From Trifolium pratense (Eukaryota; Streptophyta; Magnoliopsida; Fabales; Fabaceae): DNA of 64,000 nt. The notes beneath the pieces are model-generated. The model saw nothing but the letters and a program-made list of their open reading frames with translations. It was not told where the DNA came from and made no database searches. This document shows, piece by piece, positions 1-64,000 of this stretch. The stretch lies in assembly GCF_020283565.1 (NCBI RefSeq), contig NC_060061.1, forward strand, positions 24,899,362 through 24,963,361. The letters are read 5' to 3'. The translations under genes were made by a program, and so were the position numbers. The first letter of the stretch is position 1. Every line of letters starts with the position of its first letter.

Positions 1-296
1 ACATCTTCATCATCTTTCAACTCTTTCCACTCGTATTTCCGTGGTGCATCATCATATCCTCCAACATGGTCAGCTGCCAGATCGATGTATGACTCAGAAT
101 ACGCTAGTTTATCTATTTTGATTTGTCTGGCGTATTTGAAGCGATACATGACTTCAATCGTATTTTTGATAGATTGAAGAGTTGTTAATGTGTTTTTCAA
201 ATCAACGCAGAACAACTCGTCGTTACCGTGAAACTTGATTGAAAATGCATAAGAAGTCGCTAAATTGTTTTTAACAAACCGGTTTGAAGTACTCAT
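1..296 (-). CDS. small MULE-encoded ORF, PB1/ubiquitin-like fold suspected (partial)
   Basis: The reading frame opens with ATG at 296 on the minus strand (MSTS...) and runs off the left edge of the window after about 98 codons. It is nearly identical to the 121-residue ORF at 22460-22825 in copy 2. The family is known to me only as a small protein that accompanies this MULE type. Its alternating hydrophobic pattern and acidic end (KDDEDV near the edge) recall the PB1-like modules found at the N-terminus of some MULE transposases, but that is inference. It shows no stop or frameshift in the visible part. Confidence 0.55.
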   Translation of the reverse strand, partial: MSTSNRFVKNNLATSYAFSIKFHGNDELFCVDLKNTLTTLQSIKNTIEVMYRFKYARQIKIDKLAYSESYIDLAADHVGGYDDAPRKYEWKELKDDED

Positions 297-1035
297 TTTG
301 TAAAATACGATTTCAATTATTTTCTAACTATCCATATACGTATTTATAATACCTATAAATCAATAATAGCCATAAAAAAAAAGTCGGTGCAATATCGACC
401 ACAAAATATTGTCGGTGCAATATCGATCACAAAAATCTGTCGATGCATTTTTGCATTTGCATTAATGACCCCAATTTCATATAATGCCTACCTTTCTTCA
501 ATCCCCCCATCAAGTCTTTTATACCCCCTACCTACATGTATTTCTTTCGATAACTTATTTCGATTTGCAGAAACCGAAAAACATGCTTCGATTGATAAAG
601 CCCGAAATTACTGGTATATTTCGGTTTATAAAGCTCGAAATAGCTGTAAACAAGGTCAGGTTATGCAGAATCACTTGCAGAACCACCTCAGAATCGTCGA
701 GGTCAAAACCTGTTTTTTTCTTTCCATTCATTTCCAAAATTATATTAAGCTTATTACAATGTTATTACAATATGTTACAACATTTCATAACCAAAGTTTC
801 ATAACCATATTTCATAACAATAATACCAAAGTTCATTTACAATAATACCACATTTCATAACCAAAGTTCATGAGTAAATTACATAACCAATGTTAATATG
901 TTACAACGCATAATCGGCATGGTATATATATCAAAAAGTAATGCGCTTAGCTACCTTTTCAAAAAATATTGCGCTTATCTACCCTTTCAAAAAATAATGC
1001 GCTTAACTAATTCAAAATGTAACTACTAAAATCAA
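297..1035. repeat. non-coding interior of MULE copy 1 with TIR-like and short tandem repeats
   Basis: No gene is visible. Around 385-440 there are copies of a short unit containing GTCGGTGCAATATCGA. Bases about 484-530 repeat the internal TIR-like block also seen at 23050-23098 (CCTACCTTTCTTCAATCC, then a C-rich and TATACCCCC segment), followed by motifs of the type CCGAAATTACTGG and TTCGGTTTATAAAG. Open frames here are short and do not match any family I know. Confidence 0.7.
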
Positions 1036-4000
1036 CTACAATTCGAGCGGATCGTCTTTGCTACCCTTTCCAATCGTGGCTAAGTCGTTGCCTGCTCTTT
1101 CAATGGTCAAGAGCTCACCAAACTTTTGCATTCTATCCAAAAACATGGGCTCTCATGTAGCAACTTCTTCAGAACAATAGTTTTTCCACTGATGAGCCGT
1201 TGGAGGTATCAGACATCCTTCTTTCAACCGCACTAACACAAAGTGGTCAGCGAGCGCGCCGATGCAAATAATCTTGGAATCCAAGTCTAATGTGTCTGAT
1301 GGAGGTTTGCCACGCAATGGAAAACAAGTTCTAGATGCTCCACACCTTTCCATATTTGTCAGTTGAAGAACGACCCTTTGAAAATGAGTAGCCACAACGT
1401 AACCCGTATCCGGAAAATTAAACCATTTGTCCTTTAGTGCAAAAGCATGTTTACTCCTTCTCGGAGGTGGGAAAAGTGCATCCGTGACATACTTGTAACG
1501 CTCATCAGTATCGAATAACTCCATACATGATTCCTTATGCAATCTCAGCTCCCTCTCCATGTTCAGTCTGATCAACTCAAAATCTTGCTGAGTTCCTTTT
1601 TGGTGCAAAGCTACCACACGGTATCCACAATAACCGTCGCCATCAACATCAATAATATCTTTGATAAATGGGTGCATGAACTTCGACATATGGTTGATAA
1701 AAGGAATTTCAGGAGGAGTTAGAGTCAAAGTACCGATGACGAGTTCTTTAGTCACCTCAGACACTGTTTGTGAAGTCGACGGCTTTGACTTTGTTGGTTT
1801 CGACTGAGATGCCTGTGTAGCTGCAATATGATCATCAACATGCTCCCACCGAGAATTTTCCCTGCTCGTGGATCTCGTGGATCTAGTGGCAACCCGTAGG
1901 TCCTTCTCATAACACAACCACACTTTTTGCTATCCATACCACATTCGTCGACCCTTTTTGCTTCGGAATAAATGTGATCCATAGCCTTTCTAGAGATTTT
2001 ATAAAACAAGTATGCGTAAAGAGGATCATCGTCGTATCTGTGTTCCGCAACAGACATACTCCGACCGAATTCACCTTGTACTTCGGTGAACTGACTTATC
2101 AACATCTTATTTATCGCTTCCCAACCTTTCACCAAGTCACCGTTACCATCCTTCAAGTAACCTTTCAACACACCATGAGATGATTCAGCTCTATTCGTGG
2201 TGTGATTCCCCATGTGCATATGTTGGTCTACCCAAGCATTGAACACCCTTTCTTTATCAGTGTCTAGGACAGTCTCTTCAACATACCGCAAAAACTTTGG
2301 CCACCTCGCACAAAGCTCCCTAAACTCCATAACATTGTTAGCATATTCTGTCTCCGTGGGCGACTCTAACACATTCTTAAAAGCATCGGTGATTCGATCC
2401 CACACATCAGTCTGCTTCTCATTCTCTCCATTCTTGATTTTCACAATTTCCTTCATCTTAGAGCTCACATTCTTTTTTACATGAAAACGACAAACCATTG
2501 CAGCCGATGTTGGAAATACCTCGGCAACTGCATTCATCAGAGCCAAATCCCTATCAGTGACAATCACCTTCGGTCTAACGTCCTCATTCCTTAAAAGACT
2601 GACACATTGCTCTAGAGCCCAAGTGAAGTTCTCTTCTTTTTCATTGGTAAGCCAAGCAAATCCTGTTGGTGTAAGCCCTAGAGGCCAATAATTTATGTTA
2701 AACTTATGCTATGTATCATGACATTTATTATTAAATAATGTATGTCATTCTTTATTATAATTGTTGTAAAGATTAATAAAGTCCCTAGAATAGATAGTTC
2801 ATGTGATGAAACATTAAGTGAGACTTAATCGTGAGATTGCATTAACTTAAAGAACACTATTCTTAAAAGTATCCGTAGTCAAGCTTTAATATGAAGTGGG
2901 ATAATAATAAAGCGTAGAGACTATTATGTATAGACTGATGACCACATCTCAAGGGTCATGAATATGAGATATTAAGTCTATACATAAGTATAAATATTAG
3001 GAGTAATATTTATATTGGATTGACCCACCATGAGAGTACTACATAGTATGTTATGAAAGTGTCATAAGATACTCTCATAGTGATAATAGTGTATATCACT
3101 CTTAGATCTGAAACCACTATGATCTCTAGATGTGGACTTAAATGTTTTATTGCCGTTCAAATATCTGTAACAGGATAATTATAACGTCAGTTAATGGGCA
3201 TTTGACGAACCATGCTGAGGGACATGAGTGTCTTAGATGAGATTTGTCCCTCCTGCATAACGGGAGATATATCTTTAGGCCTCTTGATGAACATGACTGA
3301 AAAATTGCATGGCCATGCCGAATTAAGTCAATATGAGATATTGGACTTATTCGTTACTCAGTATGCTTCGGGATCAAGAAATACAAATATTGAACTATAC
3401 AAGGATGACACTATCTATGTCTTGTGTCCAATAAAGATATGAGGACAAAGGAGTAATTGTACACATATATATTATCATGGAAATGTTTCGTAAGATCACC
3501 TGACATTCTTGTCACTTGGGTAGCAGTGATGTATTGCTAGATACCGCTCACTGTTTATAATATTAAAATAGGATTTAATATTATTGCCAACGTGACAAGA
3601 TCCTATAGGGTCGCACACAAATGAACAGTCATAAGGATAAACATAAGTAAGACTTATGAATAGGGTGCAATTAGTAAAAATTGCTAATTAGTTGGCAAAA
3701 GGTTAATGGGCTTAAGGAAGTCCACTATCACTTGACTTGGAGAGCATACAAAGAGGTTATATAAATAGAACCCTTGTGCCATAGTCAGAAACACTTTTTG
3801 GTTTTTGAGAAAAACAAAAGAGCACTCTCTTCTCTCTAACCTCTGATTACTTGGCTAGTATCGGGTACCGGAGGAGAACCGTTCGGTGTGGACGAGTAGA
3901 GGCTTTGCTAGGTTGCTCAGCTTGTGATCGAAACTTCTCTTCCATTACTTGTAAGGTAACAACACTATCACTGATTCATTGCTCTTCGTAATGATCCAAG

Positions 4001-4911
4001 GAAAGGAAATCAGATTTTTTTTTTAAATTCCGCTGCTTCTGATATATCGATTTCCCTTCAAATCTAACATTGAATGTCTTCCCAGTTGAAGTGAACCCGA
4101 CAATCTCAAGTAACAGCATTTTGTATTTGTTTGTTTTGTATGTCGAATCCATCAAAAGCACAGTAGAAAAAGAATTGAACAAGCTTATAGATCTAGGATG
4201 TGCAAAGAAAATGTCTTGAACATGTTCGGATCCGTCTGCAACAATCGTTCTATGTTTGAAATAATACCCGTTCTCGTCAAGTCTTTTGGAGAGGTGTTGC
4301 ATTTCAGTCATTGATGCCCTCATTTTAAGTTTTAATCGATGACTTAAATTGTAGAGTTGCTTTGCCGTTGTCTTGTTGTTTGGATCCCTCTCTTTCAATG
4401 TGGACATTATATTCTTAAGCGGAACCAAATTCCTTGACATTTCCTCCATACACTGCCTTTCTTCCGGTTTGAGACGACCGACAATGAGATGACCTTCAAC
4501 TACCTTGTCCAACTCGTGGTTATGTTTGCCGTTTACAATGGTCAAATGCCATGTTTTATCGGCATGATAATAAGCACGAAGTCGAAATGGACAGCCGCAT
4601 TTCCTCGTGCCGGTTTGATCAAATTTTAGCTTCTTATTTGTTGACACGTATCGGCCTCCCCGCTCGCAATCCAACCTGAAATACTGCTTCCTCATATCGC
4701 TGCCGTTGTCGGATTTGCCAATTACAATTGCAAACTTTAACTTTAAGGCAATGGCCCGAGCCCATCTAATCAACTCATCTCGGTCGGTGGTTGCCATATT
4801 AGTGTAAAAATGAGCCGATGTATCAATCTTATATGCAACAGGTTTATCAGGCGGAACCTCAACAATTCCCGGGGCACAGATACCTAGCACAACCTCTCGT
4901 TTTCCCGCCAT
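1036..4911 (-). pseudogene. MULE transposase-OTU gene, broken copy
   Basis: The order on the minus strand is the start (MAGKRE at 4911), the FAR1-like zinc region and first catalytic Asp of the transposase down to 4061, a solo LTR (2664-4060), then the rest of the transposase from 2663. At about 1880-1890 the frame jumps from the SWIM motif straight into the OTU region. This reflects loss of the segment equivalent to about 24428-24875 of copy 2, with a small duplicated filler (GTGGATCT twice). A TGA replaces the Trp codon of copy 2 near 1153, truncating the OTU end. The OTU Cys motif GDGYC is still readable. The original stop lies at 1036-1038. Confidence 0.9.
2664..4060 (+). mobile_element. 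solo LTR (1397 bp, Copia-like) inserted in the MULE transposase
   Basis: The insert begins TGTTGG and ends TTCA, and it is flanked by 5-bp duplications AATCC (2659-2663) and AATCT (4061-4065). Removing it restores collinearity with copy 2. No gag or pol frame is present; the 76-codon frame at 3212-3442 is not a recognisable protein. The right end contains the phrase ATTCCGCTGC typical of the 3' part of many plant Copia LTRs. The orientation is inferred from that phrase. A solo LTR implies insertion of a full element followed by LTR-LTR recombination. Confidence 0.85.
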
Positions 4912-5599
4912 AACTACATAATATAAGAGGGATAAACACATAATTAGCCACATATAATACATATAGTACTAATGTAATATTACTTAATACATATATAATT
5001 TGTAGCACATTCTATAATCCATAACTAAGGCAATGCAAGCAAAACAGACAACACAAGTAAAGACAGTGCAGATATGATGGGAAAAATTAAACTTCCAGGA
5101 ATTTCGGTTAGTATCAATCGAACGAATACTTCGGTTAGGCAAGGCAAGCAAACACAGTTAAACCAACACAAAATCAAAAGTTCCAGGAACTTCGATTCGT
5201 ATTCACCGAAGGATTATTTCGATTTCTATCAACCGAACGATTATGTGTCAGAAAACCTACGAAACTAGCATATATGACAGTTAAAATAAACGAAATTAAA
5301 CGGAAGATTACCTTAATATTGTGCTTCAAATCGCCTTCCAACCCTTAGCATACGTTCCAAACTTGATTTCAAGCCACGAATTGAGTGAAAAACTGATTGG
5401 ATTTTCGGATCACTTTTGGTAGTATGGGGATGAAGTATTGAAAGTGATGAAGAATGTGAGAGGTTGTTGTCTATATAGACACACTTCGATTGATAGAGCC
5501 CAAAGAAATAAGCGAGTGGTTTTTAAAACTCGAATTTTTCATTAATTCGATTCGTAAAACCCGAATTTGCTAACCGAAAATTTTGACATTTTGGAAGGG

Positions 5600-5656
5600 C
5601 AAACTGAGATTTAAGGGGGTATAAAAGAAATGTGGGGGGCCTAAAGAGAAAATATC
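5600..5656 (-). repeat. right terminal inverted repeat of MULE copy 1
   Basis: Read inward from 5656 it shows GATATTTTCTCT, then a C-run, a TTTATACCCCC block and TTTGCCCTTCC. It matches the ends of the intact element at 18309 and 27225. A-rich and CGAA/TTCGG-containing subterminal repeats continue inward to about 5090. Confidence 0.88.
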
Positions 5657-6175
5657 AAGAAGAAATAGAGGGTAGACTTCAACTTTCCAAGATTAGGGAA
5701 CACATACAAAAGCCCAAGGCCTCTCTTTACTCTTAGATTTTTCATTTCATGTGTTGTTTTGGTTTCTTTGCAATTTCACTTCTCCATCATTGAAGATTAA
5801 TTCAATCCATATCCATGTAGTAATGGTATAATGCACTAAAAAATTTATATTAGATTGTTGTTGGTTAAGTTTTCATTTTAAATTTGCACATTAAATTTGA
5901 TTGACAGGTTATTTTTTTCCTTGATAAAATGATTGACAAATTCTTTGATCAAGCCTAATTTTTTTTTTTTACATCATAAAAGAAAGTGTGAGAAAACGTG
6001 TATGAGAGACATAGACAAAGAGGAAAGTAACAATTCATAGGAGATGTGGAGGGCGATACAAAGGATGGTAAACATAATGGAAACTGCGGATGGAAGCCGC
6101 AACTGCCAAGATAAAGCTACTTTCTTGCCTTCCCCCATTCTTGCAATTATCATATTTTATTTTATCGCTAATTAG

Positions 6176-6205
6176 ACCCGTGCACCGCACAGGTCGATGT
6201 TCTAG
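6176..6205 (+). mobile_element. Helitron-type 3' terminus
   Basis: A hairpin with stem ACCCGTGC / GCACAGGT (one mismatch) is followed after 7 bases by CTAG at 6202-6205 and a T, the standard Helitron 3' signature (hairpin then CTRR, insertion before T). The 5' end was not identified. The stretch 5657-6175 upstream holds no gene and may be the body of this element. Confidence 0.65.
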
Positions 6206-6570
6206 TTTAGTTTGTAATTTTGGATTGGTTTAACATTTTCTCACGTTGGTTCTTATAGTCTCTCTTTTGTTAAGTGTTATTTCGTCGTTAAAGCAAAATT
6301 TATATTTGGTTCAACGTCATTATATGACTCTGTTTTGAATTACACAATTAAGTATTATATATTTCATTTGGTGCTTTATAAAACAAATTCGTTCTTTTGA
6401 TTTTACTTTTATTGTCCAACTTACATGATTCATGTTGCTATCATTTATCTTTTTTTCAAGGTTTTACTTTACCTATGGTGTGGATCAATTAGGATACAAT
6501 TTTTATTTTGAGGGAAACTAGAAATACACAAGAATTGAAGCAAGAATTGTGTGATTTTTGTTATTGATTT

Positions 6571-6806
6571 GATGGGAAAAAATGTCATTGCTGAACTTGA
6601 CATATACAAATATGTTCCTTGGAGTTGGGATCTCCTAGATAAATCTTATTTACGAAATGAGATTTAGAATGGTACTTCTTCTACCCGACTTCAAAGAAGT
6701 ATGAAAGTGGAGGCAGGTTGAATCGAGCTACGAAAATTGGGTTTTGGAAAGCTGCCGCCGGTATGGATAGAGTTGTGCAACATAATAATCAATTTGTTGG
6801 GCTACA
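6571..6806 (+). pseudogene. NAC-domain transcription factor fragment
   Basis: Two frames together read NAC subdomains B to D: ELDIYKYVPW..WDLLDKS from about 6593, a frameshift near 6661-6668, then [30 protein letters not shown] and HNNQFVGL. In working NAC genes this is the WYFF/NRATxxGYWKATG DNA-binding core. The N-terminal subdomain A and the rest of the gene are missing, so this is a relic. No second exon was found before the MITE at 6934. Confidence 0.8.
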
Positions 6807-6933
6807 TTGCCTAGATATTGGTACGGTACCCAGTGGCCAGTATGGATAGGGTACGAAATACAACATTTTTTAAAAAACAAAAACTAAGCTACGTTTATGC
6901 CTGTGTAATTTTTTTTATTATATATAATTATAT

Positions 6934-8293
6934 AGAGTTAGAATCCGTTGACACTAGGGTTAGGAATAGGCTAGGCCAGACCAGGCCTTGACAGATCTAA
7001 GTCTGGCCACAATTTTTTTTCAGGCCTAAGTCTGGCCTGCGGCCTATCAAATGTTATTTTTTTTTTTTTGCATGGCCTGAGCCTTTTAAAAGTCTGGCCT
7101 GGCCTTGTAGCATCTTTAAAAGTCTGTGTTACATTAAAGCTTCTCTATATAGTTTTTTTAAATAGGCTAAACAGGCCTTAAAAAGTTCATATTTAAATTT
7201 TTATAATTTCTACAACATTAAGAAAAAGCTAATAATATGATTAACACAATAATTAAAAACTAATAAAATAACAAATACGATTACGAAAAATAATAATTAT
7301 TATAAATAATATTTTTTATAAGATATAAATAATAATATTATATAAATAATAATTATTATAAACAGGCCAGCCTATCAGGCTTCGTAGGCCTTTTTAGAAG
7401 CCTAAGCCTGGCCTATTTATGTAAACAAACCGTTTTCAAAGCCTAAGCCTAGCATTTTTAATAACCAGGTCAGGCCAGGCCAGACTTATACAGGCCGGGC
7501 CGAAGGCCCCTGTAGGCCGCCTGGCCTATTCCCAACCCTAGTTGACAACAGGTGTCAAACTTTAATTTGACACAAAATCTCAACCCTCTATTTTTTTTTA
7601 ATCAAAGGCTAATAATAGTTTCCTATATTATCTCACGTGTATATCTTATTATGAGATTTTTTTTTTTGTGCATGAAAATTGATTTGTTGTTCTAAAAGAA
7701 ATTTGATTTGTTTAGGAGATTTCTTCTAGGTTTTTATTTTATGGTTTGCTGTGAATGAGTTTCCAACAATTTTTAAATTTCAATCTCAACAAAACCTCTT
7801 AGGAATGAATCAAATGACAATGGTGTCTTTATCCTTTTTATATATCGATTTGCATTATAAGGGTGAATTACAAAAAGTGATATTTGGGTAAAACATATAC
7901 AGAGGAAGCAGGAAGGTTCTCGCCATTGCTGCTTAGTATAATTTTGATGACATATGTAACCAAAAAAAAAAATAATAATTTTGATGACATTCATTCCCAC
8001 ATTTATTTTGACGATGGCACAAAAAATACACAAGGTTGAAGATGTCGTTAGCACGGATTTGAGCAAAAAATTATGACCTATTAGTTGGGAGAGATCGGTG
8101 AGCAGTTTTAGAAAAGAAAAAAAAAACTTCATCTTAATCAAATCATATCTTTTTATTTTAAGAAGTAATTGTGTGTTTTTATGGGAAAAATTGATTGTTA
8201 TGTGAGAAATACAAACCGTTGGATTATACAAATCAACGGATAGGATTTGGTGTCAAACTTTAAGTTGACACCCGGTGTCAACGGATCCTAACT
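6934..8293. mobile_element. MULE-type MITE containing a nested hAT element
   Basis: The inverted ends share the core GTTAGRATCCGTTGACAC, continuing through GTGTCAAACTTTAA-like sequence. They are flanked by identical 9-bp duplications TAATTATAT at 6925-6933 and 8294-8302. Subtracting the nested hAT (6955-7540 plus its duplication) leaves about 766 bp. It has no coding capacity; the 152-codon frame at 7773-8231 is low-complexity and unlike any family I know. Confidence 0.85.
6955..7540. mobile_element. non-autonomous hAT-like element nested in the MITE
   Basis: The terminal inverted repeats begin TAGGGTTRGGAATAGGC, and the 8-bp flanks GTTGACAC (6947-6954) and GTTGACAA (7541-7548) differ at one base. 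The interior is unusual: many dispersed copies of GGCCTGGCC/AGGCCTAAGCC-like words in both orientations around an AT-rich centre. It encodes nothing. Dense subterminal words of this kind are typical of hAT transposase-binding regions, which is an inference here. Confidence 0.82.
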
Positions 8294-8504
8294 TAATTAT
8301 ATGAGTAAGCATAAAAAACAATACTTTAAAGATAATTTAAATAAAGGTGTTAAAATATCTCATTTGTTTTCACAATATTAGTAATAAATATCGATACAAA
8401 ACAACCCACTTGAGTTGGTGCATTGGTATTGACTTGGGACCTGAGAGTGTGCTCCTCTTCGATTCTCTCTGGTGCCAATTTGGGTGGGCTCACATACTGC
8501 AGTA

Positions 8505-9131
8505 AACAAGTTTAATGTGATGCCTGGTTCTCTACCTGATTGGATTTTTGATTTCATGCCTCATCATAGTGGTTACTTCATTGGCAATGTAAGTCCTGCT
8601 AGGATGGATTTTCGCTGGTTTTGCCTTGGTAATTGCATTGCAATTTTGTCATGTTTGGCTACTACCGAGCAATCAAATGCAATCATGGACCTTATAGAAT
8701 CGCGTTGGGATGTATTAATTGGCGAGATGCCTGCTAAAATATGTTATCCAGCACTTGAAAATCATGAGTGGAGAATCATAACAGGATGTGACCCCAAAAA
8801 TACTAGATGGAGTTATCATAATGGAGGATCTTGGCCAGTTCTTTTATGGCTTCTTACTGCGGGTTCGAACAAGACAGGAAGGCCTCATATTGCGAAACGT
8901 GCACTTGACATTGCTGAGACCAGATTGCTGAAGGACAATTGGCCTGAATATTATGATGGAAAACATGGTAGATTCATCGGGAAGCAAGCCCGGAAACTCC
9001 AAACTTGGTCTGTTGCTGGTTACTTAGTTTCTAGGAAGATGTTCGATGATCCATCACATATGCGTATGGTGACCTTTGAGGAAGATAAACACCTAAGCCG
9101 TCAGCACAGAAGATCAAAATCCTGGGGATAA
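8505..9131 (+). pseudogene. alkaline/neutral invertase (GH100) 3' fragment
   Basis: About 208 codons encode the C-terminal third of a cytosolic-type alkaline/neutral invertase, which hydrolyses sucrose to glucose and fructose. Family landmarks are [58 protein letters not shown] and [14 protein letters not shown]. The end (RRSKSWG then TAA) is close to the natural C-terminus. The N-terminal two thirds of the usual 550-680 residues are absent, no proper ATG precedes the homology, and the LINE relic lies 3'. The frame is open without introns, so it is either a recent fragment or a retro-copied piece. Some residues expected to be conserved have drifted. Confidence 0.88.
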
Positions 9132-9289
9132 GTTCAATGCAAGAATTAGCTCAGAGACTTGATTAGTTCAACTGTTATTTTTTAGTATATTCTCTTTTGT
9201 GCCAAAGTTCTTAGGAATTACTACACTACTTAAATTTCTTAGGAATCATCTAAGGCATTAGACATAGAATGTATATCAATGTAGTTTGT

Positions 9290-9920
9290 TGATGGTTGGT
9301 GTATCACATCACAATATTTCTCGTCTGCAGCACTTTGTTTCGTTATCGAATTTGTTGCTCGATGTGTGTATTAAGGAGGAGGTGAATATAGCGGGCCGAA
9401 TTGCAATGCATATATGGTCCCTTTGGCAAAATAGAAATGATAAGGTGTGGAATTCTAATAGTTCAAGTGCTATGCATATAGGACAACAATCGTTTAGTGC
9501 TTGGCAAGCCTGGTGCGAGGTTCAATCAAGTCGTAAACTCGAAATAACAGTCACAGTGACCCGATGATTCCATCCGGAATGGTATGGCGAAGGCCTATGT
9601 TGGAGTGGATTAAGTGTAACGTTGATGCTGGATTTTTTCAAGAGACAAATACCACTTCTGCATACCTCTTAAAAGAAATCAGTTCTGACAATAATTGAGG
9701 GGGTGAAACAGTGGCACTGTTTGCAAGCAATAAATTTGGCAATTCAAAAGGGGGATAGTCATGTGGTATTTGAGAGTGATTCTCAAATATTAGTGAATGC
9801 TATTTATGCCAATATTCATGGTTTGTCTGAATTTAGTTCAACCATTTTTAGAATTATATCTATGTTAGCTTTGTGTCTAACTTTGAGGTTAAGTGTGTTA
9901 GGAGACAAACGAATTTGATT
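9290..9920 (+). pseudogene. LINE (L1-type) 3' relic with RNase H-like domain
   Basis: One frame (9286-9567) has the IWSLWQNRNDKVWN signature that precedes the RNase H-like domain of plant L1 LINEs. Another (about 9585-9690) reads WIKCNVDAGFF, and a third (9703-9918) reads SHVVFESDSQILVNAI. These three belong to one ancestral frame broken by frameshifts and a stop. The reverse transcriptase proper is not present. Confidence 0.75.
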
Positions 9921-11239
9921 CTTCATACACTTGTAAAGACAACCAATTTTTGGACTAGTCACCGTATCTTTGAGATTATTGAACTTTTGTTGATTAATAA
10001 TATGAGTTAAGTGTGTTTTGTTAAAAATAAAATAAATTCAAGTGCATGTTTTTTAAAGTATGAAAAATAAATAAAAATATAGTTTTCAACTTTCTAAATA
10101 TTTTAAAGAATTTCTTATAGAACTAGTAAAATATGAAGACAAAAAAAACTCAGATTTATAGAACGAGTAAAATATTTTAAATATCTTTTTATAGAACTTT
10201 ATTAAGGCTTAATTAGTTTATTGGCCCCTTAAAGAAATTTTATGTTTTACAATGGTCCCTTAAAGAAAAAAAGGTTCAAATTGGTCCTTTATTAATATCA
10301 TCGTTAGTCATAATGGTTATTTTCGTCCTTTTTTTTATAAAAAAAAAACGTTAGTTTTGACACAAGTCCACTGATACTAATGGTGTACCACCAACATCTG
10401 ATTTTTTTCCTTCCTTCATCTTCCCCCTTCATTTATTTTTCAACTTCATCAACATTTTCATAAACTTCAACGACAAAATTTCAAATCTTCAACCAAACTC
10501 AAAATACACACTTTATAATATTAGTGTATTGCATCCTACAATATCAAAATATAACGATGCAACTTCAAAGGATAGGGAGGAGTAATATTCTCTTCAGATT
10601 TTTTTTTCTTCAGGTAAGTTTAAAAAAACTATTATCATAATTCAACTTGTCAAAAAAATCACACAAGTATTAAAAAAGTAAAGGTTTCTTTTATTTTATG
10701 TGAAAAAAATAAAAGGTATTATTTTATTTTTTTGGTATCAAAGAGGGCAAAAAGCCCAAAAGGTATTCTTTTATGACTATAAAAAACAACTTATCTATGT
10801 CATTAAATATTTATTAAAAAAGTAAAAGGTATTCTTGTGAAAAAATAAAAGGTATTATTTTACCAAACAATTCGAATTTTCAATCGAGAAGCAACTAGAA
10901 CCATTTGATGCTAAAAATGACCTCCTAATCATGTTAGACAGTTCAGTAGACTGGATACTTAAAAAAAAAACAAATTCAATATTTAAACTTATTGTATTTT
11001 TTGTAACAGTATAATGACTAAAATTTTACTTCTCAAAGTGAATAAGAGAGAAATTGTGTAGGATATCGTAGAATAATTTAACATAATACACGGTTATTAT
11101 TGAATAACAGTGTAAAATTAATTTACACTGTCGGTACATATACTATTTTCTATTTATTCATTATGTATTATTTCCTTTACATTTATTTGTATGTGACATG
11201 ATTTATCATCAATAAATTAATTCGTATATATTATTATTG
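9921..11239. other. AT-rich intergenic stretch, no gene seen
   Basis: I see no coding signal. Bases about 10200-10340 hold the dispersed legume motif with TTGGCCCCTTAAAGAA and TTGGTCCTTTATTAA, a common non-coding repeat. Related wording (AAAGTCAGGGACC twice) occurs in the ERD2 intron at 14075-14120. Confidence 0.6.
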
Positions 11240-11422
11240 TAAGGGTCTTGTTAACATGTGCCCTAAGGGCATATGTTAAGATATCCAATTATAGAAACTC
11301 AATATTTAATGATGCTAGAAATTTAATGCTTCAAATGTTAAAAAGCACAAATTAACATTTAATAGTTTCTATTTTTGTTTCCTTAACATGTGCCTTAAAG
11401 GCACATGTTAACATTCTCCTTA
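11240..11422. mobile_element. MITE, 183 bp
   Basis: Inverted ends of about 40 bp (TAAGG...GTTAACATGTGCC, each containing a small palindrome around CCTAAGGGCA/CCTTTAAGGCA) enclose about 100 bp. The 3-bp flank TTG occurs on both sides (11237-11239, 11423-11425), compatible with a PIF/Harbinger- or CACTA-type origin. It is non-coding. Confidence 0.65.
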
Positions 11423-11469
11423 TTGTAATTTTTTTATCACAAGTATCTGACCCATTAGACCGACTAATC

Positions 11470-11605
11470 TGATTAGGGCGTTAGTTCTGACATAAAGTGA
11501 TTTGATTCCAGACCCTCCCAATTGTATTTGCGAGAATCAAACCGTGATCTTCCCTATCAAGTCAAACGTCAATCATCACTACACCTTCTAACGATTGATT
11601 TTATT
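11470..11605 (-). mobile_element. SINE-like fragment
   Basis: On the minus strand the segment contains a pol III B-box-like GGTTTGATTCTCGC and a degenerate A-box region. No poly-A tail or target duplication was defined, so it is probably truncated. Confidence 0.4.
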
Positions 11606-11707
11606 ATTGGAAAATTTTTGTACCTTATCAATCAATCAATCATAATAATAATAATAATATCAATTTATGTACTAAATCACTTGTTTTTATTTTCCAAATA
11701 AAATCTA

Positions 11708-12882
11708 GGGTAAATAGGGTTTTACCCCCCTGCAAAATAAGTCAATTTTGCATTACCCCCTGCAAAAAAAAAACTTGGGATTATCCCCCTGCAATATGAA
11801 GATTCTCTCTTTTTACCCCCTGCTTGACAACTTGGCATAGAATCTTTATTTTTTATGAGGTGGCATGCATATGTGGCATTTATTTCATTTTTATTTTTTT
11901 AATTTGCACATGTCATTTTTATTATTAAATAAATTGGTGACAAATATTTAAAAATTCCACTTAATTAGTTTTTAAAAAAATAAAAAATATTGTGTCAAAA
12001 AAAAAATTATTAAAAATAAAATATGTTAATTCAAAAAGATATGTTAATCCATTGTTTCTAACGCAAAAAAAAAAAAAAAAAAACTCAGAATCTTTTCCTG
12101 TAACATAACACAAATCTTTCTCCTTCTCATTCTTCTTCTCAAAACCCAAAATTATTTTTTCTCTAACACAAACTCAGAATCCCAGAATCCTTTTTATCTA
12201 AAATAAAACCTAGAAATCCGCCGAATCACTCCGCCGAATTCGTCGAAACAAATGATTGATGAAGAACAAAGGCAGGAACTAGGAACCGGATTTCGTATAA
12301 AGGCAGAAACTGGGTTTTTGAATTTATGGGTTAGGGATTGAATTGATGGGATGAAGAATTGGGAAGAAGAATTATGTTTTTGGGTTAGGAAGAAATTGGG
12401 TTGTTGCAAAGGGATGAAGGATAGAAGAACAAAAGAAATTTATGATTATGTTTCTGGGTTTACCGAGATTGATTTTTGGAAGAAAAAAAATTGGGTTCTT
12501 TTTGGATTGTTGTTCTTGGTGGTGTTGATGATTTTGTTGATGTTGTTGTTGTTCTTGGTGGTGTTGATGTTGTTGTTCTTGTTGAATTATGAAAGTTATC
12601 GTAGTAGGGATGAAGGGGAAATTAGAAAAGAATTTATTATTATTTTTTTAATTTTTAGTTTATTTAATAATAAAAATGACATGTGCAAATTTAAAAAAAT
12701 AAAAAATAAATAAATGCCACATATGCATGCCACCTCATAAAAAATAAAGATTCTATGCCAAGTTGTCAAGCAAGGGGTAAAAAGAGAGAATCTTCATATT
12801 GCAGGGGGTAATCCCAAGTTTTTTTTTTGCAGGGGGTAATACAAAATTGGCTTATTTTGCAGGGGTAAAACCCTATTTATCC
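11708..12882. mobile_element. long-TIR MULE, 1175 bp
   Basis: Terminal inverted repeats of about 240 bp start GGRTAAATAGGGTTTTACCC and contain three GGGGGTAA/TTACCCCC blocks. Identical 9-bp duplications TAAAATCTA flank the element (11699-11707, 12883-12891), diagnostic of Mutator-type insertion. The centre (about 12110-12640) is less AT-rich and has short open frames on both strands, the larger at 12351-12713 ending in a Leu/Val-rich run. They match no family I know. The centre could be a captured host fragment, as in Pack-MULEs, but I cannot name a donor. Confidence 0.88.
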
Positions 12883-12891
12883 TAAAATCTA

Positions 12892-13181
12892 ATCTTTTGA
12901 TAAAAAAGAAAATAAATCAAATAAAATTTAATGAATCAACCTTTAAAGAGATTACTATTTATTTTCTTTATTTAACCTAACACAGTTTCATATTATGTTT
13001 TATGTTTTATTATTATCATCCCTATCTATCTCTCCCTCTCTTCTCTCAACAAATCTATAGATCCTTCCAATATACCTTGTCTCACGCGGTTGCAGTTTTT
13101 GGAAGTGTCTTTGTCTTTCTGCTGTGTCGTCGTGTTTCTTCAAAATCTCCATAGAAACAAAAGAAAACCCTTTTTCGCACC
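12892..13181 (+). promoter_or_regulatory. presumed promoter and 5' UTR of the ERD2-like gene
   Basis: Only about 290 bp separate the long-TIR MULE from the ATG at 13182. It contains an AT-rich part and a pyrimidine-rich stretch (CTATCTATCTCTCCCTCTC at about 13021-13040) typical of plant 5' leaders. No clear TATA box was assigned. Confidence 0.45.
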
Positions 13182-15859
13182 ATGAGACCTCAAAGAACAT
13201 CGATCCACGCCATCTCCACATGGGTCAGGCGACAACCACCAAAGGTCAAGGCTTTTCTCGCCGTCGTTTCCGGTATGGCTGCTCTCGTTCTCCTCCGATT
13301 CATCGTTCACGATCACGATAATCTTTTTGTCGCTGCTGAAGCTGTTCATTCTCTCGGAATCACCGTTCTTATCTATAAACTCATGAAAGAAAAAACCTGT
13401 GCTGGTTAGTCATTCAATTTTCCCCCTTCAATTGCAAAAAATTAATTGGGTATTGTTTCTTTTATAATTTGTGTTCTTGGGTTTTGATTTTTTTGAATTG
13501 GGTAGGTTAAAAATTAAGAATTTCCCCTTTTTTGTGTTTTTATCAATGGTTGGAATTCACATGCAAAAGATCAATTTTTTGTAATTTATTTCTTCTGATT
13601 TTTATCCCTATCATAAAAAATTGAATTTTCAAACAGATTGGCATTGTTTATTTGGCTAATTTGATTTGGGTAATTTGACTTGTTATTAGGATCAATAAGA
13701 GATATGAATGAGACTTTTGATTTTGTTTTGATAAATGGTACTTTTGAATGATGTAACAGGATTATCACTCAAATCCCAGGAATTGACAGCTATATTTTTA
13801 GCTGTTAGGCTGTATTGTAGTTTTGTCATGGAATATGACATACATACCATACTTGATTTGGCTACTTTCGTTACTACGTTGTGGGTTATATACATGATTC
13901 GTTTTAAATTGAAGGCTAGTTACATGGAGGAGAAGGATAACTTTGCAATATACTATGTGGTAAGCTCCTATTGTTTCATCCTAAATTTAAAAGCATTGTC
14001 TCGTTTATATTTAAGGATAAAATTGATGATAAGTTTTAAAATATAGGGACTTATACCAATTTGACACTTTAATAAAGTCAGGGACCTTTTTGAATATTTG
14101 TAAAGTCAGGGACCTATTTGGTGGTTTACTCATTTTTCTGTCAAAGGCGAAACTTTTTCCCCTACACGGTTATTGTAAAGACAGTCAGTTTGACATTTTT
14201 AGTTTCAGTGTTCATTAAAGAGTATCTTTAGATAATAGGATGTATTATGAAACATCTCACAACTTCAATATGTCACCTGTGTGCGTGTGTGCGGAATGGT
14301 AGTGTACATGGAAATTTATTGTTCGTGATGCTGAAATATCATATTTTTCACCGAGTCTTTAACTATTTTTTTTACAACATTCAAATTGTCATATTATCTT
14401 TACAATACTGATGCAAATTTCCTTCTGCATGAATAATATGATTATGAAATCTGGATCTGTAGAATAACTCGGGTGAATGGTAATGTGTAACATGCTAACA
14501 AGATATCATGCAAAATGGACTTGTAATTACTAACCTGTAGTATTGGTTGTGATTCTTAGAACAAGGGACTTCAAACTCATCATATTCCTGCATATTAGAG
14601 TGGGGTGCGCATGATTTACTAGGATAAAACGAAGCGCTACATTATCAAATAAAAACTGATGCAGTTGTATATGAATACGGCTCTCCTTTAATCCCCCTCT
14701 TCTTTCATTTCTGCACTCTGCATATTTTTAAGAATTTAAATTATTCCTCTTTCTAAAAGCTTGATTTTGTCACTTTTTGCTTGTAACTTGTGCATTTACC
14801 TTCCACCAGCATCATCTTGACATACTTTACTTGTTGAAAATGGATGCAGGTGATACCATGTGCCGTGTTAGCCCTGCTCATTCATCCATCAACATCTCAT
14901 CATATATTGAACAGGATTTTCTGGGCGTTCTGTGTATATCTGGAAGCTGTTTCTGTACTGCCCCAACTTCGGGTCATGCAGAACACTAAGGTATAAATGT
15001 TTAACTCCGGGTTCTATGTCCATCATCTAATGTATGGGATCTGATTCTATTACTTCCATTCTGAATTGTTTCGTTTTATTTTTTCAGATTGTTGAGCCAT
15101 TCACCGCACATTATGTATTTGCACTCGGTGTAGCAAGATTCTTGAGCTGTGCTCATTGGGTTCTTCAGGTCTGTCCTTTAATTCATTTGCAAGTTTATAA
15201 CTATACATTTTTCTGAATTGACTTGTTGATCAAGGAGTGAAATATGAACATTATTTCATACATTTTAGTTTCTCTCATTTTCGGTGGTATAAGTATAACA
15301 AAAGTACAAAACCAATTAAAGGGCATCTTGTGCTGTAAAGATCTTGCCATTTTGAGAGGGCCAAACCCATTGTGTGCGTTTGTTGTATGCTACAATAGAC
15401 AAGGCAGTCATACATTGTATTTGCATAATTCCATCGGAGTTGCAATATTTGTGTGTTCTGTCTCTTTAAGTTTACATCTTATTGTTGTCATCTGGTTACA
15501 AAATTGCTGTTGCTCTTGCCTCGTTTCTTTTGTTTTAACCGCACGTCTCCTACTAACTTACTATTTCTTGCAACAGGTGTTAGATACCCGTGGACATTTA
15601 TTGGTTGCCTTGGGCTATGGTTTATGGCCGTCAATGGTTCTTATCTCAGAAATTGTTCAGACATTCATCTTAGCAGATTTCTGTTACTATTATGTGAAAA
15701 GGTTAGTAACAGTTCATAATATAGTCCTTTATTTTTACTTGTATCTGCGGTGACTAAAGATATTTCCCACATGACTCTGCACTGTTCTAATGATATTTAT
15801 TGAATTGCAGTGTTTTCGGCGGACAGCTTGTTCTACGCCTTCCCTCTGGAGTGGTGTGA
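13182..15859 (+). CDS. ERD2-like ER lumen protein-retaining receptor family protein
   Basis: Six exons (13182-13404, 13760-13959, 14850-14990, 15088-15168, 15577-15701, 15811-15859) join in frame to 272 residues. It is a multi-span membrane protein of the KDEL-receptor family, whose classical members retrieve HDEL/KDEL proteins from the Golgi to the ER. Visible landmarks are LSLKSQEL (about 76-83), LVVRLYCSF-type AVRLYCSFVMEYDIHTILD, VIPCAVLALLIHP, FWAFCVYLEAVSVLPQL (the most conserved family block), VEPFTAHYVFALG and ADFCYYYVKS. An N-terminal extension of about 55 residues relative to the 215-residue ERD2 proteins places it in the longer ERD2-like subfamily, whose ligand role is less certain. 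All splice sites are GT-AG. It belongs to a duplicated ERD2-PKS block; its partner at 29271-30085 is dead. Confidence 0.92.
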
Positions 15860-16307
15860 TTGAAGATCTACGCCCTCAGATTTTCTTTTAACTTAATCAG
15901 GCACCATGTTTGGTTACTCATGTTAGACTTAGAGTACATTTTGTGTTGACATGCTTATTCTGTAAAGTTGGGGATGAAAGATAGCTAAATATATTTTATG
16001 TTCTGAGGTACCATTATTTATCATGTCTGGAAATGCTTTATACTACATAAAAGTCTCTATTTGCTTAGAGTTTTTGTTACAACTATTCCACATGCTCAAG
16101 TTCTACCAAGTCTTAGGTCGTGGTCTACATCTTTTGTTTTTTGGTTGTTGCTGTGGGATCTAATGAATTTTTTCAGATCATAAACTTGCTTTGAGAGTGA
16201 ATAAAGTCAATATACTATAGTATTCTTCATTAAATCATTACTTAAAGTTATGATAATAATTAATAGAAATAATAGTAATTAGTCTTGCATCACAACTGTA
16301 CAAGACT
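15860..16307. other. 3' region of the ERD2-like gene and convergent 3' flank of the PKS pseudogene
   Basis: No further gene. Bases about 16105-16245 recur at about 30590-30715 (shared phrase TTTTGTTTTTTGGTTGTTGC), so this non-coding flank was part of the duplicated block. Confidence 0.7.
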
Positions 16308-17319
16308 TCATGCACACAGGTTCCTTGCTAGAATCCCCTCAAAAGTAATTCCAGTTCCAAAACCAAGTATCATCCCCATTTAGAATCTCCTCCACTTGCC
16401 TTTCTAATCTTCTTGCCCTCTTCTAGCATATACTCCAGCACATAAACAATAGTGTTGCTGCTAGCATTTCCATAATCCATTAGAGCTTTTCTACTAGCAT
16501 TCAACTTCCCCGGTGACAACTCAAGCCGCTTCTCCACACGATTCAATATTGCAGGCTCGCCTAGATGCACGGCACAAAATAACTTATTGTACTTCTTATT
16601 CTACAACCCAAAAACATCAATTAGTTTATCACAGAATCCCTCAACATTGTCTTTGATTATCTGTGGAGGTTCCCTTGCTAGCATGAAACTTATGCCCTCA
16701 TCTGTCAGCTTCCCATCAATTTTCTTCTGTGTCTGGTATAAACTCCTGAGCTGAAGTATGAAGCTTAAACAACATTGTTTCAGTTTCAAGTATCGGGTTT
16801 GAGCCAATTATCATAGTATCAGCACCATCTCCAAAGGTGCCACACCAACAAGATCATAAGGACTATCAACACTTGGTGGCTTGAATCCAATAATCGTAGT
16901 TTTAGAAGTAGCAAGCAAAACTCTATTTCCAGGGTTGTTCTCAGCTATGTCTTTTGCAACACGAAGGCCAGCTACACCTCCCGAGCATCCAGCGAAATAG
17001 AACATTGTTCTATGAATTTTTGGATTTAGTCCTGTCCTAGTCCTTTTGATAAGTATAGGTCGCTGCGGGGTAATCTAGCTTCACTAGATGAAACTTAAAC
17101 CACATGATGAGTTATGTCTGATAAGGGTCTGCCCCAATTCTTTAGGCAAACTTGGGAAGCTTCAATAGCCATTTGTGATGTGTTACTGCCTTGCTACATA
17201 TCTCTAAACGTTGTTTTACAGTTGAAGGCTCGAAGCGCCTTCAACGACAAGTTCTTAATACTTCCTTAGTATCTCCTCATTCATAACAACATACCTTGTT
17301 TTTACTGTGGTTGTCTTGC
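16308..17319 (-). pseudogene. type III polyketide synthase (LAP5/PKSB-like) pseudogene, exon 2 only
   Basis: The whole second exon of the gene at 30792-32692 is recognisable, from the intron acceptor at 17320-17322 to the stop equivalent at 16308. The active-site block YFAGCSGGVAGL survives, but the frame breaks repeatedly: after DLVGVAP near 16840, before the QKKIDGKLT segment near 16740, and at the stop codon before NKKYNKLF. The catalytic-His motif WAVHPGG has become CAVHLGE. Intron-like sequence continues rightwards to about 18010 and matches 31800-32430, but no exon 1 follows. This is a genomic duplicate that has died, not a retrocopy. Confidence 0.93.
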
Positions 17320-18242
17320 CTGTTTATACTACATGAAGCCAAATTAAAATGTGGTAATTTAATTTAATAGTGACATAAATGTAACCTATCAACAGTTAGT
17401 TTTATGATAGAGAATATCTGGTAAATGCAACTTTGTTTGAAGAGTAATTAAACTTAATTTAGTAGCTCTTTTATATTATCTTTATTTGGAAATAGAACTT
17501 CATAGTGAGAAGTTATAACAATTTGGTAATTGGTACCTCTTTAGTTTTTCTTATTCGAAAGGATACTATATTTTGCCAAAGTTATGTAAAAATAGCAATT
17601 TTTTGATCTAACGTGGTATCTTATTTTGTCAAAAGTTATGTCCAAATAGTCCTCTCTGTACCACAATTCAAATGAAAAGGACCACATTTGTATAATTTTC
17701 AAAACAATATACTATTTCCGACCAAAAATAAAAGATTAAAATGTAACAATGAAAGTGAAACTACACTGCAACTCCACGGATAAGTCTAGTTATGTACAAG
17801 GCATCATAGTATTTGGTCACCATATTTGGTCACACGTAAAAATAAATATCATTTAATTATTCAAAAAATGTATTATTTAATTAGTTTTTTTTTCTTCTAC
17901 TTTTTATTAAACATACGCGTGTGACTAAATGGATTGATCAAATTATTGTGTCGATTCAAAATTTCCTCTTAAAAGTAGAATAAATAAAGTTTCGAAAAAT
18001 GTCAAAGAAACAAAGTTGTTGATTTTTTAAACAAAATTATGATTTTTATTTGAGTGATAACTTTTAAAGTATTGATTGACTACACAACTTTTAATGTTAT
18101 GCATTTTCCTTTTCATTTTTATAAAATATGAGAAGGGTAAAGTAAAGATTTATACAACAACGTGCAGTTAAGAAAACCAGTGAGGGGGGGTATGAAAATA
18201 TTATTTTTACTGCATATACTGTACCATGTGACTAATATAGAA
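17320..18242. other. duplicated PKS intron sequence and AT-rich flank
   Basis: To about 18010 the sequence parallels the intron of the functional PKS (phrases such as CCTCTCTGTACCACAATTCAAATG). Beyond that I see no gene. Confidence 0.7.
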
Positions 18243-18280
18243 CTGGGCCCAACCCAAATTAGGCCCATTCCAACAACAGA
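18243..18280 (+). promoter_or_regulatory. site II-like promoter elements (TGGGCC/GGCCCA)
   Basis: CTGGGCCCAACCC (from about 18243) and TTAGGCCCATTCC (about 18259) are close matches to site II elements bound by TCP factors in many housekeeping plant promoters. They lie just left of the MULE insertion at 18300-18308. Directly after the element comes the start codon of the membrane-protein gene at 27271, so they most likely belonged to that promoter. This is inferred from position and motif only. Confidence 0.5.
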
Positions 18281-18299
18281 TTTCATTTTCAATCCGAAA

Positions 18300-18308
18300 A
18301 AGAAAAAT
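18300..18308 (+). repeat. 9-bp target-site duplication, left
   Basis: AAGAAAAAT, identical to 27226-27234. Length and position define a Mutator-type insertion. Confidence 0.95.
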
Positions 18309-18375
18309 GATATTTTCTCTTTAGGCCCCCCACGTTTCTTTTATACCCCCCTTACTTACGTTTTTGCCCCTGCAC
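18309..18375 (+). repeat. left terminal inverted repeat of the MULE
   Basis: GATATTTTCTCT is followed by CCCCCCACGTTTCTTTTATA, a C run and TTTTTGCCCC. It is inverted with respect to 27160-27225. Subterminal motifs TTCGGGTTATACGAATCGAA and AATTCGGTTAATAGAAATCG follow inward. Confidence 0.9.
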
Positions 18376-18992
18376 GGTGTTTCGGGTTATACGAATCGAA
18401 CTTTAAAACAATTCGGTTAATAGAAATCGATCGCGTTTAACTTCGAGTTTTGTCAACCGAAGTTAACTGATATAGAAACAGAAGCATTTCATAACCTCTC
18501 AGTTACGTATTTTCTTCTAAACACCAACAACACCACTCCTTCTTCTTCTTGAGAGCGATTTTGTGGAAAACTTCAACATCCTATCTCAAACCATTCTTAA
18601 TCAAGTAAGTTCCATGCATTTACATTCACTCTTTTCTCATTCCATGTTTTTCTTATCACATTCACTCTTTTCTACGTTTTTTTTCCCTCCCTGAGTAATT
18701 TTCTATCTCAAAATTCTATGTTTGAATTGTTGAATTAATGATTAGTTGTTAGTTTAGTTAGATGTTAACATGAATGCATGTGATATTAGGTTCAATTTGT
18801 GTATGTCATTAGTTGGTATTATGGTCTACACTACGTGTTCGACAAAATGTCTAAGTCAAATTAAATGTGTTTCCATACGAATAATGTTTCCATAGGTGTT
18901 AGCATTAAACGTTGATTGAATTATAGTTTGAATTTATCATAGTTTATAAGATTGTATTGAGTTTGACGATATGTTTCCATGTTAGGATAAAT

Positions 18993-21151
18993 ATGGAAGA
19001 AAATGTTGGGAGAGGTAGGCATGGCAAGCCAAGCAATGCAAATGCTTCCGCTCGTAGAGAGCTTGCTGCAAATCGCCCTGCCAAACGAGGTCGTAGTAAG
19101 CAGCAAGGACCAATTCCCGCGCGAGGGACACATGATGCTGAGGCGGGTGGTTCGCGTACGCGTACACGGTCACGTTTAGGCCAAGCACAAAATGCTGCTG
19201 AGGATGATGATTTTGACGCGGATCAATTTCTAAATCAGGATGCCGAGTATGGCGAACCTGAAGAACCGCAACCTGATGAACTGCAACCTGATGAACCGCA
19301 AATTGAAGAACCGCAACAACCACCACGACGGAGACCGCAACAGCGACCACGGCAACCACGACGAGATGCAGCAAATGAGGGTTATGGAGGAGGACCAAGT
19401 GATATGTCATTATTAACACAATACGGAAATCATAGGGCGGTTCCGATATGGGATGCAGAACCAGATGATCACGAGGTACCGTTAAGTGTATTAATTGTTT
19501 TATTAAATGTATTAATTGTTTTAAATACTGTGATTATGTTAATTAAGTTTTCAATGTTTTGTGTTGTTGGAATTTTTCAGGTTTTAAAGAGGACTCTGCG
19601 TTGCCAAGCTAGCGGGAAAAAGGTTATGGACATCGTCAAACCGCCTCGTAGTGAGAGGTGGTTTTGGGATCCAATAGAAGCATCGGGATTGGAGCCGCTT
19701 ACCCGTGTCAATTTTAGCGTACTTGACTATGGGGTTATATGGGCATTTGTTGAAAGATGGCATCCGGAAACAAGTACTTTCCACCTTCCGTTAGGTGAGC
19801 TCGGCATCACATTGGACGATGTACAATGTCTGTTACATCTTCCAATCCAAGGAAAGTTTTTGAACCATACGAAGATGTCAAGGGGAGAAGGGGCTGACAT
19901 GGTTAGTTCATATCTAGGAGTTGAGCGAGAGGATATTGATAAAGCATTTGCCGAAACCAACGGGGTACATTTGAAGCATACTACCCTGCAAACTCTATAC
20001 ACAACAAACCAGACGTCTGCTGAAAGAGCGATTGCTGAAAATAAGCCGGCGCATGTTGTTAGGCTTTACAGGGAGAGGAGCGTAAGGGCTTTTATGCTAC
20101 ATTTGGTCTGTTGTACAATATTCAGCAACAAGAGCAGTTACTACGCGGATGTTGTGTATTTGCAGTACTTTCAAGATTTGTCATGCGTTCATGAATGGAA
20201 TTGGGGTGCTGCTGCTCTTGTTCATCTGCAGCATTATTTGGATCACGGATCTGCGGTTAGCACGACTCAGATGGCTGGCTACATGTCATTTCTTCAGGTA
20301 AAAATATCTGAGCGTTATATAAGATATTATTTGTATTTGTCTAATTTGTCACATAGACTATGTTTGGCTATAATGAATCTTGTTCGTCATACTTTCAGGG
20401 ATGGATTATTGCGCACTTTCCGAGACTTAGTGTGTGGGTGGAGGCTCCTAGATATACAGCGAACATGCCACTAAATTCAAAGGTTGTTCCTGGGCAAGGA
20501 CATAAGGATGCAGCTGGATATAGAAGCAGTTTGGACAATATTCAAACTTACGATTGCGTGTTCAGCCCGTATGATGCCCACCGACAAGTGCGACCTTTGA
20601 TAAATGCATGTTGGTTTTCTGGATGGTTAAGGTGTGGTAAATTGAAAGCCAAGCATTTGCCGGAACGTGTGCTAAGACAATTTCAACATGTGCAAGGCAT
20701 TCCAAGAAACCCGAGTATGTCTGCAACGCCGGGGATGAACTTGTGTGAGATAGATCGTGTGTTTACGGAAGAATTGGAGCTGAGAATGATAGATGAAGAG
20801 ATGAGGGGTCGGCCTGTTACAAGCCCGTGGGACACTGAACCCGGATATATGTCATGGTTTTATAGAGTGTCGCATCCAGTTATGCGACCCGTAGAAGCTC
20901 CTGAATCACCACCAAGGCCACCTAATTTAGAGGTGTTAATAGAGGCGGCGGAAGCAAGAAATGACCCTAATCTAATGCAAGTTTGCCGGAGTGTAAAGGT
21001 TGAGGTCGAAAGGGCAGTTCGCGATGGTGAGGCGGTTGAAGGAACTCCAATTCATGGTACTTTGCAGCGGATTCTGAATTTGCTTAATCCGATACTTGCT
21101 TATAGGCGAATTAAGCGGGGGAAGGGGACACGCTACCACACTCGGGGGTAG
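18993..21151 (+). CDS. plant mobile domain (PMD/MAIN-like) protein carried by the MULE
   Basis: Three exons (18993-19475, 19581-20297, 20399-21151) give 650 residues. The 105-bp first intron would also read through in frame, but it has a clean GTACCG...TTTTTCAG boundary and codes for a hydrophobic run alien to the family. Residues about 1-70 are basic and Ser/Arg-rich, 72-125 are Glu/Pro/Gln-rich repeats (EPQPDELQPDEPQ), and about 165-490 form the PMD: RWFWDPIEASGLEPL, FVERWHPETSTFHLP, GELGITLDDVQCLLHLPI, and CWFSGWLRCG with LPERVLRQF. PMD proteins include host regulators MAIN/MAIL1 (genome stability, silencing) and many transposon-borne relatives, often labelled protein phosphatase 7 long form homologs. 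No phosphatase domain is present. A 5' UTR intron (about 18606-18984) is likely. The ATG follows it closely. Confidence 0.88.
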
Positions 21152-21589
21152 ACTTTGTTTGTTTTTGTAACTTTAATGTTGACGTGGTTGTTTATAAACT
21201 CTGATGTTTGTTTTTATTTTTGATGTAACTTTGATTATGACAATCGGATGTAGTACACTACGTATTTTAGTATCGTTTAATTCGTAATTTGTTACCGGTT
21301 GTTACGTTTTTTATTAATCGCTAAAATATTTTTAGATTGGATGGTTAATATGTTGATGCTCTGTCATATATAACATACTAAAATGTGTTATAAACAGGTT
21401 TGGACCTCAAATGTGTAGAGGTTGTGCAAGGCAAAGACTCACATTGACTGGTTTTTTGGCCTGATATACTTCGGTTTATACGGCCCGAAATTGTTTAAAT
21501 TCCCAGTAATTTCGGTTTGTATCAATCGAAACTTATGTTTCGGTTTCTGCGGGTCGAAATAAGTTATATTTTGCGAAATTCATGTGTAT

Positions 21590-21645
21590 AGGGGGTATAA
21601 AAGACATGATGGGGGGGATTGAAGAATGGTATGATTGAAGAAAGG
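21590..21645 (-). repeat. internal TIR-like block facing left
   Basis: On the minus strand it reads CCTACCTTTCTTCAAT..., then a C run, ATCATGTCTTTTATACC and a C run, followed inward (leftward) by TTTCGACCCGCAGAAACC and CCGAAATTACTGG. It is the mirror image of 23050-23098 and resembles the element's own ends. With 18309 it brackets the PMD gene. Confidence 0.8.
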
Positions 21646-21784
21646 TAGGATTTAACTCGATATTAAAGTTGTTTCGATTGAACTCTAATATTGAAACGAA
21701 CTTTAATACTAAAACGAAATTAGACAAATCAAACACAATAAACGGAAATTAGGAATTACATCGGAATGAAATTGTTACAACGCA

Positions 21785-22177
21785 TCAAATGGAAACATGA
21801 TTTCGATCTTCCGGACGAACAAGGCTAGCAAGGATGGCTTCGACAGATCTTGTCAGCGTTGCATCTAATTCGATAGGCCCCCTGTTGCTATACTGCTCGA
21901 AAATTGAGAACATAGTTTCAATATCATCATTGTTTTCAAGCATCATATCGGTGAAGGAAATGCGTCCGTCGGGACCGATCGACGGTTTACGGTACTTGAG
22001 ACTCGAAACTGTTCTGTTATCGTTCTGGTTGTTGGTGGTACGATTCAGCTCGTTCAGTTGTTGTTTCAGACCATCGAACGTTTCACCATCGTTAATGCGA
22101 AACAAAATTGGTTTTTCGTGGTTGAAGTAAACTGCTGCAAGGGTAGATCTCATGCGTTGTGTGAGTGAGACATCCAT
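21785..22177 (-). CDS. small MULE-encoded ORF, 130 residues, function unknown
   Basis: It starts with ATG at 22177 (MDVSLTQR) and ends at 21785. Features: FNHEKPILFRINDGETFDGL near residues 18-37, an Asn-rich linker (TTNNQNDN), LKYRKPSIGPDGRISFTDM and a C-terminal acidic/hydrophobic helix region (about 75-120). I do not recognise an established domain; the first half resembles the ubiquitin-like beta-grasp start seen in PB1 modules, with low confidence. It is convergent with the PMD gene and lies in tandem with the ORF at 22460-22825, which shares its strand. No signal peptide or membrane segment. Confidence 0.6.
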   Translation of the reverse strand: MDVSLTQRMRSTLAAVYFNHEKPILFRINDGETFDGLKQQLNELNRTTNNQNDNRTVSSLKYRKPSIGPDGRISFTDMMLENNDDIETMFSIFEQYSNRGPIELDATLTRSVEAILASLVRPEDRNHVSI

Positions 22178-22252
22178 TTTTTTGTGAGTTGAGTGTTGAA
22201 AAAAGATGTGGTAATGTACATTAATTTATAGATCATATTGTTGCACATTATT

Positions 22253-22328
22253 GTGGTAGGTGATGGTTAATGTGGTAGGTGATGGTTAATGTGGTAGGTG
22301 AAGTTTAAATGGTAGGTGATGGTTATTG
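22253..22328 (+). repeat. 19-bp tandem repeat
   Basis: About four units of GTGGTAGGTGATGGTTAAT; the first two are exact, the later ones vary. It lies between the two small ORFs, in the presumed promoter of the 21785-22177 ORF. Confidence 0.9.
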
Positions 22329-22459
22329 TTGCACATATTGATTAATTAAAAAACTTACAACTTACATTGTTAATTCAAACATTCATTAACTGAAAATTAC
22401 GTAACATAATATAAAATTCAACAACAACATAAACGGAAAATCAAAACATAAACGGAAAA

Positions 22460-22825
22460 TCAACAACATAAGGTAGCATACAAACGTGGATATTTCGGAT
22501 CAATTTCAATCCAGTCGAACATTTTTCTCACATCTTCATCATCTTTCAACTCTTTCCATTCGTATTTCCGTGGTGCATCATCATATCCTCCAACATGGTC
22601 AGCTGCCAGATCGATATATGACTCATAATACTCTAGTTTGTCTATTTTGATTTGTCTAGCGTATTTGAAGCGATACATGGCTTCAATCGTATTTTTGATA
22701 GTTTGAAGAGTTGTTAAAGTGTTTTTCAAATCAACGCAGAACAACTCGTCGTTACCGCGAAACTTGATTGAAAATGGATAAGAAGTCGCTAAATTGTTTT
22801 TAACAAAACGTTTTGAAGTACTCAT
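22460..22825 (-). CDS. small MULE-encoded ORF, PB1/ubiquitin-like fold suspected
   Basis: Its 121 residues begin MSTSKRFVKNN at 22825 and end LYATLCC. Copy 1 has the same ORF at 1-296 with few substitutions, mostly conservative, suggesting it is a real component of the element. Notable parts: FSIKFRGNDELFCVDL (beta-hairpin-like), an amphipathic helix with YRFKYARQIKI, and the acidic KDDEDVRKMFDWIEID, which recalls PB1-type acidic motifs. A beta-grasp assignment is inference. No other partner is evident apart from the neighbouring small ORF. Confidence 0.62.
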   Translation of the reverse strand: MSTSKRFVKNNLATSYPFSIKFRGNDELFCVDLKNTLTTLQTIKNTIEAMYRFKYARQIKIDKLEYYESYIDLAADHVGGYDDAPRKYEWKELKDDEDVRKMFDWIEIDPKYPRLYATLCC

Positions 22826-22904
22826 TTTGTAGAAAACGATTTCAATTATTTTCTAACTCTCCCTATACGTATTTATAGTACATAGAAATCAATAATATCC
22901 ACAT

Positions 22905-23030
22905 ATATTGTCGGTGCAATATTGACCACGAATATCGACCACAAATATCGACCACGAAAATATTGTCGGTGCAATATCGACCACAAAATATTGTCGGTAC
23001 AATATCGACCACAAAAACTTGTCGGTGCAA
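22905..23030 (+). repeat. tandem GTCGGTGCAATATCGACCAC repeats
   Basis: Four to five imperfect copies of a roughly 25-35-bp unit lie just upstream (minus-strand sense) of the 22460-22825 ORF. Copy 1 has fewer units (385-440). Confidence 0.85.
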
Positions 23031-23049
23031 TTTCGATCATTTTTCACAT

Positions 23050-23098
23050 AATACCTACCTTTCTTCAATCCCCCCCATCAAGTCTCTTATACCCCCTT
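23050..23098 (+). repeat. internal TIR-like block facing right
   Basis: CCTACCTTTCTTCAATCC, a C run, ATCAAGTCTCTTATACC and a C run, then TTTCGACTCGCAGAAACC and CCGAAATTACTGG inward (rightward). With the end at 27225 it brackets the transposase-OTU gene. The same block exists in copy 1 at about 484-530. Confidence 0.82.
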
Positions 23099-23580
23099 CG
23101 CAAAATTTAAATTTCTTTCGACTCGCAGAAACCGAAACATAGTTTTCGATTAATATAAACCGAAATTACTGGAACATTTCGGTTTATAAAGATCGAATTA
23201 TGCAGAAACAAGGCCAGGTTATGCAGAATCACTTGCAGAACCACCTCAAAATCGTCGAGGTCAAAACCTGTTTTTTCTTTCAATTCATTTCCAAAATTCT
23301 ATCAGGCTAAATACAATTTGTTACAACATTTCATAACCAAAGTTTCATAATCATATTTCATAACAATAATACCAAAGTTCAATATACAATAATACCACAT
23401 TTCATAACCAAGGTTCATGTGTAAATTGCGCATACAAAGTTAATATGTTACAAAGCATAATCGGCATGGTATACATCACAAAATAATGCGCTTAGCTACC
23501 CTTTCAAAAAATAGTGCGCTTAGCTACCATTTCAAAAAATAATGCGCTTAGCTAATTCAAAATGAAACTACTAAAATCTA

Positions 23581-26505
23581 CTACAATTCCAACGGATCGT
23601 CTTTGCTACCCTTTCCAATCGTGACTAAGTCATCGCCTGCTCTTTCAATGGTCAACAGCTCACCAAACTTTTGCATTCTATCCAAAAACATGGGCTCCCA
23701 ATCTGCAGCTTCTTCGGAACAAGAGTTTTTCCACTGATGAGCCGTTGGAGGTATCGGACATCCTACTTTCAATCGCACTAACACAAAGTGGTCAGCGAGC
23801 GCGCCGATGCAAATAATCTTGGAATCCAAGTCTGACGTGTCTGATGGAGGTTTGCCACGCAATGGGAAACAAGTTCTAGATGCTCCACACTTTTCCATAT
23901 TTGATAGTTGAACAACAACCCTCTGAAAATGAGTAGCCACAACGTAACCCATATCCGGAAAAGTAAACCATTTGTCCTTGGTTGCAATAGCATGTTTACT
24001 CCTTCTCGGTGGTGGGAAAAGTGCATCCGTGACATACTTGTAACGCTCAGTATCGAACAACTCCACATATGATTCCTTATGCAATCTCAGCTCCCTCTCC
24101 ATGTTCAGTCTGATCAACTCATAATCTTGTTGATTTTCTTTTTGGTGCAAAGCTACCACACGGTATCCACAATAACCGTCACCTTGAACGTCAATAATAT
24201 CTTCAATAAATGGGTGCATGAACTTCGGCATATGGTTGATAAAAGGAATTTCAGGAGGTGCTGGAGGTGCTGGAGTCAAAGTACGGATGACGAGTTCTTT
24301 AGGCACCTCAGGCACTGTTTGTGAAGTCGACGGCTTTGACTTTGTTGCTTGCGACTGAGATGCCTGTGTAGCTGCAATATGATCATCAACATGCTCCCAC
24401 CGAGACTTATCCCTGCTCGTGGATCTTGTGACACGAACTGATTTTTTCTTTCTAGCACCTTTTGTTTTGGCCTTTTGAAGCGGAGGTTTCACAGAGGTGG
24501 TTTCTGGATATGCAATGAGACGAAGTTGATTCCTAATATCATTCTTCACGCTAACATCGGCTGTTTTTAATCGTTCCTACAAAGAAATAAAAAAAATCAA
24601 ACTCATTAAAATTAATTGTATACAAAGTGTAACATTATACACATAATGTAAAATTAAAATCATAATAAAAAGGTATACGAAATGTAACCATTATATTTAT
24701 GAATGTGTAATAACCTGAATTGCTTTCCACTCAGCCAAGCAATCATAATCGTCAGCCACGTCGCCCGGTGCCGGCTCATCTTCGAAACACAGTTTCTTCC
24801 ATTGAGGATGAATCTCATCCAGTCGGATAGGTTTGTTATTTTTTATCTTCTTCGCAATCAAGCATGCACATGGCAACCCGTATGTCCTTCTCATAACACA
24901 GCCACACTTTTTGCTATCCATACCACATTCTTCGACCCTGTTTGCTTCGTCATAAATGTGATCCATAGCCTTTCTTGAGATTTTATAAAACAAGAATGCG
25001 TAAAGAGGATCATCATCGTATCTGTGTTCCGCAACAGACATACTCCGACCGAATTCACCTTGTACTTCAGTGAACTGACTTATCAACATCTTATTTATCG
25101 CTTCCCATCCTTTCACCAAGTCACCGTTACCGTCCTTCAAGTAACCTTTCAACACACCATGACATGATTCAGCTCTATTCGTGGTGTGATTCCCCATGTG
25201 CATATGTTGGTCTACCCAAGCATTGACAACCCTTTCTTTATCAGTGTCTAGGACAGTCTCTTCAACATAACGCAAAAACTTTGGCCATCTCGCACAGAGC
25301 TCCCTAAACACCATAACATTGTCAGCATATTCTTTTTCCGTTGGCGACTCTAACACATCATTAAAAGCATCGGTGATTTGATCCCACACATCAGTCTGCT
25401 TCTCATTCTCTCCATTCTTGATTTTCACAATTTCCTTCATCTTAGAGCTCACGTTCTTTTTTACATGGAAACGACAAACCATTGCAGCCGATGTTGGAAA
25501 TACCTCGGAAACTGCATTCATCAGAGCCAAATCCCTATCGGTGACAATCACCTTCGGTCTAACATCCTCATTCCTTAAGAGACTGACACACTGCTCTAGA
25601 GCCCAAGTGAAGTTGTCTTCTCTTTCATTGGTAAGCCAAGCAAATCCAACATTGAAAGATCTCCCAGTTGATGTGAATCCGACAATCTCAAATAACGGCA
25701 TTTTGTATTTGTTTGTTTTGTATGTCGAATCCATCAAAAGCACAGTAGGAAAAGAATTGAACAAACTTATAGATTTAGGATGTGCAAAGAAAATGTCTTG
25801 AACGTGTTCGGATCCGTCTGCAACAACCGTCCTATGTTTGAAAAAATACCCGGTCTCGACAAGTCTTTTGGAGAGGTGTTGCATTTCAGTCATTGATGCC
25901 CTCATTTTAAGTTTTAATCGATGACTTAAATTGTAGAGTTGCTTTGCCGTTGTCTTGTTGTTTGGATCCCTATCTTTCAATGTGGACATTATATTCTTAG
26001 GCGGAACCAAATTCCTTGACATTTCCTCCATACATTGCCTTTCTTCCGGTTTGAGACGACCGACAATGAGATGACCTTCAACTGCCTTGTCCAACTCGTG
26101 GTTATGTTTGCCATTTACAACGGTCAAATGCCATGTTTTATCGGCATGACAATAACCACGGAGTCGAAATGGACAGCCGCATTTCCTCGTGCCGGTTTGA
26201 TCAGATTTTAGCTTCTTATTTGTTGACACGTACCGGCCTCCCCGCTCGCAATCCAACCTGAAATATTGCTTCCTCTTATCGCTGCCGTTGTCGGATTTGC
26301 CAATTACAATTGCAAACTTTAGCTTTAAGGCAATCTCCCGAGCCCATCTAATCAACTCATCTCGGTCAGGGGTTGCCATTTCAGTGTAAAAATGATCTGA
26401 TGTATCAATCTCATATGCAACAGGTCTAGATGGAGGTTTATCAGGCGGAACCTCAACAATTCCCGGGGCACAGATACCTAGCACAAGCTCTCGTTTGCCC
26501 GCCAT
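23581..26505 (-). CDS. MULE transposase with FAR1-like and SWIM zinc regions fused to an OTU cysteine-protease domain
   Basis: Two exons (26505-24715 and 24576-23581, intron 24577-24714) join in phase 0 to 928 residues. The start MAGKRE follows a TGTAG acceptor-like site, so a 5' UTR intron from about 26880 is likely. Residues 45-140 are a FAR1-type zinc region (CGCPFRLR, NGKHNHEL). The catalytic core has Asp259 (LLMDSTYK), Asp323 (VIVTDRDL) with a CRFH motif, and Glu446 (NRAESCHG). A SWIM-like CxC...CxC motif is at 534-548, then a basic Ser/Thr-rich linker. The OTU domain has Asp731-Gly-Tyr-Cys733 (GDGYCGYR) and His860 (ADHFVLV), consistent with a deubiquitinase-type active site. The transposase would cut and move the element; the OTU role is unknown. 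The frame is fully open, unlike copy 1. Confidence 0.9.
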
Positions 26506-27159
26506 AACTACATAATATAAGAGGGATAAACGCATAATTAGCCACATATAATACTTAATACATATAAAATTGGTAGCACATTCTATAATCCATAACAGCT
26601 AAGGCAATGCAAGCAAAACAGACAGTCAAGGCAAATAATTTTACATTGCAAAAATTAAAGTTCCAGTTATTTCGGTTAGTATCAACCGAAAGAATCCTTC
26701 GGTTAGGCTTGGCAAGCAAACACGTTTAAACCAACACAAAACCAAAAGTTCCAGTCCCTTCGATTCGTATTAACCGAAGGATTCCTTCGATTTCTATAAA
26801 TCGAACGATTTTGTGTCAGAAACCTACCAACCTAACATGTATGACAGTTGAAAATAAAAGAAATTAAACGGAAGATTACCTTAATATTGTGCTTCAAATC
26901 GCCTTCCAACCCTTAGCAAACGTTCCAAACTTGATTTTAAGCAGCGATTTGAGTGAAAAACGGATTGGATTTTGGGATCTCTTTTGGTAGTGTGGGGATG
27001 AAGTATTGAAAGTGATGAAGAATGTGAGAGGTTGCTTTCTATATAAACATACTTCGATTCGTAAAACTCGAAGTACAAAGCGAGTGGTTTTTAAAAACCG
27101 AAGTTTTTATTTTTTCGATTCGTAAAACCCGAATTTGCTAACCAAAAAAGTGGTCATTT

Positions 27160-27225
27160 TCGAAGGGCAAACTGGGATTTAAGGGGGGTATAAAAGAAAC
27201 GTGGGGGGTGGGGAGAGAAAATATC
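27160..27225 (-). repeat. right terminal inverted repeat of the MULE
   Basis: Read inward from 27225: GATATTTTCTCT, a C run, ACGTTTCTTTTATA, a C run, then TTTGCCCTTCG. The subterminal region 26650-27140 carries repeated TTCGGTT, CGATTCGTAAAAC and AACCGAAG words, likely transposase-binding or promoter sites of the transposase gene. Confidence 0.9.
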
Positions 27226-27234
27226 AAGAAAAAT
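27226..27234 (+). repeat. 9-bp target-site duplication, right
   Basis: AAGAAAAAT, identical to 18300-18308. It lies 36 bp upstream of the ATG at 27271. Confidence 0.95.
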
Positions 27235-27270
27235 CCGCATAGATAACTGAATTTCCCGGCAACGACGAAG

Positions 27271-28044
27271 ATGCTCCGATCCCGGCGACGTTCCCGTTAC
27301 GACGGTCTTATATGCGCCGTCGTCTCTGCACTTCTTCTCTTAATAACCTTCTACCTTCTCCGCAGCAACACTCACCGTCGCTTTCCATCTCACTCGGTAA
27401 ATTACGACTCTCTCCTCTCCGATTCATCGAACGAAGACACAACCGGCGGCGAGGACACAATCGACGCACTAGACATAGTCGAAGAACAGACACAAGAATC
27501 ACCAACAGATGCAGAAGAAGACGACGATCCAATTGAAGAAAGTAACAAAGCTTCAGGCTATTTCTTCTACCACGTAGAAGGAGTAATACGAAGATCATTC
27601 AGCAAACGATCGATGATGACGATGATTGAGGAATCAAACGAAGGATTCAGGATTTTCGGAACGACGATTGAGGATCGCGGGAAGACGTCATTTGGTTCTG
27701 ATGATGTGGCGGTGGATGAGAATGTGAGGATGAAGATGATGGAAGTGAAGGGAATTGAGGACGCGCTTTTGTTGAAGATTGGTAAGACGGTTTCGCCTTT
27801 GAGAGAAGGTTGGGGTGTTTGGTTTGATAAAAAATTTGATTATTTGAAGAAGGATAAGATGTTGAGGTCTAATTTGGAAGCATTGAATCCTTTGCATAAT
27901 CCTATTTTGCAAGATCCTGATAATGTTGGTTTAACTGGATTAACCAAGGTTGATAAATTGTTGCATAAGTCATTTCTAAATGAGTTGAAGAAAATTCCTT
28001 TTCCTTCTAGGAAAATCACTAGGGAACCCATTTTAGCAGCATAA
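27271..28044 (+). CDS. putative single-pass membrane protein, 257 residues, function unknown
   Basis: One exon. A short basic N-terminus (MLRSRRRSRYDG) precedes a hydrophobic segment at about 13-30 (LICAVVSALLLLITFYLL), giving a type II-like topology as in many Golgi proteins. An acidic stretch follows at about 50-90 (TTGGEDTIDALDIVEEQ; EEDDDPIEES). A conserved-looking C-terminal half includes GWGVWFDKKFDYLKKDKM, LEALNPLHNPILQDPD and GLTGLTKVDKLLHKSF. I do not recognise the family. The ATG is only 36 bp from the end of the 8.9-kb MULE, so its native promoter (site II motifs at 18243-18280) has been displaced. The coding frame itself is intact. Confidence 0.75.
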   Translation: MLRSRRRSRYDGLICAVVSALLLLITFYLLRSNTHRRFPSHSVNYDSLLSDSSNEDTTGGEDTIDALDIVEEQTQESPTDAEEDDDPIEESNKASGYFFYHVEGVIRRSFSKRSMMTMIEESNEGFRIFGTTIEDRGKTSFGSDDVAVDENVRMKMMEVKGIEDALLLKIGKTVSPLREGWGVWFDKKFDYLKKDKMLRSNLEALNPLHNPILQDPDNVGLTGLTKVDKLLHKSFLNELKKIPFPSRKITREPILAA

Positions 28045-28079
28045 CTTAGTGATATGTTGTATTTAATTGTTTGTTTATA

Positions 28080-28152
28080 GGTATCTATGAAGCACAAGCA
28101 CTCCTCGGATTAGGCGGGCTTATTCATGTCTGTGTCCGTGCTTCATAGATAG
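28080..28152. repeat. short inverted repeat (stem-loop)
   Basis: TATCTATGAAGCAC and GTGCTTCATAGATA flank about 45 bp just downstream of the 27271 gene. It could serve as a 3' end structure or be a small MITE remnant. Confidence 0.6.
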
Positions 28153-28394
28153 GTGTATTAGTAATGTTATTTCATTTTTATTGTTTCCTAGCCAGATATT
28201 TTTTGATTCAATGTGATATATGATTGTTGTAGAATGTTGATATTGATTAGCTTAAACCATAGGCACAATTTTCTGACCTTGTGCAAATGTGAGAAACTAG
28301 AATTACACTTTCCTTTTTGGGGTTATGAAAAAGAGTTACATTTTACTCAAGAGATAATGTTCTTATATGCTTTTCTGCATCCACATATAGGCTT

Positions 28395-28560
28395 TTAAAA
28401 ATGTCCACAGTTCCCAGCTCAACCGGCAATAATTCCGAAATTGTTAGGCTGGACATCATGACCGGGGTTCAAACCCCGACTCCCTCACTTGTGTGTGTGA
28501 GTTTATAATGACTTTGCCATTTCGTCTGTCTAGTCTACCATAAAAAAGTGTCAATGCAAC
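28395..28560 (+). mobile_element. SINE-like element
   Basis: An A-box-like AGCTCAACCGGCA (about 28417) and a B-box GGGGTTCAAACCCC (about 28464) precede GTGTGTGTGAGTTT. The same arrangement, with TTGTTAGGCTG before the B-box, recurs at 39905-40015. It is tRNA-derived but not a tRNA: no cloverleaf can be drawn. Confidence 0.55.
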
Positions 28561-29270
28561 GATATAGTAGTTTGTGTTTCGTTTTGATGCAATTGTACTT
28601 GTTCTGCCTTTTTTTTTTTGGTGTTTGTTTTCCGGAATTTGTTATTGATTAGAGATGAAGTGACAACAAAAGAAAACTATTTCTTGTTTGTTTCCTGATC
28701 GTAATAACATGAACTGAGAAGAACAAGTTGCAGCGTGCTGCGTGAGTCCTAGTTAACTTACTGATAGCGGGAACTTGTCCCGCCTCCCCTCCCCCCCGAA
28801 ACCAAAGGACGCTTGATGGAATCCAGAAGCGAGCTGCAACCTGCGAGTATACTGTCTGTGTTCCCCTCACCAAGGTGATCGAAGTAAGTTTGTCAGGTAG
28901 TAGTTGCCAAATTTGACATTAGCTATCTATGTATCTATAATAAAAACAGAGTTATTTACTGCTCTCTATTCTCTGTCCATTTGGCCATCTATTTTGTATC
29001 TGTTATTTTTATTCCTAGGTTTTATGAATTGAGTATGTTGATAAATGATAATTTATTCTTTTCAGTTATTTTGAATGGTTAACTTGCTTAACAAAAAAAT
29101 GGGTAAGGGAAAATATCTTTTTTAGGGATTAGTTTCTTTAGATTTTAATCCTTCGTTTTGTCTAGATTTCCTTAACAAAAGTTTGAATTTCAATATGTTT
29201 GTTAATTTTGTTCTTTAATAATTCCAAATTCTGTCCCCATTGTTCCCTGACAATTTTTTTTGGAAACTGA
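28561..29270. other. intergenic, no gene seen
   Basis: It contains a GC-rich island at about 28735-28890 with the palindrome GCGGGAACTTGTCCCGC, unlike the AT-rich surroundings. I cannot assign it. Confidence 0.4.
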
Positions 29271-30085
29271 CCTGGGCTTCAAATAGATTACCATTGTTTG
29301 GCTGATTTCATTTGGGTTTATGTTTGGCTTAATCCGTGTCATTTGTTATTGTATTAAGAAGAGACATTTGTAAACCAGTTTCCATTTTTGCTCTTATTTT
29401 GCTAATAGCTTTGAATGATGTACAAGGTTATCGCTCAAATCCGAGGAATTAAAAGCTATATTTTTAACTGTTACTGCAGCTTTGTCATGCATTATGATCA
29501 TAAACACCAAACACGATTTGGCTATTTGCAACTACAGTGTCGGTTATATACATGATTTGTTTCGACGCTTCTGGCTTACTAGTATTACATGGAGGACAAG
29601 GATAAACTTACAATATACTATGTGCTTATCTCCAATTTGTTCATCCTAAAATGAAATGCCCAGCCTCATCTATATTGTGGTGTCAACGGTGAAGCATTCT
29701 TTCCTACTCTCTTTTGTGGTGAAAATAGTAGTTTGACCTTGTTAGTTTGAGCGGTTAATACAGTATGTCACCTGTGTGAAATGGTAGTATACATTGAAGT
29801 TTATTGGTGCCGATGCTGAAATATCATATTTTCACTTAACTTAATTTTCTGTAACATTTCACACAGGTCTGTTATTGATTTTTTTTTTTAATTTTCATTT
29901 GTCAGTCCTTTGATTCATTTGTAAAATGCAAATGCAGAGGTCACTTGGTTTTTGGTACATGTATTGGATACCAGCAGACATTTCTAATTTCTTGGTTTGC
30001 TTGCGGTATGGTTTATGGCGTCAATGGTTCTTATCTCAGAAAATGTCCACACCAGCAGATTTCTGTTGCTATTATGTCAAAAGGT
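29271..30085 (+). pseudogene. ERD2-like pseudogene (second copy)
   Basis: Intron 1 and exon 2 of the 13182 gene are recognisable at about 29271-29640 (GCTCAAATCCGAGGAATTAAAAGC, TTGGCTATTTGCAACTAC...), and exon 5 at about 29985-30085 (GGTATGGTTTATGG..., CAGATTTCTGTTGC). Indels and stops disrupt them, and exons 1, 3, 4 and 6 are missing. It occupies the same position relative to the PKS as the intact gene does in the first block. Confidence 0.88.
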
Positions 30086-30124
30086 TAGTATGGCTGATAA
30101 TTATTTGTTTCTGTAATCTTTTTT

Positions 30125-30365
30125 TAGGAGGGACAGATGAACCGGGTAACCTAGCTGCACTAGATGAAACATAAACTACGTCAGTTATGTCTGATAAAGA
30201 TCTGCCCCAATTCTTGATGAAAACTTGGGAAGCTTCAATAGCCATTTTTGTCACTGCCTTGTTACATATCTCTAGCAGCTGCTTTGCAGTTGGGGATGAC
30301 TTCAACAAGTTCCGGGTACTTCTTTGGTATTTCCTTAGACATAACCACATACCTTGTTTTCATTA
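30125..30365 (-). pseudogene. type III PKS fragment
   Basis: The minus strand reads the first part of PKS exon 2: a degenerate start, LEICNKAVTKMAIEASQV, IKNWGRSLSDITDVVYVSSS. It breaks at ARLPGSS and has no active-site Cys region. A near copy of this fragment and its left flank lies at 33664-33980. Confidence 0.85.
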
Positions 30366-30791
30366 TGTCTTGAACGTTATGCAACACTGAATCCAAATTA
30401 ACATTAGATCATTTACTAGTAATACAAAAAATGAAGCCTATCAAGTGTATTTGGTTTTATGATATGCATATCAGAAATGGAAATTGGAAGCTATCAGTGT
30501 GTTTGGATTGAAAATTTTACATCAAATTGCTTTTGAGAGCATCAAATGTAATACTTTAGCTTAAACTCAGATGTAAGTCTTAGGTCTGATCTAGATCTTT
30601 TGTTTTTTGGTTGTTGCTGTGGGATCTAGTGAATTTTCGGATCATAGACTTGCTTTGAAAGTGAATAAAGTCAATATACTATAAGTATTCTTCATTAAAT
30701 CATTACTTAGAATTTGCTTAATACATCCTATGTATGATAATAATTAATAGAAATAATAGTAATAGGTCTTGCATCACAATTGTATAAGAGT

Positions 30792-32692
30792 TCATGCACA
30801 TAGGTTCCTTGCTAGAATCCCCTCAAAAGTAATTCCAGGTCCAAAAGCAAGTATCAATCCCCATTCAGAATCTCCTCCACCCGCCTTTCTAATCTTCTTG
30901 TCCTCTTCTAACATATACTCCAGCACATAAACAATAGTATTGCTGCTAGCATTTCCATAATCCATTAGAGCTTTTCTACTAGCATTCAGCTTCTCCGGCG
31001 ACAACTCAAGCCGCTTCTCCACGCGGTTCAATATTGCAGGCCCACCTGGATGCACAGCCCAAAACAACTTGTTGTACTCCTTATTCTCCAACCCAACAAC
31101 ATCAATTAGTTTATCACAGAATCCCTCAACATTGTCTTCGATTATCTGAGGAAGTTCCCTTGCTAGCGTGAAACTTATGCCCTCCTCAGTCAGCTTCCCA
31201 TCAATTTTCTTCTCTGTGTCTGGTATAAACTCTTGGGCTGAAGTATGAAGCTCAAACAACGGTGTCTCAGTTTCAAACACTGGGTCTGAGCCAATTATCA
31301 TAGCACCGGCTCCATCTCCAAAGAGTGCCACACCAACAAGATCGTAAGGCCTATCAACACTTGGTGGCTTGAATCCAATAATTGTAGTTTCAGAAGTAGC
31401 AAGCAAAACTCTACATCCAGGGTTGTTCTCAGCTATGTCTTTTGCAACGCGAAGGCCAGCTACGCCTCCCGAGCATCCAGCGAAATAGAGCATAGTTCTT
31501 TGAATTTTAGGGTTTAGTCCTAGTCCTTTTGACAAATATAGGTCACCGCCGGGTAATCTAGCTTCACTAGATGAAACATAAACTACATGAGTTATGTCTG
31601 ATAAGGGTCTACCCCAATTCTTTAGGCAAACTTGGGAAGCTTCGATTGCCATTTGTGTAACTGCGTTGTTACATATCTCTAAACGTTGTGTTACAGTCGA
31701 GGCGCCTTCGACAGCAAGTTCTGGATACTTCTTTAGTATATCCCCATTCATAACAACATACCTTGTTTTTACTGTGGTTGTCTTGCCTGTTTATACCACA
31801 TGAAGCCAAATTAAAATGTGGGTCATTTAGTTGCAACATAAATGGAACCTATCAAACAGTGTTAGTTTTATAATAGAGAATATCAAAATTGATTTTGCCT
31901 TTTTATGTGTGCAGTTTAAGTAAAAGACATATATTTGGTTACAGTTTGTCAAACTTGATTTGATTAGTAGTGCAACATACTTTGAAGGCTAAGTTAAAAC
32001 TTAATTTGGTAGCTTTTCTATATATTATCTTTATTTGGAAATAAAACCTCATATTGAAAATTAATACTTTGGTACTTCTTTAATTTTTTAGTCCAAATGA
32101 TACTTTATTTTACAAAAGTTATTTAAAAATAGTAATTGTTTGCTTTAACGTGCTATCTTATCTTATTTTGTCAAAGTTATATCAAAATAGTCCTTTCTGT
32201 ACCACAATTCAAATGGTTTTAAAAACAAAATACTATTTGGTCACATTTACATAAAAATGCATATCATTTAATTATTAAAAAAAAATATATTATTTCATTA
32301 TTTTCTTTTCCTACATTCTATCAACCATATATGGTTGTGGCTAAATGGAGTGACCAAATCTATATTCATCCAAAATTTCTTAGTAAAAGGTAGGATAAAC
32401 AAAGTGTCCAAAAATCACATGTCATTGTCCATGAAACAAAGTTCTTTGTCCCCTATATATGTATGCATAAAAAAGAGAATTAAGGTGTGTATTTTACTAT
32501 ATTGTACTTACAAAGTCTAGCAAGCTTTTGTTTAAGCTCAGGATTGTCACAATTAGTGTCCCTAAAATATCCATCAACTAAATACTCTTGCATCACAAGC
32601 TGGTGAGGGAAAGCTTTGCCAAGAGCTAATATAGTAGCCTTCCCAGGGGTTGCCTGCTTTGTGACACCTCTCACTATACCTTCGTCTCCCAT
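30792..32692 (-). CDS. LAP5: anther type III polyketide synthase (LAP5/PKSB-like)
   Basis: Two exons (32692-32512, 31786-30792) join to 391 residues, and the single 725-bp intron splits a Cys codon (T|GC at Cys61), the conserved chalcone-synthase-family position. The catalytic triad is intact: Cys165 (YFAGCSGGVAG), His306 (WAVHPGGPA), Asn339 (DYGNASSN). Motifs GKAFPHQLVMQEYLVDGYF, LPGGDLYLSKGLGL and the family C-terminal GFGPG-type signature (AFGPGITFEG) are present. Sequence character fits the LAP5/PKSB clade, which condenses malonyl-CoA onto long-chain acyl-CoA to give alkylpyrones for sporopollenin in the tapetal ER, rather than true chalcone synthase. A TATA box lies 87 bp upstream of the ATG. 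It is the only functional PKS in the window; a full dead exon and several fragments surround it. Confidence 0.93.
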
Positions 32693-32778
32693 ATTTCTTC
32701 TTTGCTAGATCAAATGTGTATAATTTTCTATGCAATGAATGTTATTCAAAACACATTGAATGAATAAATTAAGTAGGA

Positions 32779-32788
32779 CTATATATAG
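32779..32788 (-). promoter_or_regulatory. TATA box of the PKS gene
   Basis: CTATATATAG, palindromic, lies 87 bp upstream of the PKS start codon at 32692. The distance suits a plant TATA box with a 5' leader of about 50-60 bases. Confidence 0.6.
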
Positions 32789-33340
32789 TCTTGTAGGGAT
32801 GTTGGGATACGTTTAGAATAGGCAAAACATGCAATGTGCATTTGGTAAATGTGTGTTAGTTAGTTGGAAGGTAAGTGGTTCATAGTAATCACATTATATT
32901 TTAGTCGCTGGGAAGAGGTTGTGGATTGGGATTCTATTTTTTTTTTTGTTGATATAATGGGATTCCATTTTTAGTTGACTAGCTAGTTGGCTAGTTGTAT
33001 TATAGTTGCATCAATTTTGTATTAACTACTTAATCTCGTATTTGATAATATTTTTTTTTATGTTCAGACATCATTTCTCTAACTATTATGAGGAAGTACC
33101 ATTTAGCTAGATATAAAGTTTAGTTTGGACCAATGGAAAGATTTGTCCATTTTAGACCAATCTAATAATAACCTTTGATATATTATAAATGTATTGGAAT
33201 GGTTTAGATTAAAAGGTTTATACCTACTAGTATAGTTGTAGTATTATACAATCTTAGGTCAGGTTGGCCATAGTTTTTTATTTTTTTTATGATTCAAGAA
33301 TAAGTTTGTAGTATTATACAAACTTATTTTTTATTTTTTT
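32789..33340. other. PKS upstream region, no gene seen
   Basis: AT-rich. The phrase TTTGTAGTATTATACAA and a run TTTTTTATTTTTTTTATG occur twice (about 33235-33290 and 33305-33345), immediately before the inverted PKS fragment. Confidence 0.5.
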
Positions 33341-33662
33341 TATGTTGTTATGAATGAGGAGATACTAAAGAAGTATCCAGAACTTGTTGTCCAAGGCGCC
33401 CCGACTGTAAAACAGTGTCTAGAAAAGTTATGTAACAAGGTAGTAACACAAATGGCAATTGAAGTTTCCCAAGTTTGTCTAAAGAATTGGGGTAGACCCT
33501 TATCAGACATAACTCATGTGATTTATGTTTCATCTAGTGAAGCTAGATTATATATCCGGGGGTGACCTATACTTATCAAAAGGACTAGGACTAAACCCTG
33601 AAATTCAAAGAACCATACTTTATTTTGTTGGATGCTCGGGAGTTGTAGCTGGCCTTCGCATT
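33341..33662 (+). pseudogene. type III PKS fragment in inverted orientation
   Basis: The plus strand encodes the first about 107 codons of PKS exon 2: VMNEEILKKYPEL, QMAIEVSQVCLKNWGRPL, SDITHVIYVSSSEARL, then a one-base frame break near 33545-33560 (TATATCCGGGGGTGAC), GDLYLSKGLGLNPEIQR and VGCSGVVAGLRIAKD. It stops abruptly at AAAGAC and joins an oppositely oriented PKS fragment. The active-site Cys is present but the rest of the protein is missing. Confidence 0.9.
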
Positions 33663-33663
33663 G

Positions 33664-33980
33664 CGAAAGACAGCCATTTTTTGTCACTGCCTTGTTTGAT
33701 ATTTCTAGCAGATGCTTTGCAGTGGAGTGGGGATGCCTTCAACATGTTCCGGGTACTTCTTTGGTATTTCCTTAGACATAATCACATACCTTGTTTTCAT
33801 TGTGTCTAGACAGTTTTTGCAACACTGAATCCAGATTAACATTAGATCATTTACTAGTAACAAAAAAATGGAACCTATCAAGTGTGTTTGGTTTTATGAT
33901 ATGATATGTATGTAAGACATGGAAATTGGAAGCTAACAGTAATTTTACATCAAATTGCTTTTAGAGCATCAATCAAATGT
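33664..33980 (-). pseudogene. type III PKS fragment plus flank, duplicate of 30235-30560
   Basis: Bases 33664-33795 are a minus-strand PKS exon-2 start (KYPEH..., degenerate). The plus-strand continuation, containing ATTAACATTAGATCATTTACT and TGTTTGGTTTTATGATATG, matches 30400-30480. It abuts the plus-strand fragment, giving an imperfect inverted repeat of about 130 bp. Confidence 0.85.
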
Positions 33981-35798
33981 AACAGTTTAGCTTAAACTCA
34001 GTTGTAACGAATCAATTTTACAAGAAAAATTCATTTAAAATATAATTTATCAAATGCTCAAGCAAATGTACACTAACAAGTAGCTCTTGTCTAAACTCAA
34101 ATTATATGCAGATTGATAAAAATTTTAAAAGCTGTGACAATGTAATTGTGGTTGTTAACATAGTGGAGAGATGTGGTTGCATTGGGTTTTACCTCAACCA
34201 TTGGGTGGGTCATAGGTAAGCTAAAGGTGAAAGTGTCTTTCAATTGTTTAAGGTTTTGTTGGGAAGATATTAGTGTAGAAGCCATTTGCATTACTTGCTT
34301 TTCACAACAACCATTTTGGTACCCTTCTTCTAGATCAATCATCACATCCGACCTAACAACTTTGTCTTTTTTTTTTCATCAGTTGAGCCAAGACTAGTGA
34401 TTAGTATTCTATAACATCAAAATAATAAAATTCAAACAAACATTGATAATTTCACAAAAATAATTTATAGTATGAGAACAACATTTTAAAATTCACTTTA
34501 AAGTTAAACCTTAATATGTGTTGGGCTGTCTTGAATGGTAACTTTCCATAGAACTGGTTTTTCACGGAGAGAGACATGAGTGGCTCTTTCACCCTAGTCC
34601 TAGTCGTTCCCAATGTTTTGGTTTGTTGCACTTTTTTTAACCGGTGTTGTATTTTTTTTAACCAGTGTCCAACAAGTAGTCATCGCTAATGGCGGTAATT
34701 AAAGACTTCGTACCAATATCAATGTAACCAAAAAATTAACGATTGATTATAGTATTTTCATTTGATTAGCAATAAGTTAATTTTTTTTTTTTGTTCAAGA
34801 ATAATTAATTATTATTGTTAAGGAAAATTGTTCAAATATTTTATTTTATTAATATAGTGATTTTAGATAGAATTAATTGTTGTTAACCAGATACTTTATC
34901 ATGAGATTCTGAGTATCCTATTTGGCACAAAAAATATGCTCTTTTCCTTGTTAGCTGATAGTTCAGCTACTGTTTTGTTTGATTCGATGGTTTGTTGTTT
35001 TTGACCCTCACCTGATTTTTTTTTTTGTCAATAGCTTAGTGGCTAAAAATTCCATTTTAAGGTGGATCAGTGGGATGACCGGGATTCGAACCCCAACTCC
35101 CTGCATATATAAGACAATATCCCTGTCAACTGAGTTAAGCTTATGAGACACCCTCACCCTTGGTTTATAAAAGCAAAAGCTACTTAAAAAATATCAATCA
35201 TACAAAAAAGTATAAGGTTTAATTAGAGTTTTCATTTTTTATTTTATTTTATAGATATACTTCACTTGAGGTAATTATATTTGTTGGTGCGTGAATATAA
35301 ATGGTGGATAATCTAATTGATAGATTGACACTGTATTAGATTTTTATATTGACTTAATTCACTCATTCTTATGACATGACTTGTAAAGTGAAAAATGTCA
35401 CTAAAAATCAAATATTTCATATATTAAGGACTAGAGAGTAAAATCTAATCAATTGAAATGGTCAAGAAATAGAATAATTTGATGAAAGCTAAACAATTTC
35501 TCCTTGTTTTGTTGGAAAGTGATTATTGAATGAGCGCAAAACCTATACAATTTTAGTAATTCACGCAGTTACATAATTCCATCATTCTATTAGTTAATAA
35601 TACACACACACATAACAATTAACGTCATTGCACTATAAATAACTTCTTGTATTGACCACTTAGTTAGTCACTTAACCCTCAAGAGTCAAAGATTGTTATC
35701 AATCATCAATCACAACAATACCAAATAATTATCTTTATCCTTTTTCTAGATCATTAAGGAAAAAAAAGGTGCTTATACATTCTTAAATATACAGGACC
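33981..35798. other. intergenic region upstream of the aquaporin gene
   Basis: Mostly AT-rich. A minus-strand frame at 34345-34097 (MMIDLEEGYQNGCCEKQVMQ..., 82 codons) has balanced amino-acid use and could be an exon or relic of a gene I cannot identify. It opens into poly-A/T-rich sequence on both sides, and no splice partner was found. A SINE-like segment lies at about 35020-35150. Confidence 0.4.
35020..35150 (+). mobile_element. SINE-like element
   Basis: An A-box-like TAGCTTAGTGGCTAAA and a B-box GGGATTCGAACCCC are separated by about 40 bp and followed by CAACTCCCTGC. Tail and target duplication are unclear. Confidence 0.5.
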
Positions 35799-37657
35799 AT
35801 GAGTTCAACTAACTCAAGGATAGCTAATGAAAAACTTTCGATGTCTGTTCAGAGTAACGATAAAAATGGTTTGGGGCCTAAAAAACCTTTAAAAGGGAAG
35901 TTTCAGGCTTCTATTGGAGCGGATGAGTTTTTCAGTGCTGAGGTATTAATTAAATACAAATTTCAGTCATTATAGTATTCTACCTTGTTTTTTCTTTTAA
36001 AGAGTCGGAAACTCATATGTGATCGTAAATTTGAACCCTCTACATAATATATCAAATGTTATTGTAGTATTTTATTATCTAAAATGTATTTGCAGGATTA
36101 TACATTTTATTTTTAATTTTAAAAGGTGAGACTCGTATCATGCGTCACGTACAAAAAAAGGTCATTTAAAACTTTTCAGTAAACATATAAAATTAAATAA
36201 AATTGTGCATATAAAAATTGTCAAGGTTTTTGTAAAAAAGAAGTTAGAAAAACATTGAATAAAAAGCATGTTCAAAATAAACTATTTTAATATCATTGGT
36301 CTCTGAATTAATAGCTAAATTAGTTATTATTTCATAATTTTTTTATATTATTTAAAAATTGTAATTGCTAAATACTATCATAAATTTCAGCAAAATATTG
36401 TATAAAAATTTCATAATATATATATTTTTTTTCTTAAAGTAAAAAGTTTACAAATACCTCGTTTCAAAAAATATAATTAAATAGACCTTAAAATGATGTT
36501 TTTCAATAAAATGACGCAACCAAAAGTTTTTGTCCATTCTTGTTCAAAAAAAAAAGTTTTTGTCCATTAACCAGCACTTTCTATTTTTTCCGGTCTCTTA
36601 GAACTATAAAAATATAAAAAATGGTTCTTAAAGATCAACTTATTTAATCTCAGTCATCATATTTGATCGGATGGTGAAAAACAGTTACTATGTAGTAACT
36701 TTGTGTAATCCAAACCCCTATAGTTCAAAGACTAAATTGGACACGTACGTATATCATTTATTTGAATAATATTAATAACACCTCTTTTAATTATTATTTT
36801 CTTAGACATGGAAAGCAGCTTTGACAGAATTAGTGGCAACTGCCTCTCTAATGGTGACCTTGTCTACTTCCATTATTGCATGCTTGGACTCACATGAAGT
36901 TGATCCTAAGCTTATAATTCCCTTTGCAGTTTTCATCAATGCATTCTTGTTCTTAATGGCCACAGTTCCTCTATCTGGTGGCCACATGAGCCCTGTTTTC
37001 ACATGCATAGCTGCACTTAAAGGTGTTGTAACACTTTACCGTGCCCTCCTTTATGTGATAGCACAATGCATTGGCTCAATAATTGGTTTCTATATACTAA
37101 AGTGTGTGATGGAACCAAGATTAGTAAACACATATTCATTAGGAGGTTGTGCTATTGGTGGCAAAGGACTTACTTCTAGTATTAATCAGTATGAAGCCTT
37201 GTTATTGGAAATCTCTTGCACATTTTTGGTACTTTTTTTAGGTGTCACATTGGCTTTTGACAAAAAAAGGTCAAAGAATATGGGCTTACCAATGGTATGT
37301 TTGGTGATAGCTGGGGCCATGGCGTTGGCAGTATTTGTGTCGATAACGATAACGGGTCGGCCCGGTTATGCCGGTGTTGGGCTTAATCCGGCGAGATGCT
37401 TAGGCGCGGCGTTGCTACATGGGGGTTCGTTATGGTATGGACATTGGGTTTTTTGGGTTGGGTCTATCATAGCTTGTTTAATCTATTACAGTGTCTCTAT
37501 CAACCTGCCAAACGAGGGTTCAATTTCGGATGATGGAGAATATGTTGTCTTAAAGTTGGCTCGTGGTTCTCTTGATACTATTCGTCATGGTGATATTTCA
37601 AATGATGTCACAATAGAACGAAGTGACTTTCAAGAATATTTATCGTGTACTACATAA
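35799..37657 (+). CDS. XIP-type aquaporin (X intrinsic protein)
   Basis: Two exons (35799-35942, 36806-37657) give 331 residues with six hydrophobic spans and a long N-terminus. The XIP hallmarks are all visible: the first NPA-type loop is altered to Ser-Pro-Val (GGHMSPV, Ser110), a Leu-Gly-Gly-Cys motif lies at about 160-163 in loop C, and the second loop reads Asn-Pro-Ala-Arg-Cys (about 242-246). XIPs sit in the plasma membrane and carry small uncharged solutes such as glycerol, hydrogen peroxide and boric acid, with poor water transport; this is family knowledge. The C-terminus is Asp/Ser-rich (SISDDGEY, DISNDVTIERSD) and may be phosphorylated. The 863-bp intron shows no gene. Confidence 0.92.
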
Positions 37658-37938
37658 ATATGAAGGTTTTTTCTCCTCTCTATCACCGCACCTCCTCTCT
37701 CCATCTCTATCAAGACCCGCCACCGCCAATCTCTCTATCAAGACAATTGCATAGCCATGAAACTTGGTTCTTCTTTTTGGTGACATTTTCCTGAGCAATC
37801 AATCAATTTGGAGGAGGGTAACTTCATTCTTCTTTTTTATATCACAATAGAAGGAAGTGAAGTTGGCTTTCAAGAATACTTTATCATTGTTTGTTTATTT
37901 AATGTTTGTGAACTCGCAACTTTGCATAACACATATCT

Positions 37939-38019
37939 AGAATCATAGTGATACACCGTGATTTTTCAAAAGCTACATAGTGTAGCTTCTGTGAAAATAC
38001 GGTAGATCACCATAATTCT
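37939..38019. mobile_element. 81-bp fold-back MITE
   Basis: AGAATCATAGTGATACACCG and, inverted, AGAATTATGGTGATCTACCG form arms of about 28 bp around AAGCTACATAGTGTAGCTT, itself a perfect palindrome. RNA from it would form a long hairpin. It lies about 280 bp downstream of the aquaporin stop. Confidence 0.75.
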
Positions 38020-38244
38020 GACGTCCACCGTGATATAAATATAGGCTAAATTTAAAAAGTAATTAACATAAGCCGCACCTTACCTTTGCCTCTCAAAATC
38101 CAAAATTGACCCATTACACTAACTAGAACCGTTTCTTGGAAAACAATTTAAAGGAAAAGGACAAAACAAAAATCATCGACATAAAACCACACTTCATGCA
38201 ATGTAACCGATATATCTTGGTAATCAGTAATTCCTCAAGAATCC

Positions 38245-38995
38245 TTAACTAGTTTCAGCCTTTTCCAGAGCTGCAAGAAAATGTATGATCAATACAATCC
38301 CTATGATATTAGAAAAATGACACACACACACGCACACACGATGAGTTAGGAACACGAACTTACGATTATAGTTCAATAGCTTATCAATAAGCTCAACATG
38401 GGTCATAAGCATGCGCCTACAACAATATCGAACCAGCCCCAAAGAATCCGGTTCATCTCTGCAATCTTCCACCAATATGTGATACTACGAAATTTAACTA
38501 ATATTTGCCTGGAGATAAATTTAAAATGCTGTCAAGAGACCTACATAGTATATTCCATACATGTTTCATGTTTGTAGTCACGCAGTGAGTTTGACAAAAT
38601 AAATGTCACCGTAATTTTGTTGAATATTCAAATAGTAGCTTTTGCATAATCATGTCTTGCCGTGATATAGTCCAATTCAACATCAATTCAAACATTAAGA
38701 TTAACAAAAAAAAAGTAAATTTTATGGACGGAAAAGTTATTTAACCCTGATAATTAATTAAATTAAGAAGAAAATGAAAAAGCCTACATGCAGAAACAGG
38801 AAAAGAGAAGAGTAGAGTACTGACCCTTTACTGTAATGTGATTGCAGAAGGTCCAGATAGGGATCCCATTTGTCTCCAATGACCTAATTTGAAGAAAACG
38901 AAACGAATTAAGCATAATTTTAATCAATAATCATAACCCTAAATTTGAAAACGGTTAAATTATAAGCAGAATTTAGAAACCTTTCCACATGTCAT
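38245..38995 (-). CDS. RPB10-like RNA polymerase subunit (RPABC5), N-terminally shortened
   Basis: Four exons (38995-38981, 38883-38825, 38458-38364, 38270-38245) join in frame to about 64 residues. The protein is the small zinc-binding subunit shared by RNA polymerases I, II and [60 protein letters not shown]. The usual MIIPVRCF start is missing; the sequence before MTCGK is unrelated, so the first zinc-ligand Cys is lost while the second Cys and the CC pair remain. Introns are retained, so this is not a retrocopy. It may be a truncated duplicate (pseudogene) or may have a distant first exon that I cannot see. Another complete gene elsewhere is expected. Confidence 0.72.
38321..38340 (+). 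repeat. (AC)n microsatellite
   Basis: A CA dinucleotide run interrupted once by CG, inside the last intron of the RPB10-like gene. Confidence 0.9.
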
Positions 38996-38999
38996 TTTC

Positions 39000-39517
39000 T
39001 CATAAAATACTGTTTATTCTTCATCTAAGGTGGAATCTTTTGTTCTTGTTTACTTTTTTTGGGTCAAATTCAAACTCTCTTGAAGCCTCTTCTCAGAAGC
39101 TACATGGCCTCTTTCCGCTACAATATACAACCATTGAAGGTAATCGCTACGCTTGGTGGTCCAAGGTTTCACTTTGACATCACATATTGCATATATCTTC
39201 AACTATTATTTTTCCTTGAAACCCCATAATAAGTTAAACATTCATTAAAATCCATGTACAAGTAGTAATTAATTCTTGGAAAATGCTGATTTGTACGATG
39301 GTATCTAGCGAAGAAAGACAATAATGATTTCTGGCCTTTGATATACATAATAACCTCCCCATGTTTTCCATTAGATATGCTGTAACCGTTTTAGCATTTT
39401 TTTATTACAAGGAACCATGTGAAATTCTTGCCTTTCGTGTGCACTTTCTTCGTACTATTTAGCAATACTCTTAACTCTTATGTCTTAAAATTGAGAGTCG
39501 GGCTAACTCATTCATCG
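39000..39517. other. intergenic, no gene seen
   Basis: A plus-strand frame to 39177 ends with SQKLHGLFPLQYTTIEGNRY, which looks protein-like, but I recognise no family and no continuing exon. Confidence 0.4.
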
Positions 39518-39846
39518 AGGATTGCGAGATGATCTGAATATGTGTTTATAAAGTGAAATCAATCCTCACTTTACAAGTCGGTTTTGTAAGAATGAGTTAG
39601 GCCTAATACTCAATTGTAAGATGGTATCAGAGTCTCTTCATGATTGGCTGGGCCGCCTGCTATCAAGTTCTGATCGGGCCATCCACCTTTCATATCTGCG
39701 CCTCAAGCCCATAGCGCTTGGCGCGAGGGGGTGTGCTAAGAAGTCTCACATCGGTTGCGAGATGACCTGAATATGTGTTTATAAAGTGAGGTCAATCCTC
39801 ACCTTACAAGCCGATTTTGTAAGGATGAGTTAGACCAAATTCTAAG
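39518..39846 (+). mobile_element. TRIM (terminal-repeat retrotransposon in miniature)
   Basis: Two direct repeats of about 110 bp (39518-39618, 5'-truncated, and 39734-39846) begin with or contain AAGTCTCACATCGGTTGCGA and GAGATGACCTGAATATGTG. Between them is TGGTATCAGAG (39622-39632), the standard initiator tRNA-Met primer-binding site, and a purine run GCGCGAGGGGG just before the right repeat. It is non-coding. A relative lies at 40979-41260. Confidence 0.85.
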
Positions 39847-39904
39847 ATTATGATATGAACATATATACTTGTTCTCTCTAAGTCTCTATTAAGAAAATGT
39901 ACTT

Positions 39905-40015
39905 AATCAATGTTGTTAGGCTGAACACATCATCAGGGTTCAAATTCGAGACTTGGCAGTTGTGTGAGTTTTAGTGGTGTTTGTCATTTCTTGACTTGTC
40001 ATGATTCTCTTGTAA
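39905..40015 (+). mobile_element. SINE-like fragment
   Basis: TTGTTAGGCTGAACA, a B-box-like GGGTTCAAATTCGAG and TTGTGTGAGTTTTAG match the layout of the 28395-28560 element. It is truncated at the 5' side. Confidence 0.5.
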
Positions 40016-40358
40016 TTTTGTCTTTTGCATATATATAGACAGTGACTGTAAAGTTTGAACCAACCATAATATTAATTCAATATTCAAGTTTATAATTTTT
40101 CAGCCACTCAGATTCTGTTGCAAATTCTTTAGAGAATCTTTGTGTTTACTATTCCAAGTTCCAACCAAATGGGAACATAACACATTAGTCTTTGCCTTAT
40201 ACATCATGAGTAAATTTCCTTTGTTCAATCTTATGATGTTTGTTCCACAGTTGACTCCATATCTCATGCATGACTTGTAAATAATATATAAAGAGATATT
40301 AGTTTTCCTTTTCTTCAACTTGAATGCTTTAATCTCTAACTCTATTATTCATTTTGTA

Positions 40359-44389
<4,031 letters not shown>

Positions 44390-44813
44390 AAATCAATAAG
44401 ATGAATGCAAATATTGCAGTGAACTATAATAATTCCATACAGGAGTAGAGTAGTGTTCAAATACTTGTGTACATGTATGTCCAAAGTCTACCATTTGGAT
44501 ACTTGGACATGACATTAAAGACTGGAAATTTGCAAGGACTGTATTTGACCTTTTAATTTTATATTTATTTTCTTCAAATAAGTCATCTATATCTATGAAT
44601 ATTGAATACTTTTTCTTTATCAAATGAAATAAAAAAAAATGTTTTCACAAAGTAAACGGGGCCTTAAATACAATAATCAATTTTAAATTCACAAAGTAAA
44701 TGGGGACTTAATATATAATTTACACAAATAAATGTTTTATTATAATAATTATGGTTCTTAATTTTATCCATCATCATTCATATACATACTTAGATTTTTT
44801 ACACAGCTATGAC

Positions 44814-47800
44814 TTATGCTGTTTCAGCAGGGGATGGCTGCAGAAGTGTAGAAGATGAGCCTAGAGGCTCATGCACTACAGAATTTGAAGAAACTGATAT
44901 GGGATTTCCTTCCAACTGCAACATGATACTCCCCAATATTTCAGTTAGTATTTTCTTGAACTCATCTTCTTTCACCAACTTTGCATCATCTGCACTCACC
45001 ATCTTAAACACTTCACCAATAACCTTATCCATCTGTAATATAAATATGAATTTTCAATTCAATTTCAGTCTCAGTGACATATGAAGCAACAAAATGATGA
45101 GAGAAGGAACCAAGACATTAAGCTCAAATGGTTAATGAGCCCACCCTAGGACAAATCGTTTAGGAGAATCCGAGTTTGATTCCTTACGGGAACAATTCTT
45201 AGCCAAACTTTACTTACCTCGCGGCTGAACTCTGGATTATCAGGTCCCTTCCCCTGATGGAGAACCGGAGGATTAAAAACAAAAAACAAAAACTGATGAG
45301 AGAAGAGACAACACACCTCTTCAATTGCTCCAAATGGAGGTAAAGCAGCAGATGGAGCCACCACGTCAAGCGCCACTCTTAGGTAATCCTTTGACATTTT
45401 TCCATTTCGATCTTTAGGTAAAGTCTCTATAGCCGAGTTCAATATCTGCATCCCATCATAGATCAATTAATCGGTGAACTATATATCGATAAGCTAATAA
45501 CAATAAACATATTTCGAGAAATATCCATATCCCGAAAGAAAATAGACCGACCTTGTCTAATTCAAACTTGTTGGATAATAGTCTCTTAACACCGCTTCCA
45601 TCAAAGGTACTTTCGCTATGAGCGACTATAACAGGTTGCTCCTTAAGACGATTAGCGACACTCAATGCCACTTTCTTGAATTCCTCCAAAAAGATCTCTT
45701 GCGAAACAGGTTTATCCAAATCATACCCATGTTCAGAAACCAGTGCTGGTTCCACAATGTTGCTAACAACCTACACAGATAATGATCAAGCCACGGTGTT
45801 CAGAAAGTTATGTTAATAACATTCATAAATTAGAAAAAATTGAATTAGTGACGGAAAAATTAGAAACGGGATAAAATGAAATTTGAAATTGATCTCTAAA
45901 CGAGCATCGGCTTAGGACACACTGAATTATTGGAGACCACTTTCATTTGATTTATTTCTAATTTTCGTCGATAATTGGAAACTTTTATGTTGGTATGAAT
46001 TAGCTACCCAAGAATCAGATGTAGGTGGAATCCCTTGGTCAACATTGAGTTTGCTGAGAGCTTGAATTATATAGTCGTGAAATGATTTATGAGGTGATTC
46101 AATTTGAGAGAATATAGATACGATTTCTGGTTCATAAGTTGAACCATTAAGAAACTCGAAAAGATCTTCGCCATCAATGCGAAGTATGACAATCGGGTCT
46201 CGTTTGAGTCCAGCAGCCATGCCCAATAGAATGTCTGAGAGAACCTCTTTGAACTCAGTCTTGCTCACTTTTTCTTGCTTTCCATGTGTGAATTCATTCA
46301 ACACCTGTGAAGTTAACAAATCAGTTATCATTTTGGTTCTAATATAATGGATAATCAAAGACAGACAAATTCTTTTCAGCAGTAAAGAATAAACAAAATA
46401 TTATAAAAAAATACAACATATAAGTGTGTATGTCTTTCATTTTGTTTGACTTAATGTGTGTGCTTTGCTTTCACATATATATATATATATATTGATAGAT
46501 TCATGTATTGACATTGTTTATTGAATACTCCATTTGTTCTGTACCATAAGTCATTTACAACTTTGTTTATATGAAAATAAAATATTTCATTTTTGCTAAG
46601 GCGATTGACTTATATAATATAAAGAAAAGTGATAGATTGACACTGAGCTTAGTAGAGAGTATCACAGTTCGATCTTCCCCAATTGTGATTGGAAGGTGGC
46701 TGAAACCACTTAATGTCAGAATTGACCGCCAAACCAGATTAGACGGTCTAGTGGACGGGATACTGACGGTGAAAACAAAAAAAAATAAAATATAGAAAGA
46801 ATCTTATTGATCTAAAGAGTACATCAAGTTGTTTTAGAATACCAATTAGAGTTAGCACGGACGATTGGACCTTCCGCTCACATCTCTTGTGATTTTGGTG
46901 TGTATGAGATATGTCCCCTAATCTAAATTTTTTCCAAAACAAATTTAGCATCCACTGCTATATTTTTATCAGGTGAATAAGGTACCTTATTGCTCATTTA
47001 TATTTGGTACATAGGTAGGTAAGCATTTAGATTTTCACAAGAATACCACATACAAAAAAACTCCTTTAATTTGATTGTCCCCGCAAGAAACACATCCTTA
47101 GGAATGCAGCCAGCGACAAGGACCATATAAATTATGGTTGAATAATAATAGCAGGTTGACTTTATTATGTACTCTAAAGTCTAACTTAAAACTTTCTACT
47201 CGCATAACATTGTCTGAGTACTGAGTACCTAATTATTATTATTTATTTTTTTAAAAACTTGGTATCTGGTTAGGACTGACTAATTTAAAGGATCAATCTC
47301 ACCGTCCACTTACAGAGGCTTGTATGAACTAACCTACTAAAATTGACACCATAAAAAATCAAACACGTGATCTATAGAGGAGCACATTACAGAGTCTCAA
47401 CTCAACACTAGACCGATCTAAGTGAGTCGGTGCTTAATAATTATTAGTTTTGTAATATACAGATTATTAAACAGAAAAAATAATCACTATTATAATATTA
47501 GAACTTGGTAAGAAGTCAAAATACCAATAAGAAAAAAAAGTTTCTTTGAGATTCTTCCTTGTATATGGAGATAAGGAAATACCAACAAAAAGTTAAGTAG
47601 CGGAAACCAAATCAAATGCAACTTTGCCTCTAAAAAGTGGAGTCCAAACAGCACCGACCAATTTATTTATAATAAAATATGCACAAATAGGACCTAATCG
47701 TTAATTATAATTATCATACATAGAAGATAAGTCAGGATACTTCTAGGACCGGGTTGCCACAGAGTTATGATCATTTTATTGTTACCTGAAGTTCACATCA

Positions 47801-49304
47801 CTGTGTTTTTAAGGTATTCGTTTTAGGTCTTGTGTAAACTTTTACGGTTTTATCATTTATGAAAGACACATGGTTGAGTTTTTTTTTCTTTTTTTAACGG
47901 AAAGACACATGGTTGAATTGAGAAGCGCGAATATTGTTTATAAATTACTCTTAGTTTTATTCCCTCCGGTCCTTAATATAAGAAACAAACAACTTTTTAA
48001 ATTCATTAGAAAACTAATGTATCTAGTCTACATTGTAGAGTAAATACATTAGTTTTAGAATAAATCTAAAAAATAGTTCTAGCCGAGACTAAAGGGCTAA
48101 AGGTTTGATAACCCTCAAGCGTGACATAGGTTCGACCGCTATTGTCTGCTCTAAGCCTTATACGAGAGCTTTAAGTTTCTTCTTTGTAAAGGATATCTCC
48201 TAAGGGTGAGAAATGTGGATATTGTTTAAAAACTACTATTAGTCTCGATTTTCAATAGCCTTGTATTAGCTATCAAGGTCGATATTTTGTGCCATAACAT
48301 AGTAACTTCTCCAAAGAGATTTTGCTACTTGCTAGTTGCTACTAGTTCTTTCCCACGCCAAAACAAATCTAAACCACAAAGAGACATTTTTCTAAATAAA
48401 TAAGAGTAACAAAAACAAGAGACATTGGAACCGGAACAAATATGATGAAGGTAATGACATCGATCACAACGAAGAATATTTATCTACTGTACTAGTATTT
48501 TATTTCACCCTACACAATCACATGATAGGAGTATTATACTATTAATTGGAATACTACCATAATTAAAGCAAAGTTAGAAAAGTCAAAAGATAATTCACAA
48601 CCTTATCTTCTTAGTAAGTCGGTCGGTTTGACACTAAACAGAGATAACCATGGTAAATGAGTTTAGGTTTCTTTAATTTATTATTCCTTGTTGGTCCAAA
48701 TAGTAAAGTATCTTTAGTCGAGGGTTAATATTTATCTCTTACATCGGTTGGTGCGCTATTAAACGATAGTGAAAACTTCCGTATCATAATAACCCAAAAA
48801 AAAATTTAAAAATAGAATATCTTCTTTCATAGAAAGATAAAAAATTATATTTCATAATAAAAACATGAAGATTATAAGTTTATTGCAAACACAAATATTA
48901 TTTATGCTAATTATTCTTAATTAATATTATATAACCTTGATCAAGAAATCAAATTCAAGGCCACACCACATTGTTATAAGATTTTAAGCAAGCAGTTAAT
49001 TATAGATGCACCATTATTAATTAAGCACGAAATTAGAAGAGTAGATAGATACATATACCTGAGAATAGATGTGATCAGAATCAGGATTAGTGCCTTTAGA
49101 AGGTAAACCAAGAGCAGCACCAATATCAGAAACAGCAGGTTGAAGTTCTTTTACAGATAGTTTACCATCTTTATCTTTATCTAACTCTTGAAACTTATGG
49201 TTCACATAATTGTTGAATACATCTTTGTTTCCAACTAACTCCATAATATTAGAACCATCTAGAACTTCAACTGTCTTCGAAGAACATGAACCACTCTTCT
49301 CCAT
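44814..49304 (-). CDS. SCS: EF-hand protein, SnRK2-interacting calcium sensor (SCS)-like
   Basis: Five exons (49304-49059, 46304-46008, 45770-45552, 45445-45317, 45032-44814) give 369 residues in frame. Residues 42-53 (DKDKDGKLSVKE) form a canonical calcium-binding EF loop; a degenerate one lies around 265-276 (KDRNGKMSKDYL). Distinctive blocks are KFQELDKDKDGKLSVKELQP, EFTHGKQEKVSKTEFKEVL, GMAAGLKRDPIVILRIDGED, VIVAHSESTFDGSGVKRLL and LQLEGNPISVSSNSVVHEP. These match my memory of Arabidopsis SCS, a calcium sensor that restrains ABA-activated SnRK2 kinases; the assignment is from recollection, not a search. The first intron (46305-49058) is 2.75 kb and holds transposon debris. The ATG at 49304 was preferred over an upstream in-frame GTG. 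Confidence 0.82.
45112..45300 (+). mobile_element. SINE-like insertion in intron 4 of the EF-hand gene
   Basis: Antisense to the gene: an A-box-like TGGTTAATGAGCCC, a B-box GAGTTTGATTCC, then an A-rich tail (AAAAACAAAAAACAAAAAC) at about 45275-45295. It fills most of the 284-bp intron. Confidence 0.6.
46527..46800 (+). mobile_element. MITE/SINE debris in intron 1 of the EF-hand gene
   Basis: A Stowaway-like start (TACTCCATTTGTTCTGTACC, 46527-46546) runs into a segment with B-box-like CACAGTTCGATCTTCCCC (about 46662) and an A-rich tail at about 46772-46793. Other B-box-like words occur near 48130 (ATAGGTTCGACCGC). The boundaries are not firm. Confidence 0.4.
47961..48075. mobile_element. Stowaway-like MITE fragment
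   Basis: It begins TTCCCTCCGGTCCTTAATAT, the typical Stowaway (Tc1/mariner) end preceded by TA-rich sequence, and contains the internal inverted words AAACTAATGTATC / AATACATTAGTTTTAG. The right terminus is lost. Confidence 0.55.
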
Positions 49305-51204
49305 TCCTTTCACTCTTGTGTTTTTGTGTATGTGTGTGTGACTCTTGTGAACTTACTTTCCCTTTTTCTTCTTCGTGCTTGCTTCTCGTGACTCTCACAC
49401 CGACCTGTTAAACAAACAAAGTGTGTGATCTTTGATGATATTTCTATCTCTACCTGTCTTTGTCTCTGTCGCAAACTCTCAACTACTCTACTACTTACTT
49501 ATTTAGAGTATTCACTTCACTTTCAATTTACTACTTCGTTTCGAGAATGTTAATTAATTTATTCATGTCTACACGAATATTCAATAAAAATGTATTTTTA
49601 CATTCTTTAAAAACAAAGGATTTTGATTTATCTGTCTGAAATTAATAATTTTATTTTAAATTTAAAAATTTAAGTGTTTTAATAATAATTAAAGAAAATA
49701 TACGGCGAGGGTGGGTGTGGGGTAGGCTCGGAAATGCAAAAAAAAAAAAATTAAAGAAAATATAACAAAATTAATATATTATTAATTTTAAATATTAAAT
49801 AATTCACACTTTATTTGTTTTCTCACATTTTCATTAGGAATTTGTACGCTTCATTGTTCTATGTTTATTTTCTTGATAGACATAACATTGATACATCTTG
49901 AACATAAAAATATCACCAGTAACATTAAATCAACATAAATTGATCATTAACAACAGAGAGAGTTAGAGAAGAGAGAAAGAGAAGAGAGAATGACAAACTC
50001 TCTTGATTGGTTTGAGGAGAACTTGAGAAGAGAGAAAGAATAATGATGGATCCCGCAACTTTTCTTTTCTCTACTATAATGAGGAGAAATGGGAGAGATG
50101 CTCAGGGTAGAATTTATTCTTTATTCCAAAAATAGTCTTTCAAAGTATTTAATTTTTAATTTGTATAAACAAAATATTGTACTACATATATGAAATAAAT
50201 CGCAATGCACAAATAGAAAACAATTATGATGTGAAATGAGTGACACGGTTTTCTTTTTTAACGTTAGTTTACTAGTATTACTTATAATTCGTTAAAATAT
50301 TAAGATATAGTTTAAATAAAATTAAATATTTTATTATTATTATTATTATTATAACAACTTATTTAAATCAGCATCAATAATTTAATTTAAATAATCTATT
50401 TATTTTAATTAAGTCATCAACTAAATTTGCAGTAACTAGACTAAAATAAAAAATTTAAGTTAATTTTAATAAGAAATTATATTTAATTTACATGATATTA
50501 GTGTGTGTACATATAAGGATACTTTGTCATTTTACAAATTAAACCCATCTCTTTATCTTTTGTTTCTCTTATACCAATCAACACATCAAATCTACTCTAT
50601 TTCTCTCTTCTCACACTCTTTCTTATTTCTTTCTCTCTTTTCACTTTCTCTTTACAACCAAACACACCATAAGAATAAAAAATGAATAAAAATATTTTAT
50701 TTTTAGAAACTAAATTTAAAATTCGCCACATTTTTAACACAGAAAATTTATATTAGCTCAAAAAATGGGTAGAGATTTTACAAAATAAAATAAAATAACA
50801 TATTACGTGTAGTTTTTTTTCTTTGGACACAAAAATAACAAAATCCATTCATTCAAATTTATAGGAGATATATCGATCAAATTTATGACAAATTCAATTT
50901 TCCTAAAAATAATAAGGATGAACCTACTAATAGACTTACAACATCCGAGTTAATAGAATAAAATGGTCTAAAGTATATGACAAAGACTACAATTAATATG
51001 TATTGAATGAGTTAAATGGTGGAGATTATACTTGACTATAGAGAATTTCTGATTTTGTGAATCCATATCCTTCCATAATACTGCCCATGATGATTAAATA
51101 TGGCTTTTGAAAAGCAGTCGGGTGTTGTTGAACGTGAACGTTATAAAATTAGTCGTGCATAAACCATATGAAAAAGGAAATAGTTAACATTGCTTTCATA
51201 CTGT
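49305..51204. other. 5' region of the EF-hand gene and AT-rich intergenic DNA
   Basis: Bases 49305-49420 are probably its 5' UTR (pyrimidine-rich on the coding strand). Purine-rich AGAGAGAAAGAGAAG (about 49960-50040) and pyrimidine-rich CTCTCTTCTCAC (about 50545-50670) blocks are roughly inverted, possibly ends of an old element. No coding signal was found. Confidence 0.45.
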
Positions 51205-51205
51205 A

Positions 51206-51240
51206 CTAGGAATAAACTCGTGCGTTGCACGGGTTCGATT
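51206..51240 (-). mobile_element. Helitron 3' terminus, element extending to the right
   Basis: On the minus strand a hairpin ACCCGTGCAACGCACGAGT (one mismatch) is followed by TTATTC and CTAG, with T as the next base (A at 51205). This is the canonical Helitron end. A candidate 5' end (TCTTTTACTAGTAAAAGG on the minus strand, preceded by A) lies near 57225, which would give about 6 kb, but this pairing is tentative. Confidence 0.7.
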
Positions 51241-54200
51241 AAAATATATAATTAAAATATTTTTATAAATAAAAAAATAATCATTGTGATAACTATAATC
51301 ACATATAGTTAAATAATATATATTATTTTAAAATATGATTATGTTTAATATTAGTATATGAGTAAAAAAAAAGTTGTTTAGAAATATTAGATTTTTTATT
51401 AATTTATATCGTAGTTTGTTTATATTTTAATGTGATAGATCTCTTATAATATTTCATAAGTTTGAAAGGATGTATCATTTTTTATTTTATTAGTGTAATC
51501 ATATAAGATTTTAGTTTTCTTTATATGAGTTGCAATTTTATATCACTTTGTTTTTTATTTTTGATGTATTCCTTATTTTATTATTTTCAATAAGAGTTGG
51601 AGGCATACCTAATTATACTTGTAGACAATATTACTCATGAGAAATGTTAAAATAAGTTTTGATTATAGAATATGATTCATATATGGTGGCTTTGCCTATT
51701 TGTTTCACGTGATCTCATTTTTTGAAAATTATGTATCAAATAGTGTATTTGCTTACTACGTTCTATGCAATTTAAGGTTCCAAATAGCTTATCTACTTAC
51801 TCATCTCTCGTTCTCTTGGAGTTTATTCTCACTTATTCACTTGGTGAAATTTTATTCCAACTTTATTAGTCCCAATTTTTTAGTCTATTGTTTGGTTCAC
51901 ATTTTTTTTTGCTTGGTCCTTTTGTTTTTAGTTTGTTTTTCTTTTACATGGCGAGGTTTGTGTCTCTTCAAAATTATTGTTAGTTTTTGTCCCTCTTATT
52001 TAATATTTTCTTGAACATTTATTTTATTTTTTCTTATTTTATTATATAAACTCGAATATTTGTTGTTGTTAATATATAAGTTTGGACGAAGATTTTATAT
52101 ATTTGAATTTAGGTTTAGTTATTTGGTTAAGGTAAAGAAAGTCTTATAGATGAATTTAAGATTTAACATGTGTCATCTTCTTATTTGCTTAAAGAAATGT
52201 CATCTTATTCTTATAAATATTCCACTATTTTATTTTCAGCCGTAACGTAAATAATATTTTAGAATATATACTTAATTTATCCAAAAAATTATATTATTAT
52301 GTAAATTAAATTAATAATTTTTGAATTATTGATGAATTTTAGTTGTGTGTAAATATGTTTAAATATATGTGTGATTATATTTTCTAAATATATGTAAATA
52401 TATTTTAACATCTACGGTTTTAATAATTTCTAAAATTTATTTTGACAAATGAGCATCAACAATTTTTATTTAATAATTTTTGTCTTTTTTTAATTTAATT
52501 TAGAAAGTTTTTAGTACAATTCTAAGTGGGAGGAAAAAGTATTTAGCACAATTCTTTTCATCGATTCATTTTATGGTTGTAAGAATAAGATGACATGCGT
52601 AGATTAAAATAGGACCGTCTATTAAAATTCATATATATTCATATTGAACCATCCAGAATTAGGCAAATGTTATACGATAAATGCATGAAGATTATATATT
52701 TGGACAACCTCTAAGTCAAGTTGAATCAATATACTTCTTGCATGTATTACAATTATAAGAACCGCATGACTTGAGTGTCAACTACAAAAAAAAAAAACTT
52801 ATTTTAATTTCTACTTTGTTTTTGTTTCTATATTTCTCTTGATCGAGATCAAGTAGATCACCTACACATTGTAGACAATATAATATTTAAAAATGAGACA
52901 CATATTTATATTTCTAAATTATTTGGATTGTCCTCTTTTAATTGAATGCCTCCAACATCAATATACCCTCGATCTATATAAATTTTAAGGCACTTCAAAA
53001 TCAATAAATAGAAGTCTCTTTTATCCTCTTCAACTTATTCACATGAAAAAAAAATTAATTATATTCCTATTAATCAACAATTTTTTATACAAATCTTCTA
53101 CCTTATATAAAATAATAAATGAAAAAGAAAATAAGAAACAAATAAGCTAAAACATTAGACTAATAAAATAATAAATGAAAAAGAAAAGTTGTCTAATTAC
53201 AAACATTATATCAATTAAAAAAAATGATGGTTTACAAACTCCCATTAGAGTTAAATACACATCCTTACATGATGTGTCATTTCATAGGCTTTATAAGGAG
53301 CAAGGATGCAACGTAAGCAAAAATAGAAGTATGTTTTATTCTGTTCTCCTCCTTCACATGAAAAAATAGTCATATTCATATTAATTGATTCAACTCAAAG
53401 TTTAATTAATCATCGAACAAAACACCGGTTGATATTTAAAAAAATATCCAACCTAAAAAAGAAATATAAAAAATGATTATAGATGTTCTAAACTCAGAGT
53501 AGTAGAAAAATTCAAATTTACAAACATATTAATAGGCAACTATCACATATATGTATATCAATTTCTTAATCAATCACATGTAGACATACCTGATATTCTA
53601 AGAGGTTATACACTATCACCTACCAAGGACAAAAACCAATATACTTATGATGTAACTATATATATGCACACGATAGCTTTTAAATCAATTCAAGACACTA
53701 TAATGTGTAACTTTAACATATGGAAGGTGAAGATGCATAACTTTTTCTCATGGAGATGTTAGACAAAGAAACCATAGAGTTTTTGCCATGAGATAGATAA
53801 ATTAAAATTTTGTTAAAACATAGAAGCTAGACTTCAATGTAAATTTACATATTCAATATGGTGGTGATAATTAGCTTTTGGGTTAACTTTATATAGAGCT
53901 TGTGTTTGATAATTAGCTAAATTTACATATTCAATATTAGTGTCTCCAAGAATTCTTTGTTTTCAATTGCATTAATAGGGAATTGTAACATACAATATAT
54001 ATTTTAATAATATATTGCAATGCAATTAATAAAACAATAACATGATGCATCGTTCCACCTTTCATTGCTTGCAATTCATTTTTGTCTCAATTAAACAACA
54101 ATAAATTGTGTTAGTTTTTTTTTAATATATTATTATTGCTTATTATTTATTATTAGAGTAACTCTATTATATGAAATATGAAAAGGTTTTAATAGAGATC

Positions 54201-57200
54201 GAAACTTTTTTTTATAGAGTGCCACATCCAATTTCTTTTGAAAATCCATCCAATTTTTTATAATTCTAATGGATATGTATAAATCGATATCGATAGTTGG
54301 TCCCTTTTAATTAAATTTTTCATTTGTCATTTAGGGACCAATTAACTATGAAATGAAGAGAATTCCAATAGTCTTAGACACTTTTTTTTTTCTTTCTTAG
54401 TATTGAAAGAATATATTTTGTGGTTATATTGGTCCTTTTAATTAAATTTTTCATTTAGGAACCAATTAACTATGCAATGAAGAGAGACACACGTTTTTTT
54501 TTATTAGTATTGAAAGAATTTCAATAGTCATGAATATTTTGTGGTTATATAAATCTTATATATTAGTTGGTCCCTTTTAATTTAATTTTTCATTTTAGTT
54601 AGTTGGTCCCTTGTGTAAGAAGTTATATAGTGATAATTTGATATATTGATAATTAAAATTAAAATGATTTAATTTAATTAAAGGAGATGATGAAAAAGTT
54701 TTTTAATAGAGATTGTAAACTTTTCTTATAGTATAAAGGTGATAAAAAAAATTTGGGGCCTAAATCCTTTACCAAAAAAATTATTTTTGGGGGTCTAAAT
54801 CTAGGGCTTGGGCCGCTTTACCCTTGGGCCGGCCCGTGTCTACAAATAAATAAAAAAGTTGTTTAGAAATGATATTTTTCATTGATTTATATCGTAGTTT
54901 TTTTTATATTTTAATGTAATAGATCTCTTATAATATTTTATAAGTTTGAAAAGATGCATTATATTTTATTTTAATAGTGTAATTGTAGCTTTCTTTATAT
55001 GAGTTGCAATTGTATAGTAAAATGTGGCCTTGCTTTTTATTTTTGATGTAACCCTTATTTATTTCAATAGAGTTGGAGGCATGCATATATAAATACTTTT
55101 ATTTACCGCGTGATCTCGTTTTTTGAAAATTACATATCGAATAGCGTAACTGTTTATTTCCTTCTATGCAATTCAAGGTATCAAGTAGCTTTTCTACAAA
55201 CTTTCCTCTCGTTCTTTTGAAGTTTCTTTTCACATATTGACTTGGTGGAATTTTATCCAGACTTTACTATTCCCAATTTTTTAAGTCTATTGTTTTTTTA
55301 CATTTTTTTTGGTTGGTCATTTTTTTAGTATAACAGTTTTTTCAACACCCTCCACCTGTTCGATAGTACAAAGATTAAGAAATACTATTCTTCTTTTTTT
55401 AGTTTGCATGATATTATAAGAATTTAACATTCAACATGTCATCTTATTCTTAAGACTATCTCACTATGTACTCACTCATAACTATAATATCTTATCTCCT
55501 AAATACTATTATGCTTAGAGAGTAATTTAAATAATAAAATAGATAAATATAATATAACATTTTATATTACTTATTAAGATTTCTTTGCCTTTTATTTGTC
55601 AGAATTATTTAGCTAGTGGTTTCGTTTATCATTTTCACCATATGCTTAATTCTTTTTCTTTTCTATTTTGGTTTAATTTTATTTTTCTTAGTGAGGTTTA
55701 TGCCACTATCCTCTCTTTAATTTGTTTGCATCTTTAATTTTATGTGTCTTTTTAAGCAATGGAATATCAAAATTAGTAGTTAAAATGTTGGTGTAATAAA
55801 AAAGTATAAATTGTAAAGTAGTGACTAAATTGCTACGCCACTTTTCATTCATCAATCAAACAAAATTTAAGGTAGATAGTGAGATACTTTTAATATTTGT
55901 CTTAGAAACTAAATGGAATCTTACGATTTTTCTTAGTGACTTAAATGAGTTTATTCTAAAAGTAATAAAGAAATTAAAATACAACTTAGCTCAATTGCAA
56001 ACTTGAAAACCTTCGTACCAGCCCAATCCACTAATTTGAATCCTAACCAAGATAATATTAAGCATATGAAAACACCTCTAACCAAGTAGAGATTAAATTC
56101 TTCCAAATTTGCTTCATACGACCAACTTGTATTACATTTCCAAATCTTCTCTATTAAAACCAAGTACCACTAAAAAAAAGTTAAGAAATTGCAGTTATAT
56201 ATATTTTTCATTGTCGCAATGTTATTCTTGAATATACATTTCATTGCTATATTTGAAAGAAAAAAAAGAACTTATCCCAAAAACAATGAGGAAAATACAT
56301 TTGAAAATAGAATTACATTTTTCCTTGAAACAATAAGATAGTGTAGTTGATTTACTCAAGAGTAGACATGACTTGATGAAATTACTACAAAGAAGGTTAG
56401 AAAACACAAAAAAGAAAAAAATAAGATTACAAAATATGAGACCATGGGCATGCATGTAGTGATGTGTGAGTATCAATATTTATAAAGACCATTGTGGTAA
56501 AACATACAGTTTTTTTTTATATATAATTATTGAAAGGAACTCCAACAATCATGAGGGTTAATTGTATAATATAATAATAATAATTTTGCAGTTATAGTTG
56601 CATCATATGAATACCTAAGGATCAATCATAATTGTTTTTATTCCTTGTAATTAATCGTTTGATTGTTTTTTTTTTTTTGATAAGCTAATCGTTTGATTGT
56701 TGATTTAACCTCTTGCAATGTGTAATAATATATTAATATGATTTATCTTGGTTTTTTTAGAAAATTAGATTATATATATTTAATAACAATACTAAAAATT
56801 ATATATACATATAATTTATATGTACATATTTTAGTGACATATGGATATATTTTTTTGGTTTTTACGTATGAATGTTTTATTGATCCATATATACGAATTA
56901 AGTTTTTTATTTGGGCAAGTATATGGATATTTAGGTTACTCTTAATTATTTAGTCATTTACGTTTTCTATTAATCCATATTTATCATTTTATATATGCCA
57001 AAATATAGTCTTTTAGAATTATGGGAGTTTCTTTTTCTATTCATGTATTAATCATTAGACATGAAATTTAATTTGTGGAGGATAAATTTTATTTTAGACA
57101 TTTTTAATAATTAAGAGAAGTTGGTAAATTTTCAATAAAAATATGGAGTTTTTTTAGAGGTGCCACATCATCACAATGAAGGCCTATGAGCAATTCAACC

Positions 57201-57225
57201 TTCCTTTTACTAGTAAAAGATATAA
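51241..57225. other. about 6 kb AT-rich, Helitron-like non-coding DNA
   Basis: No frame resembling Rep/helicase or any gene was found. Two segments of about 0.6 kb (51360-52000 and 54840-55450) are direct repeats, sharing for example TAGATCTCTTATAATATTT, ATATGAGTTGCAATT and TTTTGAAAATTA. A phrase rich in GGCC (TTGGGCCGGCCCGTGTC at about 54822-54840) marks the start of the second one. This suggests two related elements, one nested beside the other. Confidence 0.55.
54290..54620 (+). repeat. about 135-bp tandem repeat, two and a half units
   Basis: Units share TTTTAATTAAATTTTTCATTT, ACCAATTAACTATG, AATGAAGAGA and AGTATTGAAAGAAT. The third unit is partial (TTGGTCCCTTTTAATTTAAT). Confidence 0.75.
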
Positions 57226-57926
57226 CACCCAGATTTTCCCAATTATTTTAATTGAAAAAAAAACTAATTTAAATAATTTTTGAGTGTTACATTTGCTTGA
57301 AAATGATACAATTTTCTAATAAATTTGCACCCGAAAATTAAATTAAAAAGTCAACATTTTTAAGTTCTAAACTTCAAATTAAAATAATTAATAAAGGTAA
57401 CAACATGGTCTCAAAATGTAATTAGCAAGGTTTATATGTTTCTCTCACACACTTAGATATCATTTGACCTTTTTTTTTTCTTTTTAATTAGAAGTAAGAA
57501 GTTAGGCCAAACAATAATTTTTAAAAGCTCTACTAAAAAAAATAGGTCAAACAACAATTTTTAAAAGTTATAATAAAAAAAACAATTTCTATATTTTAAA
57601 AAAAATTATAATATATCTTTAAACGCTATTATAATAAAAAATAACTTTTAATTTTTTTTTTAAAAAAAATTGACCAAACAACTTTAATTTTAATTTTAAA
57701 ACTATTATTTTTTATGTTTAAAATACATTGTAAAAATCTCATAATCCTTTCTTTGGTCATTCAGATTAATTAATTTCCATTTTCCCCAGAAAAGAACCAC
57801 AACAAAGCCAAACACACCCACACTAAACATTTGAATTGCGTCTGTCTTTAACGAAGAGAAAAATGTTATTGGTTTTTGTTTGGGTATAAGAAACAAAGAG
57901 GTTTTGTTAGTTCATTGCAGTGAGTA
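57226..57926. promoter_or_regulatory. upstream region of the 57927 gene
   Basis: Very A/T-rich with poly-A/T runs. The last 100 bases are likely promoter and 5' UTR. No motif was assigned with confidence. Confidence 0.35.
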
Positions 57927-58025
57927 ATGGAGCCTCTGTTCGACCAATTCAAAGCTTTTGCTAAATCCAGCCATGATTTTTTCGACAGCATTTTTAGTCG
58001 CCGCCGCAAACCGGTATTATTTCTG

Positions 58026-58063
<38 letters not shown>

Positions 58064-60702
58064 TTTTTATGCTGTTCTAGGTTTTCATAGAGAATTGATT
58101 TTGAGGGAAAAAATGATTTTATATGAATTGGCATTGAGAGAATTTTTGAAACGTAGAATGATGATATTGTTTATATTATTGGTAGAAACCATATCATGAT
58201 TAAAGTATTTTAATTTTTAAATATAATTAGTTGATGGTGGGTTAGAGGGAATTGAAGTATATAAAAAAGTATGTGCATCTGTTAAGAGTCCCACATCGAG
58301 TATATCAAAGTGCTCAATGTGGTACTTAAGCCACGAGTCTCTCTCCACCTATTGGACTAGTCTTTTGGGTTGTGCTCTCCTCATGTGCTTAAGTCCTTAA
58401 CAATTGGTGTTTTCATTGAGAGTTGGGATTAAGGTGCTCCATCGAATACTGATAGGTGAGTGAAGACGCCGAAAAGGAAAGGGCTACCATCGGCTCAATG
58501 CCGATAGAGTGAATGCCGCCGTGAATGTCGTCTCTTAAAGGGCGTGGCAATGTCAGGAGTCCCACATCGAGTATATCAAAATGCTCAATGTGGCACTTAA
58601 GCCATGCGGCTTTCCCATCTATTGTTCTAGTCTTTTGGGTTGAGCTCTCCTCATGTGCTTAAGTCCTAACAGTATCTTAAAATCGTAATTGAATGGTGAG
58701 TTTTGAAGAATTGGTCTTGTTTAAATGTAACATTATCCATATGTACCTGTGAGCGTCAAAGGATACATGGTTCTTTAGCGTTTCTCTGTGGTGTGGTGTT
58801 TTTGACAATTGTGTCTGCAATCATAATTTCAGATTGAAATCCTTAAACGTTTACAAAGAGAATCATTCTCTGATCTTACGAAACTCAGAGACAGACAAGA
58901 AAAGGTTGAGAAGATGCTTTCCTTTTATCAATCATCGAAAGGAGGTCCTTTTCAGGAAACCAGCACCCATGTAAGAGGACAGATGGATTTCATGGGATCT
59001 TTATTGATCATGGGCGACATTAATCAGCAGAACTTAGATATCATAAGCAGGGCTGGAATAAAAACCGTCATTGATTCAAGGTTTGTTTTTGAAACCGCAA
59101 TTGGTAATGAGAATGCTCTTGTTGCAGAGTTTGTTGCTACTCAGAAAGGAAAGGAAAATCGTGGTGATGACCTTGAGATGCCGCTTTCTCTAGCGAAACT
59201 AAGCTACACAACAAATGTCAATGATTGGTTATCTCTTATGGCTGTCCCAGTGGGAGCCCAATGCAGAGATGTTGCAGTTGGGTCAAATTCTTTTGATCAG
59301 GTACTACTTAGTTGTGTATGCTTCTTTGATGAATTTAACAATGTCTTTTGTTACAATTTGTTGCAACTAGCATTTAGTTTGGTATTCAGTATTCCTTTGA
59401 AAATGGAAATGTAAAATCCAGGCATAACTTTAGAAGATTCGACAGTACAAAATCACAGGGCACCAAACTGACCTCAGAATGAAAAACTTTAGAAGAGTCA
59501 AGAGTACAAAATCACGTGTCTTGTATTCCGTTATTATATATCCTTATTAGGTAAATGGTATTGGAAAACATTGAAACAGCGCGCCAGTTGTTAATATCAC
59601 AAGAACCTAGCCTTCAAAATTTTGCTAAAGATGTGTTCTTGGATGGGGATTTGGGATGTTGTTTTACCCAAGAGTATGGAGCTTATTACCATAGTCGAGG
59701 CACATGTAGATCGAGTATCTAGTTGCAATGGTTTAGTTTACTCAATTTTCCTGTTGTATTTATGAATTTCTTAACTAAATGGAACATTAAGTTGATCACT
59801 TAAAAAATTGGTCTATTAATATCAGTCTAGATATATTCTTCTATGGCCATTTAAGAAGTTGCAAAGGCTATATCTGTTGTCATGTTGAGACATCGGCTTA
59901 GCTTAGAGTAAAAACAAATTTAGTCTGAGATGTCATTTATATGCTACTGTGTTGTTTATTTATATTTTTTGTTCCCTCAAACTTTTGCTAAGTAGGCCTT
60001 TGAAATATTGATTTTGTGTTGTGTCCATTTTAGCCAGGAAAAGGCCTCACGGATTTCTCATCTTTTGGGCCACCCCTTCTGAAATTACACAACGGTAGTG
60101 CCTTTGGCATAGCCATGAGAAAGTATTGTTTTATTGCTTCATTGGCTCAATTTGTAGCTGGATTTGGAATGCCTTCTGGTTCTAATACGGAAAATAGATA
60201 CAGCACATTCCTACAACTCGTGTGTCAATTACCTAGAGGAACAAAGTTGTCTGTTCTTGGTAATCACCACTTGCCTTTGTTATCCAAGCAGTTTAGAAAA
60301 ATTGGATCTTTTACAATTCCATTAGTCTTGTCCGACCAACACGAAGCGTCCGAGACAGAACCTGAAGCATCACCCTCCACAAGGACACAGGTCTCAGGTG
60401 GTTCTACTGCTATAATACTGGAGTCTGAACTTGATGGCTTTACAAAACTTGGAGGTTGGGTTGAGATGAACACACTAAATCCCAAATCTGTACAATGGGC
60501 CGTAACATTGTCTGATGTTACTGAAGATTCATTTGGCTGGGGAATGGGTCTTGGCGGAATAGGTGCAGATCATTTTCAGGCTGAAGCCTATCTAAAATTT
60601 AACACGAGTGATAAATTTTGCTTGAAGCCAGGATTCGCATACGCAACAGATGGAAATTCTGGAATAGGTGCTTTAATGCTTCGGTCTACTTGGTCCTTGT
60701 GA
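57927..60702 (+). CDS. conserved plant protein of unknown function, 407 residues
   Basis: Three exons (57927-58013, 58833-59300, 60034-60702) join in phase 0. The N-terminus MEPLFDQFKAFAKSSHDFFDSIF is an amphipathic helix followed by basic SRRRKP. A predicted coiled coil follows (IEILKRLQRESFSDLTKLRDRQEKVEKML, about 30-58). The rest is rich in short beta-like stretches and glycines, e.g. FGWGMGLGGIGADHFQAEAY and LKPGFAYATDGNSG, ending in ALMLRSTWSL. The alternating C-terminal pattern with an aromatic/Leu end is compatible with an outer-membrane beta-barrel of plastid or mitochondrion, but that is inference; no homologous family is named with certainty. Intron 1 (58014-58832) carries a CT microsatellite and a TRIM. 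Confidence 0.8.
58029..58061 (+). repeat. (CT)n microsatellite
   Basis: About 16 CT units near the 5' end of intron 1 of the 57927 gene. Confidence 0.95.
58280..58671 (+). mobile_element. TRIM, 392 bp, complete
   Basis: Direct terminal repeats 58280-58402 (TGTTAAGAGTCCCACATC...CTTAACA) and 58551-58671 (TGTCAGGAGTCCCACATC...CCTAACA) enclose 148 bp. Flanks GCATC (58275-58279) and GTATC (58672-58676) are a 5-bp duplication with one change. A purine-rich AAAGGGCGTGGCAA precedes the right repeat. It encodes nothing and is inserted in intron 1 of the 57927 gene in sense orientation. Confidence 0.9.
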
Positions 60703-60784
60703 TGATTTTCTTCTGACTATTACTATTTTTAGGCTGTTTGATTTTTCCTTTGGAAAGCTTCAAACCATGATTTTGTGATTCTGA

Positions 60785-60879
60785 GCAGGTGTAGGCTGTT
60801 GGTCAGGGGTTCGATCCTTGGCAGCAACAATTGTAGTATTTTCTTTGTAAATAAGTTGGTGGTACTTATAAACCATCAA

Positions 60880-60909
<30 letters not shown>
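60785..60909 (+). mobile_element. SINE (5'-truncated) with 18-bp target duplication
   Basis: An exact 18-bp direct repeat ATGATTTTGTGATTCTGA (60767-60784, 60910-60927) flanks 125 bp that contain a B-box GGGGTTCGATCC and end in about 20 A residues. The identical duplication and uninterrupted A-tail indicate a young insertion, in the 3' flank of the 57927 gene. Confidence 0.9.
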
Positions 60910-60910
<1 letters not shown>

Positions 60911-60927
60911 TGATTTTGTGATTCTGA

Positions 60928-63019
60928 AGAGGAATCCAAACATGTACTATGTGCTTTTCGGTTTGTTCAGATTCTTATTATTTTCCTCAATGTATATACA
61001 ACAGCGCTAATCATTTTTTGTCATTCGAATTGCTTGATTCGATACATATTTGTTTTTTCATTTTTTGTTCTGATTTTTTATTTTGATGATTTTCTGTTGT
61101 TTTATGTTCAACTCAATGCATGGGTTATTTACAGGCCAATGTTTATAGGTTAGTTGTCATTGTTGGCATTTTTTTCTCCTTTACTAGAACTTCCGAGTCC
61201 TTTTAACTTTAATCTTTAGCTTAAATTAGTTTAGCCATGCATCGTGACTCAAAGCATGTTTGGTTCTCATTAGGTTGAAATATGGTTTTATTCATCGCCA
61301 TTATAGCAAATTTTACTTTTAGTCATTCTAATTTATCAGATTATCAAATGCATTCTGCATGCTATGATGGATTTTGAGATTAATTTTGGTGCTAACTTGA
61401 TGTTCACCAGTTGTTCAAAGTCCATCGTAGGCTAAAGTTTAATTTATGCACCTAACAAACATTAGTCCAAGTTATGTAATCAATCATTATGGGTGTGTTT
61501 GATCTGCTAAAAAAAAAAGACCGGACAAGACAACTTTAGTTGTAGTGTGTTTGATTTTAAAATTGTTCCTGGTACTGGACAAACTGGGAGCAAGGGACAG
61601 AACAAAAACTAAAATTATTGTCCCCCACTGAACCACAAAACAACTTTTTATCCTCTGCACAAGTTGTCTAAACATTTTGTAGATCAAACGGAACCGTTTA
61701 CAAAATATTGAACGATTTTGCTTTAAAAGAAAAGGGTAGAAAAACATGGAAAGAAAGTAAAGAACTGTTGAGTTGATTTTGAATATCATAAATACTTTTG
61801 TCCTGTTTTGAATTTATGTACGTCCTACTAGTTCTATAGTCTCTAGCTTGTGCTTGTTTATTTATTGATGTGGACTTTCAACAACATAGATGGAAGGGGT
61901 CGAATCATTGAATCATTTTACTACATCATAGATGACATATAGTAGTAGTAGTTAACACTTAACAGGCCTGCTGCTAGTACTATAATTTTGACACCATTAT
62001 TTATCAATGAGTGCATGTGCTACTGTTCTAGGCCGTAGCCCATAGACAATTCACAATTACACAATCTAGATAGATACCTAGATAGATAGAACCAGGGGAG
62101 GACAATTATTGTTTTATTATGTTTCAATTTCAATGGTTCATGTTGGAAAACTTATCACAAATAAAAATTTCTCAAGGTTCTAAAGCTTAATAACATTTTC
62201 TTAAAGAGTATTACCACATGAGTATCAGTATGTCTTACAATCTAACATAAACTTCCCAAAATTGGTGGACATGGTATCAGAGAGCTACTTTAAGAAATAT
62301 TGTTGTAGAATTTCCTTTCACTGTAACCAAAACATACTAGAATTCATGTCCAAGATTGGTATTTCCTTTCATCCAAGCAAAACAAAAACAAGTGTTGTGA
62401 TTACACTTGAGATGCAATTATTTAAGTTGAATTATTCATGCTGTCTTTTTTATCCAAATATTGGTCAAACCAAGTTTTTCATACCCATGTGAAGTTATTT
62501 ACATATACAAGTAATGTAGTTGAAGAAACTTTTTTAGCCATCATTGCAAATCGTTTTCTTTGACATGTTCATAGTTGTTATTATTGGAGACTTCTTGAGT
62601 ACCACCATAAGTTTTTCTTATGAAACAAAATATATAGTAAATTTTGAGACCTACGATCGGAAGGCATAGCTGTTTAGGCATCATTGAATATGGAAGTAAG
62701 GAAAGACAATGGCACATGGCTAATGCAATCTTGTGGGCAAGGATTCTACCTAGAGTTTGGTTTTATAGAAAAACCAACTTGTGGGTAGCCTCCAGAAATT
62801 TATACTTGAGAGGAGACATTTTTAATTGATGATCCAAGGGCATAATTTTTCTTCATAAACCTACTCATACAATACTGCCTACGAATATACAAAAATTATA
62901 CCCTCATATACAGAGAATTGTACCAAAGGCTTTAGCCTGATCTGTGCTTTTAGAAGACAATCGAAAGATGACTAATGACCCACTATGGATCTAAGTTAAT
63001 AGATCATTCGAACTAGAAT
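60928..63019. other. intergenic region between convergent genes, no gene seen
   Basis: Frames at 61487-61789, 62262-62492 and 62644-62829 are short and unlike known proteins. I see no reliable RNA gene. Confidence 0.5.
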
Positions 63020-64000
63020 TCAGTTTCTTTCCGGAGCCTCGCCAGAAACTCTTCTTACATTGAGGTTTCCCGTGTATGACCATACTTTCTCAAAATCAGC
63101 TGGGGAAAACTTTCCCGTCTTTGAATCTTTTCCCTTGGAATTCCTCTTGACAGCATGTGTTCTACTTGGACTGCAAGAGCTCCCGCTAGCAGGAGAGGAG
63201 GATGCGGTTCCAAAAGGAGAGGCATATGGGGTGTGTTGAATTGAGAAGGGACTGGGAGACATTCGCTTCTGAATAGGCCGACCACCAAAGCCTCCCCTAC
63301 CAAACAAGATAGAATCTGCAGCTGCACATCGTTTAATAGCATCGTCTACATAAAGGACGTCATCGATCCTGGCCATTATGTTAAAAGCCAAGCTCTCCAT
63401 CACCCTGGAATAACTTTCAAGAATAGACTGCCCTACATCCTGCAAGGAAAACAATGTTCCGATGAAGTTTATTCATTTGATTCAAGCTGCCTTATCCAAA
63501 TGGTAACCTCAGTAATCGTAAATCACTTATAAGGCCATAGTAGTAAAATCTAGACAAGAAGCCACACACAAAAATTTATCACATAGACATGCAATGATCA
63601 ATCATCATTATGGATCATAAACTGAAAATTTTTGCTATTATGTACTATGTTAGGAAATCATACTGCACGCACTTAACCTCAGCAAATCCTTTTTACGATC
63701 TCACAAAATACTGGCAAAAGGTAACTCTAGAGTCTAGACCTAGTAGTTCTTTTTACCACTGCTAAGATTTTATCTTTTGCTGAAACTTTTGAAAGCTAAT
63801 TGAAACTAACCAAAGAAAATCCAAATCAGAAGTATTTAAGATATTGCATATTGCATATCGCATCGCCTCAACACAAACTAACAATTAGAAGTGAAATGTA
63901 TGTTGTAGATCAACAACCTATGAGATCAACAACCTATGAGCTTAATCCAAAACAAAAGATTAAGAAGAAAACAAGTACCTTATTATATTGTATCTTGGCC
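63020..64000 (-). CDS. RopGEF (PRONE-domain Rho guanine nucleotide exchange factor), 3' part
   Basis: Two exons are visible: the end of one at 64000-63979 (AKIQYNK) and the last exon 63439-63020; intron 63440-63978. The joined sequence gives IQYNKDVGQSILESYSRVME and SLAFNIMARIDDVLYVDDAIKR, the C-terminal end of the PRONE domain. PRONE proteins activate plant Rop GTPases by nucleotide exchange at the plasma membrane in polar growth and receptor signalling. A Ser/Pro-rich variable tail follows (QKRMSPSPFSIQHTPYASPF, then basic SRTHAVKRNSKGKDSK) ending NVRRVSGEAPERN. This tail is the usual autoinhibitory and receptor-kinase-contact region. The 5' exons are beyond the window. Confidence 0.92.

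Follow-up and report, generated by a model that had tools for sequence, protein, structure and literature searches.

Introduction

In the available part of PMC6446971, MULEs are given target site duplications of 8–11 bp, and the table there assigns an antisense PMD to most MUDR-group MULEs and to some others, with the FAR1-type row (Jittery) showing one ORF and no PMD. A first-pass annotation of the locus described below had called two joined MULEs, with the transposase serving a PMD-bearing partner, an unusual architecture; that table speaks against the pairing of PMD with a transposase being rare in itself. The MuDR plan, as laid out in the accessible portion of PMC3310237, consists of convergent genes driven from both ends. 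The same portion describes MULEs with internal terminal inverted repeats (TIRs) that lack a duplication of their own; for the most part these elements are non-autonomous and the repeats stand in tandem (48 of 61 in tomato). The host PMD proteins MAIN and MAIL1 silence transposons, and PMD proteins borne by transposable elements have been proposed to act in counter-silencing (PMC8616336, in the excerpt available).

Here we describe a MULE of Trifolium pratense at positions 18309–27225 of the window, by which we mean the whole 64-kb stretch of DNA that was analysed. It is flanked on both sides by a perfect 9-bp duplication, AAGAAAAAT, and holds four genes, encoding a PMD protein, a FAR1-type transposase, and two small proteins (ORF A and ORF B). 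In our best reading, to which we give a probability of about one half, this stretch is one autonomous four-gene MULE with two nested inverted pairs of ends. Movement as one whole is the sole mode of movement that is supported here.

Extent of the element and its outer ends

The boundaries of the element are formed by the following features.

18300..18308, no strand: target site duplication, left copy, AAGAAAAAT, identical in 9 of 9 positions to 27226–27234
27226..27234, no strand: target site duplication, right copy, AAGAAAAAT
18309..18480, forward strand: outer left end block, O-type, with the terminus, core at 18337, palindromes at 18381, 18412, and 18442, and a TATA-like box at 18469
27040..27225, reverse strand: outer right end block, O-type, with the terminus, core at 27184–27197, palindromes at 27114, 27083, and 27053, and a TATA-like box at 27039–27045

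The outer TIRs at 18309 and 27225 and the perfect duplication beside them (18300–18308 and 27226–27234) had been recognized in the first-pass annotation and are confirmed, and the length of the duplication falls within the 8–11 bp range of the MULE superfamily. Read inward, both termini give GATATTTTCTC. The two outer blocks are 73.5% alike over 166 aligned bases and 82% alike over 62 bp without gaps, so terminal inverted repeats are indeed present. In both of them a distance of 7 bp separates the third palindrome from the TATA-like box, as if this palindrome could also govern the promoter. This outer pair would be the ends that the transposase now cuts, should the element still be mobile today. 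After predicted splicing the PMD and transposase frames are intact, and they are at least 99% identical to annotated T. pratense proteins over their full length.

Genes of the element

Two large genes occupy the flanks, and a spacer with two small genes and a set of repeats lies between them.

18993..21151, forward strand: PMD gene, 650 aa, with predicted introns at 19476–19580 and 20298–20398, spliced in silico; Pfam PMD
23581..26505, reverse strand: transposase gene, 928 aa, with a FAR1/AFT-type N-terminus, a MULE domain, and an OTU-like C-terminal tail; predicted intron at 24577–24714
21785..22177, reverse strand: ORF A, 130 aa, with a predicted PB1-like fold; TATA-like box at 22224; 14 homologues
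22460..22825, reverse strand: ORF B, 121 aa; TATA-like box at 22870; partly present in copy 1 (see below)
22905..23036, no strand: tandem repeats of 28 bp on the upstream side of ORF B, carrying palindromes of the form GTCG-N9-CGAC

The PMD and MULE domains named in the first-pass annotation stood up well, with Pfam scores of 99.5 bits for PMD on the first frame (cut-off 34.9) and 100.7 bits for the MULE domain PF10551 (cut-off 27.6); its OTU domain, on the other hand, has no Pfam match at E ≤ 10. The annotated T. pratense protein P0015 is 99.7% identical to the PMD protein of the element over 650 aa and itself reaches 140.1 bits for Pfam PMD, and P0135 is 99.1% identical to the transposase over 928 aa. 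Public annotation calls P0015 "MAIN-LIKE 1-like" and P0135 "PKS-NRPS hybrid synthetase cheA-like", so transposon genes pass here as host genes. Transcription of both genes would run inward, starting at the left outer end for PMD and at the right one for the transposase.

From its N-terminal domain matches, the transposase is assigned to the FAR1 type: AFT scores 38.3 bits (cut-off 21.6) and FAR1 scores 23.8 bits, which is under its cut-off of 28.1. Among the eight Pfam families that match P0135 at E ≤ 1, AFT and FAR1 are present and PF03108, which we take to be the MuDR-type N-terminal domain of the transposase, is absent. A scan of viral and prokaryotic contigs with P0135 returned no relative. 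In the C-terminal tail, a D-G-x-C motif and a later His are invariant in all eight aligned sequences, and this Cys and His presumably correspond to the OTU catalytic positions; it is on these two residues that we call the tail OTU-like. Sequence searches of the PDB, with a single sequence or a profile, found no OTU chain, and the structure model of the tail is poor (mean pLDDT 38.5).

The spacer between the inner blocks is not filler: it contains two small genes, one of which is present in three named species of clover. ORF A has a T. pratense match at 99% protein identity. Its structure model and the fold matches of that model point, among the families in the fold list, to a PB1-type ubiquitin-like fold (the Foldseek matches include unrelated beta-grasp proteins as well), and we thus model ORF A as a PB1 domain protein. 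By Pfam, which gave no match, ORF B belongs to no known family; the protein homologue searches covered ORF A, PMD, and the transposase. Having TATA-like boxes of their own, both small genes may be transcribed from their own promoters. The GTCG-N9-CGAC form in the repeats upstream of ORF B recalls the TTCG-N12-CGAA sites of the end blocks, and copy 1 has one such site at 383.

Inner end-like blocks

21470..21649, reverse strand: inner left block, I-type, with tip at 21649, core at 21591–21604, and palindromes at 21539, 21511, and 21470
23054..23215, forward strand: inner right block, I-type, with tip at 23054, core at 23083–23096 (1 mismatch), and palindromes at 23117, 23145, and 23178

Two internal TIR-like blocks, as had been proposed, are present, one at about 21470–21649 facing left and one at 23054–23215 facing right. 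They have a leader in common, CCTACCTTTCTTCAATC, that is absent from the outer ends, again as proposed, and within the leader of the inner left block lies a 16-bp tandem repeat. The inner blocks also lack a duplication of their own: around the left half, the right half, and the spacer no 9-bp duplication was found, with best matches of 6/9, 5/9, and 6/9, respectively, and 6/9 is the most frequent value for random 9-bp pairs (838 of 2000). Of the earlier picture of two TIR-flanked halves, one part holds, namely that all four blocks are end sequences related to one another, with the inner pair oriented so that each half resembles a complete unit. The other part, that the halves once were or still are independent elements, finds no support in a duplication around either half.

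These observations bear on the possibility that the locus is a full composite of two MULEs, with halves that still move independently by means of one transposase. It would explain why an end-like block stands on both sides of each half, in the correct orientation and with palindromes in register, but the inner tips read CCTACC and the outer termini GATATT, duplications around the halves are missing, and the 64-kb window holds no solo half. We consider it unlikely. Equally improbable, to our mind, is a two-unit MULE whose four ends all remain binding sites of a single transposase, so that the element could move whole or release its PMD half or its transposase half. If that were true, the PMD protein, the OTU-like tail, the PB1 protein, and the second small protein would make up a linked toolkit, a clover module for silencing escape and mobility with its palindromic targets in five non-coding places.

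One could also see the spacer and the inner blocks as a separate element that was inserted into an outer MULE, given that the inner blocks form an inverted pair around a gene-bearing spacer. We rejected this very improbable scenario: the inner tips face inward, leaving the spacer outside its own ends, and no flanking duplication is found (best 6/9). In addition, the T. repens gene model P0014 joins the end of ORF A to the C-terminus of a transposase.

Shared architecture of the end blocks

Six end blocks were compared, namely the outer left and right and the inner left and right blocks of this element and, from copy 1, its right inner and right outer blocks. The alignment of end blocks that the first-pass annotation called for gave 74.7% identity for the inner pair, 73.5% for the outer pair, and 49.1–54.2% for the nine inner-outer pairs. 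Over the 153–169 aligned bases of the latter (49–54% alike), the core and the palindromes are held in common. The local scores of inner against outer blocks are modest (z of 6.7, 5.1, 6.5, and 2.4), and the pair with z of 2.4 does not exceed the best of its 300 shuffles. Recent copying of one outer end inward was considered and is disfavoured by the 75% inner-inner likeness against 49–54% for inner-outer.

The core, TCTTTTATACCCCC, occurs six times in the 64 kb at up to two mismatches, and all six sites fall in end blocks, four in this element and two in copy 1 (chance mean 0.52; none of 100 shuffles gave six). Common to the six blocks are also three 20-bp palindromes, TTCG-N12-CGAA, placed in register and in some cases with mismatches. 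They would probably be bound by a protein of the element, most likely the transposase. The exact form, which was derived from the very sites then counted, occurs 20 times in the window (13 in 18309–27225, seven in copy 1, and none elsewhere), compared with a mean of 0.3 and a maximum of 2 in 100 random 64-kb sequences. A longer palindrome consensus (up to two mismatches) is likewise found 13 times here, seven times in copy 1, and nowhere else, with counts of 0, 1, 0, 0, 0, and 0 in six random sequences. Under a looser form (one mismatch, spacing 11–13) there is no enrichment, with 48 sites against 35–51 in ten random sequences.

It is the spacing of these parts that best argues for the inner blocks being relatives of the outer ends, and probably former ends of an element. 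The distance from tip to core is 28–29 bp in five of the six blocks and 45 bp in the inner left block, which has 16 extra bases (the repeat). Offsets of tip, core, and palindromes are 0/28/72/103/133 in the outer left end and 0/28/72/100/133 in the inner block of copy 1. The inner leader begins at the position where an outer terminus would be, and because the mutual likeness of the inner blocks ends at this terminus position, they look like former ends rather than mere arrays.

A related partial copy and other features of the window

1..5656, no strand: copy 1, which corresponds to the right-hand portion of a related element and includes a piece of ORF B, the right inner block, a broken transposase, and the right outer end

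Base 1 of copy 1 aligns to 22530, so that it starts inside the spacer, and its left side lies beyond the window. Its transposase is broken by an insertion of about 1.4 kb (2663–4059) that interrupts the domain and by the loss of about 440 bp equivalent to 24431–24870. Copy 1 had been said to contain the same inner junction. This is true of the junction's right side, with the right inner block. The claim built on it, that the composite had moved repeatedly, is overstated, as the part of copy 1 in the window is without the left inner block, the PMD gene, and the left end. Between copy 1 and 18309–27225, dS is about 0.10–0.14 in four coding pieces (pairwise, from few changes). The dN/dS values are 0.28 (ORF B, 97 codons), 0.42, 0.19, and 0.53, again pairwise, from few changes, and with one partner broken.

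Several other features share the window. At 11708–12882 lies an element of about 1.2 kb that resembles a small MULE-type element, with inverted ends 95.6% alike (229 aligned bases), a perfect 9-bp duplication, TAAAATCTA, and no long ORF. Between the two MULE copies, an open frame at 8445–9128 resembles the C-terminal part of an alkaline/neutral invertase (316 bits). A chalcone/stilbene synthase gene is found at 30795–31790 and 16108–17418 (258 and 206 bits), with a duplicated stretch (1338 columns, 88% alike); near this gene another piece, in inverted orientation, lies at 33341–33672.

A fifth palindrome array

26671..26805, reverse strand: fifth palindrome array, with sites at 26671, 26759, and 26786, within a predicted 5'UTR intron of the transposase gene

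Within 26671–26805 neither a tip nor a core was found (the core being scanned at up to two mismatches), and the array is nearest to the inner blocks (local scores 50 and 42). Arrays thus occur, or spread, also without being ends. This lends weight to a serious rival reading, possible though doubtful in our judgment, in which the locus is a two-gene MULE on the MuDR plan that never was two elements, and palindrome arrays derived from its ends were copied into non-coding places. Arrays in the 3' flanks of both genes and in the 5'UTR intron of the transposase gene would then be targets of an element protein, comparable to the VANC motifs in Arabidopsis VANDALs. All 15 palindromes with up to three mismatches in the element are non-coding and form five clusters of three, and the likeness of the intron array to the inner blocks is as this reading would have it. 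VANC21, in the accessible part of PMC5735166, is found in introns, intergenic regions, and terminal non-coding regions of its own element, and antisense PMD genes are frequent among the MULEs tabulated in PMC6446971. However, the inner blocks have a core, and a tip at the terminus position, features that a binding array could do without, and at only 49–54% likeness to either outer end they are unlike a recent copy.

Pairing of PMD and transposase in other clovers

In T. subterraneum, two of the three locus tags of related transposases adjoin PMD tags (17 TSUD PMD tags, with 120 of 167 matches listed). The neighbours are TSUD_75440 (PMD) and TSUD_75450 (transposase), and TSUD_298920 and TSUD_298910; the remaining transposase, TSUD_372900, has no adjoining PMD tag among the matches listed. 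Locus tags presumably step by 10 along this genome, and with random tag placement at least two of three were adjacent in none of 200,000 draws. The proteins of these pairs are 43–56% identical to those of the element. In T. repens, the ORF A tags QL285_082733, 088247, and 043874 have no adjoining PMD among the QL285 PMD tags listed, where several PMD rows carry no locus tag. In the P0014 fusion mentioned above, a stretch of transposase C-terminus is combined with the final 36 residues of ORF A, and ORF A thus seems to follow a transposase in T. repens too.

Judged by sequence divergence, the pairing of PMD and transposase looks old, and the end pairs (73–75% alike) look younger than the pairing (43–56% protein identity). 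Homogenization may therefore have kept the two blocks of each end pair alike, in which case the near-equal divergence of the inner and outer pairs is suggestive, not a date.

Origin of the nested ends

As the likeliest origin we propose that a pair of related units became joined tail to tail. Each unit would have had an O-type end 5' and an I-type end 3' of its gene, and the joining would have left one I-type end facing the other at the junction. The inner arrays would persist as binding or regulatory sites. Joining of units with unlike ends predicts the pattern found, in which inner resembles inner (74.7%) and outer resembles outer (73.5%) far more than inner resembles outer (49.1–54.2%). The perfect outer duplication, the intact frames, the exact palindromes, a core confined to end blocks (6/6), the like tip-core-palindrome geometry of inner and outer blocks, and the T. 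subterraneum pairing (2/3) all fit this origin. On the other side stand the missing duplications around both halves, inner-outer z values of 2.4–6.7, a fifth array without tip or core, end pairs that appear younger than the PMD-transposase pairing, and TSUD_372900, without an adjoining PMD among the matches listed. The spreading of arrays within a single MULE is kept as a serious rival to tail-to-tail joining.

Comparison with known systems

Among the papers listed by a full-text literature search, which covered few subscription journals, no title or beginning of an abstract describes a MULE with an inward-facing inner pair of ends, a MULE transposase with an OTU tail, or a stand-alone PB1 ORF in a PMD MULE. 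Within the reach of that search, several traits appear to be new in combination: inward inner ends in a coding-intact element, a PMD gene together with a transposase of the FAR1 type that ends in an OTU-like tail, and a protein with a PB1 fold. The PMD protein, the FAR1-type transposase, the PB1-fold protein, and the palindromic array are concrete parts with which counter-silencing can be tested, and the inner end pair offers a route to asking how MULEs acquire second genes.

Like the VANDALs that carry VANC motifs, the clover element is a plant MULE of several genes whose non-coding parts hold repeats of a short motif (PMC5735166 and PMC10398659, in the portions available). The motif is YAGTATTAY there and TTCG-N12-CGAA in clover, and the comparison between the two covered the placement of the arrays.

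The multiple-TIR MULEs of Ferguson and Jiang (2012; PMC3310237, in part) likewise have extra internal ends without a duplication. They are mostly tandem on both ends, and the sole transposase-like one has stops and frameshifts, whereas in the clover element the inner tips face each other and the coding regions are intact. Membership there is defined by external and internal TIRs alike over at least 100 bp; here the likeness is 49–54% over 153–169 bases.

Like the antisense-PMD MULEs (Dupeyron and others 2019; PMC6446971, in part), the element has its PMD gene antisense to a MULE transposase. It differs from the FAR1-type elements (Jittery group) tabulated there, which have one ORF and no PMD, and an inner end pair is not mentioned in the available part of that source.

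Finally, the clover element has in common with maize MuDR (mudrA, mudrB) its two main convergent genes, promoters in the ends (in clover, predicted ones), and a duplication of the 9-bp class (PMC3310237 and PMC6446971, as far as available). In clover, however, the second gene is a PMD gene and not mudrB, the N-terminus of the transposase is of the AFT/FAR1 type with no MuDR-type domain found, and two small genes and an inner pair of ends are added to the plan.
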